Shown in pieces: positions 1 to 52,251 of a stretch of DNA of 52,251 nt. A program made the translations under genes and the position numbers. Below the pieces are notes generated by a model. The model ran no database searches. It had not been told where the DNA came from and was given only the letters and a program-made list of their open reading frames with translations. Numbering within the stretch: position 1 is the stretch's first letter; every line of letters begins with the position of its first letter. Source of the DNA: Clostridiales bacterium (lineage in GTDB: Bacteria; Bacillota; Clostridia; Christensenellales; UBA1242); assembly GCA_015069335.1 (NCBI GenBank), contig SVIU01000003.1, positions 1-52,251 of the forward strand, given 5' to 3'.

Positions 1-150
1 GAAAATAAAGGAATTTTTAGAATTTCAATAGGACAAACACCCCTTCAGTCGGCTAATTGCCGACAGCTCCCCCTTAAGGTAGGGGGAGCCTAAGCAGGCA
101 ACACTTTGACATTTCTAGTAAAATTTTCTTATTGTCTACACGCTGAAAGC
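1..150. repeat. Intergenic repeat copy 1 (truncated by window edge)
   Basis: Bases 1-127 are identical to 2492-2618 (gaaaataaaggaatttttag...ctagtaaaatttt), then diverge gradually; contains hairpins gtcggc-taatt-gccgac and ctcccccttaaggtagggggag. Confidence 0.9.
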
Positions 151-180
151 ATTAGGTTAATTCCTAGTGCTTTCTAATAA

Positions 181-789
181 CTATTTTAGTACTTCTTCCA
201 GTTTCTTTTTTGTTCTTGAAATTGCATTGTCAACCGACTTTGTGGTTTCTCCAAGTTTTTCAGCAATTTCGCTATATGATAAACCTTGCAAATATAGTTG
301 AAACACTTTTTTTTCTTTGTTAGATAAATTTTCATTTATCATGTTGTTAATTTCTTGTTTTTCTTCTTCTTTTAATAGTGCTTTTTCTGGGTCGAGAGTA
401 TTTGATGGAATGTAAATAACCAAATCTTCGTCTTGATCTTCGTTTGCGTCAAAAATTACCGCACCTTGATTGTTTAAAGTTAGATAATCATTAAGCGGTT
501 TGTTTTTTTGGCGATTTGCACTTTTTACTGCACTTTGTACCGCCCTTGTTATGCATAAAGTGGCAAACGACTTAAAAGCGGACATACCTTTTACAAAAGT
601 TCTGCAGGCTGTATAAAGCCCCAACATTGCTTCTTGCAACATATCCTCACTTTCTGCACCTATCAAAAAATAACTGCGTGCAATTTTGCTTGCAAGTGAT
701 TTATATTTATACAGCAAAAAATCCAAGGCATATTCATCACCTTGCTTATACTTATCCAAAATTTCCTCATCTGATAAATTTTTGTACAT
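181..789 (-). CDS. sigH: RNA polymerase sigma-H-like factor
   Basis: Region 2 (AESEDMLQEAMLGLYTACRTF) and region 4 (LSNKEKKVFQLYLQGLSYSEIAEKLGETTKSVDNAISRTKKKL); located beside rlmB and mrnC, as in the Firmicutes sigH locus. Confidence 0.85.
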   Translation of the reverse strand: MYKNLSDEEILDKYKQGDEYALDFLLYKYKSLASKIARSYFLIGAESEDMLQEAMLGLYTACRTFVKGMSAFKSFATLCITRAVQSAVKSANRQKNKPLNDYLTLNNQGAVIFDANEDQDEDLVIYIPSNTLDPEKALLKEEEKQEINNMINENLSNKEKKVFQLYLQGLSYSEIAEKLGETTKSVDNAISRTKKKLEEVLK

Positions 790-832
790 AATTTGCCTTT
801 AGATTTAATAAATTTGATTTTGCAAGAATTAT

Positions 833-1552
833 TTATTGCCTTTGTCTTACAATTTCATAAACAACAATGGCATTGGCAACACTCGCATTGAGGCTGTTCA
901 CCTTGCCTTTTAGTGGAATGGTTACAATGTCATCACAATTTTCTTTTGTTAAACGGCTTATGCCTTTTCCTTCGCTACCAACAACAATGGCGACAGAGCC
1001 TTTAAGGTTGACAGTGGTCATTTGTTTCCCTCCTGTTTCTAATGCATAAACCCAAACACCATTTTCTTGCAAATATTTTATTGTGTTGTTTAAGTTGTTA
1101 ACCCTTGCAATTGTCATATTGGCAGTGGCGCCTGCGCTTGTTTTAACAACTGTATCATTTACCGCACATGCCCTATGCTGTGGAATAATTATTCCATGAA
1201 CGCCAGCACATTCGCATGTTCTTATTATTGCGCCAAAATTGTGTGGATCTTCTATTCCGTCCAAAATAACAATAAATGGGTCTTCATTTTTTGCTTTGGC
1301 ATTGTTTAAAATGTCGTCAACCTCAAAGTATGCAAAATCGGTTGTTTCGCAAATAAAGCCTTGATGACGATTTCTTGTTTTTTTGTCTAGAACATCTTTA
1401 GAAACAAAGTCAATTCTAACACCTTTGCTTTTTGCAAGCTTAATAATTTGATTGCTTGCATTATCGCTTAGGTTGTTTTGAATCATTAATTTATTTATGG
1501 TCAAATTGTTTTGTAGTGCCTCTAGTATGGCGTTTTTTCCTTCAATTAACAT
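833..1552 (-). CDS. rlmB: 23S rRNA (guanosine-2'-O)-methyltransferase, TrmH/RlmB family
   Basis: SpoU motifs: ILDGIEDPHNFGAIIRTCECAGVHGIIIP, VVGSEGKGISRL, IPLKGKVNSLNASVANAIVVYE. Confidence 0.92.
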   Translation of the reverse strand: MLIEGKNAILEALQNNLTINKLMIQNNLSDNASNQIIKLAKSKGVRIDFVSKDVLDKKTRNRHQGFICETTDFAYFEVDDILNNAKAKNEDPFIVILDGIEDPHNFGAIIRTCECAGVHGIIIPQHRACAVNDTVVKTSAGATANMTIARVNNLNNTIKYLQENGVWVYALETGGKQMTTVNLKGSVAIVVGSEGKGISRLTKENCDDIVTIPLKGKVNSLNASVANAIVVYEIVRQRQ

Positions 1553-1566
1553 ATTTTTCTCCCTTT

Positions 1567-1956
1567 TTACATATCCAAAATTTGTTTGAGTCTTTTATAG
1601 TCGCCCTTTAAATATAAATAGCCAACAAGCGCTTCAAAAGATGTTGCTTTTTTGTAAGTTTCTAAATCGGCATTTTTTGCAATGTTGTTCACTTTTGCAT
1701 TGCGCGCACGGCGTACAATGTCTTGCTCTTCTTCTGTCAATATATCTTTTATAACATCCAGCTTGCCAGCCTGCGCTTTTGCGTTGCAGTGTTTGCTGCT
1801 GAGTTTATGGCAACTGTTTACAAGCAAGTTGCTGTTTTTTACAACCCTATCTCTAACATAAAGCGTATGCACACCATCACCAACAAAGGCAAGCACAATG
1901 GGGCTAAGCTCCTTTGTGTCGGCAAGTGGCTGACTAAAAATTTCTTGAAAATTCAT
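1567..1956 (-). CDS. mrnC: Mini-ribonuclease III
   Basis: SPIVLAFVGDGVHTLYVRDRVV...AKAQAGKLDVI...RARNAKVN...ATSFEALVGYLYLKGDYKRLKQIL; likely start is ATG at 1956, shorter than the ORF-track start at 2058. Confidence 0.88.
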   Translation of the reverse strand: MNFQEIFSQPLADTKELSPIVLAFVGDGVHTLYVRDRVVKNSNLLVNSCHKLSSKHCNAKAQAGKLDVIKDILTEEEQDIVRRARNAKVNNIAKNADLETYKKATSFEALVGYLYLKGDYKRLKQILDM

Positions 1957-1963
1957 ATTTTTA

Positions 1964-1979
1964 GCAAAGAAAACTTTGC
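1964..1979 (-). promoter_or_regulatory. Hairpin between SD (1981-1988) and ATG (1956) of mrnC
   Basis: Minus strand: AAAAGGAG-t-GCAAAG-TTTT-CTTTGC-taaaaat-ATG; perfect 6-bp stem. Confidence 0.6.
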
Positions 1980-2002
1980 ACTCCTTTTGTGTAACTACTA
2001 AT

Positions 2003-2031
2003 AGTATAACATATATCAACATATTTTTCAA
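2003..2031 (-). promoter_or_regulatory. Sigma-A-type promoter for mrnC-rlmB-sigH
   Basis: Minus strand TTGAAA (2026-2031), 17-nt spacer, TATACT (2003-2008). Confidence 0.6.
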
Positions 2032-2048
2032 ATGTTTTAAAATATCAC

Positions 2049-2185
2049 TCAAAAACAAGGAGTTTTGCCACAGACTTCAATTTGGCGTTTACATTCCAAC
2101 CCCAAAAGAAGAATTGATGCAAAAGCTTGTTTGCGAAAGATACTTAGAAAAAATTTATGGCACCTCATATAGTACCACAAAATAA
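2049..2185 (+). pseudogene. Possible 3' remnant of a truncated gene
   Basis: Open frame ending LQFGVYIPTPKEELMQKLVCERYLEKIYGTSYSTTK*, followed by a strong terminator-type hairpin; no clear start. Confidence 0.3.
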
Positions 2186-2217
2186 GAATTCGTATTTGTA
2201 TAGTGCCTAAAAACCAA

Positions 2218-2252
2218 AAGAGTATAGGCATATAAAGCCTATACTCTTTTTC
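2218..2252 (+). terminator. Rho-independent terminator
   Basis: GAGTATAGGC atataaa GCCTATACTC TTTTTC. Confidence 0.75.
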
Positions 2253-2304
2253 AGTGTGTAGGCAAACTATGGTTTTTATTTAGTTTGTCTTTTTCTTTTG
2301 GCAT

Positions 2305-2640
2305 TTTTTAGAAAAGCCTCCCCCTACCGATATGGCGAGGAGGTGGCAGCCCTTTGGGGGACCCCGAAAAGCCCCAACATTAGTGGACTTTTGGGGGAGA
2401 GGAAATGCCAGCCATAAAGCAAAAATTTTGCAACTAGCAAAATTGAAGCCAAAAGGCTGTGCATTGACGAGGTAGGGGTGTTTGACTGCTTGAAAATAAA
2501 GGAATTTTTAGAATTTCAATAGGACAAACACCCCTTCAGTCGGCTAATTGCCGACAGCTCCCCCTTAAGGTAGGGGGAGCCTAAGCAGGCAACACTTTGA
2601 CATTTCTAGTAAAATTTTTTATTGTCTTCACTCTGAAAAA
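2305..2640. repeat. Composite palindromic intergenic element (includes copy 2 of the 1-150 repeat)
   Basis: Outer CTCCCCCTACC / GGTAGGGGGAG inverted arms; inner perfect inverted repeat AGGGGTGTTTG / CAAACACCCCT; right part repeats bases 1-150. Confidence 0.7.
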
Positions 2641-2668
2641 TACCGATATTAAAAATCGGTATTTTTTT
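2634..2668. terminator. Terminator-type hairpin downstream of the ABC-F gene
   Basis: aaaaaTACCGATattaaaaATCGGTAttttttt, symmetrical A/T tracts. Confidence 0.6.
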
Positions 2669-2672
2669 GTTT

Positions 2673-2750
2673 TATTATCTATGTTTTTGTTGTGTTTTTA
2701 TTACCTATGTTTTTGTTGTGTTTTTATTATCTATGTTTTTGTTGTGTTTT
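2673..2750. repeat. Tandem repeat, 3 copies of a 26-bp unit
   Basis: (TATTA[T/C]CTATGTTTTTGTTGTGTTTT)x3, ending at the stop codon of the ABC-F gene. Confidence 0.85.
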
Positions 2751-4333
2751 TATGAACTATGCTTCTCATTCATATATTCTTCATAGGTCATCATCTTGCA
2801 ATAAATTTCGGTTGGTGAAACAATGTCAATAACACGGTTTGCAACTGTTTCGATTATTTCTTGGTCATGAGTTGTAAACAACATACATCCACGATAGTTT
2901 ATCATACCTTTGTTTAATGCTGTAATGCTTTCCAAATCTAAATGGTTGGTAGGCTCGTCTAAAATTATAAAGTTGCCACCATTTAACATTGCTTTTGCCA
3001 TCATACAGCGCACTTTTTCACCACCAGATAGCACATTAACTTCTTTTAAAGTCTCTTCGCCAGAGAACAACATTCTGCCAAGCCAGCCACGAATAAAGCT
3101 TTCGGTTTGGTCTTTTGAATATTGCCTTAGCCAGTCCACAATTGACAAATGGCAATCTTCAAAATATGAGTTGTTGTTTTGTGGCAAGTAACCAGTTTTT
3201 ATTGTTTTACCCCAGTTGATTGTTCCGCTGTCGGCAGTATCTAAGCCCATTAAAATGTTGTAAAGCACTGTTGGCGCAAGGCTGTTGTTTGCCATAATTA
3301 CAACCTTGTCATCTTTTGCCATACTAAATGATAAATTTTCAAAATAACCTTTTTTGGTTAAGTTTTTAACCACCAAAATTTCTTTGCCTATTTCTTGTTC
3401 AAAATCAAAGTTGATGTATGGGTATTTTCTTGAAGAAATTTTAAAATCTTCAATTGTTAATTTTTCGAGTTCTTTCTTGCGCGATGTTGCTTGTTTTGCC
3501 TTGCTTGCATTTGCAGAGAAACGCGCAATAAAGTCTTTTAATTCTTTGGCTCTTTGTTCGGCTTTTTTGTTTTGATCTTTTAATTGTTTTGCAATTAATT
3601 GAGATGTTTCATACCAGAAATCGTAGTTTCCTAAAAGCATATTAATTTGGCCATAATCAACATCACAAATATGTGTACAAACTTTGTTTAAAAAGTGACG
3701 ATTGTGCGAAACAATAATAACAGTGTTTTCAAACTCCAACAAAAAGTTTTCTAGCCAACGGCAAGTTTTAAAGTCTAGATTGTTGGTTGGTTCGTCCAAC
3801 ACCAAAATGTCTGGATTGCCGAACAACGCTTGGGCAAGTAGCACCTTAACTTTTGCCTTTGGGTCCATATCCGCCATTAGTGTATCAAAATGCTTTTCTT
3901 CTATGCCAATGTTTTTTAGCAAAGTTTTTGCGTTGCCGTCTGCTTCCCAGCCACCCATATCGGCATATTCTTGCTCTAAATCGGCAGCCAAAATGCCGTC
4001 CTGTTCGCTAAAGTCTGGCTTTGCATAAAGTTCGTCTTTAAGCCTTGCAACTTCCATCAATCTTTCGTAGCCAAGTAGCACTGTTTCCAAAACAGTATGC
4101 TCGTCATAAGCGTTTTGGTTTTGTTTTAAAACGCTCATTCTTTCGCCGGGGGTGATTGTAACCTCGCCTTTGTTTGGCTCAATTTCGCCAGTTAAAATTT
4201 TTAAAAATGTGGATTTGCCCGCACCATTTGCACCAATAATTCCATAACAGTTGCCTTTGGTAAACTTTAAATTAACTTCTTTAAACAGAACTCTGCTACC
4301 AAATTGCAAACTCACATTGCTTACATTAACCAT
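2750..4333 (-). CDS. ABC-F family ATPase (YkpA/YbiT-like)
   Basis: NBD1 Walker A GANGAGKST, Walker B ILVLDEPTNNLD; NBD2 signature LSGGEKVR and IILDEPTNHLD; NBD2 Walker A degenerate (MANNSLAPTVL). Confidence 0.92.
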   Translation of the reverse strand: MVNVSNVSLQFGSRVLFKEVNLKFTKGNCYGIIGANGAGKSTFLKILTGEIEPNKGEVTITPGERMSVLKQNQNAYDEHTVLETVLLGYERLMEVARLKDELYAKPDFSEQDGILAADLEQEYADMGGWEADGNAKTLLKNIGIEEKHFDTLMADMDPKAKVKVLLAQALFGNPDILVLDEPTNNLDFKTCRWLENFLLEFENTVIIVSHNRHFLNKVCTHICDVDYGQINMLLGNYDFWYETSQLIAKQLKDQNKKAEQRAKELKDFIARFSANASKAKQATSRKKELEKLTIEDFKISSRKYPYINFDFEQEIGKEILVVKNLTKKGYFENLSFSMAKDDKVVIMANNSLAPTVLYNILMGLDTADSGTINWGKTIKTGYLPQNNNSYFEDCHLSIVDWLRQYSKDQTESFIRGWLGRMLFSGEETLKEVNVLSGGEKVRCMMAKAMLNGGNFIILDEPTNHLDLESITALNKGMINYRGCMLFTTHDQEIIETVANRVIDIVSPTEIYCKMMTYEEYMNEKHSS

Positions 4334-4420
4334 TTAATTTCTCCTATTTTTCACAAATTCGTAGTATTGTAACACATAAAACTTAATATTTCAAGCAAAG
4401 CATAAATTTTAATCAAAAAA

Positions 4421-4456
4421 CAACCAAGGCTAAAATTTAACCTTGGCTGTTTTTGT
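4421..4456 (-). terminator. Terminator of the giant lipoprotein gene
   Basis: AGCCAAGGTTAAATTTTAGCCTTGGT stem with T-rich flank on the minus strand. Confidence 0.7.
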
Positions 4457-4514
4457 TAATTTAAGATTTTTTTATAGTCAAATATTTGCAAAAACTCTTG
4501 CAGCGTTATGACCA

Positions 4515-7500
4515 TTATTCTACAACTTCTTGCCAGCTTGCTTCAAATACACTTTCCCATTGCAATGAACCAGTTGTCTCATCAAATGTGTATAGTTCGT
4601 TGTCTTTTGACATACCTTCAACCGCAATTATATCTGCAATGTTGTTGTAGTATTCTACACCATTAAAGTCTCTTTCTGCTCCTGAAATTTCTGAGGATTT
4701 ATAATAAACGCTTAAAGCTTTAATATCTGTAGTTTTTCCTAAAATTTGATAAATTGTTGTTTGACTACTAGCCGGCTTGGTTATATCCGCATACGAATAA
4801 CTAATTTCAAAATTTATTGTTTCGTTAAGGCCAATCAAACCGCCAACAACAAACGAACCAATATCTCTAGTGCTATATACGTCAAATTCGGTTGTTGAAT
4901 AACAATATGATAAACTTCCTGTTTTCCCTTTGTGTGTAACATAAGCCACAATGCCACCAATATTGCAAATTGTATCTGCCGCCGTTATTTTTGAGGTATT
5001 TGCAGCTGCAATTATTTCACCTCCAACATTTTCGACAGCAATTCCACCAATATTTGTAGAAGTGTTAACACCAGAACCATATACACTTATATTACCACAA
5101 TTTTTAACACCCTTTATTGTTTTTTCATTGGTCATCACCAATGAAGCAATGTTTGCTGATTGCTCATTATCTCCAAAATATTTTATGTCAATGTTATAAT
5201 AATTATATATATCTCGAAGAGTTCCATAATTATATTCTGAAATAAATGTAAAATTAAGATGTTTGAATTTTGTGCCTATTTTTATTGCCGATTCCGGTTC
5301 GCCAATCATAATGTTTGTTATCTTACCATAATTTTTCGAACTCAATACTGTTATTGTCGCTGTTTCGTCAGTAATGTTAATTGCTTCAGGGCTTAAGCAG
5401 TTATACTCTTCCAAGCCACCCTTCTCATCAGAAACAAATGTAAAGAATAATTTAACATTTTTGATTTCTGCCAGATCACCCAAAACGCCAAATAATGAAA
5501 TATTTAAATCATTTTTTAACCCAGCATCATGGCTGTAGTTTAAGGTTAGCGCGTATTTGTCACCATCATAAATATTGTTAAACGGCACCTCATCCGTTGC
5601 GTGAAGCGTGTTGTCTACTGAATTATGTTCATCAATATTAACTATTAAATTAGATTCTTGTTTAAAGTAATATATATCACTCTTTTTATTATCCTCTAAC
5701 TTGGTAATGTATTCAGTACCGTCTTCTTCTACTTGTACTATTCCATAATAATTATTTTTTAAATCTTTGCTTAAACGATATTTCATATTGTTAAATTGTG
5801 TTTCGTCTGCAACAATATATGGATTTTCTTCCGTACCATTACCAGTTTCAAAGATATCAAACACGCACACTGCTGCTGTTTCATAGCCCGACATAAATGC
5901 AGAGTCATCCGAATTTCTTACAATAACTGCAATTGATATCTCATGTGTTCCAATATGGAATGGTTGATATTGTGTGTCGTCTATGTCCGAATAAACAATG
6001 TATGATGTGGTTATATCTTGTCCAGTTGTCGCATCTTTGTATGTAACTTCGTCTATTATCTTATATTGATAACTATTATTGTCTGAGCTACCAACCCACG
6101 ACCAAGTTAAAGTATATGTTTCTTGGTTATAAACCAAGTCTGATATTCTACTTGGGCTTGAAATTGTTTTTTCTGTCCATGTAGAAGAAATATATCCGGT
6201 TGTGCTAGTGCCATCATTATTTGATTTTGGTATAACTCTAATGCTTATAACAACACCCTCGTCCTCAATTGTTCCCAAATTGAAGTCGTGGTCGGCAATA
6301 AATGTTTTTGAGTCTGTTTGATAAGTTTGTTCTATTCCTTCAAACTTAATTTCATACGTCAAACCAGATCCTCTGTCATCATATTCATCCCAAGAAATTT
6401 CTAAGTTGCCATACGTGCTTTCAGCTTGAGAAAGTTTTACTTTGATATATTCTGGTTTTATTGACTCATATTGACTTATATCTTTCATTTGAGTTGTTTG
6501 GGACTTAACATAGTTTTCAACAACTTGTTCAGCAGCAACAACATAAATGTTTAAAGTAATATTATCCTCAGTAGATATTGCAATATTTTCAAACACAACA
6601 CCCTCGTAGAAGTATTTGCCATCTTTTATATTTTCATCGGTTGGCTCAACTATTATTTGCGAGGTCTGTAGTGTACCATCGATAGTGGTACTAAAATCTA
6701 AAACAAACTTGTAGTTTGCATTAGGAACACCATTGCTATTGCCGAAGTTCCAAGAAATAATACCACCTTTAACTGATATATTTTCAACCGGATCAAATTT
6801 AGTATAATCCACTTCGTTTGTATTTCTGGTCGTGTTGCTTATTAAATAATATGCATCTGTATTTGTTACAGCAGCCTTACCTTCCCATGCTGCTTGAATT
6901 TTTACATTGTAAGTGCCATAGTTCATAAGCTTTGCATGAGAGTTTGTATCAATAAATGTTTCAGTTGTAAAAATTACAATAGGATCTTCTGGCTCACCAT
7001 TTTTTGTTGCACTAAAAGTCAATTTATAATTGCCAGTAATCATTCCTGGTTCCCAGCTGATTACACCGTTTGTAAAGTTGACTTCTGTAATCTCTTCAAC
7101 TCTTGCACCTTGATTTTGTTTGCTCATATTTGAAGTCAAATAAATCTGTGTTGCACTGCCAAGTTGACCAGTTAAAGTTCCAACTGCTGTAAAACAATAA
7201 TAGTATACATCATCGCCATCAACTTGAGTTTCATACTGAATTTGTCCTGCAATATTGTTTGCAACATTTTGTTGTTGAGTTAAATTTTCTGGATTTTTTC
7301 CAACAAAGGCATCATATTGAGTGGCATTTTCCACGTGCGACCAAACATATAATCCATTTATAATACTAATTGAATTTACGGCTGTTGCATCGTTGTCCAC
7401 AGTTGGTAATTTACAAATTTGTCCAAGGTTTGTCTTTGTTCCCGACAAAGTAAAGCTGTCACCCTCAGAAATCGTAAAGCCCTGGCTGCCATGTGCCTGT

Positions 7501-10500
7501 ATAGACAAGTTATACCAAATTGTTTTATTTGCTCTTGTGCTTGTCAATCTTTGACCATCCCAACTCCAATTATCAACGGTTGTTCCAGGCATTTTGATAT
7601 AAGATTCTAAATCTTCAGCACTTCCGCCATCTTCCGTATAGAAAATTTTAAACCCAGAGGCATTTTCTTGGTCAGCCCACTTAATAACACCACGTTCAAC
7701 ATGTGCTTGTACAGGGTCCAAAACTCTAATATTGATAAAACCAGATGGTTTTCCGTTTAACACATTTGAGTTGTTACCCATAACTTGTACAAAAATTTGT
7801 TGAACATCTGAATTTAATTGTCCACTTTCGACAAGGTCTACCAAACTAATACTATTTGGCTTTGCCTCAGCATTTGCATTAACAGTTTTTAAAACTTTTC
7901 TTTTTAACTTGTCGGTTTCTTCATCATGATAAACAGCAACCAATTGATACTCTGTATTGCTAGCAGTTAAATAGTTACTGTTTGTATTAACGTTGTTAAA
8001 GATCAAATTATAACTGCCGTCATTTGAATTATCTACTGCCTTAATTGTTGGAGCTGGCGCAACATAGAATGTGCCAACCGAAATAAAGTCTGAAGAGAAG
8101 TTTGAAACAAGTGCACCTTCGGCGTTTGTTTGTTGCGATAATCCAAGTTGTCTTATTGAAAGAGTATATTCACCGGCAGGAAGTTGCAATCTTGAACTTA
8201 TGTCATGCAAGTTGTAATCTAAAGAATTAAATCCACCTTTTAATGAGTTGTTAAAGTTTGCCAGTTGTTCCCAGTGTTTAGCTTCCATCACTAACTCTTC
8301 AAACGAAGTGGGTTTTACTTCTCCTAAAAAGTTAATAACTGTATCAACATAAGAGTATGTAACAGCCGGATTATTTGTGGTTTTAAATACAATTTCAATC
8401 AATCCATCGCCTGAGCCGTTTTCTCCACCAATGGATCCATCATCATTAAGATCTCGGTTATATAATACCTCAATTCCATTTTTAAGACCATCCATACCAG
8501 AAGTAAAAAATGGGCTCATTATTCCATTGTTATTCTGTATATCACCAAGGGCAGAAATACCTGACAATTCAAAATACAACGAACCGTCTTTAATTTTTGG
8601 CATGCTTAAATTTGGCAATTTTTTAATAGTTATGTCCTGAGGTTCGTCGTTTTCATTTATATCTTTTAAAACAGACATTGAACTTGCCAAAACTGTAACA
8701 TCGGTTGTATTTATTGCCCTCATTGCAAAAGTATACTCAGTTGCAGTTTGCAAAATATCTTTAAGCATAAATGTAGTGTTTGAGTCATTTATGCCAACAG
8801 TTTTATAATAAGATTCATTAACATAACATGTGTATTGATTTGCCCCACTCACTCTATCAAATTTTATCATATTTTCGATTGGTGCTGAAACAGTTGTTGT
8901 TACATAAATATTCACGCTTGGCAATTTTGTAACTGTCAAAGGGATAGAAAAATCTGCAGTTAAATATGCAAGTCTACCAGTTGTCAATGCCGAACTACCC
9001 AATTGTGCAAAACTGATATTATACACCCCCGCTCCCCAATTTTTATCTGGGTCCAAAGTGTAGCCGTGGTTTGTTGAAACAACATTTGTTACACCATTGA
9101 TATTAAACAAATACACATTTTCTGTGTTAGGGTTTTGTTCCCATTTTGCTTTTGTTATTGTGTAATCATATATTGGATTTTCAACCGTTCCACCCATTTG
9201 CTCATGATATAGTTCAATAGCACCTGCATTTTGCAATCTTGCAACTTTAATGTAAGGTGCAGTTTCACCAGCATAGGTTATGTTTGCAAAATCTGAATAT
9301 ACATAACCTTCTTGTGTTGTTTTGCAATAAATCTTTACGCCAAGGTTTTCGTAAGATGCCAAATGGTTGTATAATTCTTGACAATAATAATATGTATTGC
9401 TGTCTTGTGTTGGAAATGCATATGTTTGCAAACTATATTCCCCTAGCATTTCTGCCAAAGAGCCATTTTGTTGATTGATTGTGTAAACTTGCATTGTATA
9501 TGCATGATTTTCCACATCAATATTTTGCTCTGTAAAGGTAAAGAAACCATAAGTTACCGAAAAATCATTTACGGCATTTAATTTGGTTACAGAATATGGT
9601 TCTGAATAATCACCATCAAAAACAATATTTGCCGACACAAATTCAGATCCCACATTGCCCACAGCACGAATTGCAACATTGTGCTGGCCACCATCAAAAC
9701 GCTCGCCTTGCAAGGTTTCACTTGTGTGTGTTGTGTAATCTGCCAAATAGTGAGTGTTGTCAACATTTAGCACATAATTGCTTGCACCTGTTACCGCTTG
9801 CCAATTTATTGAGCCATCGCTTGCCTCAATTTGTGCAGTAACGCCCAATTTTGTTCCAGAAATTGAAACCGGGTTTCCATCCAAATACAAAATTTCGCCA
9901 TGTATTCCACCCAAGCATTGAACAGTTATTGTCCAGTTGTTTGCGAATTTTTGTTTAAGAACTAAATCTGTTATTTCAAAATTAATGTCGCTTGTGTTGT
10001 AATCTTCAACAATTTGTCCATCTATCAACACGTTGGCAATTGCAACGTTATTGTTGTTTTTTGCTGAGAAGTGAATTATTGAATTTTGATCTCTATAAAA
10101 GCCAAGCTCGGTTGCAGAAACAGTTGTTGTTACCGTTTTTTCTACAACATTTGAAGGGATTTGTTTTTGATTTTGATCTACAGCATAAATAGAAAAATCA
10201 ATTGTTTGTTGAACTGTCATATCTACTAAAGAATTATCATCTAAATATCTATATGACTCGCCATATTTAATAACATTTAATACACCGTCTTTTTCTACTG
10301 TGGCTAATTGATTTAAAATTTCTCTTCCGCCAATTTTTGCCAATATCATAAATTTAACATTGTTGCCATAAGTAGAATAATTATCAATTACAATATGTTT
10401 GCTAGTAAATGTAAGTTGTGGCATAGCAATTCTTTCAACTGTTGCCTCTTTTATGCTAGACAAGGTGGTTTGACCATCACCCATAGCAACAAGAGTGAGT

Positions 10501-13500
10501 TTTATTTCGCCCGCAAACAAATTGCTTAGTTGACTTCTAAAGATATCTGTTGATGTAACATCAGACGCAAATGGCGTTGTGGCGGTTGTTGATGTGCCGT
10601 AAGCATAAGTCAAACTATATGATTTGGCATTTGCAACTTGAGCCCAAGTGATGTCACCCAATTGAGACATTGTTAATTCTGCACTTGCAGACAATCTAAC
10701 AACTGAAGTTTCTGCACTATAAGCAGAATTTATATAGCCCGTTGCTCCAATTGCTTGAACAGAAATTTTCCATTCGCCAACATCTTGCAACAAACCACTT
10801 TCCGCATCTAAAGTGTAGGTCGTATTTGCTCCAACCAAGTTGATTGTTTGTCTTACTGCCCCACGATAAACAAATTTGATATTATAGCCTGCAACTTCCG
10901 CGCCTGCAGTGTCAACATTCCAACTGATATCAACATTTGTTTGGGCATTGTCGCCAGCATTAGCTGTTATTGTAACATTGGTTGGTGCGTTGATTATTTT
11001 TACCTCTACATCATTTGAATATGCAGATGACAAATAATTTTCAGCGTCTAGTATAGTGTATTCATTTAACACCTTTTTAATTTTAATAAATTTTTGTCCA
11101 GTCAAACCATTTAAAATTGTTTGATATTCTGGCAATGTAAAATCTATGTTGTTGTTTTGACTTGGTGTAATATTTTTGTGATGTTCTTGAGTGATCTCAC
11201 CATTTTGCATACCAAAGAAACAAACATCATAGTAGTAATTTTCAAAAGGCAAATCTTCTTCATTTGACCAAGTTGCCTTGCTTTCTAATATTGTCAAGTT
11301 GCCATTTGTACTTAATTTTTCCAAACGAGTGAATGTATGGGGTTTTGTTGCACTATTTAAATAGAAGCAATAATTTGACTGAGTGTCGTTAACAGCCAAA
11401 TGCCTCATTGTAACCGTTTGCGCCTCACCAGTGATTGTTGTAAGATCTTGAATTTCGTTGTTGTTGCTTATAACCAACAATTTTTGTGCACCTGTTGGCA
11501 ACTGATAAACAAGAGTTTCGTCAACACCAACTTTAACACCTGTTGGTGATTGCAATCTAGTTATTGTAAATTTGTATATGGTTGTTGCACTTTCTATTTT
11601 TTCGGTTAGTGTCAAAACATAATCTTTTACATCCGCAAACAAAGCATTTGAAAGAGTTGTTGTTGTTACTCCACTTATTGTATTTTGACTTTGGAATAAA
11701 TCGTAAGTTGCGCCGTCTTTTGCAGTCCAATTTATTGTTAAGTTTTCACTTTCCTCATTTTCTGTTACTTCTACATTTAATGCCTCATCAGCCAATTGGA
11801 AGTAAAGTTTGTTGGAAACAGCAGAAATGTCAACTTGTGTGCCAGAAGAAATAAATGTTCCGTTTTCATACTTGCCAGCAATATTGCCATTTAAGTTTTC
11901 CAAAATGTACTCAACGCTTATTTCAACTGGTTGAGAAAGGTTAAACCCTTGTGCTTCAAAATTATATTTTGTCAAATCGTATTCATTTTTTGATGAACTT
12001 ATTTCCACTCCATCTGTTTTTGATGGTTGTCTGAACACAACCTTTTTAACAAAAGTTCCAGTTTTTGAAGTCTCCCAGGTTAGTTTCATTCCACCATTTG
12101 TTAATGTTATTGGGCTTCTAACAACTTTAAATTCAGAAACATCACTATCTAAATAGTAAACGCCATTTGTTATGTCTAGGTTTGAAATATATTGTATTCT
12201 TACAACATCTTCAGCATCACCCGACAATGTGTTTGATTCTTGACCATCAATCCAAATTTTTGTTGTTGCCCATGATGGTGCGTCAACTGCCGAAATAACT
12301 TCTTGGCCATCAAGCTTAAATTTTTGAGGCGCAGATGTTTTTATGACATTTACACTTGAATTATCTGAATTTGAGTATAGACTATTGCTCACGCTTGAAG
12401 CATAAACGTTAAAGACATACGTAAGCTTATTTTCTTCATCTCCTGGTTGATTAAAACATTCGGTTACATCAATGACAACCATGTCAGAAGAAGTGTGAGT
12501 TTTTGTTAAAGTTGGGTAAGCAACATTATTAACCGAAACATAATAAGTGTCAGCGCCATCAACCGGCTCAAAGCTCAACTGATAACCATCTCCCGATTCT
12601 GACCTGCCAAATTGCAAACTTGGCGAGTTTAGTTGTTTGCGGAAGGTTATTGAGGTTTTTGCCCAATCTGATGCACTTAACACTAAACCTTGTGTTGTTG
12701 GTTGTGTGCTTTGAGATGCTTCGGCCTTAACTTTAAAATCATATTCCCCGGCAGCCAATACTCTATATTCTATTTGTTGCTCGATTGTTTGCCCCTGCGT
12801 AACTGTGCCGGTGGTTTTGTTGATTATTTCCCACGAATATACAAATGGAACGGTTAAACCATAATCTGCTGACTGCCACTTAAAAGTGTTATCAGTTTGA
12901 TCAATTTGCAAGTTTGCACAAACGCTTAATTTATGAACGCTAAGCGAAGTTGCGCTGCTGTATGTGCATAGTCTTTCCACCAGCGCGTCAGCACCTGAAG
13001 CAATAATTGAAACAGTGTATGTTCCCACACTGGCAAACAGGTTGGAAACCTTGCCCACAACACCATTTGCAGAAATGCTGTCAAATGTTTGTCTTACCCC
13101 AGTTGGGCCTACAATTTCACAACCAAAATTGGTTGCGTTTTGTAAAGAGATGTTTGAAATAACATATCTTTCATAAGCCTCATCTTCGCCTGAAAGTTGA
13201 ATTTGCTGTATGCTGTGTTGCAAATTTTCAATTTGTCCAAGTTTGATAATTGTATATGCCTCACTCAATTGAGAGTTGATTTCATTACCGTTTGTTGTGC
13301 AAAGTTTAACCGTTAGGCTATATTCGCCAGCAACAATTTCCGTATCCGTAAAATCAATTTGGCAAGTGCCATTGTTCTGAGAAATTTCAGCACTTTCGTT
13401 TTCTAATAATTCGCCATTTAAATAAACTTCATAATTATTTCCGCTATTGGCATTAAACTGATCATGATAGGCCTTGTCTATTTCTAATGTGCCCGATGAT

Positions 13501-14672
13501 TTTATAAACTTAAAAATAGGTGCAGGAAGTTTTGTAACTGTGGCAGTTTCCACAGCACCACTGTTTAAATAATGCTTTGTTGTATCAAATTCCTGATTTT
13601 CGCCATTGTCGCCAAAAGCAATAACTTGCAACTTGTAGCCAACTGGCTCGTCGTATATTTCATCTGACAAATCAAAAACCGTTTGTGTTTGCGACTCCAA
13701 TTTTGAAATTGTTTCGGTTTTTATTAGGGTTTGGCTTGAGCCATCAACTTTGTAAACATTAACATTGTAGCCATAAACTCCGGTTTGTGTGTCAGTCCAA
13801 ACAAATTGACCATTTTTAACCTCCACTTGTGGAGTGCCTAGCCTTGAAAGTGTCAAAACTTGACCTTCTGTGCCAAAAACATTGGTGTCAGATTCTAAAG
13901 CTGAAATTACAGAAATTGAATAATCGGTTGCTTCATTTAGTTCACAAGCAAAAGTTTTTTCTGTAATTTTTTCACTTAACACACCGTCTTTTTTTACATA
14001 AAAATGAGTTATATTATTTTCCGCTTCCCAAGAAAGTGTGTTTGTTTGATCGTTGTATTTTATTGCTGTAGGAGCAGAAAGTTTTGTAAAGGTATATTTT
14101 TCAGAAAGTTCACTTGCGCCAACACCATTTCTGCCAAGGCAAGAAACTTCAACATCAAAAGTGCCAATTTCTGAAATTGCAAAACTGTTTGTATTTACAA
14201 TTTCTTGCTTAAAAGGCTCACCGTTTTTGGTTATGTTTATTTGATATTGAGTTGCAACAATGTTGCTTTCAGTTACTCTATCCCAAACAATATTTCCCTC
14301 AGCGTTGTCATAATGCACATTTGTTGGTGCAGAAAAATTGAAGGATGTTCCCTTGACTTCAATCTCTAAATAGCCATCATAATTTTGAGCAGTGATTATA
14401 ACAGTGCCTTCTTTTGTGGTTGTAACAACAGTTTGCCTTGGAGTAACCACTGCAATGCTATTGTCGCTGCTTTTAAACTGCACATCGGCAATGTTGCAGC
14501 CGGTTAATTCCACGTAGTCGGCAAGATCAATTTCTTGCTCGATTGCCATAAGAATTTTTGACTCTTTAAAAGTTAGGCTGCCTTTTGCACCACCGCCACA
14601 TGCACCAAAAAATAGTGCACTGCAAAATAGTGCGATACCAACCAAAATAAATTTAAAACCTTTGTTTTTCAT
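4515..14672 (-). CDS. Giant (3385 aa) modular lipoprotein with many Ig/FN3-like repeats
   Basis: Lipoprotein signal MKNKGFKFILVGIALFCSALFFGAC; N-terminal Big_2-like segment; repeated 'TKLxxP...ixWxxVxxAxxYxvxin' modules; C-terminal GTEENPYIV and GLUG-like (VGGLIGLNE) segment; uninterrupted frame. Confidence 0.88.
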   Translation of the reverse strand: MKNKGFKFILVGIALFCSALFFGACGGGAKGSLTFKESKILMAIEQEIDLADYVELTGCNIADVQFKSSDNSIAVVTPRQTVVTTTKEGTVIITAQNYDGYLEIEVKGTSFNFSAPTNVHYDNAEGNIVWDRVTESNIVATQYQINITKNGEPFKQEIVNTNSFAISEIGTFDVEVSCLGRNGVGASELSEKYTFTKLSAPTAIKYNDQTNTLSWEAENNITHFYVKKDGVLSEKITEKTFACELNEATDYSISVISALESDTNVFGTEGQVLTLSRLGTPQVEVKNGQFVWTDTQTGVYGYNVNVYKVDGSSQTLIKTETISKLESQTQTVFDLSDEIYDEPVGYKLQVIAFGDNGENQEFDTTKHYLNSGAVETATVTKLPAPIFKFIKSSGTLEIDKAYHDQFNANSGNNYEVYLNGELLENESAEISQNNGTCQIDFTDTEIVAGEYSLTVKLCTTNGNEINSQLSEAYTIIKLGQIENLQHSIQQIQLSGEDEAYERYVISNISLQNATNFGCEIVGPTGVRQTFDSISANGVVGKVSNLFASVGTYTVSIIASGADALVERLCTYSSATSLSVHKLSVCANLQIDQTDNTFKWQSADYGLTVPFVYSWEIINKTTGTVTQGQTIEQQIEYRVLAAGEYDFKVKAEASQSTQPTTQGLVLSASDWAKTSITFRKQLNSPSLQFGRSESGDGYQLSFEPVDGADTYYVSVNNVAYPTLTKTHTSSDMVVIDVTECFNQPGDEENKLTYVFNVYASSVSNSLYSNSDNSSVNVIKTSAPQKFKLDGQEVISAVDAPSWATTKIWIDGQESNTLSGDAEDVVRIQYISNLDITNGVYYLDSDVSEFKVVRSPITLTNGGMKLTWETSKTGTFVKKVVFRQPSKTDGVEISSSKNEYDLTKYNFEAQGFNLSQPVEISVEYILENLNGNIAGKYENGTFISSGTQVDISAVSNKLYFQLADEALNVEVTENEESENLTINWTAKDGATYDLFQSQNTISGVTTTTLSNALFADVKDYVLTLTEKIESATTIYKFTITRLQSPTGVKVGVDETLVYQLPTGAQKLLVISNNNEIQDLTTITGEAQTVTMRHLAVNDTQSNYCFYLNSATKPHTFTRLEKLSTNGNLTILESKATWSNEEDLPFENYYYDVCFFGMQNGEITQEHHKNITPSQNNNIDFTLPEYQTILNGLTGQKFIKIKKVLNEYTILDAENYLSSAYSNDVEVKIINAPTNVTITANAGDNAQTNVDISWNVDTAGAEVAGYNIKFVYRGAVRQTINLVGANTTYTLDAESGLLQDVGEWKISVQAIGATGYINSAYSAETSVVRLSASAELTMSQLGDITWAQVANAKSYSLTYAYGTSTTATTPFASDVTSTDIFRSQLSNLFAGEIKLTLVAMGDGQTTLSSIKEATVERIAMPQLTFTSKHIVIDNYSTYGNNVKFMILAKIGGREILNQLATVEKDGVLNVIKYGESYRYLDDNSLVDMTVQQTIDFSIYAVDQNQKQIPSNVVEKTVTTTVSATELGFYRDQNSIIHFSAKNNNNVAIANVLIDGQIVEDYNTSDINFEITDLVLKQKFANNWTITVQCLGGIHGEILYLDGNPVSISGTKLGVTAQIEASDGSINWQAVTGASNYVLNVDNTHYLADYTTHTSETLQGERFDGGQHNVAIRAVGNVGSEFVSANIVFDGDYSEPYSVTKLNAVNDFSVTYGFFTFTEQNIDVENHAYTMQVYTINQQNGSLAEMLGEYSLQTYAFPTQDSNTYYYCQELYNHLASYENLGVKIYCKTTQEGYVYSDFANITYAGETAPYIKVARLQNAGAIELYHEQMGGTVENPIYDYTITKAKWEQNPNTENVYLFNINGVTNVVSTNHGYTLDPDKNWGAGVYNISFAQLGSSALTTGRLAYLTADFSIPLTVTKLPSVNIYVTTTVSAPIENMIKFDRVSGANQYTCYVNESYYKTVGINDSNTTFMLKDILQTATEYTFAMRAINTTDVTVLASSMSVLKDINENDEPQDITIKKLPNLSMPKIKDGSLYFELSGISALGDIQNNNGIMSPFFTSGMDGLKNGIEVLYNRDLNDDGSIGGENGSGDGLIEIVFKTTNNPAVTYSYVDTVINFLGEVKPTSFEELVMEAKHWEQLANFNNSLKGGFNSLDYNLHDISSRLQLPAGEYTLSIRQLGLSQQTNAEGALVSNFSSDFISVGTFYVAPAPTIKAVDNSNDGSYNLIFNNVNTNSNYLTASNTEYQLVAVYHDEETDKLKRKVLKTVNANAEAKPNSISLVDLVESGQLNSDVQQIFVQVMGNNSNVLNGKPSGFINIRVLDPVQAHVERGVIKWADQENASGFKIFYTEDGGSAEDLESYIKMPGTTVDNWSWDGQRLTSTRANKTIWYNLSIQAHGSQGFTISEGDSFTLSGTKTNLGQICKLPTVDNDATAVNSISIINGLYVWSHVENATQYDAFVGKNPENLTQQQNVANNIAGQIQYETQVDGDDVYYYCFTAVGTLTGQLGSATQIYLTSNMSKQNQGARVEEITEVNFTNGVISWEPGMITGNYKLTFSATKNGEPEDPIVIFTTETFIDTNSHAKLMNYGTYNVKIQAAWEGKAAVTNTDAYYLISNTTRNTNEVDYTKFDPVENISVKGGIISWNFGNSNGVPNANYKFVLDFSTTIDGTLQTSQIIVEPTDENIKDGKYFYEGVVFENIAISTEDNITLNIYVVAAEQVVENYVKSQTTQMKDISQYESIKPEYIKVKLSQAESTYGNLEISWDEYDDRGSGLTYEIKFEGIEQTYQTDSKTFIADHDFNLGTIEDEGVVISIRVIPKSNNDGTSTTGYISSTWTEKTISSPSRISDLVYNQETYTLTWSWVGSSDNNSYQYKIIDEVTYKDATTGQDITTSYIVYSDIDDTQYQPFHIGTHEISIAVIVRNSDDSAFMSGYETAAVCVFDIFETGNGTEENPYIVADETQFNNMKYRLSKDLKNNYYGIVQVEEDGTEYITKLEDNKKSDIYYFKQESNLIVNIDEHNSVDNTLHATDEVPFNNIYDGDKYALTLNYSHDAGLKNDLNISLFGVLGDLAEIKNVKLFFTFVSDEKGGLEEYNCLSPEAINITDETATITVLSSKNYGKITNIMIGEPESAIKIGTKFKHLNFTFISEYNYGTLRDIYNYYNIDIKYFGDNEQSANIASLVMTNEKTIKGVKNCGNISVYGSGVNTSTNIGGIAVENVGGEIIAAANTSKITAADTICNIGGIVAYVTHKGKTGSLSYCYSTTEFDVYSTRDIGSFVVGGLIGLNETINFEISYSYADITKPASSQTTIYQILGKTTDIKALSVYYKSSEISGAERDFNGVEYYNNIADIIAVEGMSKDNELYTFDETTGSLQWESVFEASWQEVVE

Positions 14673-14835
14673 AACTTTCTTCCTTTATGTTTTGTTTTGC
14701 ATATTACTTGCAAATATTTTAACACTTTTTGCAATATTTTATCAAATAAAATACGGCAATATTTTATATTAAATATAAATATTTAAAATTTGCCCACATT
14801 TACAAAATAAATTTTCAATTATTTTTTTAATAAAA

Positions 14836-14882
14836 AACACCCAAAAAAACCACAAATTAAGGTTTTTTGAGCATTTTTTTGA
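14836..14882 (-). terminator. Terminator downstream of the SPOCS/LysM gene
   Basis: CAAAAAACC..GGTTTTTTTG hairpin plus T-tract on the minus strand. Confidence 0.5.
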
Positions 14883-14911
14883 TTTTTTTATTAATTTTTA
14901 CATATTTTTTG

Positions 14912-16450
14912 TTAATTTTTTGCTAATTTTTTTTGAAAATAAAGTGCAATATTCTGATCGCGGTCAAGCGGGTCAACAAGGTCTGGATTTTGAGAAATTA
15001 TTGTTTCGGTTGGTATTTTTAAATTTTTTGCAATGTCCCAAAAACTCTCGCCAGCCTTGCCAAAATATATTTCAACAGCGCCATCTCTTTGAGGCAACGC
15101 CCCCAAACTTTCAACCTTGCTTACCATTGCAACTGGTTGTTTGCAACTTACATTTACAAATGCTTTTGCTTTTGCATCAAAATATATTTCTCTGCCACGT
15201 TTGACCATTACGTCAACATCACTCAAGCAAATATACGCCTCTAAAAACGCATTTTCTGATACTTCAGTTTTTTTATTTAACACATAAGGAATTTCAATTT
15301 CCACAGCTTGCAACGAGCCAAGTTCGTCATTTAAATATATAACATTCGCAGAAATTATGCCCTCAACATACATTTTGCCATCAGAGACATAGTTGTTGCT
15401 TATTGACACATTAAGGTTGTTTGCACACAAAAATTTATCAACCCTTGGTTGGCTTTCTAAAAGCGTAACATTCCCCTCGATTTTTTCTTCTATATATTCA
15501 TTGTTGCAAGGTTTGAAGCAATCTTGTTTGTCGTTTAGCACCGATAAAACCTCTTGGGTGGAATATAAGTCTTCGGCAGTCAAAACAATGCTTGTTTCAA
15601 AAACATTAACGCAAGCAACAACTGGAACATTTGTGCCAATTATTGTGTCGCCGTCATCTTTTTCTTCTAGTTCAACAGTTATACCCTCATTTATTACGCT
15701 TGCAAAAATTTCGGCATCAAAGTCCTTGTTTGTGTTTTCAACTTCAATTTCTTGCTTGAAGTTGCGTGAAATGGTTATTGTTTCAAGCTCTGACGGATCT
15801 TGTTTGTTGGCATAAAGCACTTTTGTGTGCATTTCGCCCTCGATTGATACAAAATTTGTGCCAACCGTCCATTCTTTTACAAGCACATCGGTGTTTGTCA
15901 TCAACACCTTTTTGACTCCGTCTTTTACTGTTGCCTCAAGCGTTTCTTCAAACCTTGTGCATGATTGACTTTTTAAGGCAACGACTTCTTTTTCGGCATT
16001 TTTAACACACACACCTTGCGCGCAATCTTTTAAATATGTCATATCTTTATTTGTGTTTAAAACACCACAAAATTCAATTGTTACAACAACCTTAACTTGA
16101 TTTCCAATTTCTTTGTCAAAATCTACGCCAACCACTTTTGCGCACAAATTAATTTTTGTTGCCGGCGTTATGTTTTCGTTGGTTAGTTTATGCACAAAAG
16201 GGCTGACCGATGTTTGATTATTAAGTTCGCCCGTCTCGGTAACATAAACCAAATTTGTAACCACTTTGCCCGACACATTGCACTCTTTGTTTAGTGCCTC
16301 AATGGGCAAATCTAAATCCACCCTGCAATTAGACGATAAAATTTTTAAAACACCATCGCCCTCAATTGATATATTGCTTTCAAGCACCATTTGCTCTGGT
16401 TGCAATTTAACTTTGTTTAGCAATTGAATATTGTCATAAATATTTTCCAT
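14912..16450 (-). CDS. SPOCS (DUF3794) domain protein with C-terminal LysM
   Basis: Repeated SPOCS-like modules, then LysM-like KAGESFWDIAKNLKIPTETIISQNPDLVDPLDRDQNIALYF. Confidence 0.85.
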   Translation of the reverse strand: MENIYDNIQLLNKVKLQPEQMVLESNISIEGDGVLKILSSNCRVDLDLPIEALNKECNVSGKVVTNLVYVTETGELNNQTSVSPFVHKLTNENITPATKINLCAKVVGVDFDKEIGNQVKVVVTIEFCGVLNTNKDMTYLKDCAQGVCVKNAEKEVVALKSQSCTRFEETLEATVKDGVKKVLMTNTDVLVKEWTVGTNFVSIEGEMHTKVLYANKQDPSELETITISRNFKQEIEVENTNKDFDAEIFASVINEGITVELEEKDDGDTIIGTNVPVVACVNVFETSIVLTAEDLYSTQEVLSVLNDKQDCFKPCNNEYIEEKIEGNVTLLESQPRVDKFLCANNLNVSISNNYVSDGKMYVEGIISANVIYLNDELGSLQAVEIEIPYVLNKKTEVSENAFLEAYICLSDVDVMVKRGREIYFDAKAKAFVNVSCKQPVAMVSKVESLGALPQRDGAVEIYFGKAGESFWDIAKNLKIPTETIISQNPDLVDPLDRDQNIALYFQKKLAKN

Positions 16451-16602
16451 AAAACCTCCACTCGTTAGAATATTTTATTTTGCAAAATACAAAAATATGA
16501 CTGGAATAACAAATAAAATGTACACAACTTAAATTTGCCCGCAAAATTGTTTTTGTCAAAACTTGCTTGTACAATTTTATATATTTATCGGCGAAGCCAT
16601 CC

Positions 16603-16651
16603 TTCACTATTCACTATTCACTATTCACTTTTCACTATTCACTATTCACTC
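16603..16651. repeat. Heptanucleotide tandem repeat (TTCACTA, 7 copies)
   Basis: TTCACTA x3, TTCACTT, TTCACTA x2, TTCACTC, followed by hairpin gcctcgccttagcgaggc. Confidence 0.9.
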
Positions 16652-16671
16652 GCCTCGCCTTAGCGAGGCTG

Positions 16672-18975
16672 CTATCTTTCAAACACCTTTGCCACAATAA
16701 CACTCATATCATCTTTTGCCACTTTTCCATTAAGAGTTAAAACCTTATTGACAATTGCCTCCGCCATTTCTTGCGGGTTGCTATTTGACAAGTTGTTTAC
16801 AAAATCTCTTAGTTTATCAAGGCTTTTAAAGCCGTCACTAATGCCGTCGGTAAACAAAACAATGCGGTCGCCACTTGTTAAATACATTTGCTTGTTTTGA
16901 GTTTGAACATTTTGCACGATGCCAAGTGGCAAAGCTTCTAGACTTATTGTGTCAATTGTTTCTTTATGTTTTACAAAACTCTCTGGTGCACCCATTTTCA
17001 CAAAGTCGCCTACGCCTTCACGTGTGTCAATAACACACAAGTCAAGGGCGGAAAAAACATCATCTTTGCCCAAACTTAAAAGTTTGTTAACGCTGGATAA
17101 AATAATATCTTTATCAAAGCCGGCTTTATAAAAATTTTCTATTAAGCCAATGGCTGTACTGCTGACTTCTTCTGCCTTTTTGCCACTACCCATCCCGTCG
17201 CAAAGGGCAAACAAATATTTGCTGTCGCTGATTTTTATTATAGAATAACAGTCGCCACTCGAAACCGAGCCGGTTTTGGTTTTGGTGGCAACTCCAAACA
17301 CGCAATCGTACTTTGGCTCGGATTTTAAGGTTAAAATTTGCCAACCCGCCCTTGCGCTACTCGCCTCATCACAAACCGCCATTTTATGCCCACAAACCTT
17401 GCTTACAACTTTTTCTATGCCAGCCTTTAGACTATCTTCTTTTCTAACCGCCAAGGTTACCGAAAGCACTTGATTATTGTCCTCAAACACCAGTGCGTCA
17501 GAACAAATTATGTTGTTGTAAGTGAGTTCATCCAATATTTTTTTCTCTTTGCCTTTTTCAAAATTTACACCGCTGTTTACTTCCAAACTAAGCGAGCGCA
17601 TAATGTTGGAAACGCCCAAAAGTTGTTCGGCAAGCAAAACCTTGCTTGCGTCAATGTTGTTCATAAGCCCCGCATAACTTTTGTATTGCTCCAAAAGTTG
17701 GTTTATGCTTGTAACCAAAGAATTTAATTTGTCGCACTTACCTGCAAACAAGGTTGGCACATCCAAAAGTGTAACCTTGCCCTTTTCAAAGCCTATATCT
17801 ATCATTTGGCAAAGCTGACTTTCGGTTTCACTTTCAAACATTTTGTAACACTTTGCCCTGTGCGGACACTGACCACAGGAATTAACCTTTATTTCATTTA
17901 AAAGCATTTTTTTAGCACTTGCGTTAACCAAGCCACCGCTTATCATACTTCTAAACACCTTGTTCATCTCAGCAAACACATCACTAAGTTCAACAAGCCT
18001 GCGATAAAGCAATTCGCGGTTTCTGTTTATTACACTAGCTTGCGTTAGCCCAAACAAACTTTCTTGCAATTTGCTACTATAACCATCCAAAATTTTGCTT
18101 GGAATCAAAATAAAACACAAGACTGCAGCAAGCACTGGCAATACGCTCAAAATGTTAAAGGAGTAATAAAAATTTAAATAAAGCCCACTTAAGACTTCGC
18201 TTGCAATAAGCGCAACACAAGAAATATATTTGTTTTTTGTTTTAAAAATGCAACAAGTCAAGCCATAAATTAACATAACTGCCAAATAAGTTGGATTATT
18301 GCCAAACATCAAACTGCCCACACCCATAGCGCTCGCTAACATTATTACGCTGGTTGATTTTGAAACATAGGCATACACCAAAAGGCAAAGTGCACCAAAA
18401 AATTTTATTAAATCCACATTAAAAAATGAGAGAGAAGCCATTCCGCAAAAAATTGACGCAACAAAAATAAACCCGCAAATATGCTCTAGGCTTGTCCTTT
18501 TGCCACCAAGGCCTCTAACGCAAATGCCCTCAAACAACTTAAGCACCATAAACATATACAAAAGGCCTAGCAAAAATTCAGCAAAAACATAATATATGTT
18601 AAAGTTTAAATAATATATTTTAATAAACAGACTGGTTATATTGCTTATGCATGCATAAATCAAAATATGTAAAGGTTTTATTGGTTTTTTTAATTTATAA
18701 TGTATTGCATAAAACAATAAACTAACAATCACCATTGACGCATTGCCCACAAGCAACAAAAGTGAAAAATTGCTCAAAAAACTCGCAAGCAAAAAAATAC
18801 TGCCCAAAACAATAATATTTTGATTGCACCACACAAGTGCAAAAAACACGCCAAACGCAAAAGGAAAAATTGCGTAATTAATTCCCGCTTTAAATAAAAC
18901 AAAAAATAAGCAAAAAAATATTAAATATTTTAAAAAAATACCTAATTTTGTTGCAAAAAACTGTTTATTTTCCAT
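16672..18975 (-). CDS. spoIIE: Stage II sporulation protein E (PP2C phosphatase)
   Basis: N-terminal multi-TM region; Cys-rich CGQCPHRAKCYKMF; PP2C motifs ALCDGMGSGKKAEEVS and IVLFTDGISDGF. Confidence 0.93.
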   Translation of the reverse strand: MENKQFFATKLGIFLKYLIFFCLFFVLFKAGINYAIFPFAFGVFFALVWCNQNIIVLGSIFLLASFLSNFSLLLLVGNASMVIVSLLFYAIHYKLKKPIKPLHILIYACISNITSLFIKIYYLNFNIYYVFAEFLLGLLYMFMVLKLFEGICVRGLGGKRTSLEHICGFIFVASIFCGMASLSFFNVDLIKFFGALCLLVYAYVSKSTSVIMLASAMGVGSLMFGNNPTYLAVMLIYGLTCCIFKTKNKYISCVALIASEVLSGLYLNFYYSFNILSVLPVLAAVLCFILIPSKILDGYSSKLQESLFGLTQASVINRNRELLYRRLVELSDVFAEMNKVFRSMISGGLVNASAKKMLLNEIKVNSCGQCPHRAKCYKMFESETESQLCQMIDIGFEKGKVTLLDVPTLFAGKCDKLNSLVTSINQLLEQYKSYAGLMNNIDASKVLLAEQLLGVSNIMRSLSLEVNSGVNFEKGKEKKILDELTYNNIICSDALVFEDNNQVLSVTLAVRKEDSLKAGIEKVVSKVCGHKMAVCDEASSARAGWQILTLKSEPKYDCVFGVATKTKTGSVSSGDCYSIIKISDSKYLFALCDGMGSGKKAEEVSSTAIGLIENFYKAGFDKDIILSSVNKLLSLGKDDVFSALDLCVIDTREGVGDFVKMGAPESFVKHKETIDTISLEALPLGIVQNVQTQNKQMYLTSGDRIVLFTDGISDGFKSLDKLRDFVNNLSNSNPQEMAEAIVNKVLTLNGKVAKDDMSVIVAKVFER

Positions 18976-19042
18976 ATTTAACCCCATTTTTAATTAATTT
19001 ATTACAAATGGAATTTTACACTATATATTAAAAATAATAAAA

Positions 19043-19080
19043 AAAGAAATATGACCATTATTGTCGTATTTCTTTTATTT
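19043..19080 (-). terminator. Terminator downstream of mscL
   Basis: AAAGAAATA..TATTTCTTT stem with flanking A/T tracts. Confidence 0.6.
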
Positions 19081-19092
19081 TTAAGAAATTAT

Positions 19093-19821
19093 TTATTTTT
19101 TGTTTTTTGTTGTTGTTTTTGTTTTTTTGCTTTGTGATTTTTCTTCAGTCTTTTGCGGCTCTTGGGCAGCGGGCTCGGCTGTTTCTTTTGCAGGTTCTTT
19201 TTCTGCCACTTGCTCCAACACTTCGGCAACTTGCTCTTTTACAACCGCCTCGTCTTTTTCGCCAATTGATCTTTTTAAAAGATCTCTAATTTCCATTAAA
19301 AGTGCTTCTTCTTTGGTTGGCTCTGGAAGTGGTAGTGGCTCGTTTGGTTTTGTTTCTTTTAAAACTTCTTCAACTGAACCGTCTTTGTTTTCGGCTTCTA
19401 GTTTTTCAACATCCACGCCTTGCTTTTTTAATTTTTTCTTATCTTTTGCAGATAATTCTTTTATGTTTTTCTTTAATAATTCAGCTGTTTTTCTGAATCT
19501 TTCTCTAGAAACGTTAACAATTTTTACCGCCAAGAACAAACACATTGCAATAATCAAAAAGTCAACTATTGCCTGCAAAAACGCTCCATAACTTATTGCA
19601 TTTTCTGGAATGTTGTTGGCTGGGTCGGCTGGTGAGATAACCCATTTCCAGTCAGCCATACTCACACCGCCAGTTGCAAGACCAATAAGTGGCATAATTA
19701 TGCTGTTTACTAATGTGTTGATAATTTTGTTGAAAGCATTACCTAAAACAACGGCAATTGCTAAATCTAATATATTTCCTTTTGATATAAACTTTTTAAA
19801 TTCTCCAAAAAACTTTTTCAT
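19093..19821 (-). CDS. mscL: Large-conductance mechanosensitive channel with long charged C-terminal extension
   Basis: [40 protein letters not shown]...[21 protein letters not shown]; then about 130 aa K/E/P-rich tail. Confidence 0.92.
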
Positions 19822-19822
19822 T

Positions 19823-20686
19823 TTATTTGTACCTTTTAATCGCGCTTTGGCGAAGTCTTACGTATTCCACATCAGAAAGCTTTCCTGATTGTCTTAATTT
19901 GTCCAATATCATAATTTTTTTAACCAATTTGTCAGACCTTGGATCTTTGCTCTTAGCTACAGTCTGCATTGTTCGCTCTGCCGGTGTATCATCTTGTTTT
20001 GGTTGTTTCAATGTTGCATCTAGAGTTGTTTCCGGCTTTGGCTCTTGCTTTTGCTCATATTCGCTAGAATAAAAATATATACTGTTGACCATTTTTACTT
20101 TTGTTGAGCCCTTTGACATGCCCACAATTAACAATATGCCACTTGCAAGGCACAGTCCCAAACCCAAAACGGATAATATTATTTCTTTAAAAAATGCAAT
20201 TTCTAACCCAGAGTTTCTTATTAACATTTGAACAAATTGTGCCGAATTGCTGTTGAGTATTGTTGTGAGGGCCTCTTGGTTGGCGGACCAAACTTGCACA
20301 GACAAAGCAAATATGCCAGCGAATATCATAATAAGCACACAACAGAAAATTCCGGCTGAAGTCCTTTTTTGACTTGACAACCTATCGTTATGCATTTTGG
20401 ATAGGTTTACAAACAATGCAACAATAATGGCAAACAAAGCAACTGCAATTATCAATGCAAATACATTATTGCCCTGCTGGTTAAATGCGCCAATCTGTTC
20501 GGTTATTAAAAATTCAAGAGGAATAATAAATGTCCCCAGCGCAACATAAACATATTTTATAATGTCCGGATCAAAATTTATCAAGTTGTAAATTGCCACG
20601 CCTAAACCCGCAATAACAAAGATCAGCATAAATGACAATGTGAACTTGATTAATCCATGTGCAACTTTTAAACTTTTCTTTTTCAT
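19823..20686 (-). CDS. Multi-TM membrane protein with C-terminal SHOCT-like motif
   Basis: Four hydrophobic segments; C-terminus [35 protein letters not shown]. Confidence 0.6.
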
Positions 20687-20728
20687 ACTAATATGATAAC
20701 ACATTAAAAAATAAATTTACAAATAAAA

Positions 20729-20757
20729 TTGACAAAATTGTAACATGATTGTATTAT
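20729..20757 (+). promoter_or_regulatory. Sigma-A-type promoter upstream of the PH-like ORF
   Basis: TTGACA (20729-20734), 17-nt spacer, TATTAT (20752-20757). Confidence 0.6.
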
Positions 20758-20813
20758 TAAATTAATATTGAAATAAAAATTTCTTTAAATTTTATAATTT
20801 AAGGAGAAAAAAT

Positions 20814-21194
20814 AGGAAAAATAACGAATACGGTGTTGGCCTTGAAACAATTTGGACAGATAAAAAACGCATTTTGGGTATGCCAATTTCTTTTACAAGA
20901 TACACTCTTGTAACTGACCATGTTGACACCACAAAACTTTTTACAAAATCGGGTGTTTTTTCCACCACAATTGAAGAGGTTAATATGTATCGTGTTTATG
21001 ATATAAAAATTTATCAAGGGCTTTTTCAAAAAATGTTTGGGGTTGGCACAATAACACTTTATTCAAATGACGTAACAAGCCCTCTTACCGAAATTTTAAA
21101 TGTAAAAAATCCATATAAAGTTCGCAATATGCTTGCAGAAGAAATTGAAAAGGCTCGTGAGGTAAAAAATGTTCGCGTTGGCGAAATTTATTAA
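20814..21194 (+). CDS. Bacterial PH-like domain protein whose apparent initiation codon is AGG
   Basis: Frame (M)KNNEYGVGLETIWTDKKRILGMPISFTRYTLVTDHV...YRVYDIKIYQGLFQKMFGVGTITLYSND; SD AAGGAG at 20801-20806, 7 nt before AGG. Confidence 0.6.
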   Translation, partial: RKNNEYGVGLETIWTDKKRILGMPISFTRYTLVTDHVDTTKLFTKSGVFSTTIEEVNMYRVYDIKIYQGLFQKMFGVGTITLYSNDVTSPLTEILNVKNPYKVRNMLAEEIEKAREVKNVRVGEIY

Positions 21195-21343
21195 TTTTTT
21201 TTATATTGCTTATTTTAAATCAATTTTAATATTTGTGTATAAAAAACTCTTTGCAACCGCAAAGTGTTTTTTGTTTGTTTATATGCTTTTATAGAAACAT
21301 TGTCATCCCCAACTGTGCAAAAAAACAAAAGCCAAAATTTCTC

Positions 21344-21372
21344 TTGATATTTTTAGCAAAGTGGTATATAAT
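21344..21372 (+). promoter_or_regulatory. Sigma-A promoter of the SRP RNA
   Basis: TTGATA (21344-21349), 17-nt spacer, TATAAT (21367-21372), RNA 5' end about 21379. Confidence 0.8.
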
Positions 21373-21378
21373 ACACTT

Positions 21379-21650
21379 GTCGTACTTGAGTGGGGAGTTA
21401 GTAGTTCCTTGTACCCGAAACCTACTATATGCGGGGCTGAACGGCAAAACAAGGGTTAATTGCCTTTTAAGTTGGCATTGTGAATATGTTGAAATCAAGG
21501 TCTTGTGCAACTAGAGTCTTAAGAACCGTGTGAGGACCTGACGGTAGCAACACTAATTTTGAAAATGGTGTGCCATAAGGTTGCTTTGGTGGAGTATTTT
21601 GCAATGTTGGTTTAACTGCGTGGATTAGTTCGACTTTTGCCCGTGCGACT
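21379..21650 (+). ncRNA. ffs: Signal recognition particle RNA, large (Alu-containing) Firmicutes type
   Basis: 5' GTCGTACTTGAGTGGGGAGTTAGTAGTTCCTTGTACCCGAAACCTACTATATGCGGGGCTGAA; S-domain AACCGTGTGAGGACCTGACGGTAGCAACAC; 3' GTGCGAC pairs with 5' GTCGTAC. Confidence 0.93.
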
Positions 21651-21664
21651 TTTTTTATGCATTG

Positions 21665-21697
21665 AAAATCCCCGGCAAATTTTTGCCGGGGATTTTT
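21665..21697 (+). terminator. SRP RNA terminator
   Basis: aaaATCCCCGGCAAA tt TTTGCCGGGGATttttt. Confidence 0.9.
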
Positions 21698-21704
21698 ACT
21701 TCTA

Positions 21705-22994
21705 TTAAGGGTTAAGTCTGTTTGGACCTCTAAACAAGAACATAACTTCTTTGATTGACAAATCAAAAATCATCATTGTTAATCTGTCTAGTCCAACACC
21801 AAAACCGCCGTGTGGTGGACAGCCATATTTAAAGAATTCTAAATAATGTTTAACATCTCTATCTAAACCTTTTTCTTGCGCTTGGGCTTTAAGCTTCTCG
21901 TATCTATGCTCTCTTTGCGCACCAGTTGTAATTTCCACACCGTTCCAAATTAAGTCATAGCCAAGTGGGACTCCCGCTTCATCCCTCATATGATAGAACG
22001 CACGCTTTTCGGCACTATAATCTGTAACAAACAAAAATTGATGGCCATATTTCTCTTGGGCAAATTTTTTGCAAAGCCTTTCGGCGTCGGTTGTTAGGTC
22101 TCCCATTTCTTCTGCTGGAATTTCGTAACCATATCTTGTTTTTAATTCTTCATACAAATCTGCAAGTTTAATAGTTGGAAATGGCAAGGTTGGAACAACA
22201 ATTTCTTTGTCGTATAATCTTAAAATTTCATCACCATATTTATCTTTGATGTTTTTTAACATATATGTTAGCATTTCAGCTTCTAAATCCATCAAGTCTT
22301 TATATGAATTAATGTAACTAACTTCCAGGTCAAAACCTGTAAACTCAGTTGCGTGTTTGTTGGTGTGAGATTTTTCCGCTCTAAAAACTGGGCCACATTC
22401 AAAAATTCTTTCAAAACCAGAAGCCATTGCCATTTGTTTGTAAAATTGTGGGCTTTGCGCCAAATATGCTTTTGTGTCAAAATATTTTACTTCAAACACA
22501 TCCGAGCCACTTTCACTTGCAGTGCTGATTAATTTTGGCGAGTGAATTTCTAAAAAGTCTTTTTCAATCAAAAAGTTTCTTAAACTTTGCATAGCCAAGG
22601 TTTGCACTTTAAACATAAGTTGATTTTTTTCGCTTCTCAAATCAAGCCATCTATAATCCATTTTCAAATCGATTGCAGCGTCATCTTGAATTGGCAACGC
22701 TTCGGCAACTGATTCAACTTTTAACTCGTTTGGCAAAACTTCGATTCCGTTTAGTTTTACATATTCGTTGGCAACAACCTCACCAACAACTGTAACAACA
22801 GATTCCAAAGTTATTTTGTCAAGCTCTTCTGCCATTTCTGGATGTTCCTCTTTTGCTATAGTTACTTGCATTTTGCCAGTTAAATCTCTAAGCACCAAAA
22901 ATGCCATTGTGCGTTTGTTTCTAAAATTTTCTACAAAGCCTTGAATCTTACAAACGGTTCCTGGTTTAACATTTTTTATTAGTGTTCTTTCCAT
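21705..22994 (-). CDS. aspS: Aspartyl-tRNA synthetase, archaeal/eukaryotic-like (AspS2) type
   Basis: Starts MERTLIKNVKPGTVCKIQGFVENFRNKRTMAFLVLRD; FRAEKSHTNKHATEFTGFDLE; ends GGFGVGLDRLTMMIFDLSIKEVMFLFRGPNRLNP. Confidence 0.9.
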   Translation of the reverse strand: MERTLIKNVKPGTVCKIQGFVENFRNKRTMAFLVLRDLTGKMQVTIAKEEHPEMAEELDKITLESVVTVVGEVVANEYVKLNGIEVLPNELKVESVAEALPIQDDAAIDLKMDYRWLDLRSEKNQLMFKVQTLAMQSLRNFLIEKDFLEIHSPKLISTASESGSDVFEVKYFDTKAYLAQSPQFYKQMAMASGFERIFECGPVFRAEKSHTNKHATEFTGFDLEVSYINSYKDLMDLEAEMLTYMLKNIKDKYGDEILRLYDKEIVVPTLPFPTIKLADLYEELKTRYGYEIPAEEMGDLTTDAERLCKKFAQEKYGHQFLFVTDYSAEKRAFYHMRDEAGVPLGYDLIWNGVEITTGAQREHRYEKLKAQAQEKGLDRDVKHYLEFFKYGCPPHGGFGVGLDRLTMMIFDLSIKEVMFLFRGPNRLNP

Positions 22995-23166
22995 AATTTT
23001 CTTCCTTGTTTTATAGTGTTTTATTATAATACATTTTAATTTAATATAATTAATTGCAAAAGTCAAATAATATTAAAAATTTGTCTCCATAACCCAACCT
23101 TTCACTATTTCTAAAATGTTTAACACCATGACATTTTTTGCCTACAACAATCATAAAAATACTCAT

Positions 23167-23856
23167 ATGAAAACAATAATTTTAAAAAAGAAACACCTAG
23201 CAATTATCGTGGCGGTTGTTTTGATTTTTGCGGTGCTTTGTTTGTGCGTTGGGTTGTATAACAACAGCGTTGCTAGTTCGCCCAAAAGCAAATATACTGT
23301 GGTGATTGATGCTGGGCATGGTGGAATTGACGGCGGAAGTGTTGGTGTAAACACAAATGTGGCGGAAGCCAACTTAAATTTGGATTATGCCAAGTGTTTG
23401 CAAGGGCTTATGGCGGATTTTGGTTTTAATGTGATAATGACCAGAACAACCGACAATGGTTTATACAACCCCCTTGCAACCAACAAGAAAAAAGACGACA
23501 TGAAAAAACGCAAAGCCATTGTCGAAAACTCCAATGCCGACTTTGTAATTTCAATTCATATGAACAGTTACAATTTGACATCTTGCGGAGCGCAAGTGTT
23601 TTATGGCGAGGGGGATGAGCCAAGTCAACTGCTCGCAAATAATATTCAAAAATATTTTATAAAATATTTACAAAAACCACGACAAGAAACAAAAGTTGGC
23701 GACTACTACATTTTAAACGCCATAAAAGCACCAAGCGTGCTTGTGGAATGCGGATATCTTTCTAACCCCACCGAAGAAGCCTTACTTTTAACCGAGGACT
23801 ACAAAAAAGAAGTATGCTATTGCATACTTCTTGGCGTGCTTGAATATTTGAGGTAA
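23167..23856 (+). CDS. cwlD: N-acetylmuramoyl-L-alanine amidase, CwlD-like
   Basis: N-terminal TM; VVIDAGHGGIDGGSVG, NADFVISIHMNS, VLVECGYLSNPTEEALLL. Confidence 0.85.
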   Translation: MKTIILKKKHLAIIVAVVLIFAVLCLCVGLYNNSVASSPKSKYTVVIDAGHGGIDGGSVGVNTNVAEANLNLDYAKCLQGLMADFGFNVIMTRTTDNGLYNPLATNKKKDDMKKRKAIVENSNADFVISIHMNSYNLTSCGAQVFYGEGDEPSQLLANNIQKYFIKYLQKPRQETKVGDYYILNAIKAPSVLVECGYLSNPTEEALLLTEDYKKEVCYCILLGVLEYLR

Positions 23857-23859
23857 TAA

Positions 23860-23887
23860 AAAAACGCCAAGTTTTTGGCGTTTTTTA
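23860..23887. terminator. Bidirectional terminator
   Basis: aaaaaaACGCCAAgtttTTGGCGTtttttat. Confidence 0.8.
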
Positions 23888-24622
23888 TTACATGCTTCTT
23901 TCTGCTGTTTTTTCTTGTCTGTATCTAATAAAGTGATATCTGCCGTCAATTGGTTTGTCTTTTGATTCTACTACAGTTTTAACTCCGTCAATTGTTTCAA
24001 ACCAAGCATAAACTGGTTTTAAACCTTTTTGAGCCATTTTTAAGTCTAGTTCTTTAACAAGATCTTCAGCGTTGCGGCCGGCTTGTGGATTAACTTCGGT
24101 TGCATAGTCAACTTTTCTGCCCAAATATTTCTCACACATTGCTAAAAATTTTGATTTTACAATAACAAGTTTTGGATCCATAAGTTGGCGTCTAAAAGAA
24201 GATGCCGAATCAACTTCCCACCAGCGATTTCCGTTTATCAAATCGGTATACAAGTCGGTAAAGCCAATTTTACAAACATTTCCTAAAGCAGTAAAGTATT
24301 GCTTTTCGTTTGCTTTGATAACTTTGCCGTTTTTGCAAACATCGTTTTGAGTTTCTTTTGCGTAGTGTCTGTATAAATACAAATAATGTCTCAAATTTTT
24401 GTCGCCAGTTTGACGCTCATATGCAGAAACTTCTGCATTGAAATTTTCGCCATTTAGAGCGCAAGTTAAAGCGGCATCAAACAAGTGTCTTGCCATTTTG
24501 CTTGCAAAAATTGTTTTAACCATTTGTTCGTCTTTGTAAATTTCCTCCATCAACAATTGTTGATAGCTATCTAAAGCATATTTTTTTGCACATTTTATAT
24601 AATCACGTGATAAAGCTGCCAT
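23888..24622 (-). CDS. Conserved hypothetical protein
   Basis: 244-aa ORF beginning MAALSRDYIKCAKKYALDSYQQ; good codon structure; no family recognised. Confidence 0.7.
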   Translation of the reverse strand: MAALSRDYIKCAKKYALDSYQQLLMEEIYKDEQMVKTIFASKMARHLFDAALTCALNGENFNAEVSAYERQTGDKNLRHYLYLYRHYAKETQNDVCKNGKVIKANEKQYFTALGNVCKIGFTDLYTDLINGNRWWEVDSASSFRRQLMDPKLVIVKSKFLAMCEKYLGRKVDYATEVNPQAGRNAEDLVKELDLKMAQKGLKPVYAWFETIDGVKTVVESKDKPIDGRYHFIRYRQEKTAERSM

Positions 24623-24695
24623 TTTTTCTTCCTTTTAATTACATAATAATGTTATGACAATTTAAAGAAAATGTCAATAGCAAAATTGCAAATTT

Positions 24696-25469
24696 TTAAT
24701 TTGTTTGTTCTAGCTTAACCTTGCCTCTTTCTTTCCAAAAAGACGCCAATAATTTTGCAGACTTAGACTTTTCATTAGCAAGCGCTATGTTTTTTTCTTG
24801 AACGGTCTTTGCAAGGTTTTGATTTTCTTGCTGACAAATCATAATGTTTTTTTGCAGCCTTTGAACTTCAAAGTTTTTGATTATCAATTCATTAACTGCA
24901 TTCTTGAGTTTTTGATTTGCGTCATACAACTCTTTTTCCACCATATTTTTTGCTTTTTCTTGCTCACCCTTTTTAATGAGTTTAACAAGCCCCAAAAACA
25001 GAGCCTTTATTTCTTCATCACCAATAACTTGCCTTTGTGGCATTTTTATAATCTCGCCCATTGGAGCTTGGCTTGCCTTAACGCTTCGATATTTGTTTTG
25101 CAGGCGTATCATTTTGCCGGCGTCATTGCCCGAAAGCATCAAGCACGCTTTTCTAACCGAATAGCCCTCGGCCTTTAGGTTGTCAATATTGTTAACAATA
25201 TCGTTGGTTTCGTCGGTGCTAAAACTTGTGGCTTTTGTAACTTGGTGGTTGTCCAAATTTATTTCAAGGTCTTTTGCCAAATTCAAATTTTGCGACAAGT
25301 ACGCAAGTTCTTTATAATAATAGTTCCTTACGCTGTTTTGCTGCCTTGCCGTAAGCGCTGCATACTCATCAAAAATTTTGATAAGTGGCATACCTTCACA
25401 TTTTTTTATTTCAACAAATTTAAACAGTGCCTTAATTTCTTCTTTGCTCCAGTGTGAAATGTTTTGCAT
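24696..25469 (-). CDS. Myb/SANT-like DNA-binding protein, RsfA-like with C-terminal coiled coil
   Basis: HWSKEEIKALFKFVEIKKCEGMPLIKIFDEYAALTARQQNSVRNYYYKEL and a second similar helical repeat; heptad-rich C-terminus. Confidence 0.55.
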   Translation of the reverse strand: MQNISHWSKEEIKALFKFVEIKKCEGMPLIKIFDEYAALTARQQNSVRNYYYKELAYLSQNLNLAKDLEINLDNHQVTKATSFSTDETNDIVNNIDNLKAEGYSVRKACLMLSGNDAGKMIRLQNKYRSVKASQAPMGEIIKMPQRQVIGDEEIKALFLGLVKLIKKGEQEKAKNMVEKELYDANQKLKNAVNELIIKNFEVQRLQKNIMICQQENQNLAKTVQEKNIALANEKSKSAKLLASFWKERGKVKLEQTN

Positions 25470-25547
25470 AATTTTTCTCCCCTTACAAAAGCAATTATTG
25501 ACAATAAAAAAATGATTAAACATAATTTATCACAAATATAATACTTT

Positions 25548-26378
25548 ATGGGAAAAACATATTATATATTCACAAAGTCAAATTTTGACCTTTTGCACAA
25601 CGACAAAACTTTTAACATTAACAAAAATCAATATGCAAAAATTTTGGATGTTGACAAAAATGACACACTCACAATAAGAGAAAGTTCAAATGGCAAAGTT
25701 TTTGAACTGACCATTTGTTTAAGTCAAATAAAAAGCTCAAACAGCATTCGCGTATTTGAGTATGATGATTGCACTATGCTTGAGATAATAAGCCTACAAA
25801 AACACCAGCCCTTGCAACAAATTAAAAGCGGTGAAATTACTGTTAACATTTTTCAAAATTCAATAACGGTTTTGCACAACAATTGTTTTTTTGAATATTA
25901 TTATATTTTTCAAGACCAAAATTATATATTTAATTATGATAAAAAACTATATATTTTTAATAATAAGTGCATAATTATTTTTGATTTAATTAATAATATT
26001 TTTAACTTCCAAAAATGTCAAAAAACCTCTATTTTAAAGGGAAAAGCAGAGGTTTTGTGCAATGCTTTTTTACATTATTATATTTTATATTTGTTTGATT
26101 TTAAAAACAATTCTTTAATTATTAAAAAATATCAAAAAAATATTTTTAAATTAAATAATAGCAAATTAATTTTTGCAATATTTTATTTAATAAAAAATAA
26201 CTTTGAAATTTTCACAAAGTTTTTGTCAGACAAAATTGACAGCCTTGCCGTCAAAAATTACCTTTGCAAATTTGAAGACATAATTGAGCTAGACGGCGAG
26301 TTTTATGTGTACAACTCCCAAGAGGTATCGCCAATAACTTTTAAAACTCAAAACAATGTTGTTGTTGAAATTGACTAA
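25548..26378 (+). CDS. Hypothetical protein, very AT-rich orphan
   Basis: 276-aa ORF; TATAAT 25537-25542 just upstream; no recognised family. Confidence 0.55.
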   Translation: MGKTYYIFTKSNFDLLHNDKTFNINKNQYAKILDVDKNDTLTIRESSNGKVFELTICLSQIKSSNSIRVFEYDDCTMLEIISLQKHQPLQQIKSGEITVNIFQNSITVLHNNCFFEYYYIFQDQNYIFNYDKKLYIFNNKCIIIFDLINNIFNFQKCQKTSILKGKAEVLCNAFLHYYILYLFDFKNNSLIIKKYQKNIFKLNNSKLIFAIFYLIKNNFEIFTKFLSDKIDSLAVKNYLCKFEDIIELDGEFYVYNSQEVSPITFKTQNNVVVEID

Positions 26379-26417
26379 AATTAGGAAAAAAGATATACTT
26401 AAAATAAGAGGTATGTT

Positions 26418-27656
26418 ATGGACATAAAAAATATAATTGACAAAAAGTCAAAAAACAAAGAATTAACCAAAGACGAAATTGAGTTTTTTGTTGACGGCTA
26501 TACAAACGGTGCAATAACCGACTATCAAGCAAGCGCCTTGCTTATGGCAATCAAAATTTTTGGGATGACAGAAAAAGAAACATTTGCCCTAACAAACGCC
26601 ATGTTGCACTCGGGCGAAATTATTGACCTTGCTGATATTGGTATGGTGGTTGATAAACACTCCACTGGTGGCGTTAGCGACACAACCACTTTGGCACTTG
26701 CGCCAATCTGTGCCGAGGCTGGCATAAAAATGTTAAAACTTTCTGGCAGAGGCCTTGGCTTTACTGGCGGCACAATTGACAAGGTGGAGTCCTTTAAAGG
26801 TTATCAGGTAGAAATTGATATGGGAAAAGCAAAAGAACTCACCTTAAAAAACGGTGCGTGTGTTATTGCGGCAAGCAAAAACTTGGCACCAGCCGATAAA
26901 AAACTTTACGCCTTGCGTGACACAACTGCAACGGTGGAAAGCTTGCCACTTATTGCTTCTAGCATTATGAGCAAAAAACTTGCAAGCGGTGCTGACGCCA
27001 TTGTGCTTGATGTTAAGTATGGCAACGGCGCTTTTATGAAAACAAAAAAAGACGCTGTACAACTCGCCAAACTAATGGTAAAAATTGGCGAAAACGCCGG
27101 CAAAAAAATGGACTACATTGTTGATGATATGAACGAGCCACTTGGCTACAACATTGGCAACCGCCTAGAAGCTTATGAAGTGATTGAACTGCTTAATGGC
27201 AAAAAAGGCAAACTTAGGGATGTAACGCTTGCCCTTTGTGCAAAGTGCATAAGGCTTGGGCTTGACATTTCTTATGAGCAGGCTTATCAAAAAGCGGTAG
27301 ACGCTTTAGATAGCAAACGCGCGCTAAAAAGATTTAAACAAATGATTGCCGACCAAGGCGGAGATTTAGAGCTTTTTAAGGGTTTAAAACTTAAGCCAAC
27401 ATTAAAAATAAAAGCCACCGCTTCGGGCATCTTAAACAAAATTGACTGCGCCGAACTTGGCAGGCTTGTTGGGCTTATGGGTGCAACCAGACAAAAAATC
27501 ACCGACCAAATTGATTACAATGTTGGTGTGAGAACTTTTCATAAACTTGGCGACAAAATTGAAAAAGGTGATGTTGTTTTTGAAGTGTTTGCAAAAAACA
27601 AAGAGCAAGCAAATGAGTTTGCTGAAAAATTTTTAAATTGTTATCACATTGTTTGA
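26418..27656 (+). CDS. pdp: Pyrimidine-nucleoside (thymidine) phosphorylase
   Basis: VDKHSTGGVSDTTTLALAPICAEAGIKMLKLSGRGLGFTGGTIDKVES; DVKYGNGAFM; C-terminal domain. Confidence 0.95.
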   Translation: MDIKNIIDKKSKNKELTKDEIEFFVDGYTNGAITDYQASALLMAIKIFGMTEKETFALTNAMLHSGEIIDLADIGMVVDKHSTGGVSDTTTLALAPICAEAGIKMLKLSGRGLGFTGGTIDKVESFKGYQVEIDMGKAKELTLKNGACVIAASKNLAPADKKLYALRDTTATVESLPLIASSIMSKKLASGADAIVLDVKYGNGAFMKTKKDAVQLAKLMVKIGENAGKKMDYIVDDMNEPLGYNIGNRLEAYEVIELLNGKKGKLRDVTLALCAKCIRLGLDISYEQAYQKAVDALDSKRALKRFKQMIADQGGDLELFKGLKLKPTLKIKATASGILNKIDCAELGRLVGLMGATRQKITDQIDYNVGVRTFHKLGDKIEKGDVVFEVFAKNKEQANEFAEKFLNCYHIV

Positions 27657-27673
27657 TTTCGACAAAACTTGCG

Positions 27674-27718
27674 AGTATACAAAAGCCCCTTATATCATAA
27701 AGTATACAAAGGGGTTTT
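27674..27718 (+). promoter_or_regulatory. Hairpin sequestering the SD of the PRC-barrel gene, also terminator-like for pdp
   Basis: AAAGCCCCTT (5' arm) pairs with AAGGGGTTTT (3' arm); AAGGGG lies 7 nt before ATG 27722; direct repeat AGTATACAAA at 27674 and 27701. Confidence 0.6.
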
Positions 27719-27721
27719 ATT

Positions 27722-28402
27722 ATGGAATTAACAAACATTATTGGCAAACAAGTTTTTTGTTTATACAAAGGCGAATATTTGGGCACAATCTCAGGTGCGG
27801 TTTTTAAAAATGACTTTACAAAAGTTTTAAGTTTAAAACTTTTTGACTTGGACGAAAACGACTGCCAAATTAAATTTTCATCCATCAAGGCAATTGGCGA
27901 CCATATTTTAATTTCAAACAAAAGCCAATTATTGCCAAGTTTGTTAGAAAACTCACACTCGCCTTTTTTTATGCAAGTGATTGACCACCAAGGTGGCGAC
28001 CTTGGAAAAATTGTTGACTGCAAAATAGACAAAACTGGCACAATTGAATGTTTTGTAACCGACAAGCAAAAAACCTTGTTATGCCAAAATATGTACACCC
28101 GCAAAAGCTTTGTTTATTACACAGAAAAAAGTTTTGTTGCAAAAAATTATAGGCCAAGAGGCAAAAAAATTTTGGCACTAGAAGATATTAAGGTTTCGGT
28201 TTTGAGTAGTAGCACGGACACCTTTGCACCAACAAAAATAAAGTTTAACGCCGATAATATGATTGGCAAAATTGCAAAGGATACCTTGCTTGGCATCAAC
28301 AACGAAGTGATAATAAGGGCCAACCAAACAATAACCAACAAAACAATTGTTGACGCCACAAATCACAACCGCTTGAATCAACTATATTTTTTGGCGAATT
28401 AG
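27722..28402 (+). CDS. PRC-barrel domain protein (YlmC/YmxH-related)
   Basis: IIGKQVFCLYKGEYLGTISGAVFKNDFTKVLSLKLFD and second barrel-like segment MQVIDHQGGDLGKIVDCKIDKTGTIECFV. Confidence 0.6.
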   Translation: MELTNIIGKQVFCLYKGEYLGTISGAVFKNDFTKVLSLKLFDLDENDCQIKFSSIKAIGDHILISNKSQLLPSLLENSHSPFFMQVIDHQGGDLGKIVDCKIDKTGTIECFVTDKQKTLLCQNMYTRKSFVYYTEKSFVAKNYRPRGKKILALEDIKVSVLSSSTDTFAPTKIKFNADNMIGKIAKDTLLGINNEVIIRANQTITNKTIVDATNHNRLNQLYFLAN

Positions 28403-28404
28403 TA

Positions 28405-28438
28405 AAAAGCAAGCACTTCTATAGTGCTTGCTTAATTT
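28405..28438. terminator. Convergent terminator hairpin
   Basis: AAGCAAGCACTtctatAGTGCTTGCTT. Confidence 0.7.
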
Positions 28439-28787
28439 TTTCTTGTTGATATTTTGTTTTGTACATTTTGTATTTGTTGACCATTTCAAACAAATATCGC
28501 TCTTTTGAAAGTGTGTCCATTTTGTTGTAAACCTTGTAGTCAATTAATCTTGCTATTGGGTTTATTATGTCAACATTTTCGTCGAGCATATCCCTAATTT
28601 TTACATAAAGCTTTTCGTCTTCTTTGGTGATGATTTTGCTTTTTACATCCACACCCGCCCCATAAATTACTTTAAAATTGCTCTTGCCTTTTGACGCCTT
28701 TATGTCTTGCTCGCGCACTTTGTTTCTGAGTCTGTTTTTTGCCATTTGTGCAAATCTTTTTAATGCGTCTACCCCTTGTTTTTGCAT
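28419..28787 (-). CDS. Hypothetical protein
   Basis: 122-aa basic helical ORF (MQKQGVDALKRFAQMAKNRL...). Confidence 0.6.
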   Translation of the reverse strand: MQKQGVDALKRFAQMAKNRLRNKVREQDIKASKGKSNFKVIYGAGVDVKSKIITKEDEKLYVKIRDMLDENVDIINPIARLIDYKVYNKMDTLSKERYLFEMVNKYKMYKTKYQQEKIKQAL

Positions 28788-28865
28788 AATATTCTCCTTT
28801 TGTTATGACTATATTTTATCATTTTTGAAAGAATATTTACAAAAACTAATTTTGTCAAAATTTGT

Positions 28866-29615
28866 CTACTTTTGTTCTTTTATGGTTTTTTTGTAGTCAT
28901 ACACATCAACATTATCATAACGAATTTCACCGTCAAAAATTGAAGAATAATAACTATTACTACCAATCACAATGTTGTCCACCAAAGTGATAGACATTGC
29001 CTCAAGCAGTGGAAAAATTTTGTTAAAAGTTTTAACATCTGATTCCGAAAGCATTGGTTTGTTGTCTGGATGAGTGTGTGCAAAAACACAAAAAGATGTC
29101 TTGTGTTTTATCAAATATTCGCCAAGATCTTTTGCGTCAAAACTAACAAGCGAGTGGCTGACGCCCTCAAAAATTTTATAGTTTTTTATGCGCAAGTCTT
29201 TTGTTAAAATAAGCACAATAAATTGTTCGTTTTTGGATGGTGGAAGTATGGATTTAATTGCCCTCACCAAACGCTCGCCAGTGTCAACCTTTGGATTTTT
29301 AATGGCTTTGTCTCTATTGTACATAAACGCTGCAACCGACATTGTTTGCAAAAATCTTGCAGTTTTTTCGCCAACACCCCTAACAGACATCAACGCTTCT
29401 AAACTTGCGTCAAAAATTTGGTCTATGGTTTTAAATTCTTCAAGCAAGTCGTGTGCAATTGGGTTTGTGTCTGCCCTTGCAATTGTAAAAGTCAACAAAT
29501 ATTCTAAAAAATGCAAATTGCTCAAGTTGTATTTGCCAGTTCTTTCAATATTTTCACGCATTCTAATTCTGTGTCCAGCATGAACATTGCCCTTTTGATC
29601 TTTTGTTTGTGCCAT
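28866..29615 (-). CDS. radC: RadC family (JAB/MPN) protein
   Basis: HhH-like SVRGVGEKTARFLQ; JAB motif VFAHTHPDNKPMLSESD. Confidence 0.9.
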   Translation of the reverse strand: MAQTKDQKGNVHAGHRIRMRENIERTGKYNLSNLHFLEYLLTFTIARADTNPIAHDLLEEFKTIDQIFDASLEALMSVRGVGEKTARFLQTMSVAAFMYNRDKAIKNPKVDTGERLVRAIKSILPPSKNEQFIVLILTKDLRIKNYKIFEGVSHSLVSFDAKDLGEYLIKHKTSFCVFAHTHPDNKPMLSESDVKTFNKIFPLLEAMSITLVDNIVIGSNSYYSSIFDGEIRYDNVDVYDYKKTIKEQK

Positions 29616-29715
29616 AATCTCCTCTTGCTTTTGTTTGTATGTTTATTATAAATAATTATGTTTTTAAATGCAATAAATTTGTTTTATTTTAAATAAAATT
29701 CCCACAAAAGCCCCA

Positions 29716-29744
29716 TTGACAAAACTCAAGATTCATATTACAAT
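29716..29744 (+). promoter_or_regulatory. Sigma-A promoter
   Basis: TTGACA, 17-nt spacer, TACAAT upstream of ORF 29766. Confidence 0.6.
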
Positions 29745-29765
29745 AAAAACCAAGTAGGAGCATTT

Positions 29766-30059
29766 ATGACAGAATTAGAGTTGTTCGAAAGATTAGACCA
29801 CACAATTACAAAAAGAAATCAAATTTTGCAAGAGCTTTTTGGGGTTGATTTTTTAAATAAAATGACAAGTCCAGAAAACCGCCAGCTTTACAAAATGGCT
29901 GTGTCAAATTCTGACAACATTATCACTGAGTGTGCAAATCAAATTGCCATTTTATTGGGTTACAAAAAACACTTTACAAAAGTTACCGAGGTTTTTAAAG
30001 ATGAAAAAATAACTGCATGGTACACCGCAAAAAAAACGCAAAAGCAGAAAGAGTGTTAA
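29766..30059 (+). CDS. Hypothetical small protein (97 aa)
   Basis: Promoter and SD (taggagcatttATG) upstream, terminator downstream. Confidence 0.7.
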   Translation: MTELELFERLDHTITKRNQILQELFGVDFLNKMTSPENRQLYKMAVSNSDNIITECANQIAILLGYKKHFTKVTEVFKDEKITAWYTAKKTQKQKEC

Positions 30060-30073
30060 AAACAAATATTATA

Positions 30074-30115
30074 AAAAAGAGTATAGAATTTTTTAGTTCT
30101 ATACTCTTTTTTGTT
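30074..30115. terminator. Bidirectional terminator
   Basis: AAAAGAGTATAGAA ttttttag TTCTATACTCTTTTTT. Confidence 0.8.
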
Positions 30116-30124
30116 TTTTTAAAA

Positions 30125-30988
30125 TTAAAATTCAACAAGTTCGTAATTGGCGTTGCCCAAGTTTCTTTTAATTGCATAATCAAGCGTATGTGTGCCGTTG
30201 CGGCTTTCGATTCTTTCAATCAAGTGCTTTTTGCCCTCGTCAGCTGAGGCATACACCAAATCAACACACGCCTTGTCTAGCGCTAATGGGTCTAAGGAAG
30301 CCAAAATTCCAATATCTTCAATTTGTGGATCTTTTGCTTTTGCACAGCAGTCGCAATCAACTGACATATTTTTCATTATGTTAATAAAAACAATTTTTTG
30401 TTTGTAATAATCCAAAATTGTTTCGCTAGCTTCAACCATAGACTCCAAAAATGAATCGTGGTCAGCTGTCCAAATTTTTTCTGGCTCGCCGGCGCCGTGA
30501 ATTACCGCCTTACCAAAAGATGATGCAAGGCCAATAGAAATGTTTTTGATTGCTCCACCAAAGCCGCCCATTGGATGCCCTTTAAAGTGAGAAAGCACAA
30601 GCATTGAGTCATAATTTTGCATATTTTTGCCAACATAATTCACTTTTAAATGTTTGCCATTTTTAACAGGAAGTTCCATTTGTTCTTCTGCGTCCAAAAT
30701 ATCAACTGTAAAGTAGTTGCTCCAACCATGTTTTGCAATGGCTTTTATGTGCTTTTCGGTTGTGTTTCTTTGACCTTCATAAGCAGTGTTACATTCAACA
30801 ACTGTGCCGTTTACACTATTAATAATATCTTTTAAAAACTCTGGCCTTATAAAGTTTTGGTTGCCAACTTCACCCGAGTGAACTTTTACAGCAACCCTGC
30901 CATCAAGTTTTATGCCAAGTTTTTCATATATTTCAATAAGTTTTTGTTGTGTAATTTCTCTTGTAAAAAACACTTTTGATTTGTTCAT
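30125..30988 (-). CDS. DUF362 domain protein
   Basis: GRVAVKVHSGEVGNQNFIRPEFLKDII; LSHFKGHPMGGFGGAIKNISIGLAS; start at MNKSKVFF (30988). Confidence 0.85.
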   Translation of the reverse strand: MNKSKVFFTREITQQKLIEIYEKLGIKLDGRVAVKVHSGEVGNQNFIRPEFLKDIINSVNGTVVECNTAYEGQRNTTEKHIKAIAKHGWSNYFTVDILDAEEQMELPVKNGKHLKVNYVGKNMQNYDSMLVLSHFKGHPMGGFGGAIKNISIGLASSFGKAVIHGAGEPEKIWTADHDSFLESMVEASETILDYYKQKIVFINIMKNMSVDCDCCAKAKDPQIEDIGILASLDPLALDKACVDLVYASADEGKKHLIERIESRNGTHTLDYAIKRNLGNANYELVEF

Positions 30989-31016
30989 ATTTTTTCTCCC
31001 CTTTAGGCAAACTTTA

Positions 31017-31586
31017 TTATATCCAACTAACAGTTTTCTTTTTTGCAAACTTGGTTATTAATTTTTCTACTTCTTGTATGGTTTTTTCTAAATCCAAATT
31101 TTCAATTACAGCATCATAATTTTTTGCATACGACATTTCAAATTCCATTCTAGAAATTCTTAAATCAATGTCGTGATCGCCACGTGCTTTTAACCTTTTT
31201 ATCAATTCTTCTTTTGGTGCGGTTAAAAATATTGAAAGCACAACTGCTCTGTTTTTTAATGCGTTTTTAATGTTTTTTTGTCCAAGCACGCCAATGTCTT
31301 TAATAAAGTGATATTCATTTTTTGCAACTTCATCAAGCGAAGAATTTAACATTCCGTAAAAATTATCGTGAATTTCTTCATGCTCAAAAAGTTCACCGTT
31401 GCATATCTTTTTTTCGAACTCCTCTTTTGACAAATAGATGTATGGATTGTGCATGTCGCCGTCAGTGCTTCTTGGTGGTCTTGTTGTGCAAGTTTGCAAT
31501 AATTTTATATTGTTATGTCTGTTTAAAATTTCTGTAATTACTGTGTTCTTGCCTACGCCAGCTGAACCCGAAACAATGATTAACAT
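31017..31586 (-). CDS. gmk: Guanylate kinase-like protein
   Basis: P-loop IIVSGSAGVGKNTVI; CTTRPPRSTDGDMHNPYIYLSKEEFEKKI. Confidence 0.85.
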   Translation of the reverse strand: MLIIVSGSAGVGKNTVITEILNRHNNIKLLQTCTTRPPRSTDGDMHNPYIYLSKEEFEKKICNGELFEHEEIHDNFYGMLNSSLDEVAKNEYHFIKDIGVLGQKNIKNALKNRAVVLSIFLTAPKEELIKRLKARGDHDIDLRISRMEFEMSYAKNYDAVIENLDLEKTIQEVEKLITKFAKKKTVSWI

Positions 31587-31705
31587 AAAAACTCCTTTTA
31601 CCTATGCCAGTTTAACAAATGCAAACATTTTTGGCAAATATTTTGTCGAAGTTTATTGTTTTTACAAATAAAAAATGGACTTTTAAAATCCATTTGTTTT
31701 ATTAG

Positions 31706-32599
31706 TTACACCGTTTCAAAATCAAGTTGCACGTTTTCACCACTATCGGCATCTTGATAGGTTATCCAATAACCAAAGCCTTTTTCTTTTGTGGTATCAA
31801 TTGGCAACCATTGTGCAAAGCCTTGCAACTCTTTTGGTGGCTCGTCGCTATAAATGCTTGGCACGCCATAGCAAACATATTTAATTTGGTCATTTTCGTA
31901 CATTAAGCCAACAACATAATATTCGCCTTTTTCTTCGTAGTCAATTTTTACCCACTTGCTGTTTGGAATTATCTCTTTCAAAATTTCTTCTTCAGGATAT
32001 TTTTCAAAAAGCGTATCAACTTGCTCTTTTATGCCGTCAAAAAATGTTTCTTCTTTTTCTTCCTCTTCTTCAACAATCAAATCTTCTTGTTTAAAAAACG
32101 CATCACGATATTTACACGCACTGCACTTGTCGCCACAAACGGCACTGTCAATCATACAATCAATCTCGTCTTGGTCTTCTAAATACACTTGATTTTGATC
32201 CAAAATGTTTTCCACATTTTGCACCGAGGGTTCACTCTCAAAAATTTCAAAAGATCCCGCAAGCCTTTCTTCCATTGTGCTAGCCCCGTTGGTTGCTCCA
32301 AGCAAAATGGGTTTAGCTTCGCCGTTTACAAAGTTGACAATTGCACAAGTAAACTGGTTGAATTCTTTTCCGCCACTTAGTTTAAAACTATAACTCCCAG
32401 CATTTTCATGAGTTAAGCCCGCTTTAATAACTTTATTGTCGTGCAAAATGCCCACGCTTAAAATGCCGTCTGGCTCTGAATCAAAATTGTATAGTTTAAC
32501 ATTGCCCAGCATTTCACCGCCGTCATACTCCAAATTTAGCACGCCTTTTTGTTTGCCACCGCCCACGCTAGACAAAACAACACTTTTTTTATATATCAT
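31706..32599 (-). CDS. Conserved hypothetical protein
   Basis: Begins MIYKKSVVLSSVGGGKQKGVLNLEYDGGEMLGNVKLYNF; Cys cluster CGDKCSACKYRDAF. Confidence 0.65.
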   Translation of the reverse strand: MIYKKSVVLSSVGGGKQKGVLNLEYDGGEMLGNVKLYNFDSEPDGILSVGILHDNKVIKAGLTHENAGSYSFKLSGGKEFNQFTCAIVNFVNGEAKPILLGATNGASTMEERLAGSFEIFESEPSVQNVENILDQNQVYLEDQDEIDCMIDSAVCGDKCSACKYRDAFFKQEDLIVEEEEEKEETFFDGIKEQVDTLFEKYPEEEILKEIIPNSKWVKIDYEEKGEYYVVGLMYENDQIKYVCYGVPSIYSDEPPKELQGFAQWLPIDTTKEKGFGYWITYQDADSGENVQLDFETV

Positions 32600-32669
32600 A
32601 TTTTTCCTCCAAAATATTATCAAGTAAATTATACGATATATATAATAAAAGTGTGTATGCGTAAATTTT

Positions 32670-33503
32670 CTATTTGTTTATTTTTTTGTCGAAGTTTTTG
32701 GTTATTTTAACAAGGTCATCAGTCGAAAGTGCATCACCCCTAACATTTTGGTCAAAGCCAAGTTCGATTAGCGTTTCATAAACCAAATCTTTACTGCAAG
32801 AAAAATCTTTGCTTAAATTGTTTGCAAGAGTCTTGCGCCTGTTTCCAAATGCCGACCTTACTACTTTTTCATACATTTCGGCATTGCAATCATATTTATC
32901 TTTTGCAAAAGTAATTTGAATAATGCAAGAATCTACATTTGGCGCTGGTGTAAACATATGCCTTGGCACTTGACGTAAAATTTTCACCTTGCCATAAAAG
33001 TCCAATATTGCCGAGATTGTACCGTAGTCGCCTTGCTTGTTGCTTGATGTAAGCCTTTCGCCCACTTCTTTTTGCACCATAATGCACATAGAAACAACTC
33101 GTTTTGTTTGTTTAACAAATTTAAAAATGAGTGGTGTTGTAATGTAATATGGCAAGTTTGCAACAATATGATAATTTCCATCAAAATGTTTTTCGATTTC
33201 TGCTATGTCGGTTTTTAAAGCGTCCGCAAAAACAATCTTGCTGTTTGATAGACCTTTTAAATTCTCTTTTAAAATTGGTTCTAGGCTTGTGTCAATCTCA
33301 TAACTTACAACCTTTTTGGCTTTTTCGGCAATAACTCTTGTTAATGTTCCTGCACCTGGTCCAATTTCTAAAACATCATCATCCTTTGTTATTCCGCTGT
33401 CATTGATGATTGCATTAAGCAAGTTTTTATCAAAAATAAAGTTCTGCCCGAACTTTTTGTTAAATTTGAAATTGTTTTGCTCTAAAACTGACTTTTCTGA
33501 CAT
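32670..33503 (-). CDS. rsmA: 16S rRNA dimethyladenosine transferase
   Basis: KFGQNFIFDKNLLNAII; VLEIGPGAGTLTRVIAEKAKKVVSYEID; VANLPYYITTPLIFKF. Confidence 0.96.
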   Translation of the reverse strand: MSEKSVLEQNNFKFNKKFGQNFIFDKNLLNAIINDSGITKDDDVLEIGPGAGTLTRVIAEKAKKVVSYEIDTSLEPILKENLKGLSNSKIVFADALKTDIAEIEKHFDGNYHIVANLPYYITTPLIFKFVKQTKRVVSMCIMVQKEVGERLTSSNKQGDYGTISAILDFYGKVKILRQVPRHMFTPAPNVDSCIIQITFAKDKYDCNAEMYEKVVRSAFGNRRKTLANNLSKDFSCSKDLVYETLIELGFDQNVRGDALSTDDLVKITKNFDKKINK

Positions 33504-33524
33504 AATTTCTCCTTTAAAAATTAT

Positions 33525-33559
33525 GGAGAAAACTTTTTTAGGCAAAAAAGCTTTTCTCC
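33525..33559 (-). promoter_or_regulatory. Long hairpin between tatD and rsmA
   Basis: GGAGAAAA-c-TTTTTT aggc AAAAAA-gc-TTTTCTCC. Confidence 0.6.
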
Positions 33560-33583
33560 AAACCTTTTTCAAAAAACTTTAAA

Positions 33584-34345
33584 TTAAAATTTGAAAAATT
33601 TTATTGCATTTTTCGTTGTTTCTCTTTCAATTTCTTCAACTGGCAGATTTTTAATTTCTGCGATTTTTTGCATGGTGTGTTTTACATACGCTGGCTGGTT
33701 GAGTTTGCCCCTGTATGGCTCTGGTGCAAGATATGGGCAATCGGTTTCCAACATTAACCTGTCCATTGGGCAAAGTTTTACAACATCAATGGCAGCCTTT
33801 GCATTTTTAAAGGTTAAAACCCCACCAATTGAAATATAAAAACCATACGACAAAATTTCTTGCAAAATTTCCAAACTCATACTATAACAATGAATGCAAA
33901 CTCCATTTTGCAATTTGTCAAGGTTTGCTCTTAAAATTTGCATAGTGTCGCCACTTGCATCACGAGTGTGGACAACCACCGGCATTTGAAGTTTATGGGC
34001 AAGGTCAATCTGCTCTTCAAAAGCCAACTTTTGTTGTTCTCTAGTGCAAAATTCATAATGATAATCAAGCCCAATTTCGCCAATGGCAACAACTTTGTTT
34101 TTCTTTGCCAAAACTTCAATTTGCTGTTTAACTTCTTCACACCACTCGCCTGCCTCTTCCGGATGCACGCCAACCGTTGCGTAAACGCAATCATATTTAT
34201 TTGCAAGTCCCACAGCTTTTTTGCTGGTTGAAAAACTAGCACTAGCGCAAACAATTTTTTTAACCCCGTTTGCTAGTGCGTTGTTTAATATCTCATCAAC
34301 ATTTTCAAACTTGTCATCTTGCAAGTGTGCGTGTGTATCTATCAT
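33584..34345 (-). CDS. tatD: TatD family metal-dependent hydrolase
   Basis: MIDTHAHLQDDKF; VGVHPEEA; IGEIGLDYHYE; LMLETDCPYLAPEPYRGKLNQPAYV. Confidence 0.95.
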   Translation of the reverse strand: MIDTHAHLQDDKFENVDEILNNALANGVKKIVCASASFSTSKKAVGLANKYDCVYATVGVHPEEAGEWCEEVKQQIEVLAKKNKVVAIGEIGLDYHYEFCTREQQKLAFEEQIDLAHKLQMPVVVHTRDASGDTMQILRANLDKLQNGVCIHCYSMSLEILQEILSYGFYISIGGVLTFKNAKAAIDVVKLCPMDRLMLETDCPYLAPEPYRGKLNQPAYVKHTMQKIAEIKNLPVEEIERETTKNAIKFFKF

Positions 34346-34409
34346 ATATTTAATATTAAACCATTTTAAACTTATTGTCAAAAGTTTAAACTTTTTATAT
34401 TTTTACATT

Positions 34410-34443
34410 AAAAAAGCTTGCCTATTTCTCGGGCAAACTTTTT
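34410..34443. terminator. Convergent terminator
   Basis: aaaAAGCTTGCCtatttctcGGGCAAACTTttttt. Confidence 0.7.
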
Positions 34444-35024
34444 TGTTTGTTTTCACTTTTTACAACTTCTAAAAATGACACAAATTCTTGAAGGGTTTTT
34501 ATGCATTCGCTATATGCTTTACCAGCTATGTTTTCACCCATATTAAAAACTGTATCTTTAATAATATCGTATGTTATTTGTGGTTTGTCTATTTTTTTAA
34601 TTCTAATAATTAATTTCAACTCTTTACAATTTTCTTCAGTTTTTGCATTAAAAATGCCGCCCCAAATACTACCCACATTACCACCAGTGGTATACGAAAC
34701 ACCATTTTTGTAAACTTCATAATCAAGAAACTCGTTAAATTTAATAATTATTAATTCTGATGATTCGTAGTCAATTAAGGCTATTTTCTTTTTTTTATTG
34801 TCAACAGCCACCATTTGTTTGTATTCATTGCTTTGAATATATGTATGCGAATCATTGATATAAAATATACGAGAAATATTGAATTTTAACTCTTCTAAAT
34901 TTTTCAAAACTTTTTCATTAACAAGCAAGTGAATTTTTTTCTTACTATTTTCCTTATGGGATAATTGTACTCCAAAAATAATAAGAAATAACATAAATAC
35001 TAAAAATATTATAAACCAAAACAT
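34422..35024 (-). CDS. Membrane-anchored uncharacterised protein
   Basis: N-terminal TM FWFIIFLVFMLFLIIFGVQL; soluble domain FNEFLDYEVYKNGVSYTTGGNVGSIWGG...LKLIIRIKKIDKPQITYDII. Confidence 0.65.
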   Translation of the reverse strand: MFWFIIFLVFMLFLIIFGVQLSHKENSKKKIHLLVNEKVLKNLEELKFNISRIFYINDSHTYIQSNEYKQMVAVDNKKKKIALIDYESSELIIIKFNEFLDYEVYKNGVSYTTGGNVGSIWGGIFNAKTEENCKELKLIIRIKKIDKPQITYDIIKDTVFNMGENIAGKAYSECIKTLQEFVSFLEVVKSENKQKSLPEK

Positions 35025-35033
35025 ATTAAACTC

Positions 35034-35393
35034 CTACAATCCATACTGCGACTTGGCGCAAACCTTTCCATTTTCAAAACCCACCACAATGCACTTGCTT
35101 CCTGATGAATTTGACCATGTATAATACGCTAAAGTATAACCTCCAAAGCTGGATGATGTATCCATCTCGCCCTCATGCCCCTCTAAAACTTCCACCACTT
35201 GTGTGTAAGACATTCCTGTCCTTATTTTTGAATAATTTTCTCTGTTTAAATATGAATTGCTTTCAAAACCAACAGATGATACTGCAATAATGCAACCTAT
35301 TACAAAAATAAAAGCTATTAGAATTGCCCAGCCGCCTTTGAATTTTTTAGCATTATTTACTTCTTCGTTGACATTTAATTTAATTTCTTCCAT
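35034..35393 (-). CDS. Membrane-anchored DUF3862/BLIP-like protein
   Basis: TM WAILIAFIFVIGCIIAV; YSKIRTGMSYTQVVEVLEGHEGEMDTSSSFGGYTLAYYTWSNSSGSKCIVVGFENGKVCAKSQYGL. Confidence 0.7.
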   Translation of the reverse strand: MEEIKLNVNEEVNNAKKFKGGWAILIAFIFVIGCIIAVSSVGFESNSYLNRENYSKIRTGMSYTQVVEVLEGHEGEMDTSSSFGGYTLAYYTWSNSSGSKCIVVGFENGKVCAKSQYGL

Positions 35394-35402
35394 ATAGACA
35401 CC

Positions 35403-35424
35403 TTGGGATTATTTATAATCCCAA
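35403..35424 (-). promoter_or_regulatory. 5'-UTR hairpin upstream of ORF 35034-35393
   Basis: TTGGGATTA ttta TAATCCCAA, perfect 9-bp stem, abutting the SD region. Confidence 0.65.
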
Positions 35425-35426
35425 TT

Positions 35427-35455
35427 ATTATATACCACATAGGATGTTGTGTCAA
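35427..35455 (-). promoter_or_regulatory. Consensus sigma-A promoter for the 35393-34422 pair
   Basis: Minus strand TTGACA (35450-35455), 17-nt spacer, TATAAT (35427-35432). Confidence 0.85.
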
Positions 35456-35481
35456 CCAAAAAGAATGACAAAACATCCTAT
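35439..35481. promoter_or_regulatory. Putative operator palindrome overlapping the minus-strand promoter
   Basis: ATAGGATGTTGTGTCA (35439-35454) / TGACAAAACATCCTAT (35466-35481), 15 of 16 positions complementary, 11-nt spacer. Confidence 0.75.
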
Positions 35482-35535
35482 TTTTTGCAGTTGTATATTT
35501 TACAATAATAATATAAATAATTTTTATGGTGATAT

Positions 35536-35778
35536 ATGGACTCTATTAATAGCGTAGTTATAAAACGATTATGTAAGTATATGGGCGAAAGGAACTTAAC
35601 TCAATACAAATTAGCACAAATGTGCAACATCCCCTTCCCAACAATTAAAAGCATTATGCAACGACGAACTGCCGGAATTGAATTAAAAACTATTGTGCTT
35701 ATTTGTGATGGGCTAAACATTACTCTTTCTGAATTTTTCAACGACCCTTCATTTTTAATTGATAACTTAGATATTTAA
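35536..35778 (+). CDS. XRE (Cro/C1-type) HTH transcriptional regulator
   Basis: RNLTQYKLAQMCNIPFPTIKSIMQRRTAGIELKTIVLICDGLNITLSEFF. Confidence 0.9.
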   Translation: MDSINSVVIKRLCKYMGERNLTQYKLAQMCNIPFPTIKSIMQRRTAGIELKTIVLICDGLNITLSEFFNDPSFLIDNLDI

Positions 35779-35779
35779 T

Positions 35780-35817
35780 AAAAAAGTTTGCCTTTGTTAA
35801 AAGCAAACTTTTTTTGT
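35780..35817. terminator. Convergent terminator
   Basis: AAAAAAGTTTGCctttgttaaaaGCAAACTTTTTTT. Confidence 0.8.
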
Positions 35818-35823
35818 TTTAAT

Positions 35824-36561
35824 TTATTTTTCTGCCTTTACAAAAGTAAAGTATGGTTTATCGTTTTGATATGCATATTTTGGGCAAAGAGCAATTGCTT
35901 CGGCACTTGCATAAGAGTCCTGCATTTCTAAAATGTTAAATTTGTTTTTAATTAGTGCGTTAACTATGCCCGCATATGTCCTGTGATATTTTGTAACTGG
36001 CACGCCATTCCAATAGTTGTTTCTTTCGGTTTGGTTGCAATAATCACTTAAAAGGTTGTATCTTTTGTTGCCAATAAATATTTTGCTTTGATAGTTATCA
36101 TTTTCAAAAATTGGTGCTGTTGAAAGTGGACTTTCTTGAGAATAAATTAAAATTCCACCTTGATTAAGTAAATTGTAAATATCGTTTAAAAGTTTGTTAA
36201 AATCTTGTATGTAATGAAATGCAAGCGAGCTATAAACAATGTCAAATTTTTGATTTATTGAAGATATGTCTTCCATTCCCATAACATAATATTCTACATT
36301 GTCGTGATTGTTTATTTTTTTTGCTTCGGCAATCATATTTTCAGACAAGTCAAGAGCCACAACTTTTTTTGCTCCATTTTTAACAAAATATGTTTCCATA
36401 TTGCCATCACCACAGCCAAGGTCCAGAATTGTTTTGCCATTTAGGTCTGGCAACATACTTTTCATAATTGGATTTTCAATTAAATTATTGGCATTAATTT
36501 CTACAGCCCTCATTGTTTGATATTCGTTAAAAAACATTTCGTTATCATATACATTTTTCAT
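35824..36561 (-). CDS. Class I SAM-dependent methyltransferase
   Basis: KTILDLGCGDGNMETYFVKNGAKKVVALDLSENMIAEAKK; FDIVYSSLAFHYIQDF. Confidence 0.92.
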   Translation of the reverse strand: MKNVYDNEMFFNEYQTMRAVEINANNLIENPIMKSMLPDLNGKTILDLGCGDGNMETYFVKNGAKKVVALDLSENMIAEAKKINNHDNVEYYVMGMEDISSINQKFDIVYSSLAFHYIQDFNKLLNDIYNLLNQGGILIYSQESPLSTAPIFENDNYQSKIFIGNKRYNLLSDYCNQTERNNYWNGVPVTKYHRTYAGIVNALIKNKFNILEMQDSYASAEAIALCPKYAYQNDKPYFTFVKAEK

Positions 36562-36854
36562 ACAACTTTTTCTCCCTCTAAGGGCATTTTACCATAACTA
36601 AAAAAATAATCAACATTTTACTACAAAATAGTTTTAAGATTTTTATTTTAAATTTAAAAAATTGAAATAATTTTTTGCCAAAATTATTTAAAATTATGCT
36701 AATTTTGATGAATTTTTACATAATTTTTGTTTATTTCGATAATTTTCGACAAAAGTATTTAAAATTGTATAAAAACAGACAGCACAAAACATTTGCAACC
36801 CCCACAAAAAATGATATTTTGTTTATGTAAACATAAAAATTTTAGGGGGTAAAT

Positions 36855-36995
36855 ATGATACAAACAATTATTGATTCTATAAAGGCATATTTTGATATGG
36901 AAATTGCCAATGAATTTATTGCCAACAAAAACAAAATAATATTAAAGCTCGCAAACGGCACTTTTGTTTCGATAACGCCAAAAAAAATTAATTAG
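36855..36995 (+). CDS. Small uncharacterised protein (46 aa), first of a two-gene unit
   Basis: SD (tagggggtaaatATG); MIQTIIDSIKAYFDMEIANEFIANKNKIILKLANGTFVSITPKKIN*; below the ORF-track size cutoff. Confidence 0.65.
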   Translation: MIQTIIDSIKAYFDMEIANEFIANKNKIILKLANGTFVSITPKKIN

Positions 36996-37010
36996 GGGGG
37001 ATTAAATTTT

Positions 37011-37202
37011 ATGAGAAACTTTGCACTTTTGAATTATTTAAAACAACAAGAAAATGCTAACAAAATAACTTTAAGAAACTTTGAGGAATTTGAGAGGTAT
37101 TTTTATGGGTTGATTTTCGACACTTTTGACGCACAAATTTCAAACAATAAACTAACTTTTAAAAACAACGAGCAATATGAAATTTGCATTGAGCAAATTT
37201 AA
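37011..37202 (+). CDS. Small uncharacterised protein (63 aa), second of a two-gene unit
   Basis: SD (taggggggattaaattttATG); MRNFALLNYLKQQENANKITLRNFEEFERYF... Confidence 0.65.
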   Translation: MRNFALLNYLKQQENANKITLRNFEEFERYFYGLIFDTFDAQISNNKLTFKNNEQYEICIEQI

Positions 37203-37235
37203 TAATAACGGTGTTCACATGATTTCTATTACATA

Positions 37236-37265
37236 CAAAATACGCAGGAAGTCCTGCGTATTTTG
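37236..37265. terminator. Terminator hairpin
   Basis: AAAATACGCAGGA ag TCCTGCGTATTTT. Confidence 0.8.
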
Positions 37266-37307
37266 TGTGCTTTATTTTTTTAATAAACGTATTTTTATTT
37301 GTTTGAT

Positions 37308-38738
37308 TTAATCTTTTTCTGCTTCGTCCATCATTCCATAAACATACATGCCTGCAATCGGACTTTCTGATAACAAAGACGCAAATGTTGCTGCGGCTAT
37401 TTTCTCATCCTCAGAATATTTTTGGGCTTCTTTAGTTTCTGGACGTTTAGTTTCTTTTGGTGTTAACCTACGTAAACCAGCTTCATATTCCTGAATCTGA
37501 AGTATTTCTTCTGCAGTAGCTATAATGTTTGGTTCATGGATATTGAAATAAGCAATTTCTCCACTTGAATCTCTAATTTTAAGCTCTGATATGCTTTTCC
37601 CACTAGGTGTTTTTCTATAGGTAGTTACCTTTGAATGTGTGCTGTGGTAAAATTCAAATGGAACTTCTACCAAACCATTTGAATTTACAACGCCCCAATA
37701 ACCATTTCCGTCTGATGCAAAAAACCTATAAACATCGCCCACTTTTGCACTTTCGCTAAAGTCAATATTATTATAAACCACCTCAGCAACAATTCTTTCG
37801 CTTGTTAAATCAAATGCACCAACTTTGCCATTTTGACCGACAATCTTTAAGACATATTCTTTTCCGTTTAATTGTTCGAGTTGGCAACTAGTATATTCAT
37901 TTGGTAGAATTTCTCGCCCAAGTTCGTCAACTATTCCATACATATTATCTTTTACTGTAATATAATAATTTTTATCACCTAGACTAATAACTTTTACAAC
38001 TTCACAATTTAAAACCGTATGCTTTTCCATTATATTAGAGTTTGGATTCAACTTAAAAATTGCACTTTTGCCTCTGGATTTATCTCTTACCAATAATTGT
38101 TTGGATTTATCGTCATAGACGTGAATAATATCTTGGGTGTTTTGTTTTATATAGACAATATTTCCATAGGCGTCAACCAAGGCATATTGATTATTTGTTG
38201 CAAATTCTGAAATATTGCTGTGTGGGACCATTCTGATGAATAATTCGTCAAAAACAAGAGGACAAATAATATCTCCCGCATAGTTTATGATACCACACTT
38301 GCCATCAACACTTCTCACACTTATACGCCCATAATTCGCAAATGGCAAATATCCACTTTCATTTACTTTGGTATAAAGCCCTGTTTCTATTTTTTTTAAT
38401 GTTTCAGAAAGTTTAAAAACTTCGCCGTCCACACCAATATAAAGAGCATCTTTTTGCCCATCCTGTCTTTTTGTTAAATATTCTGGCGATTGATATCCAA
38501 GTCTTAAATTTATATCACATAAGGTGGTACCACTTTCGGTTAATGCTTCTGCATGTGTTACATCATCCACAGCTATTGATATAAAATTTGGAGTTCTGTT
38601 CCCTTCCGAATCTATAAAATAAAAGCTTTCTCCCTCAAACATAACGCGATAAGAACAATGTTTTAATTCTAAGGTTGAGCCATTTTTGTCAACCAACTTT
38701 TTTCCAAATAAACCTTTTTTAACTGTATATTTTGCCAT
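37308..38738 (-). CDS. WG-repeat-like protein
   Basis: Repeats such as KCGIINYAGDIICPLVFDEL, YALVDAYGNIVYIK, YGIVDELGREILPNEYTS, YWGVVNSNGLVEVPFEFY; start MAKYTVKK (38738). Confidence 0.75.
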   Translation of the reverse strand: MAKYTVKKGLFGKKLVDKNGSTLELKHCSYRVMFEGESFYFIDSEGNRTPNFISIAVDDVTHAEALTESGTTLCDINLRLGYQSPEYLTKRQDGQKDALYIGVDGEVFKLSETLKKIETGLYTKVNESGYLPFANYGRISVRSVDGKCGIINYAGDIICPLVFDELFIRMVPHSNISEFATNNQYALVDAYGNIVYIKQNTQDIIHVYDDKSKQLLVRDKSRGKSAIFKLNPNSNIMEKHTVLNCEVVKVISLGDKNYYITVKDNMYGIVDELGREILPNEYTSCQLEQLNGKEYVLKIVGQNGKVGAFDLTSERIVAEVVYNNIDFSESAKVGDVYRFFASDGNGYWGVVNSNGLVEVPFEFYHSTHSKVTTYRKTPSGKSISELKIRDSSGEIAYFNIHEPNIIATAEEILQIQEYEAGLRRLTPKETKRPETKEAQKYSEDEKIAAATFASLLSESPIAGMYVYGMMDEAEKD

Positions 38739-38813
38739 AGTTTCTCCTTTTTTAAAGTATAACAAATCAGTTTTTTATTGTCAATTATAAAATTCCTTTG
38801 TTGAGATGTCTAA

Positions 38814-38880
38814 TCTTTAAAAACAAAAGCAATATTAAATTTGCGTTGAGCAATTTAATAATAATGCCGACGGTATTTAC
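38814..38880 (+). pseudogene. Decayed partial copy of the 3' end of ORF 37011-37202
   Basis: ctttaaaaacaaaagcaatattaaatttgcgttgagcaatttaataataa vs cttttaaaaacaacgagcaatatgaaatttgcattgagcaaatttaataataa at 37156-37208. Confidence 0.7.
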
Positions 38881-38947
38881 AAATGCAAAAAAAAATAATA
38901 TCCACATCGGACTGAAGATAAACTAAAACTGGAATTAAAAAAAGTAT

Positions 38948-38977
38948 AGCCGAATTCAAATTAAATTGAATTCGGCT
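38948..38977. repeat. Perfect 12-bp stem hairpin
   Basis: AGCCGAATTCAA attaaa TTGAATTCGGCT. Confidence 0.85.
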
Positions 38978-39078
38978 ACATGCTGAACGAAGTTTATAAC
39001 TCCTTTTTTTTAAATTAATCTTCCAAATTTTTTAACAAACTTCGCAAACGGTAAAAATGTAAAGAAATTTATTCAGCG

Positions 39079-39106
39079 GTGGACAAAATGTGGACATCGG
39101 TGGACA
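39079..39106. repeat. Three direct GTGGACA motifs, left flank of the radical SAM gene
   Basis: GTGGACA at 39079, 39090 and 39100 (11- and 10-nt period). Confidence 0.9.
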
Positions 39107-39130
39107 ACAAAATGATAAAATTTATTCACT

Positions 39131-40033
39131 TTATATGTCTTGAATAAGACTTGGCATCTCTTGATTATAATTTAAAATATCTTTTGCGAAACATCCAGAA
39201 CAATTATGGTTGCATTTTTTATTTAGTTTAAGTTCACCTTCAACATACTCCCCTAGTTTATATTTTTCTACACCCGCAAAAAAAATACAAGGATAAATAT
39301 TGTTGTCTGGAGTGATTACAAAATCGGTTATACCAGCATCACAAAAATAATTCTTTGAACCAATATTATTACCAAACGAGCCACATCGTGTAATTTTTAA
39401 ATCATTTATATCATATTTGTTTCTTAACTCATTTATTTTTTTGAGTGCAAAAAGAATTTGTTCTTCTGATAAAATATGTTTTTGCAAACCATTTTTTACT
39501 GCATTCCCTTGACAGATAAAGTTTGTAAAGTGAACTTCATCAATATTAAGTTGTTTTGCTTTTGCACATATCTCATCAATTAGTAAATAATTTTCTTGAC
39601 ATAAACTGCACATCAAACAAACATTTACTCCTTTGACCTTACACATTTTTGCAACTTTTTCAACTTCAACAAGTCCAACCTTTGACCACTGATTTTGAAC
39701 ACCGTAGTGATAAGATAAGCAAATTTTTTTAAGACCACTTTTAATTATATCATTTATTAACTCTGGTTTTTGTAATAAGATTCTTCCATTTGAAAAAATT
39801 TTATCTTGGTTTGTTATACTATACAACTCCAAAAAGCCATCAAAAAGTAATGGCTCAGAACCATTTAAAACAACTTGCCAACCTTGTTTTTGAAGGTTGA
39901 CTATCATATTTTTTAATTCATCAACTTTTTTGTTACCTTGATAACTTATATAACAATGGTTGCAATTCTCATTACATGCTGAACATGTCATTATTGTTAT
40001 CGTTTTAGAAGTTGTGTTAAATATGTCTGCCAT
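39131..40033 (-). CDS. Radical SAM protein with SPASM-like C-terminal cysteines
   Basis: CNENCNHCY (CxxxCxxC); QVVLNGSEPLLF; C-terminal NIYPCIFFAGVEKYKLGEYVEGELKLNKKCNHNCSGCFAKD. Confidence 0.88.
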   Translation of the reverse strand: MADIFNTTSKTITIMTCSACNENCNHCYISYQGNKKVDELKNMIVNLQKQGWQVVLNGSEPLLFDGFLELYSITNQDKIFSNGRILLQKPELINDIIKSGLKKICLSYHYGVQNQWSKVGLVEVEKVAKMCKVKGVNVCLMCSLCQENYLLIDEICAKAKQLNIDEVHFTNFICQGNAVKNGLQKHILSEEQILFALKKINELRNKYDINDLKITRCGSFGNNIGSKNYFCDAGITDFVITPDNNIYPCIFFAGVEKYKLGEYVEGELKLNKKCNHNCSGCFAKDILNYNQEMPSLIQDI

Positions 40034-40161
40034 TTTAGTTTCTTCCTTTTTATAAATTTATAAGGTTAGTGTATCAAAAAAATAATCAATTTGCAATGTA
40101 ATTTTTAAGAATATTTAACAGGTATGTCTAGTGCAAAAATTGTTCTATATCTACTAAAACG

Positions 40162-40207
40162 TGTCCACCGATTTTAATTTGGTGGACATTTGGTGGACAC
40201 GTGGACA
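40162..40207. repeat. GTGGACA motifs (one inverted, three direct), right flank of the radical SAM gene
   Basis: TGTCCAC at 40162; GTGGACA at 40182, 40193 and 40201. Confidence 0.9.
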
Positions 40208-40252
40208 TTTTTGATGGTTTTTGAAAAAAATTTAGGGTGTTAAAAAGCATTA

Positions 40253-40278
40253 AAAAATGCCGTATTATACGGCATTTT
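40253..40278 (-). terminator. secA terminator
   Basis: aaaaaaTGCCGTAttaTACGGCAtttt. Confidence 0.8.
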
Positions 40279-40288
40279 CAAGGTTTTT

Positions 40289-42985
40289 TTAATTTTTCTT
40301 TCCACAGCAGTCTTTGTACTTTTTGCCTGAGCCACAAGCGCAAAGTTCGTTTCTGCCTTGTTCTTTTTGTACAGTTCTTGGCGTATGATTCACCACTTCG
40401 GCTGCTTTGTACTTATCGGCCAGTTCTGGGTGTTCTTTAACCATTTTTTCCGCCATTTCTTTTGGCATTTTTATTTCTATTTTGCTATTTAACAAGAATG
40501 CAACCGTGTCTTCTTGAATTCTTTCAACCATACGGTCAAACATTTCAAAACCTTCTTGTTTGTACATTGTAACAGGGTCGCGTTGGCCATATTGTTGAAC
40601 GATAATTTCGTTTCTTAAAATTGACATTTCGTCAATGTGATCCATCCAAAGTGAGTCAACAACTCTTAGTAGCATAAATCTTTCGATATTGCTAAAGTCA
40701 AACCCAAACTCTTTTGTTTTGTCGCAAAGTGCTTGATAGCGCTCAGTTACGTGTTTAATAAGTTTTTCTTTAAACTCTATTGCATCCAAGTCTTCAACAT
40801 ATTTTTCATTAACAAGATTTGTGCCTTTTGGGAAAAGTTTGTCTTCTAAACCATTATTTATTGCGTTATAATCCCACTCATAACTTGGTTTGTCGGCATC
40901 AACTTGTTCATCACAAATTCTACCAATAACAGCAGGAATCATTTGCAAGATTTGGTCGTGAATGTCAACACCATCCAAAACCTTGTTACGCTCGCCGTAT
41001 ATGATTTCTCTTTGAGTGTTCATAACATCATCAAATCTTAGCACTGTTTTTCTTGAGCCGTAGTGTTGAGCTTCAATACGCTTTTGCGCTGTTTCTATTT
41101 GACGCGACATAATTCTCATTTGAATTGGCATTGAATCGTCAATTTTTAATACATCTGCAATTGTTTGAAGTTTTGTGCCTGCAAAACGAACAATCAAGTC
41201 ATCTTCCAAACTTAAGAAGAAAACCGAACTTCCAACGTCGCCTTGACGGCCGGCACGACCACGTAGCTGGTTGTCAATACGTCTTGATTCGTGACGCTCC
41301 GTGCCAACAATATGTAAACCGCCCGCTTCGATAACTTTTTGTTTTTCTTCGTCAGTTATTGCTTTAAATTCTTTATAATATTTGTTATAAACTTCACGAG
41401 CGTGGTTTAATTTTTCGTCATCACTAGAGTTAAAACTTGTTGCAAAAGAAATTTCTTCCGGCTCAAACTTTTCATTTTCCATTTTTTTAACAGCCATAAA
41501 CTCTGGGTTACCACCAAGCAAAATGTCGGTTCCACGACCTGCCATATTGGTTGCAATTGTAACAGCGCCAAGTCTGCCCGCTTGTGCAACAATTTCACTT
41601 TCTTTTTCGTGATTTTTTGCGTTTAACACAGTGTGTTTAATGCCAGCTCTTGTGAGAGCTTTAGAAAATTCTTCCGATTTGTCAATGTTTACCGTACCAA
41701 CAAGCACTGGTTGACCTTTGGCATTTCTTTCTTTAATTTCTTCTACGATTGCGGCGATTTTGCCTTTTTCGCTTCTGTAAACAATATCTGGCTCGTCAAC
41801 TCTTACACATGGTTTGTTGGTTGGAATTTTAATAACGTCCAATCTATAAATTCCGTTAAACTCAGTTTCTTCGGTTTTTGCAGTACCTGTCATACCACTA
41901 AGCTTTTTATACAAACGGAAGTAGTTTTGGAAAGTTATTGTTGCAAGAGTTTTGTTTTCGTCTTTGATTTTTACGCCCTCTTTGGCTTCGATTGCTTGGT
42001 GCAAACCGTCAGAAAAACGTCTACCTTGCATTAAACGACCAGTAAATTCGTCAACGATTAAAATTTCGTCATCTTTAACAATATAGTTTTCGTCAGCCAC
42101 CATAATATAGTTTGCTTTTAGGGCATTTAAAATGTGGTGGTTAAGTTCCATATGTTTAACATCTGACAAACTTTCTATTCTATAATATTTTTCAGCCTTA
42201 ATTGTACCCTCTTCGGTTAGGTGGATGGCTTTTGTTTTTTTGTCGATTTCAAAATCTTCTTCCGGAGTTAAGGTTTTTGCAAACTTTTGAGCAGTATAAT
42301 ATGCGTCAGAAGATTTTACACCCTTACCAGAAATAATAAGCGGAGTTCTTGCCTCGTCTATCAAAATGCTGTCAACCTCGTCCACAATGGCAAAAAAGTG
42401 GCCACGTTGCATTCTTTGAGCCGCTTGATTAACCATGTTGTCTCTTAGGTAGTCAAAGCCAAGCTCATTGTTGGTTGCATATGTAATATCACAGTTGTAG
42501 GCATCTCTCTTTGCATTTGGATCCATTCCGCTAACAGAAACGCCAACAGTCAAACCCAAAAATCTGTGAACTTTGCCCATTTGAGCAGCGTCACGTTTTG
42601 CCAAATATTCGTTTACTGTAACAATGTGAACACCTTTGCCAGCAAGCGCATTTAAATAGGCCGGAAGTGTTGCAACCAAGGTTTTACCCTCACCGGTTGC
42701 CATTTCGGCAATACGGCCTTGGTGAAGCGCAATACCGCCAAGAATTTGCACATAAAAGTGTTTCATATTTAAAACTCTAAACGCAGCCTCCCTAACAACG
42801 GCATATGCATCTGGCAAAATTTGGTCAAGAGTTTCCCCATTTGCAATCCTTTGTTTTAAGATGTCTGTTTGTGATTTGAGTTCTTCATCTGTCATTGCTG
42901 CATATTTTTCGTCCAATGCAACAACTTGATCTGCAATTTTTTTAAGTTTTTTTAAGCTTTTGCTATCTCTATTAAATAGTCCCAT
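40289..42985 (-). CDS. secA: Preprotein translocase subunit SecA
   Basis: MATGEGKTLVATLPAYLNALAGKGVHIVTVNEYLA; DEVDSILIDEARTPLIISG; NMAGRGTDILLGG; C-terminal SEC-C CACGSGKKYKDCCGK. Confidence 0.98.
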   Translation of the reverse strand: MGLFNRDSKSLKKLKKIADQVVALDEKYAAMTDEELKSQTDILKQRIANGETLDQILPDAYAVVREAAFRVLNMKHFYVQILGGIALHQGRIAEMATGEGKTLVATLPAYLNALAGKGVHIVTVNEYLAKRDAAQMGKVHRFLGLTVGVSVSGMDPNAKRDAYNCDITYATNNELGFDYLRDNMVNQAAQRMQRGHFFAIVDEVDSILIDEARTPLIISGKGVKSSDAYYTAQKFAKTLTPEEDFEIDKKTKAIHLTEEGTIKAEKYYRIESLSDVKHMELNHHILNALKANYIMVADENYIVKDDEILIVDEFTGRLMQGRRFSDGLHQAIEAKEGVKIKDENKTLATITFQNYFRLYKKLSGMTGTAKTEETEFNGIYRLDVIKIPTNKPCVRVDEPDIVYRSEKGKIAAIVEEIKERNAKGQPVLVGTVNIDKSEEFSKALTRAGIKHTVLNAKNHEKESEIVAQAGRLGAVTIATNMAGRGTDILLGGNPEFMAVKKMENEKFEPEEISFATSFNSSDDEKLNHAREVYNKYYKEFKAITDEEKQKVIEAGGLHIVGTERHESRRIDNQLRGRAGRQGDVGSSVFFLSLEDDLIVRFAGTKLQTIADVLKIDDSMPIQMRIMSRQIETAQKRIEAQHYGSRKTVLRFDDVMNTQREIIYGERNKVLDGVDIHDQILQMIPAVIGRICDEQVDADKPSYEWDYNAINNGLEDKLFPKGTNLVNEKYVEDLDAIEFKEKLIKHVTERYQALCDKTKEFGFDFSNIERFMLLRVVDSLWMDHIDEMSILRNEIIVQQYGQRDPVTMYKQEGFEMFDRMVERIQEDTVAFLLNSKIEIKMPKEMAEKMVKEHPELADKYKAAEVVNHTPRTVQKEQGRNELCACGSGKKYKDCCGKKN

Positions 42986-43164
42986 ATTGTTAATACTCCT
43001 AGTAGTAAAATAAATTCCTTTGGTATTTTACACTATTTAATTAAAATATCAAAACAAAAAAACAAATTTTAATTATATGGGCTTGATTTGGGTGAGGTTT
43101 TAATGAATAACGCTAAAATTACAAGTTTTTTAACAAAAACAATTTTGCTAGCAAAATTCAACCT

Positions 43165-43350
43165 TTTCATTTTTCTCGTGTGCTAAAGGCACACTTTTCC
43201 CGTTTCTCTTTTCTTGCGTTTCGAAGAAACGCCTTATCCTTCACTTTTCACGCGTTTCGCTAGAAACGCTTTTCGTTTTTCGTGTTGCCGATAGGCAACC
43301 ATTCGTGCGTTTCGCTAGAAACGCTAAAAAAACATCCTTTCAGATGTTTT
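43165..43350. repeat. Array of short hairpins separated by pyrimidine-rich linkers
   Basis: gtgtgctaaaggcacac, gcgtttcgaagaaacgc, gcgtttcgctagaaacgc (x2), gttgccgataggcaac, with ttcacttttcac linkers. Confidence 0.8.
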
Positions 43351-43354
43351 TTTG

Positions 43355-43825
43355 TTATGCTTTTATTTCCAAAATTTTGAGTGTGCATTCGCCAACTGGT
43401 GTCTTTACAACAACTGTCTCGCCTTTTTTCTTTCCAAGAAGTGCAGCGCCTACTGGTGATTCATTTGAAATTAAACCTTTGCTTGGATCGCTTTCAGTGC
43501 TGCCAATGATTGTGTATTCAACTTCTTCGTCAAAATCTTCGTCATAGGCTTTTACTGTGCAACCAATTGAAACTTTTGATGTGTCAATGTTGTCTTTATC
43601 AATTATGATGCAAGTTTTGATTTTTGTTTCCATTTCAGCAATTTCGGCTTCGATTTTGCCTTGCTCTTCTTTTGCGCTGTCATATTCTGCGTTTTCGGAC
43701 AAGTCGCCAAATTCTCTTGCAATACCAATTTTTTTGGTAACTTCTGGTCTTAAAACTGTTCTATAATAATTTAATTTTTCTTCTAATTGTTTTTTACCTT
43801 CTTCGGTTAAATATACTGCTTGCAT
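43355..43825 (-). CDS. greA: Transcription elongation factor GreA
   Basis: VYLTEEGKKQLEEKLNYYRTVLRPEVTKKIGIAREFGDLSENAEYDSAKEEQG; GSTESDPSKGLISNESPVGAALLGKKKGE. Confidence 0.97.
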   Translation of the reverse strand: MQAVYLTEEGKKQLEEKLNYYRTVLRPEVTKKIGIAREFGDLSENAEYDSAKEEQGKIEAEIAEMETKIKTCIIIDKDNIDTSKVSIGCTVKAYDEDFDEEVEYTIIGSTESDPSKGLISNESPVGAALLGKKKGETVVVKTPVGECTLKILEIKA

Positions 43826-44057
43826 AAAATACCTCCCATTTGTTAAAAAAAATTATGTGACATACGCATAATATGTTAAATATTATATGTCTGCCAACAC
43901 AAATTATTCATATGATTTTTTTTGTTTGTTTAACCAAACGAGCGTAATAATAACATTTTGCCGTGTGTTTGTCAAGTTATTTTTGAATATTTTAAATAAT
44001 AAACGAAATTACAAAAAAATACACACCGTTTAAGTGTGCATTTTTATTGTTTCTTTT

Positions 44058-44834
44058 TTATTCTTTATCTGTTTTTAAACGAATTGTCAAATATCTATAT
44101 GGCTCTTCACCTGTTGAAATTGTTTCAACAAATCTGTCATTTGCAAGTGCAGAGTGAATGATTCTTCTTTCGTTGGCTGTCATTGGTTCCAACTTGACAG
44201 CGTGACGGGTTTTTGCAACTTTTCTTGCCATACGGTTTGCAAGCGCAACCAAAGTGTCTTCGCGTTTTGCTCTGTAGTTGTCGCAATCCACGCGTATTTT
44301 TTTAGCGTGGCGATTGTTTTTACCTACATAAACATTTGAAAGGTATTGAATTGCATTCAAGCCCTCGCCCCTAAAACCAATTATGTCAGAAGCGCCAATT
44401 AAATTGATAAACACTTCTTCACTGTTTTCTTCGCTTGTTACGTCAATGTTGTAACCCGCCACATTCAACAAGCCAGAAATAAAGTTTTTTGCCTTGTCAA
44501 CATCTGGTGTTTTTTGACAAACTTGTTTGTTGGAAACAATGTGGTCAACTGGTTCTTCGTGATCGTTTTCACTTGTGTAAGTTGGCTCGTTTACTGCTTC
44601 AACTATTTGTTCTTGTTTTGCCTCTTCCTGGGCTATTTCTTGTTTAAGCTCTTCTTTCTTTTGATATTTTTCTATTGCATCTTCCGAAATAGTAACCAAA
44701 ACTTTTGCTTTTTTAAAAAAGCCACCTTCGTCTAAAATTTTAATATCAACATCTTCTCTAGATGCTTTGAGTTCAAGCAATGCGTTGGTTATTGCTTGTT
44801 CAATATTTTTACCTATTCCTTCACAGGATAACAT
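44058..44834 (-). CDS. jag: Jag/KhpB RNA-binding protein
   Basis: Jag-N; KH LIGASDIIGFRGEGLNAIQYLSNVYVGKNN; R3H ARKVAKTRHAVKLEPMTANERRIIHSAL. Confidence 0.93.
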   Translation of the reverse strand: MLSCEGIGKNIEQAITNALLELKASREDVDIKILDEGGFFKKAKVLVTISEDAIEKYQKKEELKQEIAQEEAKQEQIVEAVNEPTYTSENDHEEPVDHIVSNKQVCQKTPDVDKAKNFISGLLNVAGYNIDVTSEENSEEVFINLIGASDIIGFRGEGLNAIQYLSNVYVGKNNRHAKKIRVDCDNYRAKREDTLVALANRMARKVAKTRHAVKLEPMTANERRIIHSALANDRFVETISTGEEPYRYLTIRLKTDKE

Positions 44835-44848
44835 TGTTTAATCCCCCT

Positions 44849-45931
44849 TTAAGCCTTTTTTCTCTTGTCTAACTTTTTAACAATTTTGTTAACAAGAGGA
44901 GTGGTTGCCAAGCTAAACACCTGTCCCACAACAACATACAAAGCAAACACGGCGTTTGATGTTAAGGTAAACACAATCATAAGTGCAGGGAACAAAATTT
45001 GCATCATTTTGCCTGAGCCAGCTTGTGCTTTTTGTTGGTCGGTTTGCCCAGCATTTTGGGTGTAGAAATTTTTCTTTTGTTCTTTCTTTTTTGCTCTTGT
45101 TACAAGATATTGTGACAAGAAGGTTGAAACACCAGCCAAAATAGAAAGAATAAAGAAACCGTTTACTTGTTTTCCTTCTTCTAAATTGCCCATAATGGCA
45201 TTGAAGGCTGCTTCTTTGTCTTTGTATTCTTGACTTTCTTTATCTTGTGGCAACTCCCATTTTGCCAATTGTGCGAAACTAGCAAAACTTGGCACTGCCT
45301 TTGCCATTGGAGAATCAGCAAGCCAAACGTTTTTTACCCACAAGAAAGATTCTTTAACTTGTGAATATTTATATTCAACAGCCTCATTGGCAAGTTCCAC
45401 ACTTACCACACCTTCGCCTTTTGAAATTGTTATAATATGACCATCAATTTCCGCTTGGGTAAGTTTGTCATAAGCCTCATCAGACAAAACCATACCGGTT
45501 GTCACATAGGTTTTTTGCAACTCTTCATATTGTGTAACAACCTTGTATTGTGCCATGTTGTTAAGTCCGCCAAAAAGCGTGAAGAAAATTGCCATACTAA
45601 GCCCCATAACAACAAGCATTGTCACGCAAGAGCCCATTGGGTTAAAGCCCTCTTTTTTGTAGAGTTCTTGCATTTTTTGGTTTTGCATTTGTTGGTCTGG
45701 ATATTTCTTTTTGATTTCTGCCATTTTTGGAGCAAGTTTTTCTTGAACTTCTGTCATTTTTGCGGTTGAGCGCTTGTTAAAAATGTCAAGTGGTAACATA
45801 ACAATTTTTATGCAAAGTGTAATAAGCACAATTGCAAGGGCATAATTGCCAACAGCTCCGTTAAAGGCAAAAATAATTTTTTCCCACAAACCAGTAGGAA
45901 CGGTTGCAAGCATTCCAGCTAAATTAACCAT
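44849..45931 (-). CDS. yidC: Membrane protein insertase YidC/OxaA
   Basis: YALAIVLITLCIKIVMLPLDIFNKRSTAKMTEVQEKLAPKMAEIKKKYPDQQMQNQKMQELYKKEGFNPMGSC; in cluster with yidD, rnpA, rpmH. Confidence 0.95.
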   Translation of the reverse strand: MVNLAGMLATVPTGLWEKIIFAFNGAVGNYALAIVLITLCIKIVMLPLDIFNKRSTAKMTEVQEKLAPKMAEIKKKYPDQQMQNQKMQELYKKEGFNPMGSCVTMLVVMGLSMAIFFTLFGGLNNMAQYKVVTQYEELQKTYVTTGMVLSDEAYDKLTQAEIDGHIITISKGEGVVSVELANEAVEYKYSQVKESFLWVKNVWLADSPMAKAVPSFASFAQLAKWELPQDKESQEYKDKEAAFNAIMGNLEEGKQVNGFFILSILAGVSTFLSQYLVTRAKKKEQKKNFYTQNAGQTDQQKAQAGSGKMMQILFPALMIVFTLTSNAVFALYVVVGQVFSLATTPLVNKIVKKLDKRKKA

Positions 45932-46194
45932 TTTATATCTCCTTTAATGTTTGGTGGAAGCGGGTCAAACCCACATTCCGATTTTGGATTGCACCTTAAT
46001 ATTCTTTTTATGGCAAGCCTTAGGCCCTTAAACGCACCATACTCTTTTATTGCCTGCACTGCATACTGCGAGCAAGTTGGATAAAATCTGCAAGTGTTTG
46101 GAATTAAGGGTGATATGCAATATTTGTAAATTGTAATCAAAAACAAAAATAGCATTTTAAAAGGGAATTCTAATATTTTAATTATTATTCTCAT
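45919..46194 (-). CDS. yidD: Membrane protein insertion efficiency factor YidD
   Basis: YKYCISPLIPNTCRFYPTCSQYAVQAIKEYGAFKGLRLAIKRILRCNP. Confidence 0.96.
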   Translation of the reverse strand: MRIIIKILEFPFKMLFLFLITIYKYCISPLIPNTCRFYPTCSQYAVQAIKEYGAFKGLRLAIKRILRCNPKSECGFDPLPPNIKGDIKWLI

Positions 46195-46528
46195 TAAATA
46201 GTCCTGCTTTTTTAATTACAAAATTAATATCATTTTTAATCTCGTCAAAGGTTTTTTCTGCAATTCCTTCACGAGCAACAAAAATATAGTTATATCGCCT
46301 GTCAATAAGTGGAATAAGAGCTTTAACAATTTCACTCATACGCCTTTTTACCTTGCTTCTAACAACACTTTTGCCAATTTTATTGCTTACCGAAAAACCC
46401 ACTTTAAAGGGTTTTACTTTGGTTTTTATGTAGCACAAACCTATGCAGCCCGCTTTTGCATAATCACCATTTTTATAAATATAATTAAAGTGCTTGTTTT
46501 TTTTGAGGCGATTTTCTTTTTTTAACAT
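46178..46528 (-). CDS. rnpA: Ribonuclease P protein component
   Basis: MLKKENRLKKNKHFNYIYKNG; VGFSVSNKIGKSVVRSKVKRRMSEIV. Confidence 0.93.
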   Translation of the reverse strand: MLKKENRLKKNKHFNYIYKNGDYAKAGCIGLCYIKTKVKPFKVGFSVSNKIGKSVVRSKVKRRMSEIVKALIPLIDRRYNYIFVAREGIAEKTFDEIKNDINFVIKKAGLFNENNN

Positions 46529-46539
46529 TGTACACCTCT

Positions 46540-46715
46540 TTAAGCAAATGCCAAGCATTTGCACGAAAAACTAAAAACTAAAAGTTGCTTTTTTCAAAAG
46601 CAACACGAAAAATGATGGATTATTTTTATCTTTCACTTTTCGTTTTTCACGTTGCCGTTAGGCAACATTTCGCGTGTGCCTTGGCACACCTTTCGTGTGT
46701 TTCTCTAGAAACACC
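46540..46715. repeat. Second array of short hairpins with pyrimidine-rich linkers
   Basis: gcaaatgccaagcatttgc, gttgcttttttcaaaagcaac, gttgccgttaggcaac, gtgtgccttggcacac, gtgtttctctagaaacac. Confidence 0.8.
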
Positions 46716-46718
46716 TTA

Positions 46719-46853
46719 TTACGCAGACAATTTTGCTCTGCCTCTGTTTCTACGTCTTTTCAAAACGTTTCTACCAGATTTGGTTGCCATTCTTTGACGG
46801 AAACCGTGAACTTTGCTTCTTTGTCTTTTTTTAGGTTGATAAGTTCTTTTCAT
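46719..46853 (-). CDS. rpmH: 50S ribosomal protein L34
   Basis: [44 protein letters not shown]. Confidence 0.99.
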
Positions 46854-47034
46854 AAATTCCTCCTGCTTTAAAATTTCTCGCTTAAAATGCCATAATAAAC
46901 GACTATAAACAACTTTTACAGCCAAATTAAACTAATGTAGTATACAAACATATTAAACTTTTGTCAAGGGAAATTATAAACAGTAATCGTTAATGATAAA
47001 TCAAAAAGGTTGAGATTTTTTGTCAACAAGGTGG

Positions 47035-47063
47035 TTGACTTTTTTTATTCTTGAATATACAAT
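47035..47063 (+). promoter_or_regulatory. Sigma-A promoter of the RNHCP gene
   Basis: TTGACT (47035-47040), 17-nt spacer, TACAAT (47058-47063). Confidence 0.75.
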
Positions 47064-47069
47064 AGGGCT

Positions 47070-47396
47070 ATGAAGAATTTTACAAAAAATGACCAAGGTT
47101 TTGTTTGCGCCAACTGTGGCAAAAATGTTTTGCCTTTGAAATATTCTTCTAGGGACCATTGCCCTCACTGCTTATGCTCGCTGCATGTTGACGTTATGCC
47201 TGGCGACAGAGCAAACACCTGTTTGGGTATTTTGGTGCCTGTTGATTTGGAATATAATTCAAACAAAGGCTACGTTGTTGTTTACAAGTGCGAAAAGTGT
47301 GGCAAGTTGCACAAAAACAAGGTGGCAGATGACGACAGCAAGTTGGTCATCACAAAAATTGCCAACAAAACATACAACAAAAATTTGGCAAATTAA
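47070..47396 (+). CDS. RNHCP domain zinc-ribbon-like protein
   Basis: FVCANCGKNVLPLKYSSRDHCPHCLCSLHVDVMPGDRANTC; YKCEKCGKLHKNKVADDD. Confidence 0.9.
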   Translation: MKNFTKNDQGFVCANCGKNVLPLKYSSRDHCPHCLCSLHVDVMPGDRANTCLGILVPVDLEYNSNKGYVVVYKCEKCGKLHKNKVADDDSKLVITKIANKTYNKNLAN

Positions 47397-47450
47397 AATT
47401 TTTGTTGCTTTAAACAAAAAAATATGACAAAATGTTTCAAAGGAGAAACT

Positions 47451-48800
47451 ATGCAAGAGTTACAAGAATTATGGCAAAAGGTATTAATGAAAATGCAAAA
47501 TTTGGTGTCTGCAATCACCTATGATTTGTGGATTTCAAAACTAGAAGTGTTAGAGCTTAAAAACGGCGAAACACTTTTGCTTTATGCCCCAACAGCATCA
47601 ACCAAAACACAAATTATGAAAAACAACTCTAAACAACTTTTGGAGTGCATTCATGATTGTTTTGGCGAATATGTAAACTTTGAACTTTTGGACAAAGAAG
47701 AAAAAGAAAAATATATGTCCGAAGTTGCAAGCGATAATGTTGTTGCAACCGAAACCAACCACCAAGACCGCGACCAGTTTAACGAAAAATACACTTTTGA
47801 CAACTTTGTTGTTGGAAAAAGCAATCAATTTTGTTATGCCGCTGCACACGCTGTTGCAAAAAATCCTGGTGAAAAGTTTAATCCGCTATTTATTCACAGC
47901 GGAGTTGGTCTTGGCAAAACTCACCTTATGCACGCCATTGGAAATTACATAACTCAATATAGCCCACACCTAAAAGTTAAATATGTAACTTGCGAAAAGT
48001 TTGTAAATGAATATATCGAATCGCTTGGTGTTAAGTCTGGAAAAGACAATGTTGTTTCTGAATTTAGAGAAAAATATCGTAATGTTGACGTTTTAATGAT
48101 TGACGACATTCAATTTATTGCAAAAAAAGATGCAACAATAGAAGAATTTTTCCACACTTTTAACGACCTATATCAAAACAAAAAACAAATTATTATCACA
48201 TCTGACCGTAAACCTCAAGAAATTGATGTTGAAGATAGACTAAAAACTCGTTTCTCTTGCGGACTTATTCAAGATATGCAAATTCCCGAATTTGAAACAA
48301 GAATGGCAATTTTAAAGAAAAAAGCACAACTAGAAAAATTTTATTTGGATGATGATGTAATCAACTTTATTGCCGAAAAACCATTCACCAACATTAGAGA
48401 AATGGAAGGTATGCTTTCAAAAGTTTTCTTCTTTGCAACATTAATGGGCAAAAAATCTGCAACCATGGATGATGCTCGTGAGGCCTTTAAAGAAGATATG
48501 ACGCAATCTTCCGAAAAAACAACTCCCGAACACATTATTTCAACCGTTTGTTCATATTTTGGCATTTCGCAAATGGAAATAACCGGCAAAAAGAAAAACA
48601 AAGAAGTTGTAGAGCCAAGAATGATTGCAATTTATTTGATTGACGACACGCTTGATATTCCACTTGTAACCATTGGCAAATTATTTGGTGGCAGAGATCA
48701 TACAACAATTATGCATGCTCGTGATAAAATTGGCGAACAAATTAAACGTGATAACAAAATGGCAGCAATGATTGCTGACTTGAAAGCGAAAATCAAATAG
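47451..48800 (+). CDS. dnaA: Chromosomal replication initiator protein DnaA
   Basis: SGVGLGKTHLMHAIGNYI; VDVLMIDDIQFI; domain IV MIAIYLIDDTLDIPLVTIGKLFGGRDHTTIMHARDKI; SD aaaggagaaactATG. Confidence 0.98.
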   Translation: MQELQELWQKVLMKMQNLVSAITYDLWISKLEVLELKNGETLLLYAPTASTKTQIMKNNSKQLLECIHDCFGEYVNFELLDKEEKEKYMSEVASDNVVATETNHQDRDQFNEKYTFDNFVVGKSNQFCYAAAHAVAKNPGEKFNPLFIHSGVGLGKTHLMHAIGNYITQYSPHLKVKYVTCEKFVNEYIESLGVKSGKDNVVSEFREKYRNVDVLMIDDIQFIAKKDATIEEFFHTFNDLYQNKKQIIITSDRKPQEIDVEDRLKTRFSCGLIQDMQIPEFETRMAILKKKAQLEKFYLDDDVINFIAEKPFTNIREMEGMLSKVFFFATLMGKKSATMDDAREAFKEDMTQSSEKTTPEHIISTVCSYFGISQMEITGKKKNKEVVEPRMIAIYLIDDTLDIPLVTIGKLFGGRDHTTIMHARDKIGEQIKRDNKMAAMIADLKAKIK

Positions 48801-48828
48801 GCATCGTAACTCCAATAGTATTGGAGTT

Positions 48829-48858
48829 TGGCACTTGCATAAACGCAAGTGCCTTTTT
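48829..48858 (+). terminator. dnaA terminator
   Basis: GGCACTTGCataaacGCAAGTGCCttttt. Confidence 0.85.
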
Positions 48859-49018
48859 GTTTTTCAAACAAAAACGATGCCCTTTTGGTACGGGCGGATA
48901 TCGCATTTTACTCGTGAATAAATTCCCGCCAAATGCGATATTTCCTACTACATTAAATAGGAGTTTACTAGTGTAAACGAGTGAATAGTGAAGGATTATT
49001 CTCGCTTAAAAATAAAAA

Positions 49019-49056
49019 TAGACAAGTCAAGAGTTTTACTTGGCTTGTCTATTTTG
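49019..49056 (-). terminator. Terminator of the toxin-antitoxin cassette (copy A)
   Basis: gacaagtcaagagttttacttggcttgtct; 28 of 30 positions identical to 49981-50010. Confidence 0.8.
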
Positions 49057-49092
49057 TTATTTTTGCAATAAAATTTTAAATAATTATACCAT

Positions 49093-49706
49093 TTACCTAA
49101 CTAATTCATCAGTCGGCCCGTTATAAAAATGAGATGGTGCAAATGAAGTTACAAAATCATAATTACGGCTAATATACTTGTTTAAATTATTTGGTGTTAT
49201 ATGTTCATCTTTAAATAATTCAGCAGTTTCTCTTATACCAAAAAAGTTATTTCTAAAATGATTATCAGATGTAATTATGCTCATACCCAAAACTTTTGCA
49301 CATGCCATAATGTAGGCATCATTTATTCCATTTGATTTTTGATAGTACGGATCAAAAGCTGTTTTATTAGATTGTGTTTTGCGTGTTAAAAATTGAATTG
49401 CCAAACCATCAATCAACTCTTGTGCCTCGCTGGGTATGTCAACGATTTTATGTTTAAAATCTGTAAAAATCCAATAACAAAATCGCCATATTTTTCAACA
49501 CCTTGAAGCAATTCATCATAAACATATGGCGAAATATACACCTCTATTTGTCCACTTTGGATTTGGTTGTAAATTTGTATGATTCCATTGGTGTTTTTTG
49601 GAGTTAAGCCATTTAGCGAGCCATTATAAATGGTATCACCTTTTACATATTTTGCCATATTAATTATGATATTGGTGTCTAACATGAATCTTCTTTTTTT
49701 AGCCAT
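49093..49706 (-). pseudogene. PIN-domain toxin split by a single-nucleotide frameshift
   Basis: N-terminal half RRFMLDTNIIINMAKY...PYVYDELLQGVEKYGDFVIGF; C-terminal half in the other frame ..FKHKIVDIPSEAQELIDGLAIQF..GINDAYIMACAKVLGMSIITSDNHF; break at the A5/T5 run 49465-49469. Confidence 0.8.
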
Positions 49707-49914
49707 CTTCACCCTCCAAAAGTTCTGCAAGCGAAACAACCTTCATTCCATCTGCTTTGGCTTGGTTTATGGCATTATCGTGCTTTTGCTTCATATATTC
49801 AATTCTTTGTTCTTTGCTCATTTTAGCAATTTTTTCATCTTCTAAGGCTCTATAATTTTTATAATCAACACACATTTCTTCAATTGTTGGCTCTTTCCCC
49901 ATAATCTTTTCCAT
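49699..49914 (-). CDS. Antitoxin-like small protein preceding the PIN gene
   Basis: MEKIMGKEPTIEEMCVDYKNYRALEDEKIAKMSKEQRIEYMKQKHDNAINQAKADGMKVVSLAELLEGEDG; overlaps the PIN start by 8 nt. Confidence 0.7.
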   Translation of the reverse strand: MEKIMGKEPTIEEMCVDYKNYRALEDEKIAKMSKEQRIEYMKQKHDNAINQAKADGMKVVSLAELLEGEDG

Positions 49915-49978
49915 CCTTTTACTTGTATTATACAATTTATTAAGTTTATATAAATATTTATCATTTTGCAGAAAAATT

Positions 49979-50016
49979 TAGACAAGTCAATAGTTTTACT
50001 TGGCTTGTTTTTTTGT
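49979..50016 (-). terminator. gyrA terminator (copy B)
   Basis: gacaagtcaatagttttacttggcttgttttttt. Confidence 0.8.
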
Positions 50017-50034
50017 AAAAATAAAACTTTACTT

Positions 50035-52251
50035 TTATAATTTTGGCTCTGCAGCAAACTTAAAGGCGTCTTTTACAATCTGCTTGCCCTTGCCAGCCCT
50101 ATTATCATAAGGAATATATTTTGATTTAATTAATTGAATTTTGCCGTCGATATAAACAGCAACATCTGGTGGGACAACCCCAAAGGCTGCAAAGGCAACG
50201 TTACCTGTGTCTTTGCCTGTCATACGTAGACCCTTGCGATTTCTTGCCGAAACTTCATATTCGCCAACTGAAACATTTTTGATGTAACCTTTGTTGGTTA
50301 GTAGAGTTATTGTTCCGTTCTTTTTTGATGGAGCAACCGCAACCAAACTATCGCCGTCGTCAAGTGCCATTGCCTTAACACCTGCCGTTGTTCTACCTGT
50401 TGGCTCAATATCGTCTGCAATGTTAACAGCCATACCACTTTTTGCAACAAGCATTAGTGTAAAGCGATTATCGCTTTCGCCCGCATAAACTACTTCGTCT
50501 TTTTCTTTTAGTTTTATGCCGGCAAACACACTCTTAGCAATAAGATATTCATTTAGTGGTGATTTTTTAATCATACCACTTTTTGTAACAAACACAAGGT
50601 TGGTGTTTTCAATTTCAAACGCTTCTTTGGTTGCATTGATTATGTTTATGCCATATTCGTCTGGAGAAATGTTTTTATCAAGTTTATACAAGTCGCTTCC
50701 ACGTTCTTTCCATTTTGCTTCTGGAATATGGTCAACAAGTGTTTTATAAACATTACCTTTGTTGGTTAACACCAAAATTGTGTCTGTTGACTTGGCTTTA
50801 AGCAATACTGTATGCACTTCGCTTAAACCTGAATTTTCGCCAAGTTCTCGCATTGCAAGGTTATAATTTTTGATTGGGATTGCTTTGATAGTTTTGTTGG
50901 CTGTTAGTGCCATAATGTAATCTCTAACAACAATTTCTTCTTCAATAGGCTCTTCTGCCTGCATGGTGGTTGGGTCTAAAAGTTTTGTACGTCTTGGTGA
51001 TTTATATTGTTTTTTTATTTCCAAGATTTCTTTTTTAACCACGTCAAATTGAAGCGCTCTTGACATGTATATCGCGGTCAATTCTTCAATTTTTACTTTA
51101 AGCTCTGCAAGTTCTTCTTTTATTTTGTTTACTTCCAAGTTTACAAGCCTTGAAAGGCGCATTTCTAAAATGGCAACTGCTTGTTTTTCTGAAAGTAAGA
51201 ACCTATCTTTTAATTTTTGCTTTGCAACCGCAACACTTTCCGACTTTTTGATTATTTTAATAACTTCGTCAATATTTTGAATTGCAACAAGCAAGCCCTC
51301 CAAAATGTGCGCTCTGTCTTTGCATGCGTCAAGATCAAATTTTGTTCTTCTGTAAACTACTTGTCTTTGATATTCAACATAATAAGAAATAATTTCAAGC
51401 AAACTCATTTGCTTTGGCTTTCCACCTGCAATAGCTACCATATTTATGCCAAAAGTTGTTTGCAAGTTTGTGTATTTGTATAGATATTCCAAAATAGCTC
51501 TTGCGTTGGCATCTTTTTTGAGCCTTATTACTGCTCTAATGCCGTTACGGTCCGACTCATCTCTAATTTCTTGAATTGCAGAGAGTTTGTCTTTGTTTTC
51601 TTCTTTTAGTTGTGCAATTTTTTGAAGCAACTGGCTTTTGTTTACTTGATAAGGAATGTCGGTTATCACAAGGTTTTGTTTGTCGCCTTGTTGTTCAATT
51701 TCTACATTTGCCCTAACTGTTATTTTTCCACGACCGGTTTCATAGGCTGTGGCAAGTTCATCACCAGCAATTATGCTTGCACCGGTTGGGAAGTCTGGTC
51801 CTTTGATATATTTCATAAGACCTTTTGTGTTGATTGACGGTTTGTCAATATATGCAACAACTGCGTCAATAACTTCTGCCAAATTGTGTGGTGGGATGTT
51901 GGTTGCAACACCAACGGCAATACCATAAGCACCATTTACCAAAAGATTTGGAAATCTACCTGGCAAGGTGTCTGGCTCTTTTAGCCTATCATCAAAGTTT
52001 AAGCTCCAATGCACTGTGTCTTTGTTAATATCTCGCAAAAGTTCTAATGCAAGTGGTTTTAATTTCATTTCGGTATAACGATATGCCGCTGCGCCGTCAC
52101 CGTCAATGGAGCCAAAGTTTCCGTGGCCGTCAATAAGTGGCTCTCGAAGAGAAAAGTCTTGTGCCATTCTAACGGCAGCATCATAAACGGATGAGTCGCC
52201 ATGTGGGTGATAATGACCTAAACAATCACCAACAACGGTTGCTGATTTTCT
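50035..52251 (-). CDS. gyrA: DNA gyrase subunit A (5' end beyond the window)
   Basis: Frame continues to the window edge: [63 protein letters not shown]-terminal beta-pinwheel repeats. Confidence 0.95.

Follow-up and report, generated by a model that had tools for sequence, protein, structure and literature searches.

Why would a bacterium with a genome of about 1 Mb keep a single gene of 10 kb, 1% of its DNA, and why must each module of the encoded protein stay put? Giant repeat proteins are usually regarded as adhesins that change fast and vary in repeat number. The giant described here keeps its module number and order across genera at 25–37% identity. Its gene lies in a stretch of 52,251 nucleotides (hereafter the window; positions 1 to 52,251 of contig SVIU01000003.1) from a Clostridiales bacterium of the Christensenellales. 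On balance, we think that the product is a lipid-anchored extracellular rod that displays a distal domain or holds matrix.

The giant gene is intact. Its position and its length of 3,385 aa were given exactly in a preliminary description that left the strand unstated; the frame runs on the minus strand from 14672 to 4515, behind a strong ribosome-binding site, AAGGAAG (Table 1). Given the base composition, the log10 P of reading 3,385 codons without a stop is −118, and the other frames over the gene contain open stretches of 99 codons at most. The same full-length frame occurs in four other metagenome-assembled genomes (MAGs) of the genus, among them SIG415, RGIG4566 (from roe deer rectum) and MAG-R039, with one orthologue each of 3,269–3,347 aa at 30–37% identity. 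Orthologues of 3,244 and 3,165 aa, at ~27% and ~25% identity, are found in two further genera (g19 and g31; genera are numbered throughout). These independent full-length copies indicate that the frame is neither chimeric nor interrupted, and they support the earlier claim that it is under selection. The mature protein has a mass of ~371 kDa and a pI of 4.5, with Thr, Ser and Asn abundant and Cys scarce, and no close paralogue is encoded elsewhere in its genome (1.01 Mb in 54 contigs, 97% complete). A strong terminator follows the gene, so the giant is probably transcribed alone; a promoter scan gave 44 hits, not above the 47 expected from shuffled sequence. An anti-phage defence role was discarded after PADLOC returned no match.

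Table 1. Features of the giant gene and its neighbours in the window.
Feature	Residues	Positions	Strand	Basis or details
Giant lipoprotein gene		4515..14672	−	ATG at 14672, stop 4515-4517; orthologues, stop-free probability
Ribosome-binding site AAGGAAG		14679..14685	−	6 nt 5' of ATG; read from sequence
Signal peptide and lipobox	1-25	14598..14672	−	LFFGAC; Cys25; LspA in genome
Big_2-like N-terminal domain	27-110	14343..14594	−	PF02368, 20.1 bits
~26 diverged FN3/Ig-like modules, 80-120 aa each	111-2942	5847..14342	−	hhalign self-comparison, tenascin-R FN3, AF2 and Foldseek
Low-confidence, partly helical insertion inside one module	2035-2165	8178..8570	−	pLDDT mostly <50
C-terminal beta-rich, GLUG/M26-N-type domain	2943-3385	4518..5846	−	Opens GTEENPY; profile, AF2 evidence
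Intrinsic terminator 3' of giant, before ABC-F gene		4416..4454	−	−22.2 kcal/mol, z = −5.0
ABC-F type ATPase, downstream neighbour		2750..4333	−	PF00005 and PF12848
SipL/SPOCS-domain protein, upstream neighbour		14912..16450	−	PF12673, 63.5 bits
SpoIIE homologue, farther upstream		16672..18987	−	PF19732 and PF07228

The N terminus has the features of a bacterial lipoprotein: a signal peptide with a lipobox (ALFFGAC, residues 19–25), a cysteine that is invariant in an alignment of seven sequences, and an LspA encoded in the same genome (103.8 bits). The lipobox, which the preliminary description had already picked out, is kept in nearly all of 47 relatives. Judged from these features, the giant is predicted to be diacylglyceryl-modified and located at the membrane. 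Sortase anchoring was rejected, as LPxTG is absent from all 47 giants and the 97% complete genome yielded no match to a sortase gene. The Big_2-like N-terminal domain proposed earlier is present, but it scores just below the Pfam cut-off of 22.8 bits. In most of the 47 giants, an N-terminal profile finds a match that lies near residue 1.

Between its two ends, the protein is an array of modules. We count about 26, an approximate figure based on profile matches, module boundaries and the pattern of strands rather than on a solved structure. Because Pfam and NCBIfam are nearly silent on the giant, with no Pfam FN3 model matching at E ≤ 0.01 in seven orthologues, we turned to profiles. We aligned the seven orthologues and compared pieces of 120 residues with the whole profile using hhalign. 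This yielded 78 off-diagonal matches of at least 80% probability from 84 pieces, whereas 42 pieces of a column-shuffled control yielded none and reached a maximum of 0.7%. The repeat periodicity whose absence, by the preliminary description, would count against a modular protein is therefore present. Comparison of modules within the single sequence gave a median score of 52 versus 44.5 after shuffling. The modules are thus too diverged for single-sequence detection, and the earlier argument against a recent tandem expansion is right.

Fold comparisons point to FN3. A PDB sequence-profile search with the N-terminal (A2) profile matched the FN3 domain of tenascin-R at 5.3e-5. AF2 models, computed from an alignment of the window protein with three contig relatives, covered residues 1505–2440 (mean pLDDT 64.0) and 2418–3385 (mean pLDDT 52.6). 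Both are mainly beta; the exceptions are short helices and, near residues 2035–2165, a helical insertion that was predicted poorly and gave no profile self-match in the hhalign comparison. Foldseek placed fibronectin FN3 4–7 at the top (1e-6) along with many FN3/Ig chains, and also matched the GhpA base of Aureispira (6.3e-14) and SiiE (1.1e-5); with TM-scores of 0.1–0.3, reflecting unreliably predicted inter-module geometry, these matches support the type of fold only. The modules are accordingly assigned the FN3 fold, in models of low to moderate confidence, and the earlier reading of diverged Ig/FN3-like modules agrees with both the profile self-alignment and FN3 as top fold match.

The last ~440 aa form a beta-rich domain in which short strands repeat with recurrent NYGxI and GGxVG motifs. 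The GTEENPY/GLUG segment of the preliminary description holds in part: GTEENPY is at residue 2946 and one orthologue matches GLUG at 9e-6, but in the giant itself GLUG (PF07581) scores 11 bits against a cut-off of 20.5. The domain shares a GTxxNPYxI start and the NYGxI and GGxVG motifs with GLUG and M26-N-type domains (PF07581, PDB 3n6z), and differs from them in falling below the Pfam cut-off and in having no protease part. It is likely a GLUG-type beta-helix.

The M26 resemblance raises the alternative of a secreted or surface enzyme, either a relative of M26-like IgA proteases or a glycan hydrolase. It draws on a weak match between the GTEENPY stretch and 3n6z, the structure of a putative IgA1 protease (14 bits, E 0.086). 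However, this match spans 25 residues only, and neither Pfam nor NCBIfam assigned the giant to an enzyme family. The absence of HExxH from all 47 giants largely refutes a protease, and we regard an enzymatic role of either kind as very improbable.

Further GLUG-type proteins are encoded in the same genome. Three of 600–776 aa match the giant's C-terminal profile (L115, L116 and L117, on contigs C44, C31 and C6). A second giant lipoprotein (L138:3254-12940, on C9) has 3,228 aa, the lipobox MSGC and GLUG-like repeats, and lies directly behind a GLUG-like ORF that spans 1,054 aa or more; it has no Pfam match at E ≤ 1e-4 and resembles the window giant in a weak N-terminal match alone (19.3 bits). 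Elsewhere in the family, still larger frames of 8,173 to 18,042 aa carry GLUG-type segments (G005:C5 near 30377-31279; G098:C8; G016:C1; G136:C1).

Giants are widespread in the family. A contig scan with a four-sequence C-terminal alignment returned five named loci only, and a profile of the C-terminal third, applied to 118 genomes of the family, revealed giant frames in many more genera, with the N-terminal profile in agreement. The resulting 47 giants from 21 genera span 2.1–4.3 kaa; their ends are constant and it is mainly the FN3 arm that varies. Among the matches listed from searches of the order (200 genomes) and the class (245 genomes), none was a full-length relative from beyond the family, and those from outside it were local GLUG, Big_2 or FN3 matches only.

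Length is nearly constant within several genera: 3,269–3,385 aa in g1, 3,244–3,310 in g19, 3,564–3,586 in g12, 3,723–3,753 in g58 and 2,059–2,072 in g3, with looser lengths in g26, g2, g65 and g15. Homologues with different module numbers, which the preliminary description had suggested looking for, exist between genera, mainly as differences in arm length; unexpectedly, number and order are close to fixed within most of them.

Module order was examined by cutting the giant into 26 segments; g12 and g26 were absent from the profile. Three g19 relatives contained 26 of 26 segments in order, with all 25 adjacent steps retained; in g12 and g26, 20–22 segments were found, and 17–20 of 19–21 adjacent steps were in order. 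Pieces of 110 residues had their best match on the diagonal in 27–30 of 30 cases for the three congeners tested, and close pairs within g19, g12, g26, g58 and g3 gave 29/29, 32/32, 33/34, 33/33, 33/33, 18/18 and 18/18. For distant genera, single-sequence pieces fell on the diagonal less often (13/30 for g31, 10/30 for g12, 6/30 for g3), and the profile segments of g3, g2, g9, g30 and g8 do not correspond one-to-one with the window giant. Order is therefore frozen inside genera and across g1, g19, g31, g12 and g26, but this does not extend to the family as a whole. The giant's sequence evolves fast despite this frozen order and the fixed ends. Its identity to the counterparts in genomes G001 and G003 is 37%, compared with 92% for the ABC-F neighbour and 52–53% for SipL; SpoIIE is 67% identical to that of G001. 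The gene, then, is intact and under selection, and its product is predicted to be a lipoprotein rod whose FN3-type modules lie between constant ends.

Could the rod be an adhesin in the narrow sense, bearing a GLUG-type head that binds host mucin, plant fibre or another microbe and having no matrix role? A stalk with a distal beta-rich domain is the layout of many giant adhesins, and the C-terminal profile match ends at a constant 360–458 aa before the C terminus in untruncated giants with a clear match. The further GLUG-type proteins of the genome and the origin of one relative from a deer rectum also fit. Host adhesins, though, often vary in repeat number and have heads that diverge fast, whereas in these giants conservation of the terminal domain is at least equal to that of the stalk and the order of modules is frozen.

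The genomic neighbourhood offers another line of evidence. Upstream of the giant in the window are sipL and spoIIE, which suggest an envelope or spore-related structural protein, and the giant directly follows sipL in three genomes (G000, G001 and G003). Against this, the two genes are on separate contigs in G022 and G034 and 6 kb apart in G004, the sipL linkage is confined to the genus, and upstream neighbours are quite different in other genera. A sporulation link was therefore rejected as a family trait; we think it highly improbable that the giant has a spore-related role, and the SipL/SPOCS neighbour is probably not part of its system. The presence of SipL and SpoIIE in a 1.0-Mb genome shows that sporulation genes have been kept at least partly despite its small size. 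Elsewhere in the window, the most AT-rich part (positions 34001-40000; 29–31% GC) holds a 485-aa protein without a Pfam match (37308-38765) and a radical-SAM-like protein (39131-40033).

Downstream of the giant, relatives carry one of three recurrent kinds of gene. The first is a secreted protein of 277–310 aa, forming one sequence cluster and found in all ten genomes of g12, g26 and g58; at these loci (L087-L089, L090-L092, L093-L096), the three proteins tested had no Pfam match. The second is a SipW-type signal peptidase, present in all nine genomes of g6, g8, g9, g11, g27, g30 and g59 and on the giant's strand in eight. Six of seven scanned peptidases pass the NCBIfam cut-off for TIGR02228 (51.85) with 63.6–89.7 bits, and one from g6 falls short at 46.2. 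In g6, g8, g9 and g30, proteins follow whose signal sequences are SipW-type as assigned by look and clustering, and some of these reach TIGR04088. The third kind, at eight of nine loci of g2, g15, g28 and g65, is a second large protein, TM-anchored and with FN3-like modules, of 1.1–2.1 kaa, a range that includes several proteins ending at the edge of the stretch read. None of the three was seen in the stretch read in g3, g16, g13, g57, g1, g19 and g31, and none follows the giant in the window's own genus.

The SipW association is unlikely to be an accident. In the window's own genome, only two loci match the SipW-type peptidase model, neither of them adjacent to the giant; with so few, nine of nine adjacencies by chance are not credible, even allowing for kinship. 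These two peptidases (L113:7894-9108 on C20 and L114:173-1744 on C13) comprise 404 and 523 aa, and each carries a long C-terminal tail in which Pro, Ala and Lys or Gln abound. In layout, the SipW-linked giants agree with the window giant; their modules do not match one-to-one, however, and the giants of g11, g27, g30 and g59 give weak matches or none to the end profiles. Their orthology to the window gene is therefore probable but not proved. Three of five genus members carry downstream secreted proteins of a common look (GVYAA; L040, L041 and L043). These were considered as relatives of SipW-type substrates, and the profile comparison was negative (10.9%). Membership of the SipW-substrate-like neighbours in the TasA family was likewise dropped, as PDB sequence searches gave no detectable relation. 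A role in host binding alone would leave the SipW linkage in seven genera unexplained, and we consider the purely adhesive reading possible but doubtful.

A lipid-anchored rod would unite these observations as follows. The signal peptide would direct Sec export and Cys25 would be lipidated, holding the giant on the outer face of the membrane with the Big_2-like domain next to it. The ~26 FN3-like modules would form a long flexible rod, perhaps ~100 nm at 3.5–4 nm each, which would be long enough to span the cell wall and would carry the beta-rich GLUG-type domain at its far end. Its job would be structural: to present the distal domain a set distance away from the cell. We infer the surface location, the length of the rod and binding by the distal domain from this architecture. 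In genera with a SipW-type peptidase, the giant probably acts as a scaffold on the cell side for SipW-secreted matrix proteins, and by analogy it probably anchors or organises such proteins in several relatives. For the window's genus a matrix role is an extrapolation, because no SipW-type gene is adjacent.

The analogy is with Bacillus subtilis, in which tapA, the gene before sipW-tasA, encodes a fibre-anchoring protein (PMC4551309). In Clostridium perfringens, sipW-bsaA produces a filamentous matrix (PMC7395162). Seven related genera place the giant before a SipW-type peptidase as tapA is placed, four of them with SipW-type substrates, and the parallel is thus one of gene position, not of sequence. 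TapA has 253 aa and is itself processed by SipW (PMC4551309). Unlike TapA, the giant is a predicted lipoprotein and shows no resemblance to it, and the linkage is missing in the window's genus, which sets the locus apart from a tapA-sipW-tasA operon.

Giant repeat surface proteins as such are a known kind. Giant1-5 of Apilactobacillus kunkeei, a Firmicute with a small genome, are extracellular proteins of 3,000–8,000 aa with imperfect-repeat arms and abundant Asn, encoded by five genes that lie together; Giant1-4 have a beta-solenoid at one end, the N-terminal one, and the arms of Giant1-3 are mainly alpha-helical (PMC12863079). The window giant is likewise huge, Asn-rich, built on an imperfect-repeat arm and encoded in a small genome, and differs in its lipobox anchor, FN3 arm, C-terminal beta-rich domain and family-wide occurrence. 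GhpA and SiiE are giant bacterial surface proteins that, as here, string together Ig/FN3-type beta-sandwiches, a likeness of fold type only (TM 0.1–0.3, model pLDDT 64), and their anchoring and secretion systems differ. What is new is a lipoprotein version that is found family-wide, its ends fixed and its module order frozen, with a recurrent SipW-type neighbour in relatives; within the library searched, we found no paper on this combination.

The preliminary description of a modular surface lipoprotein under selection is thus borne out by the orthologues, the profile self-alignment, FN3 as best fold, LspA and the absence of a sortase match in the genome. Its adhesin or matrix-scaffold role is still conjectural, now strengthened by the SipW-type peptidase directly 3' of a homologous giant in seven genera. 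A bolder version, which we rate as rather unlikely, is that the giant is a family-wide spacer of fixed, genus-set length with a selected module order, holding SipW-type matrix or the distal domain as an unrelated stand-in for TapA. If true, it would be an envelope component common to a whole family of Clostridia with very small genomes. The giant also gives this family, whose members named here are metagenome assemblies without exception, a surface marker that can be recognised, and the SipW link offers a testable answer to why these bacteria retain each module.
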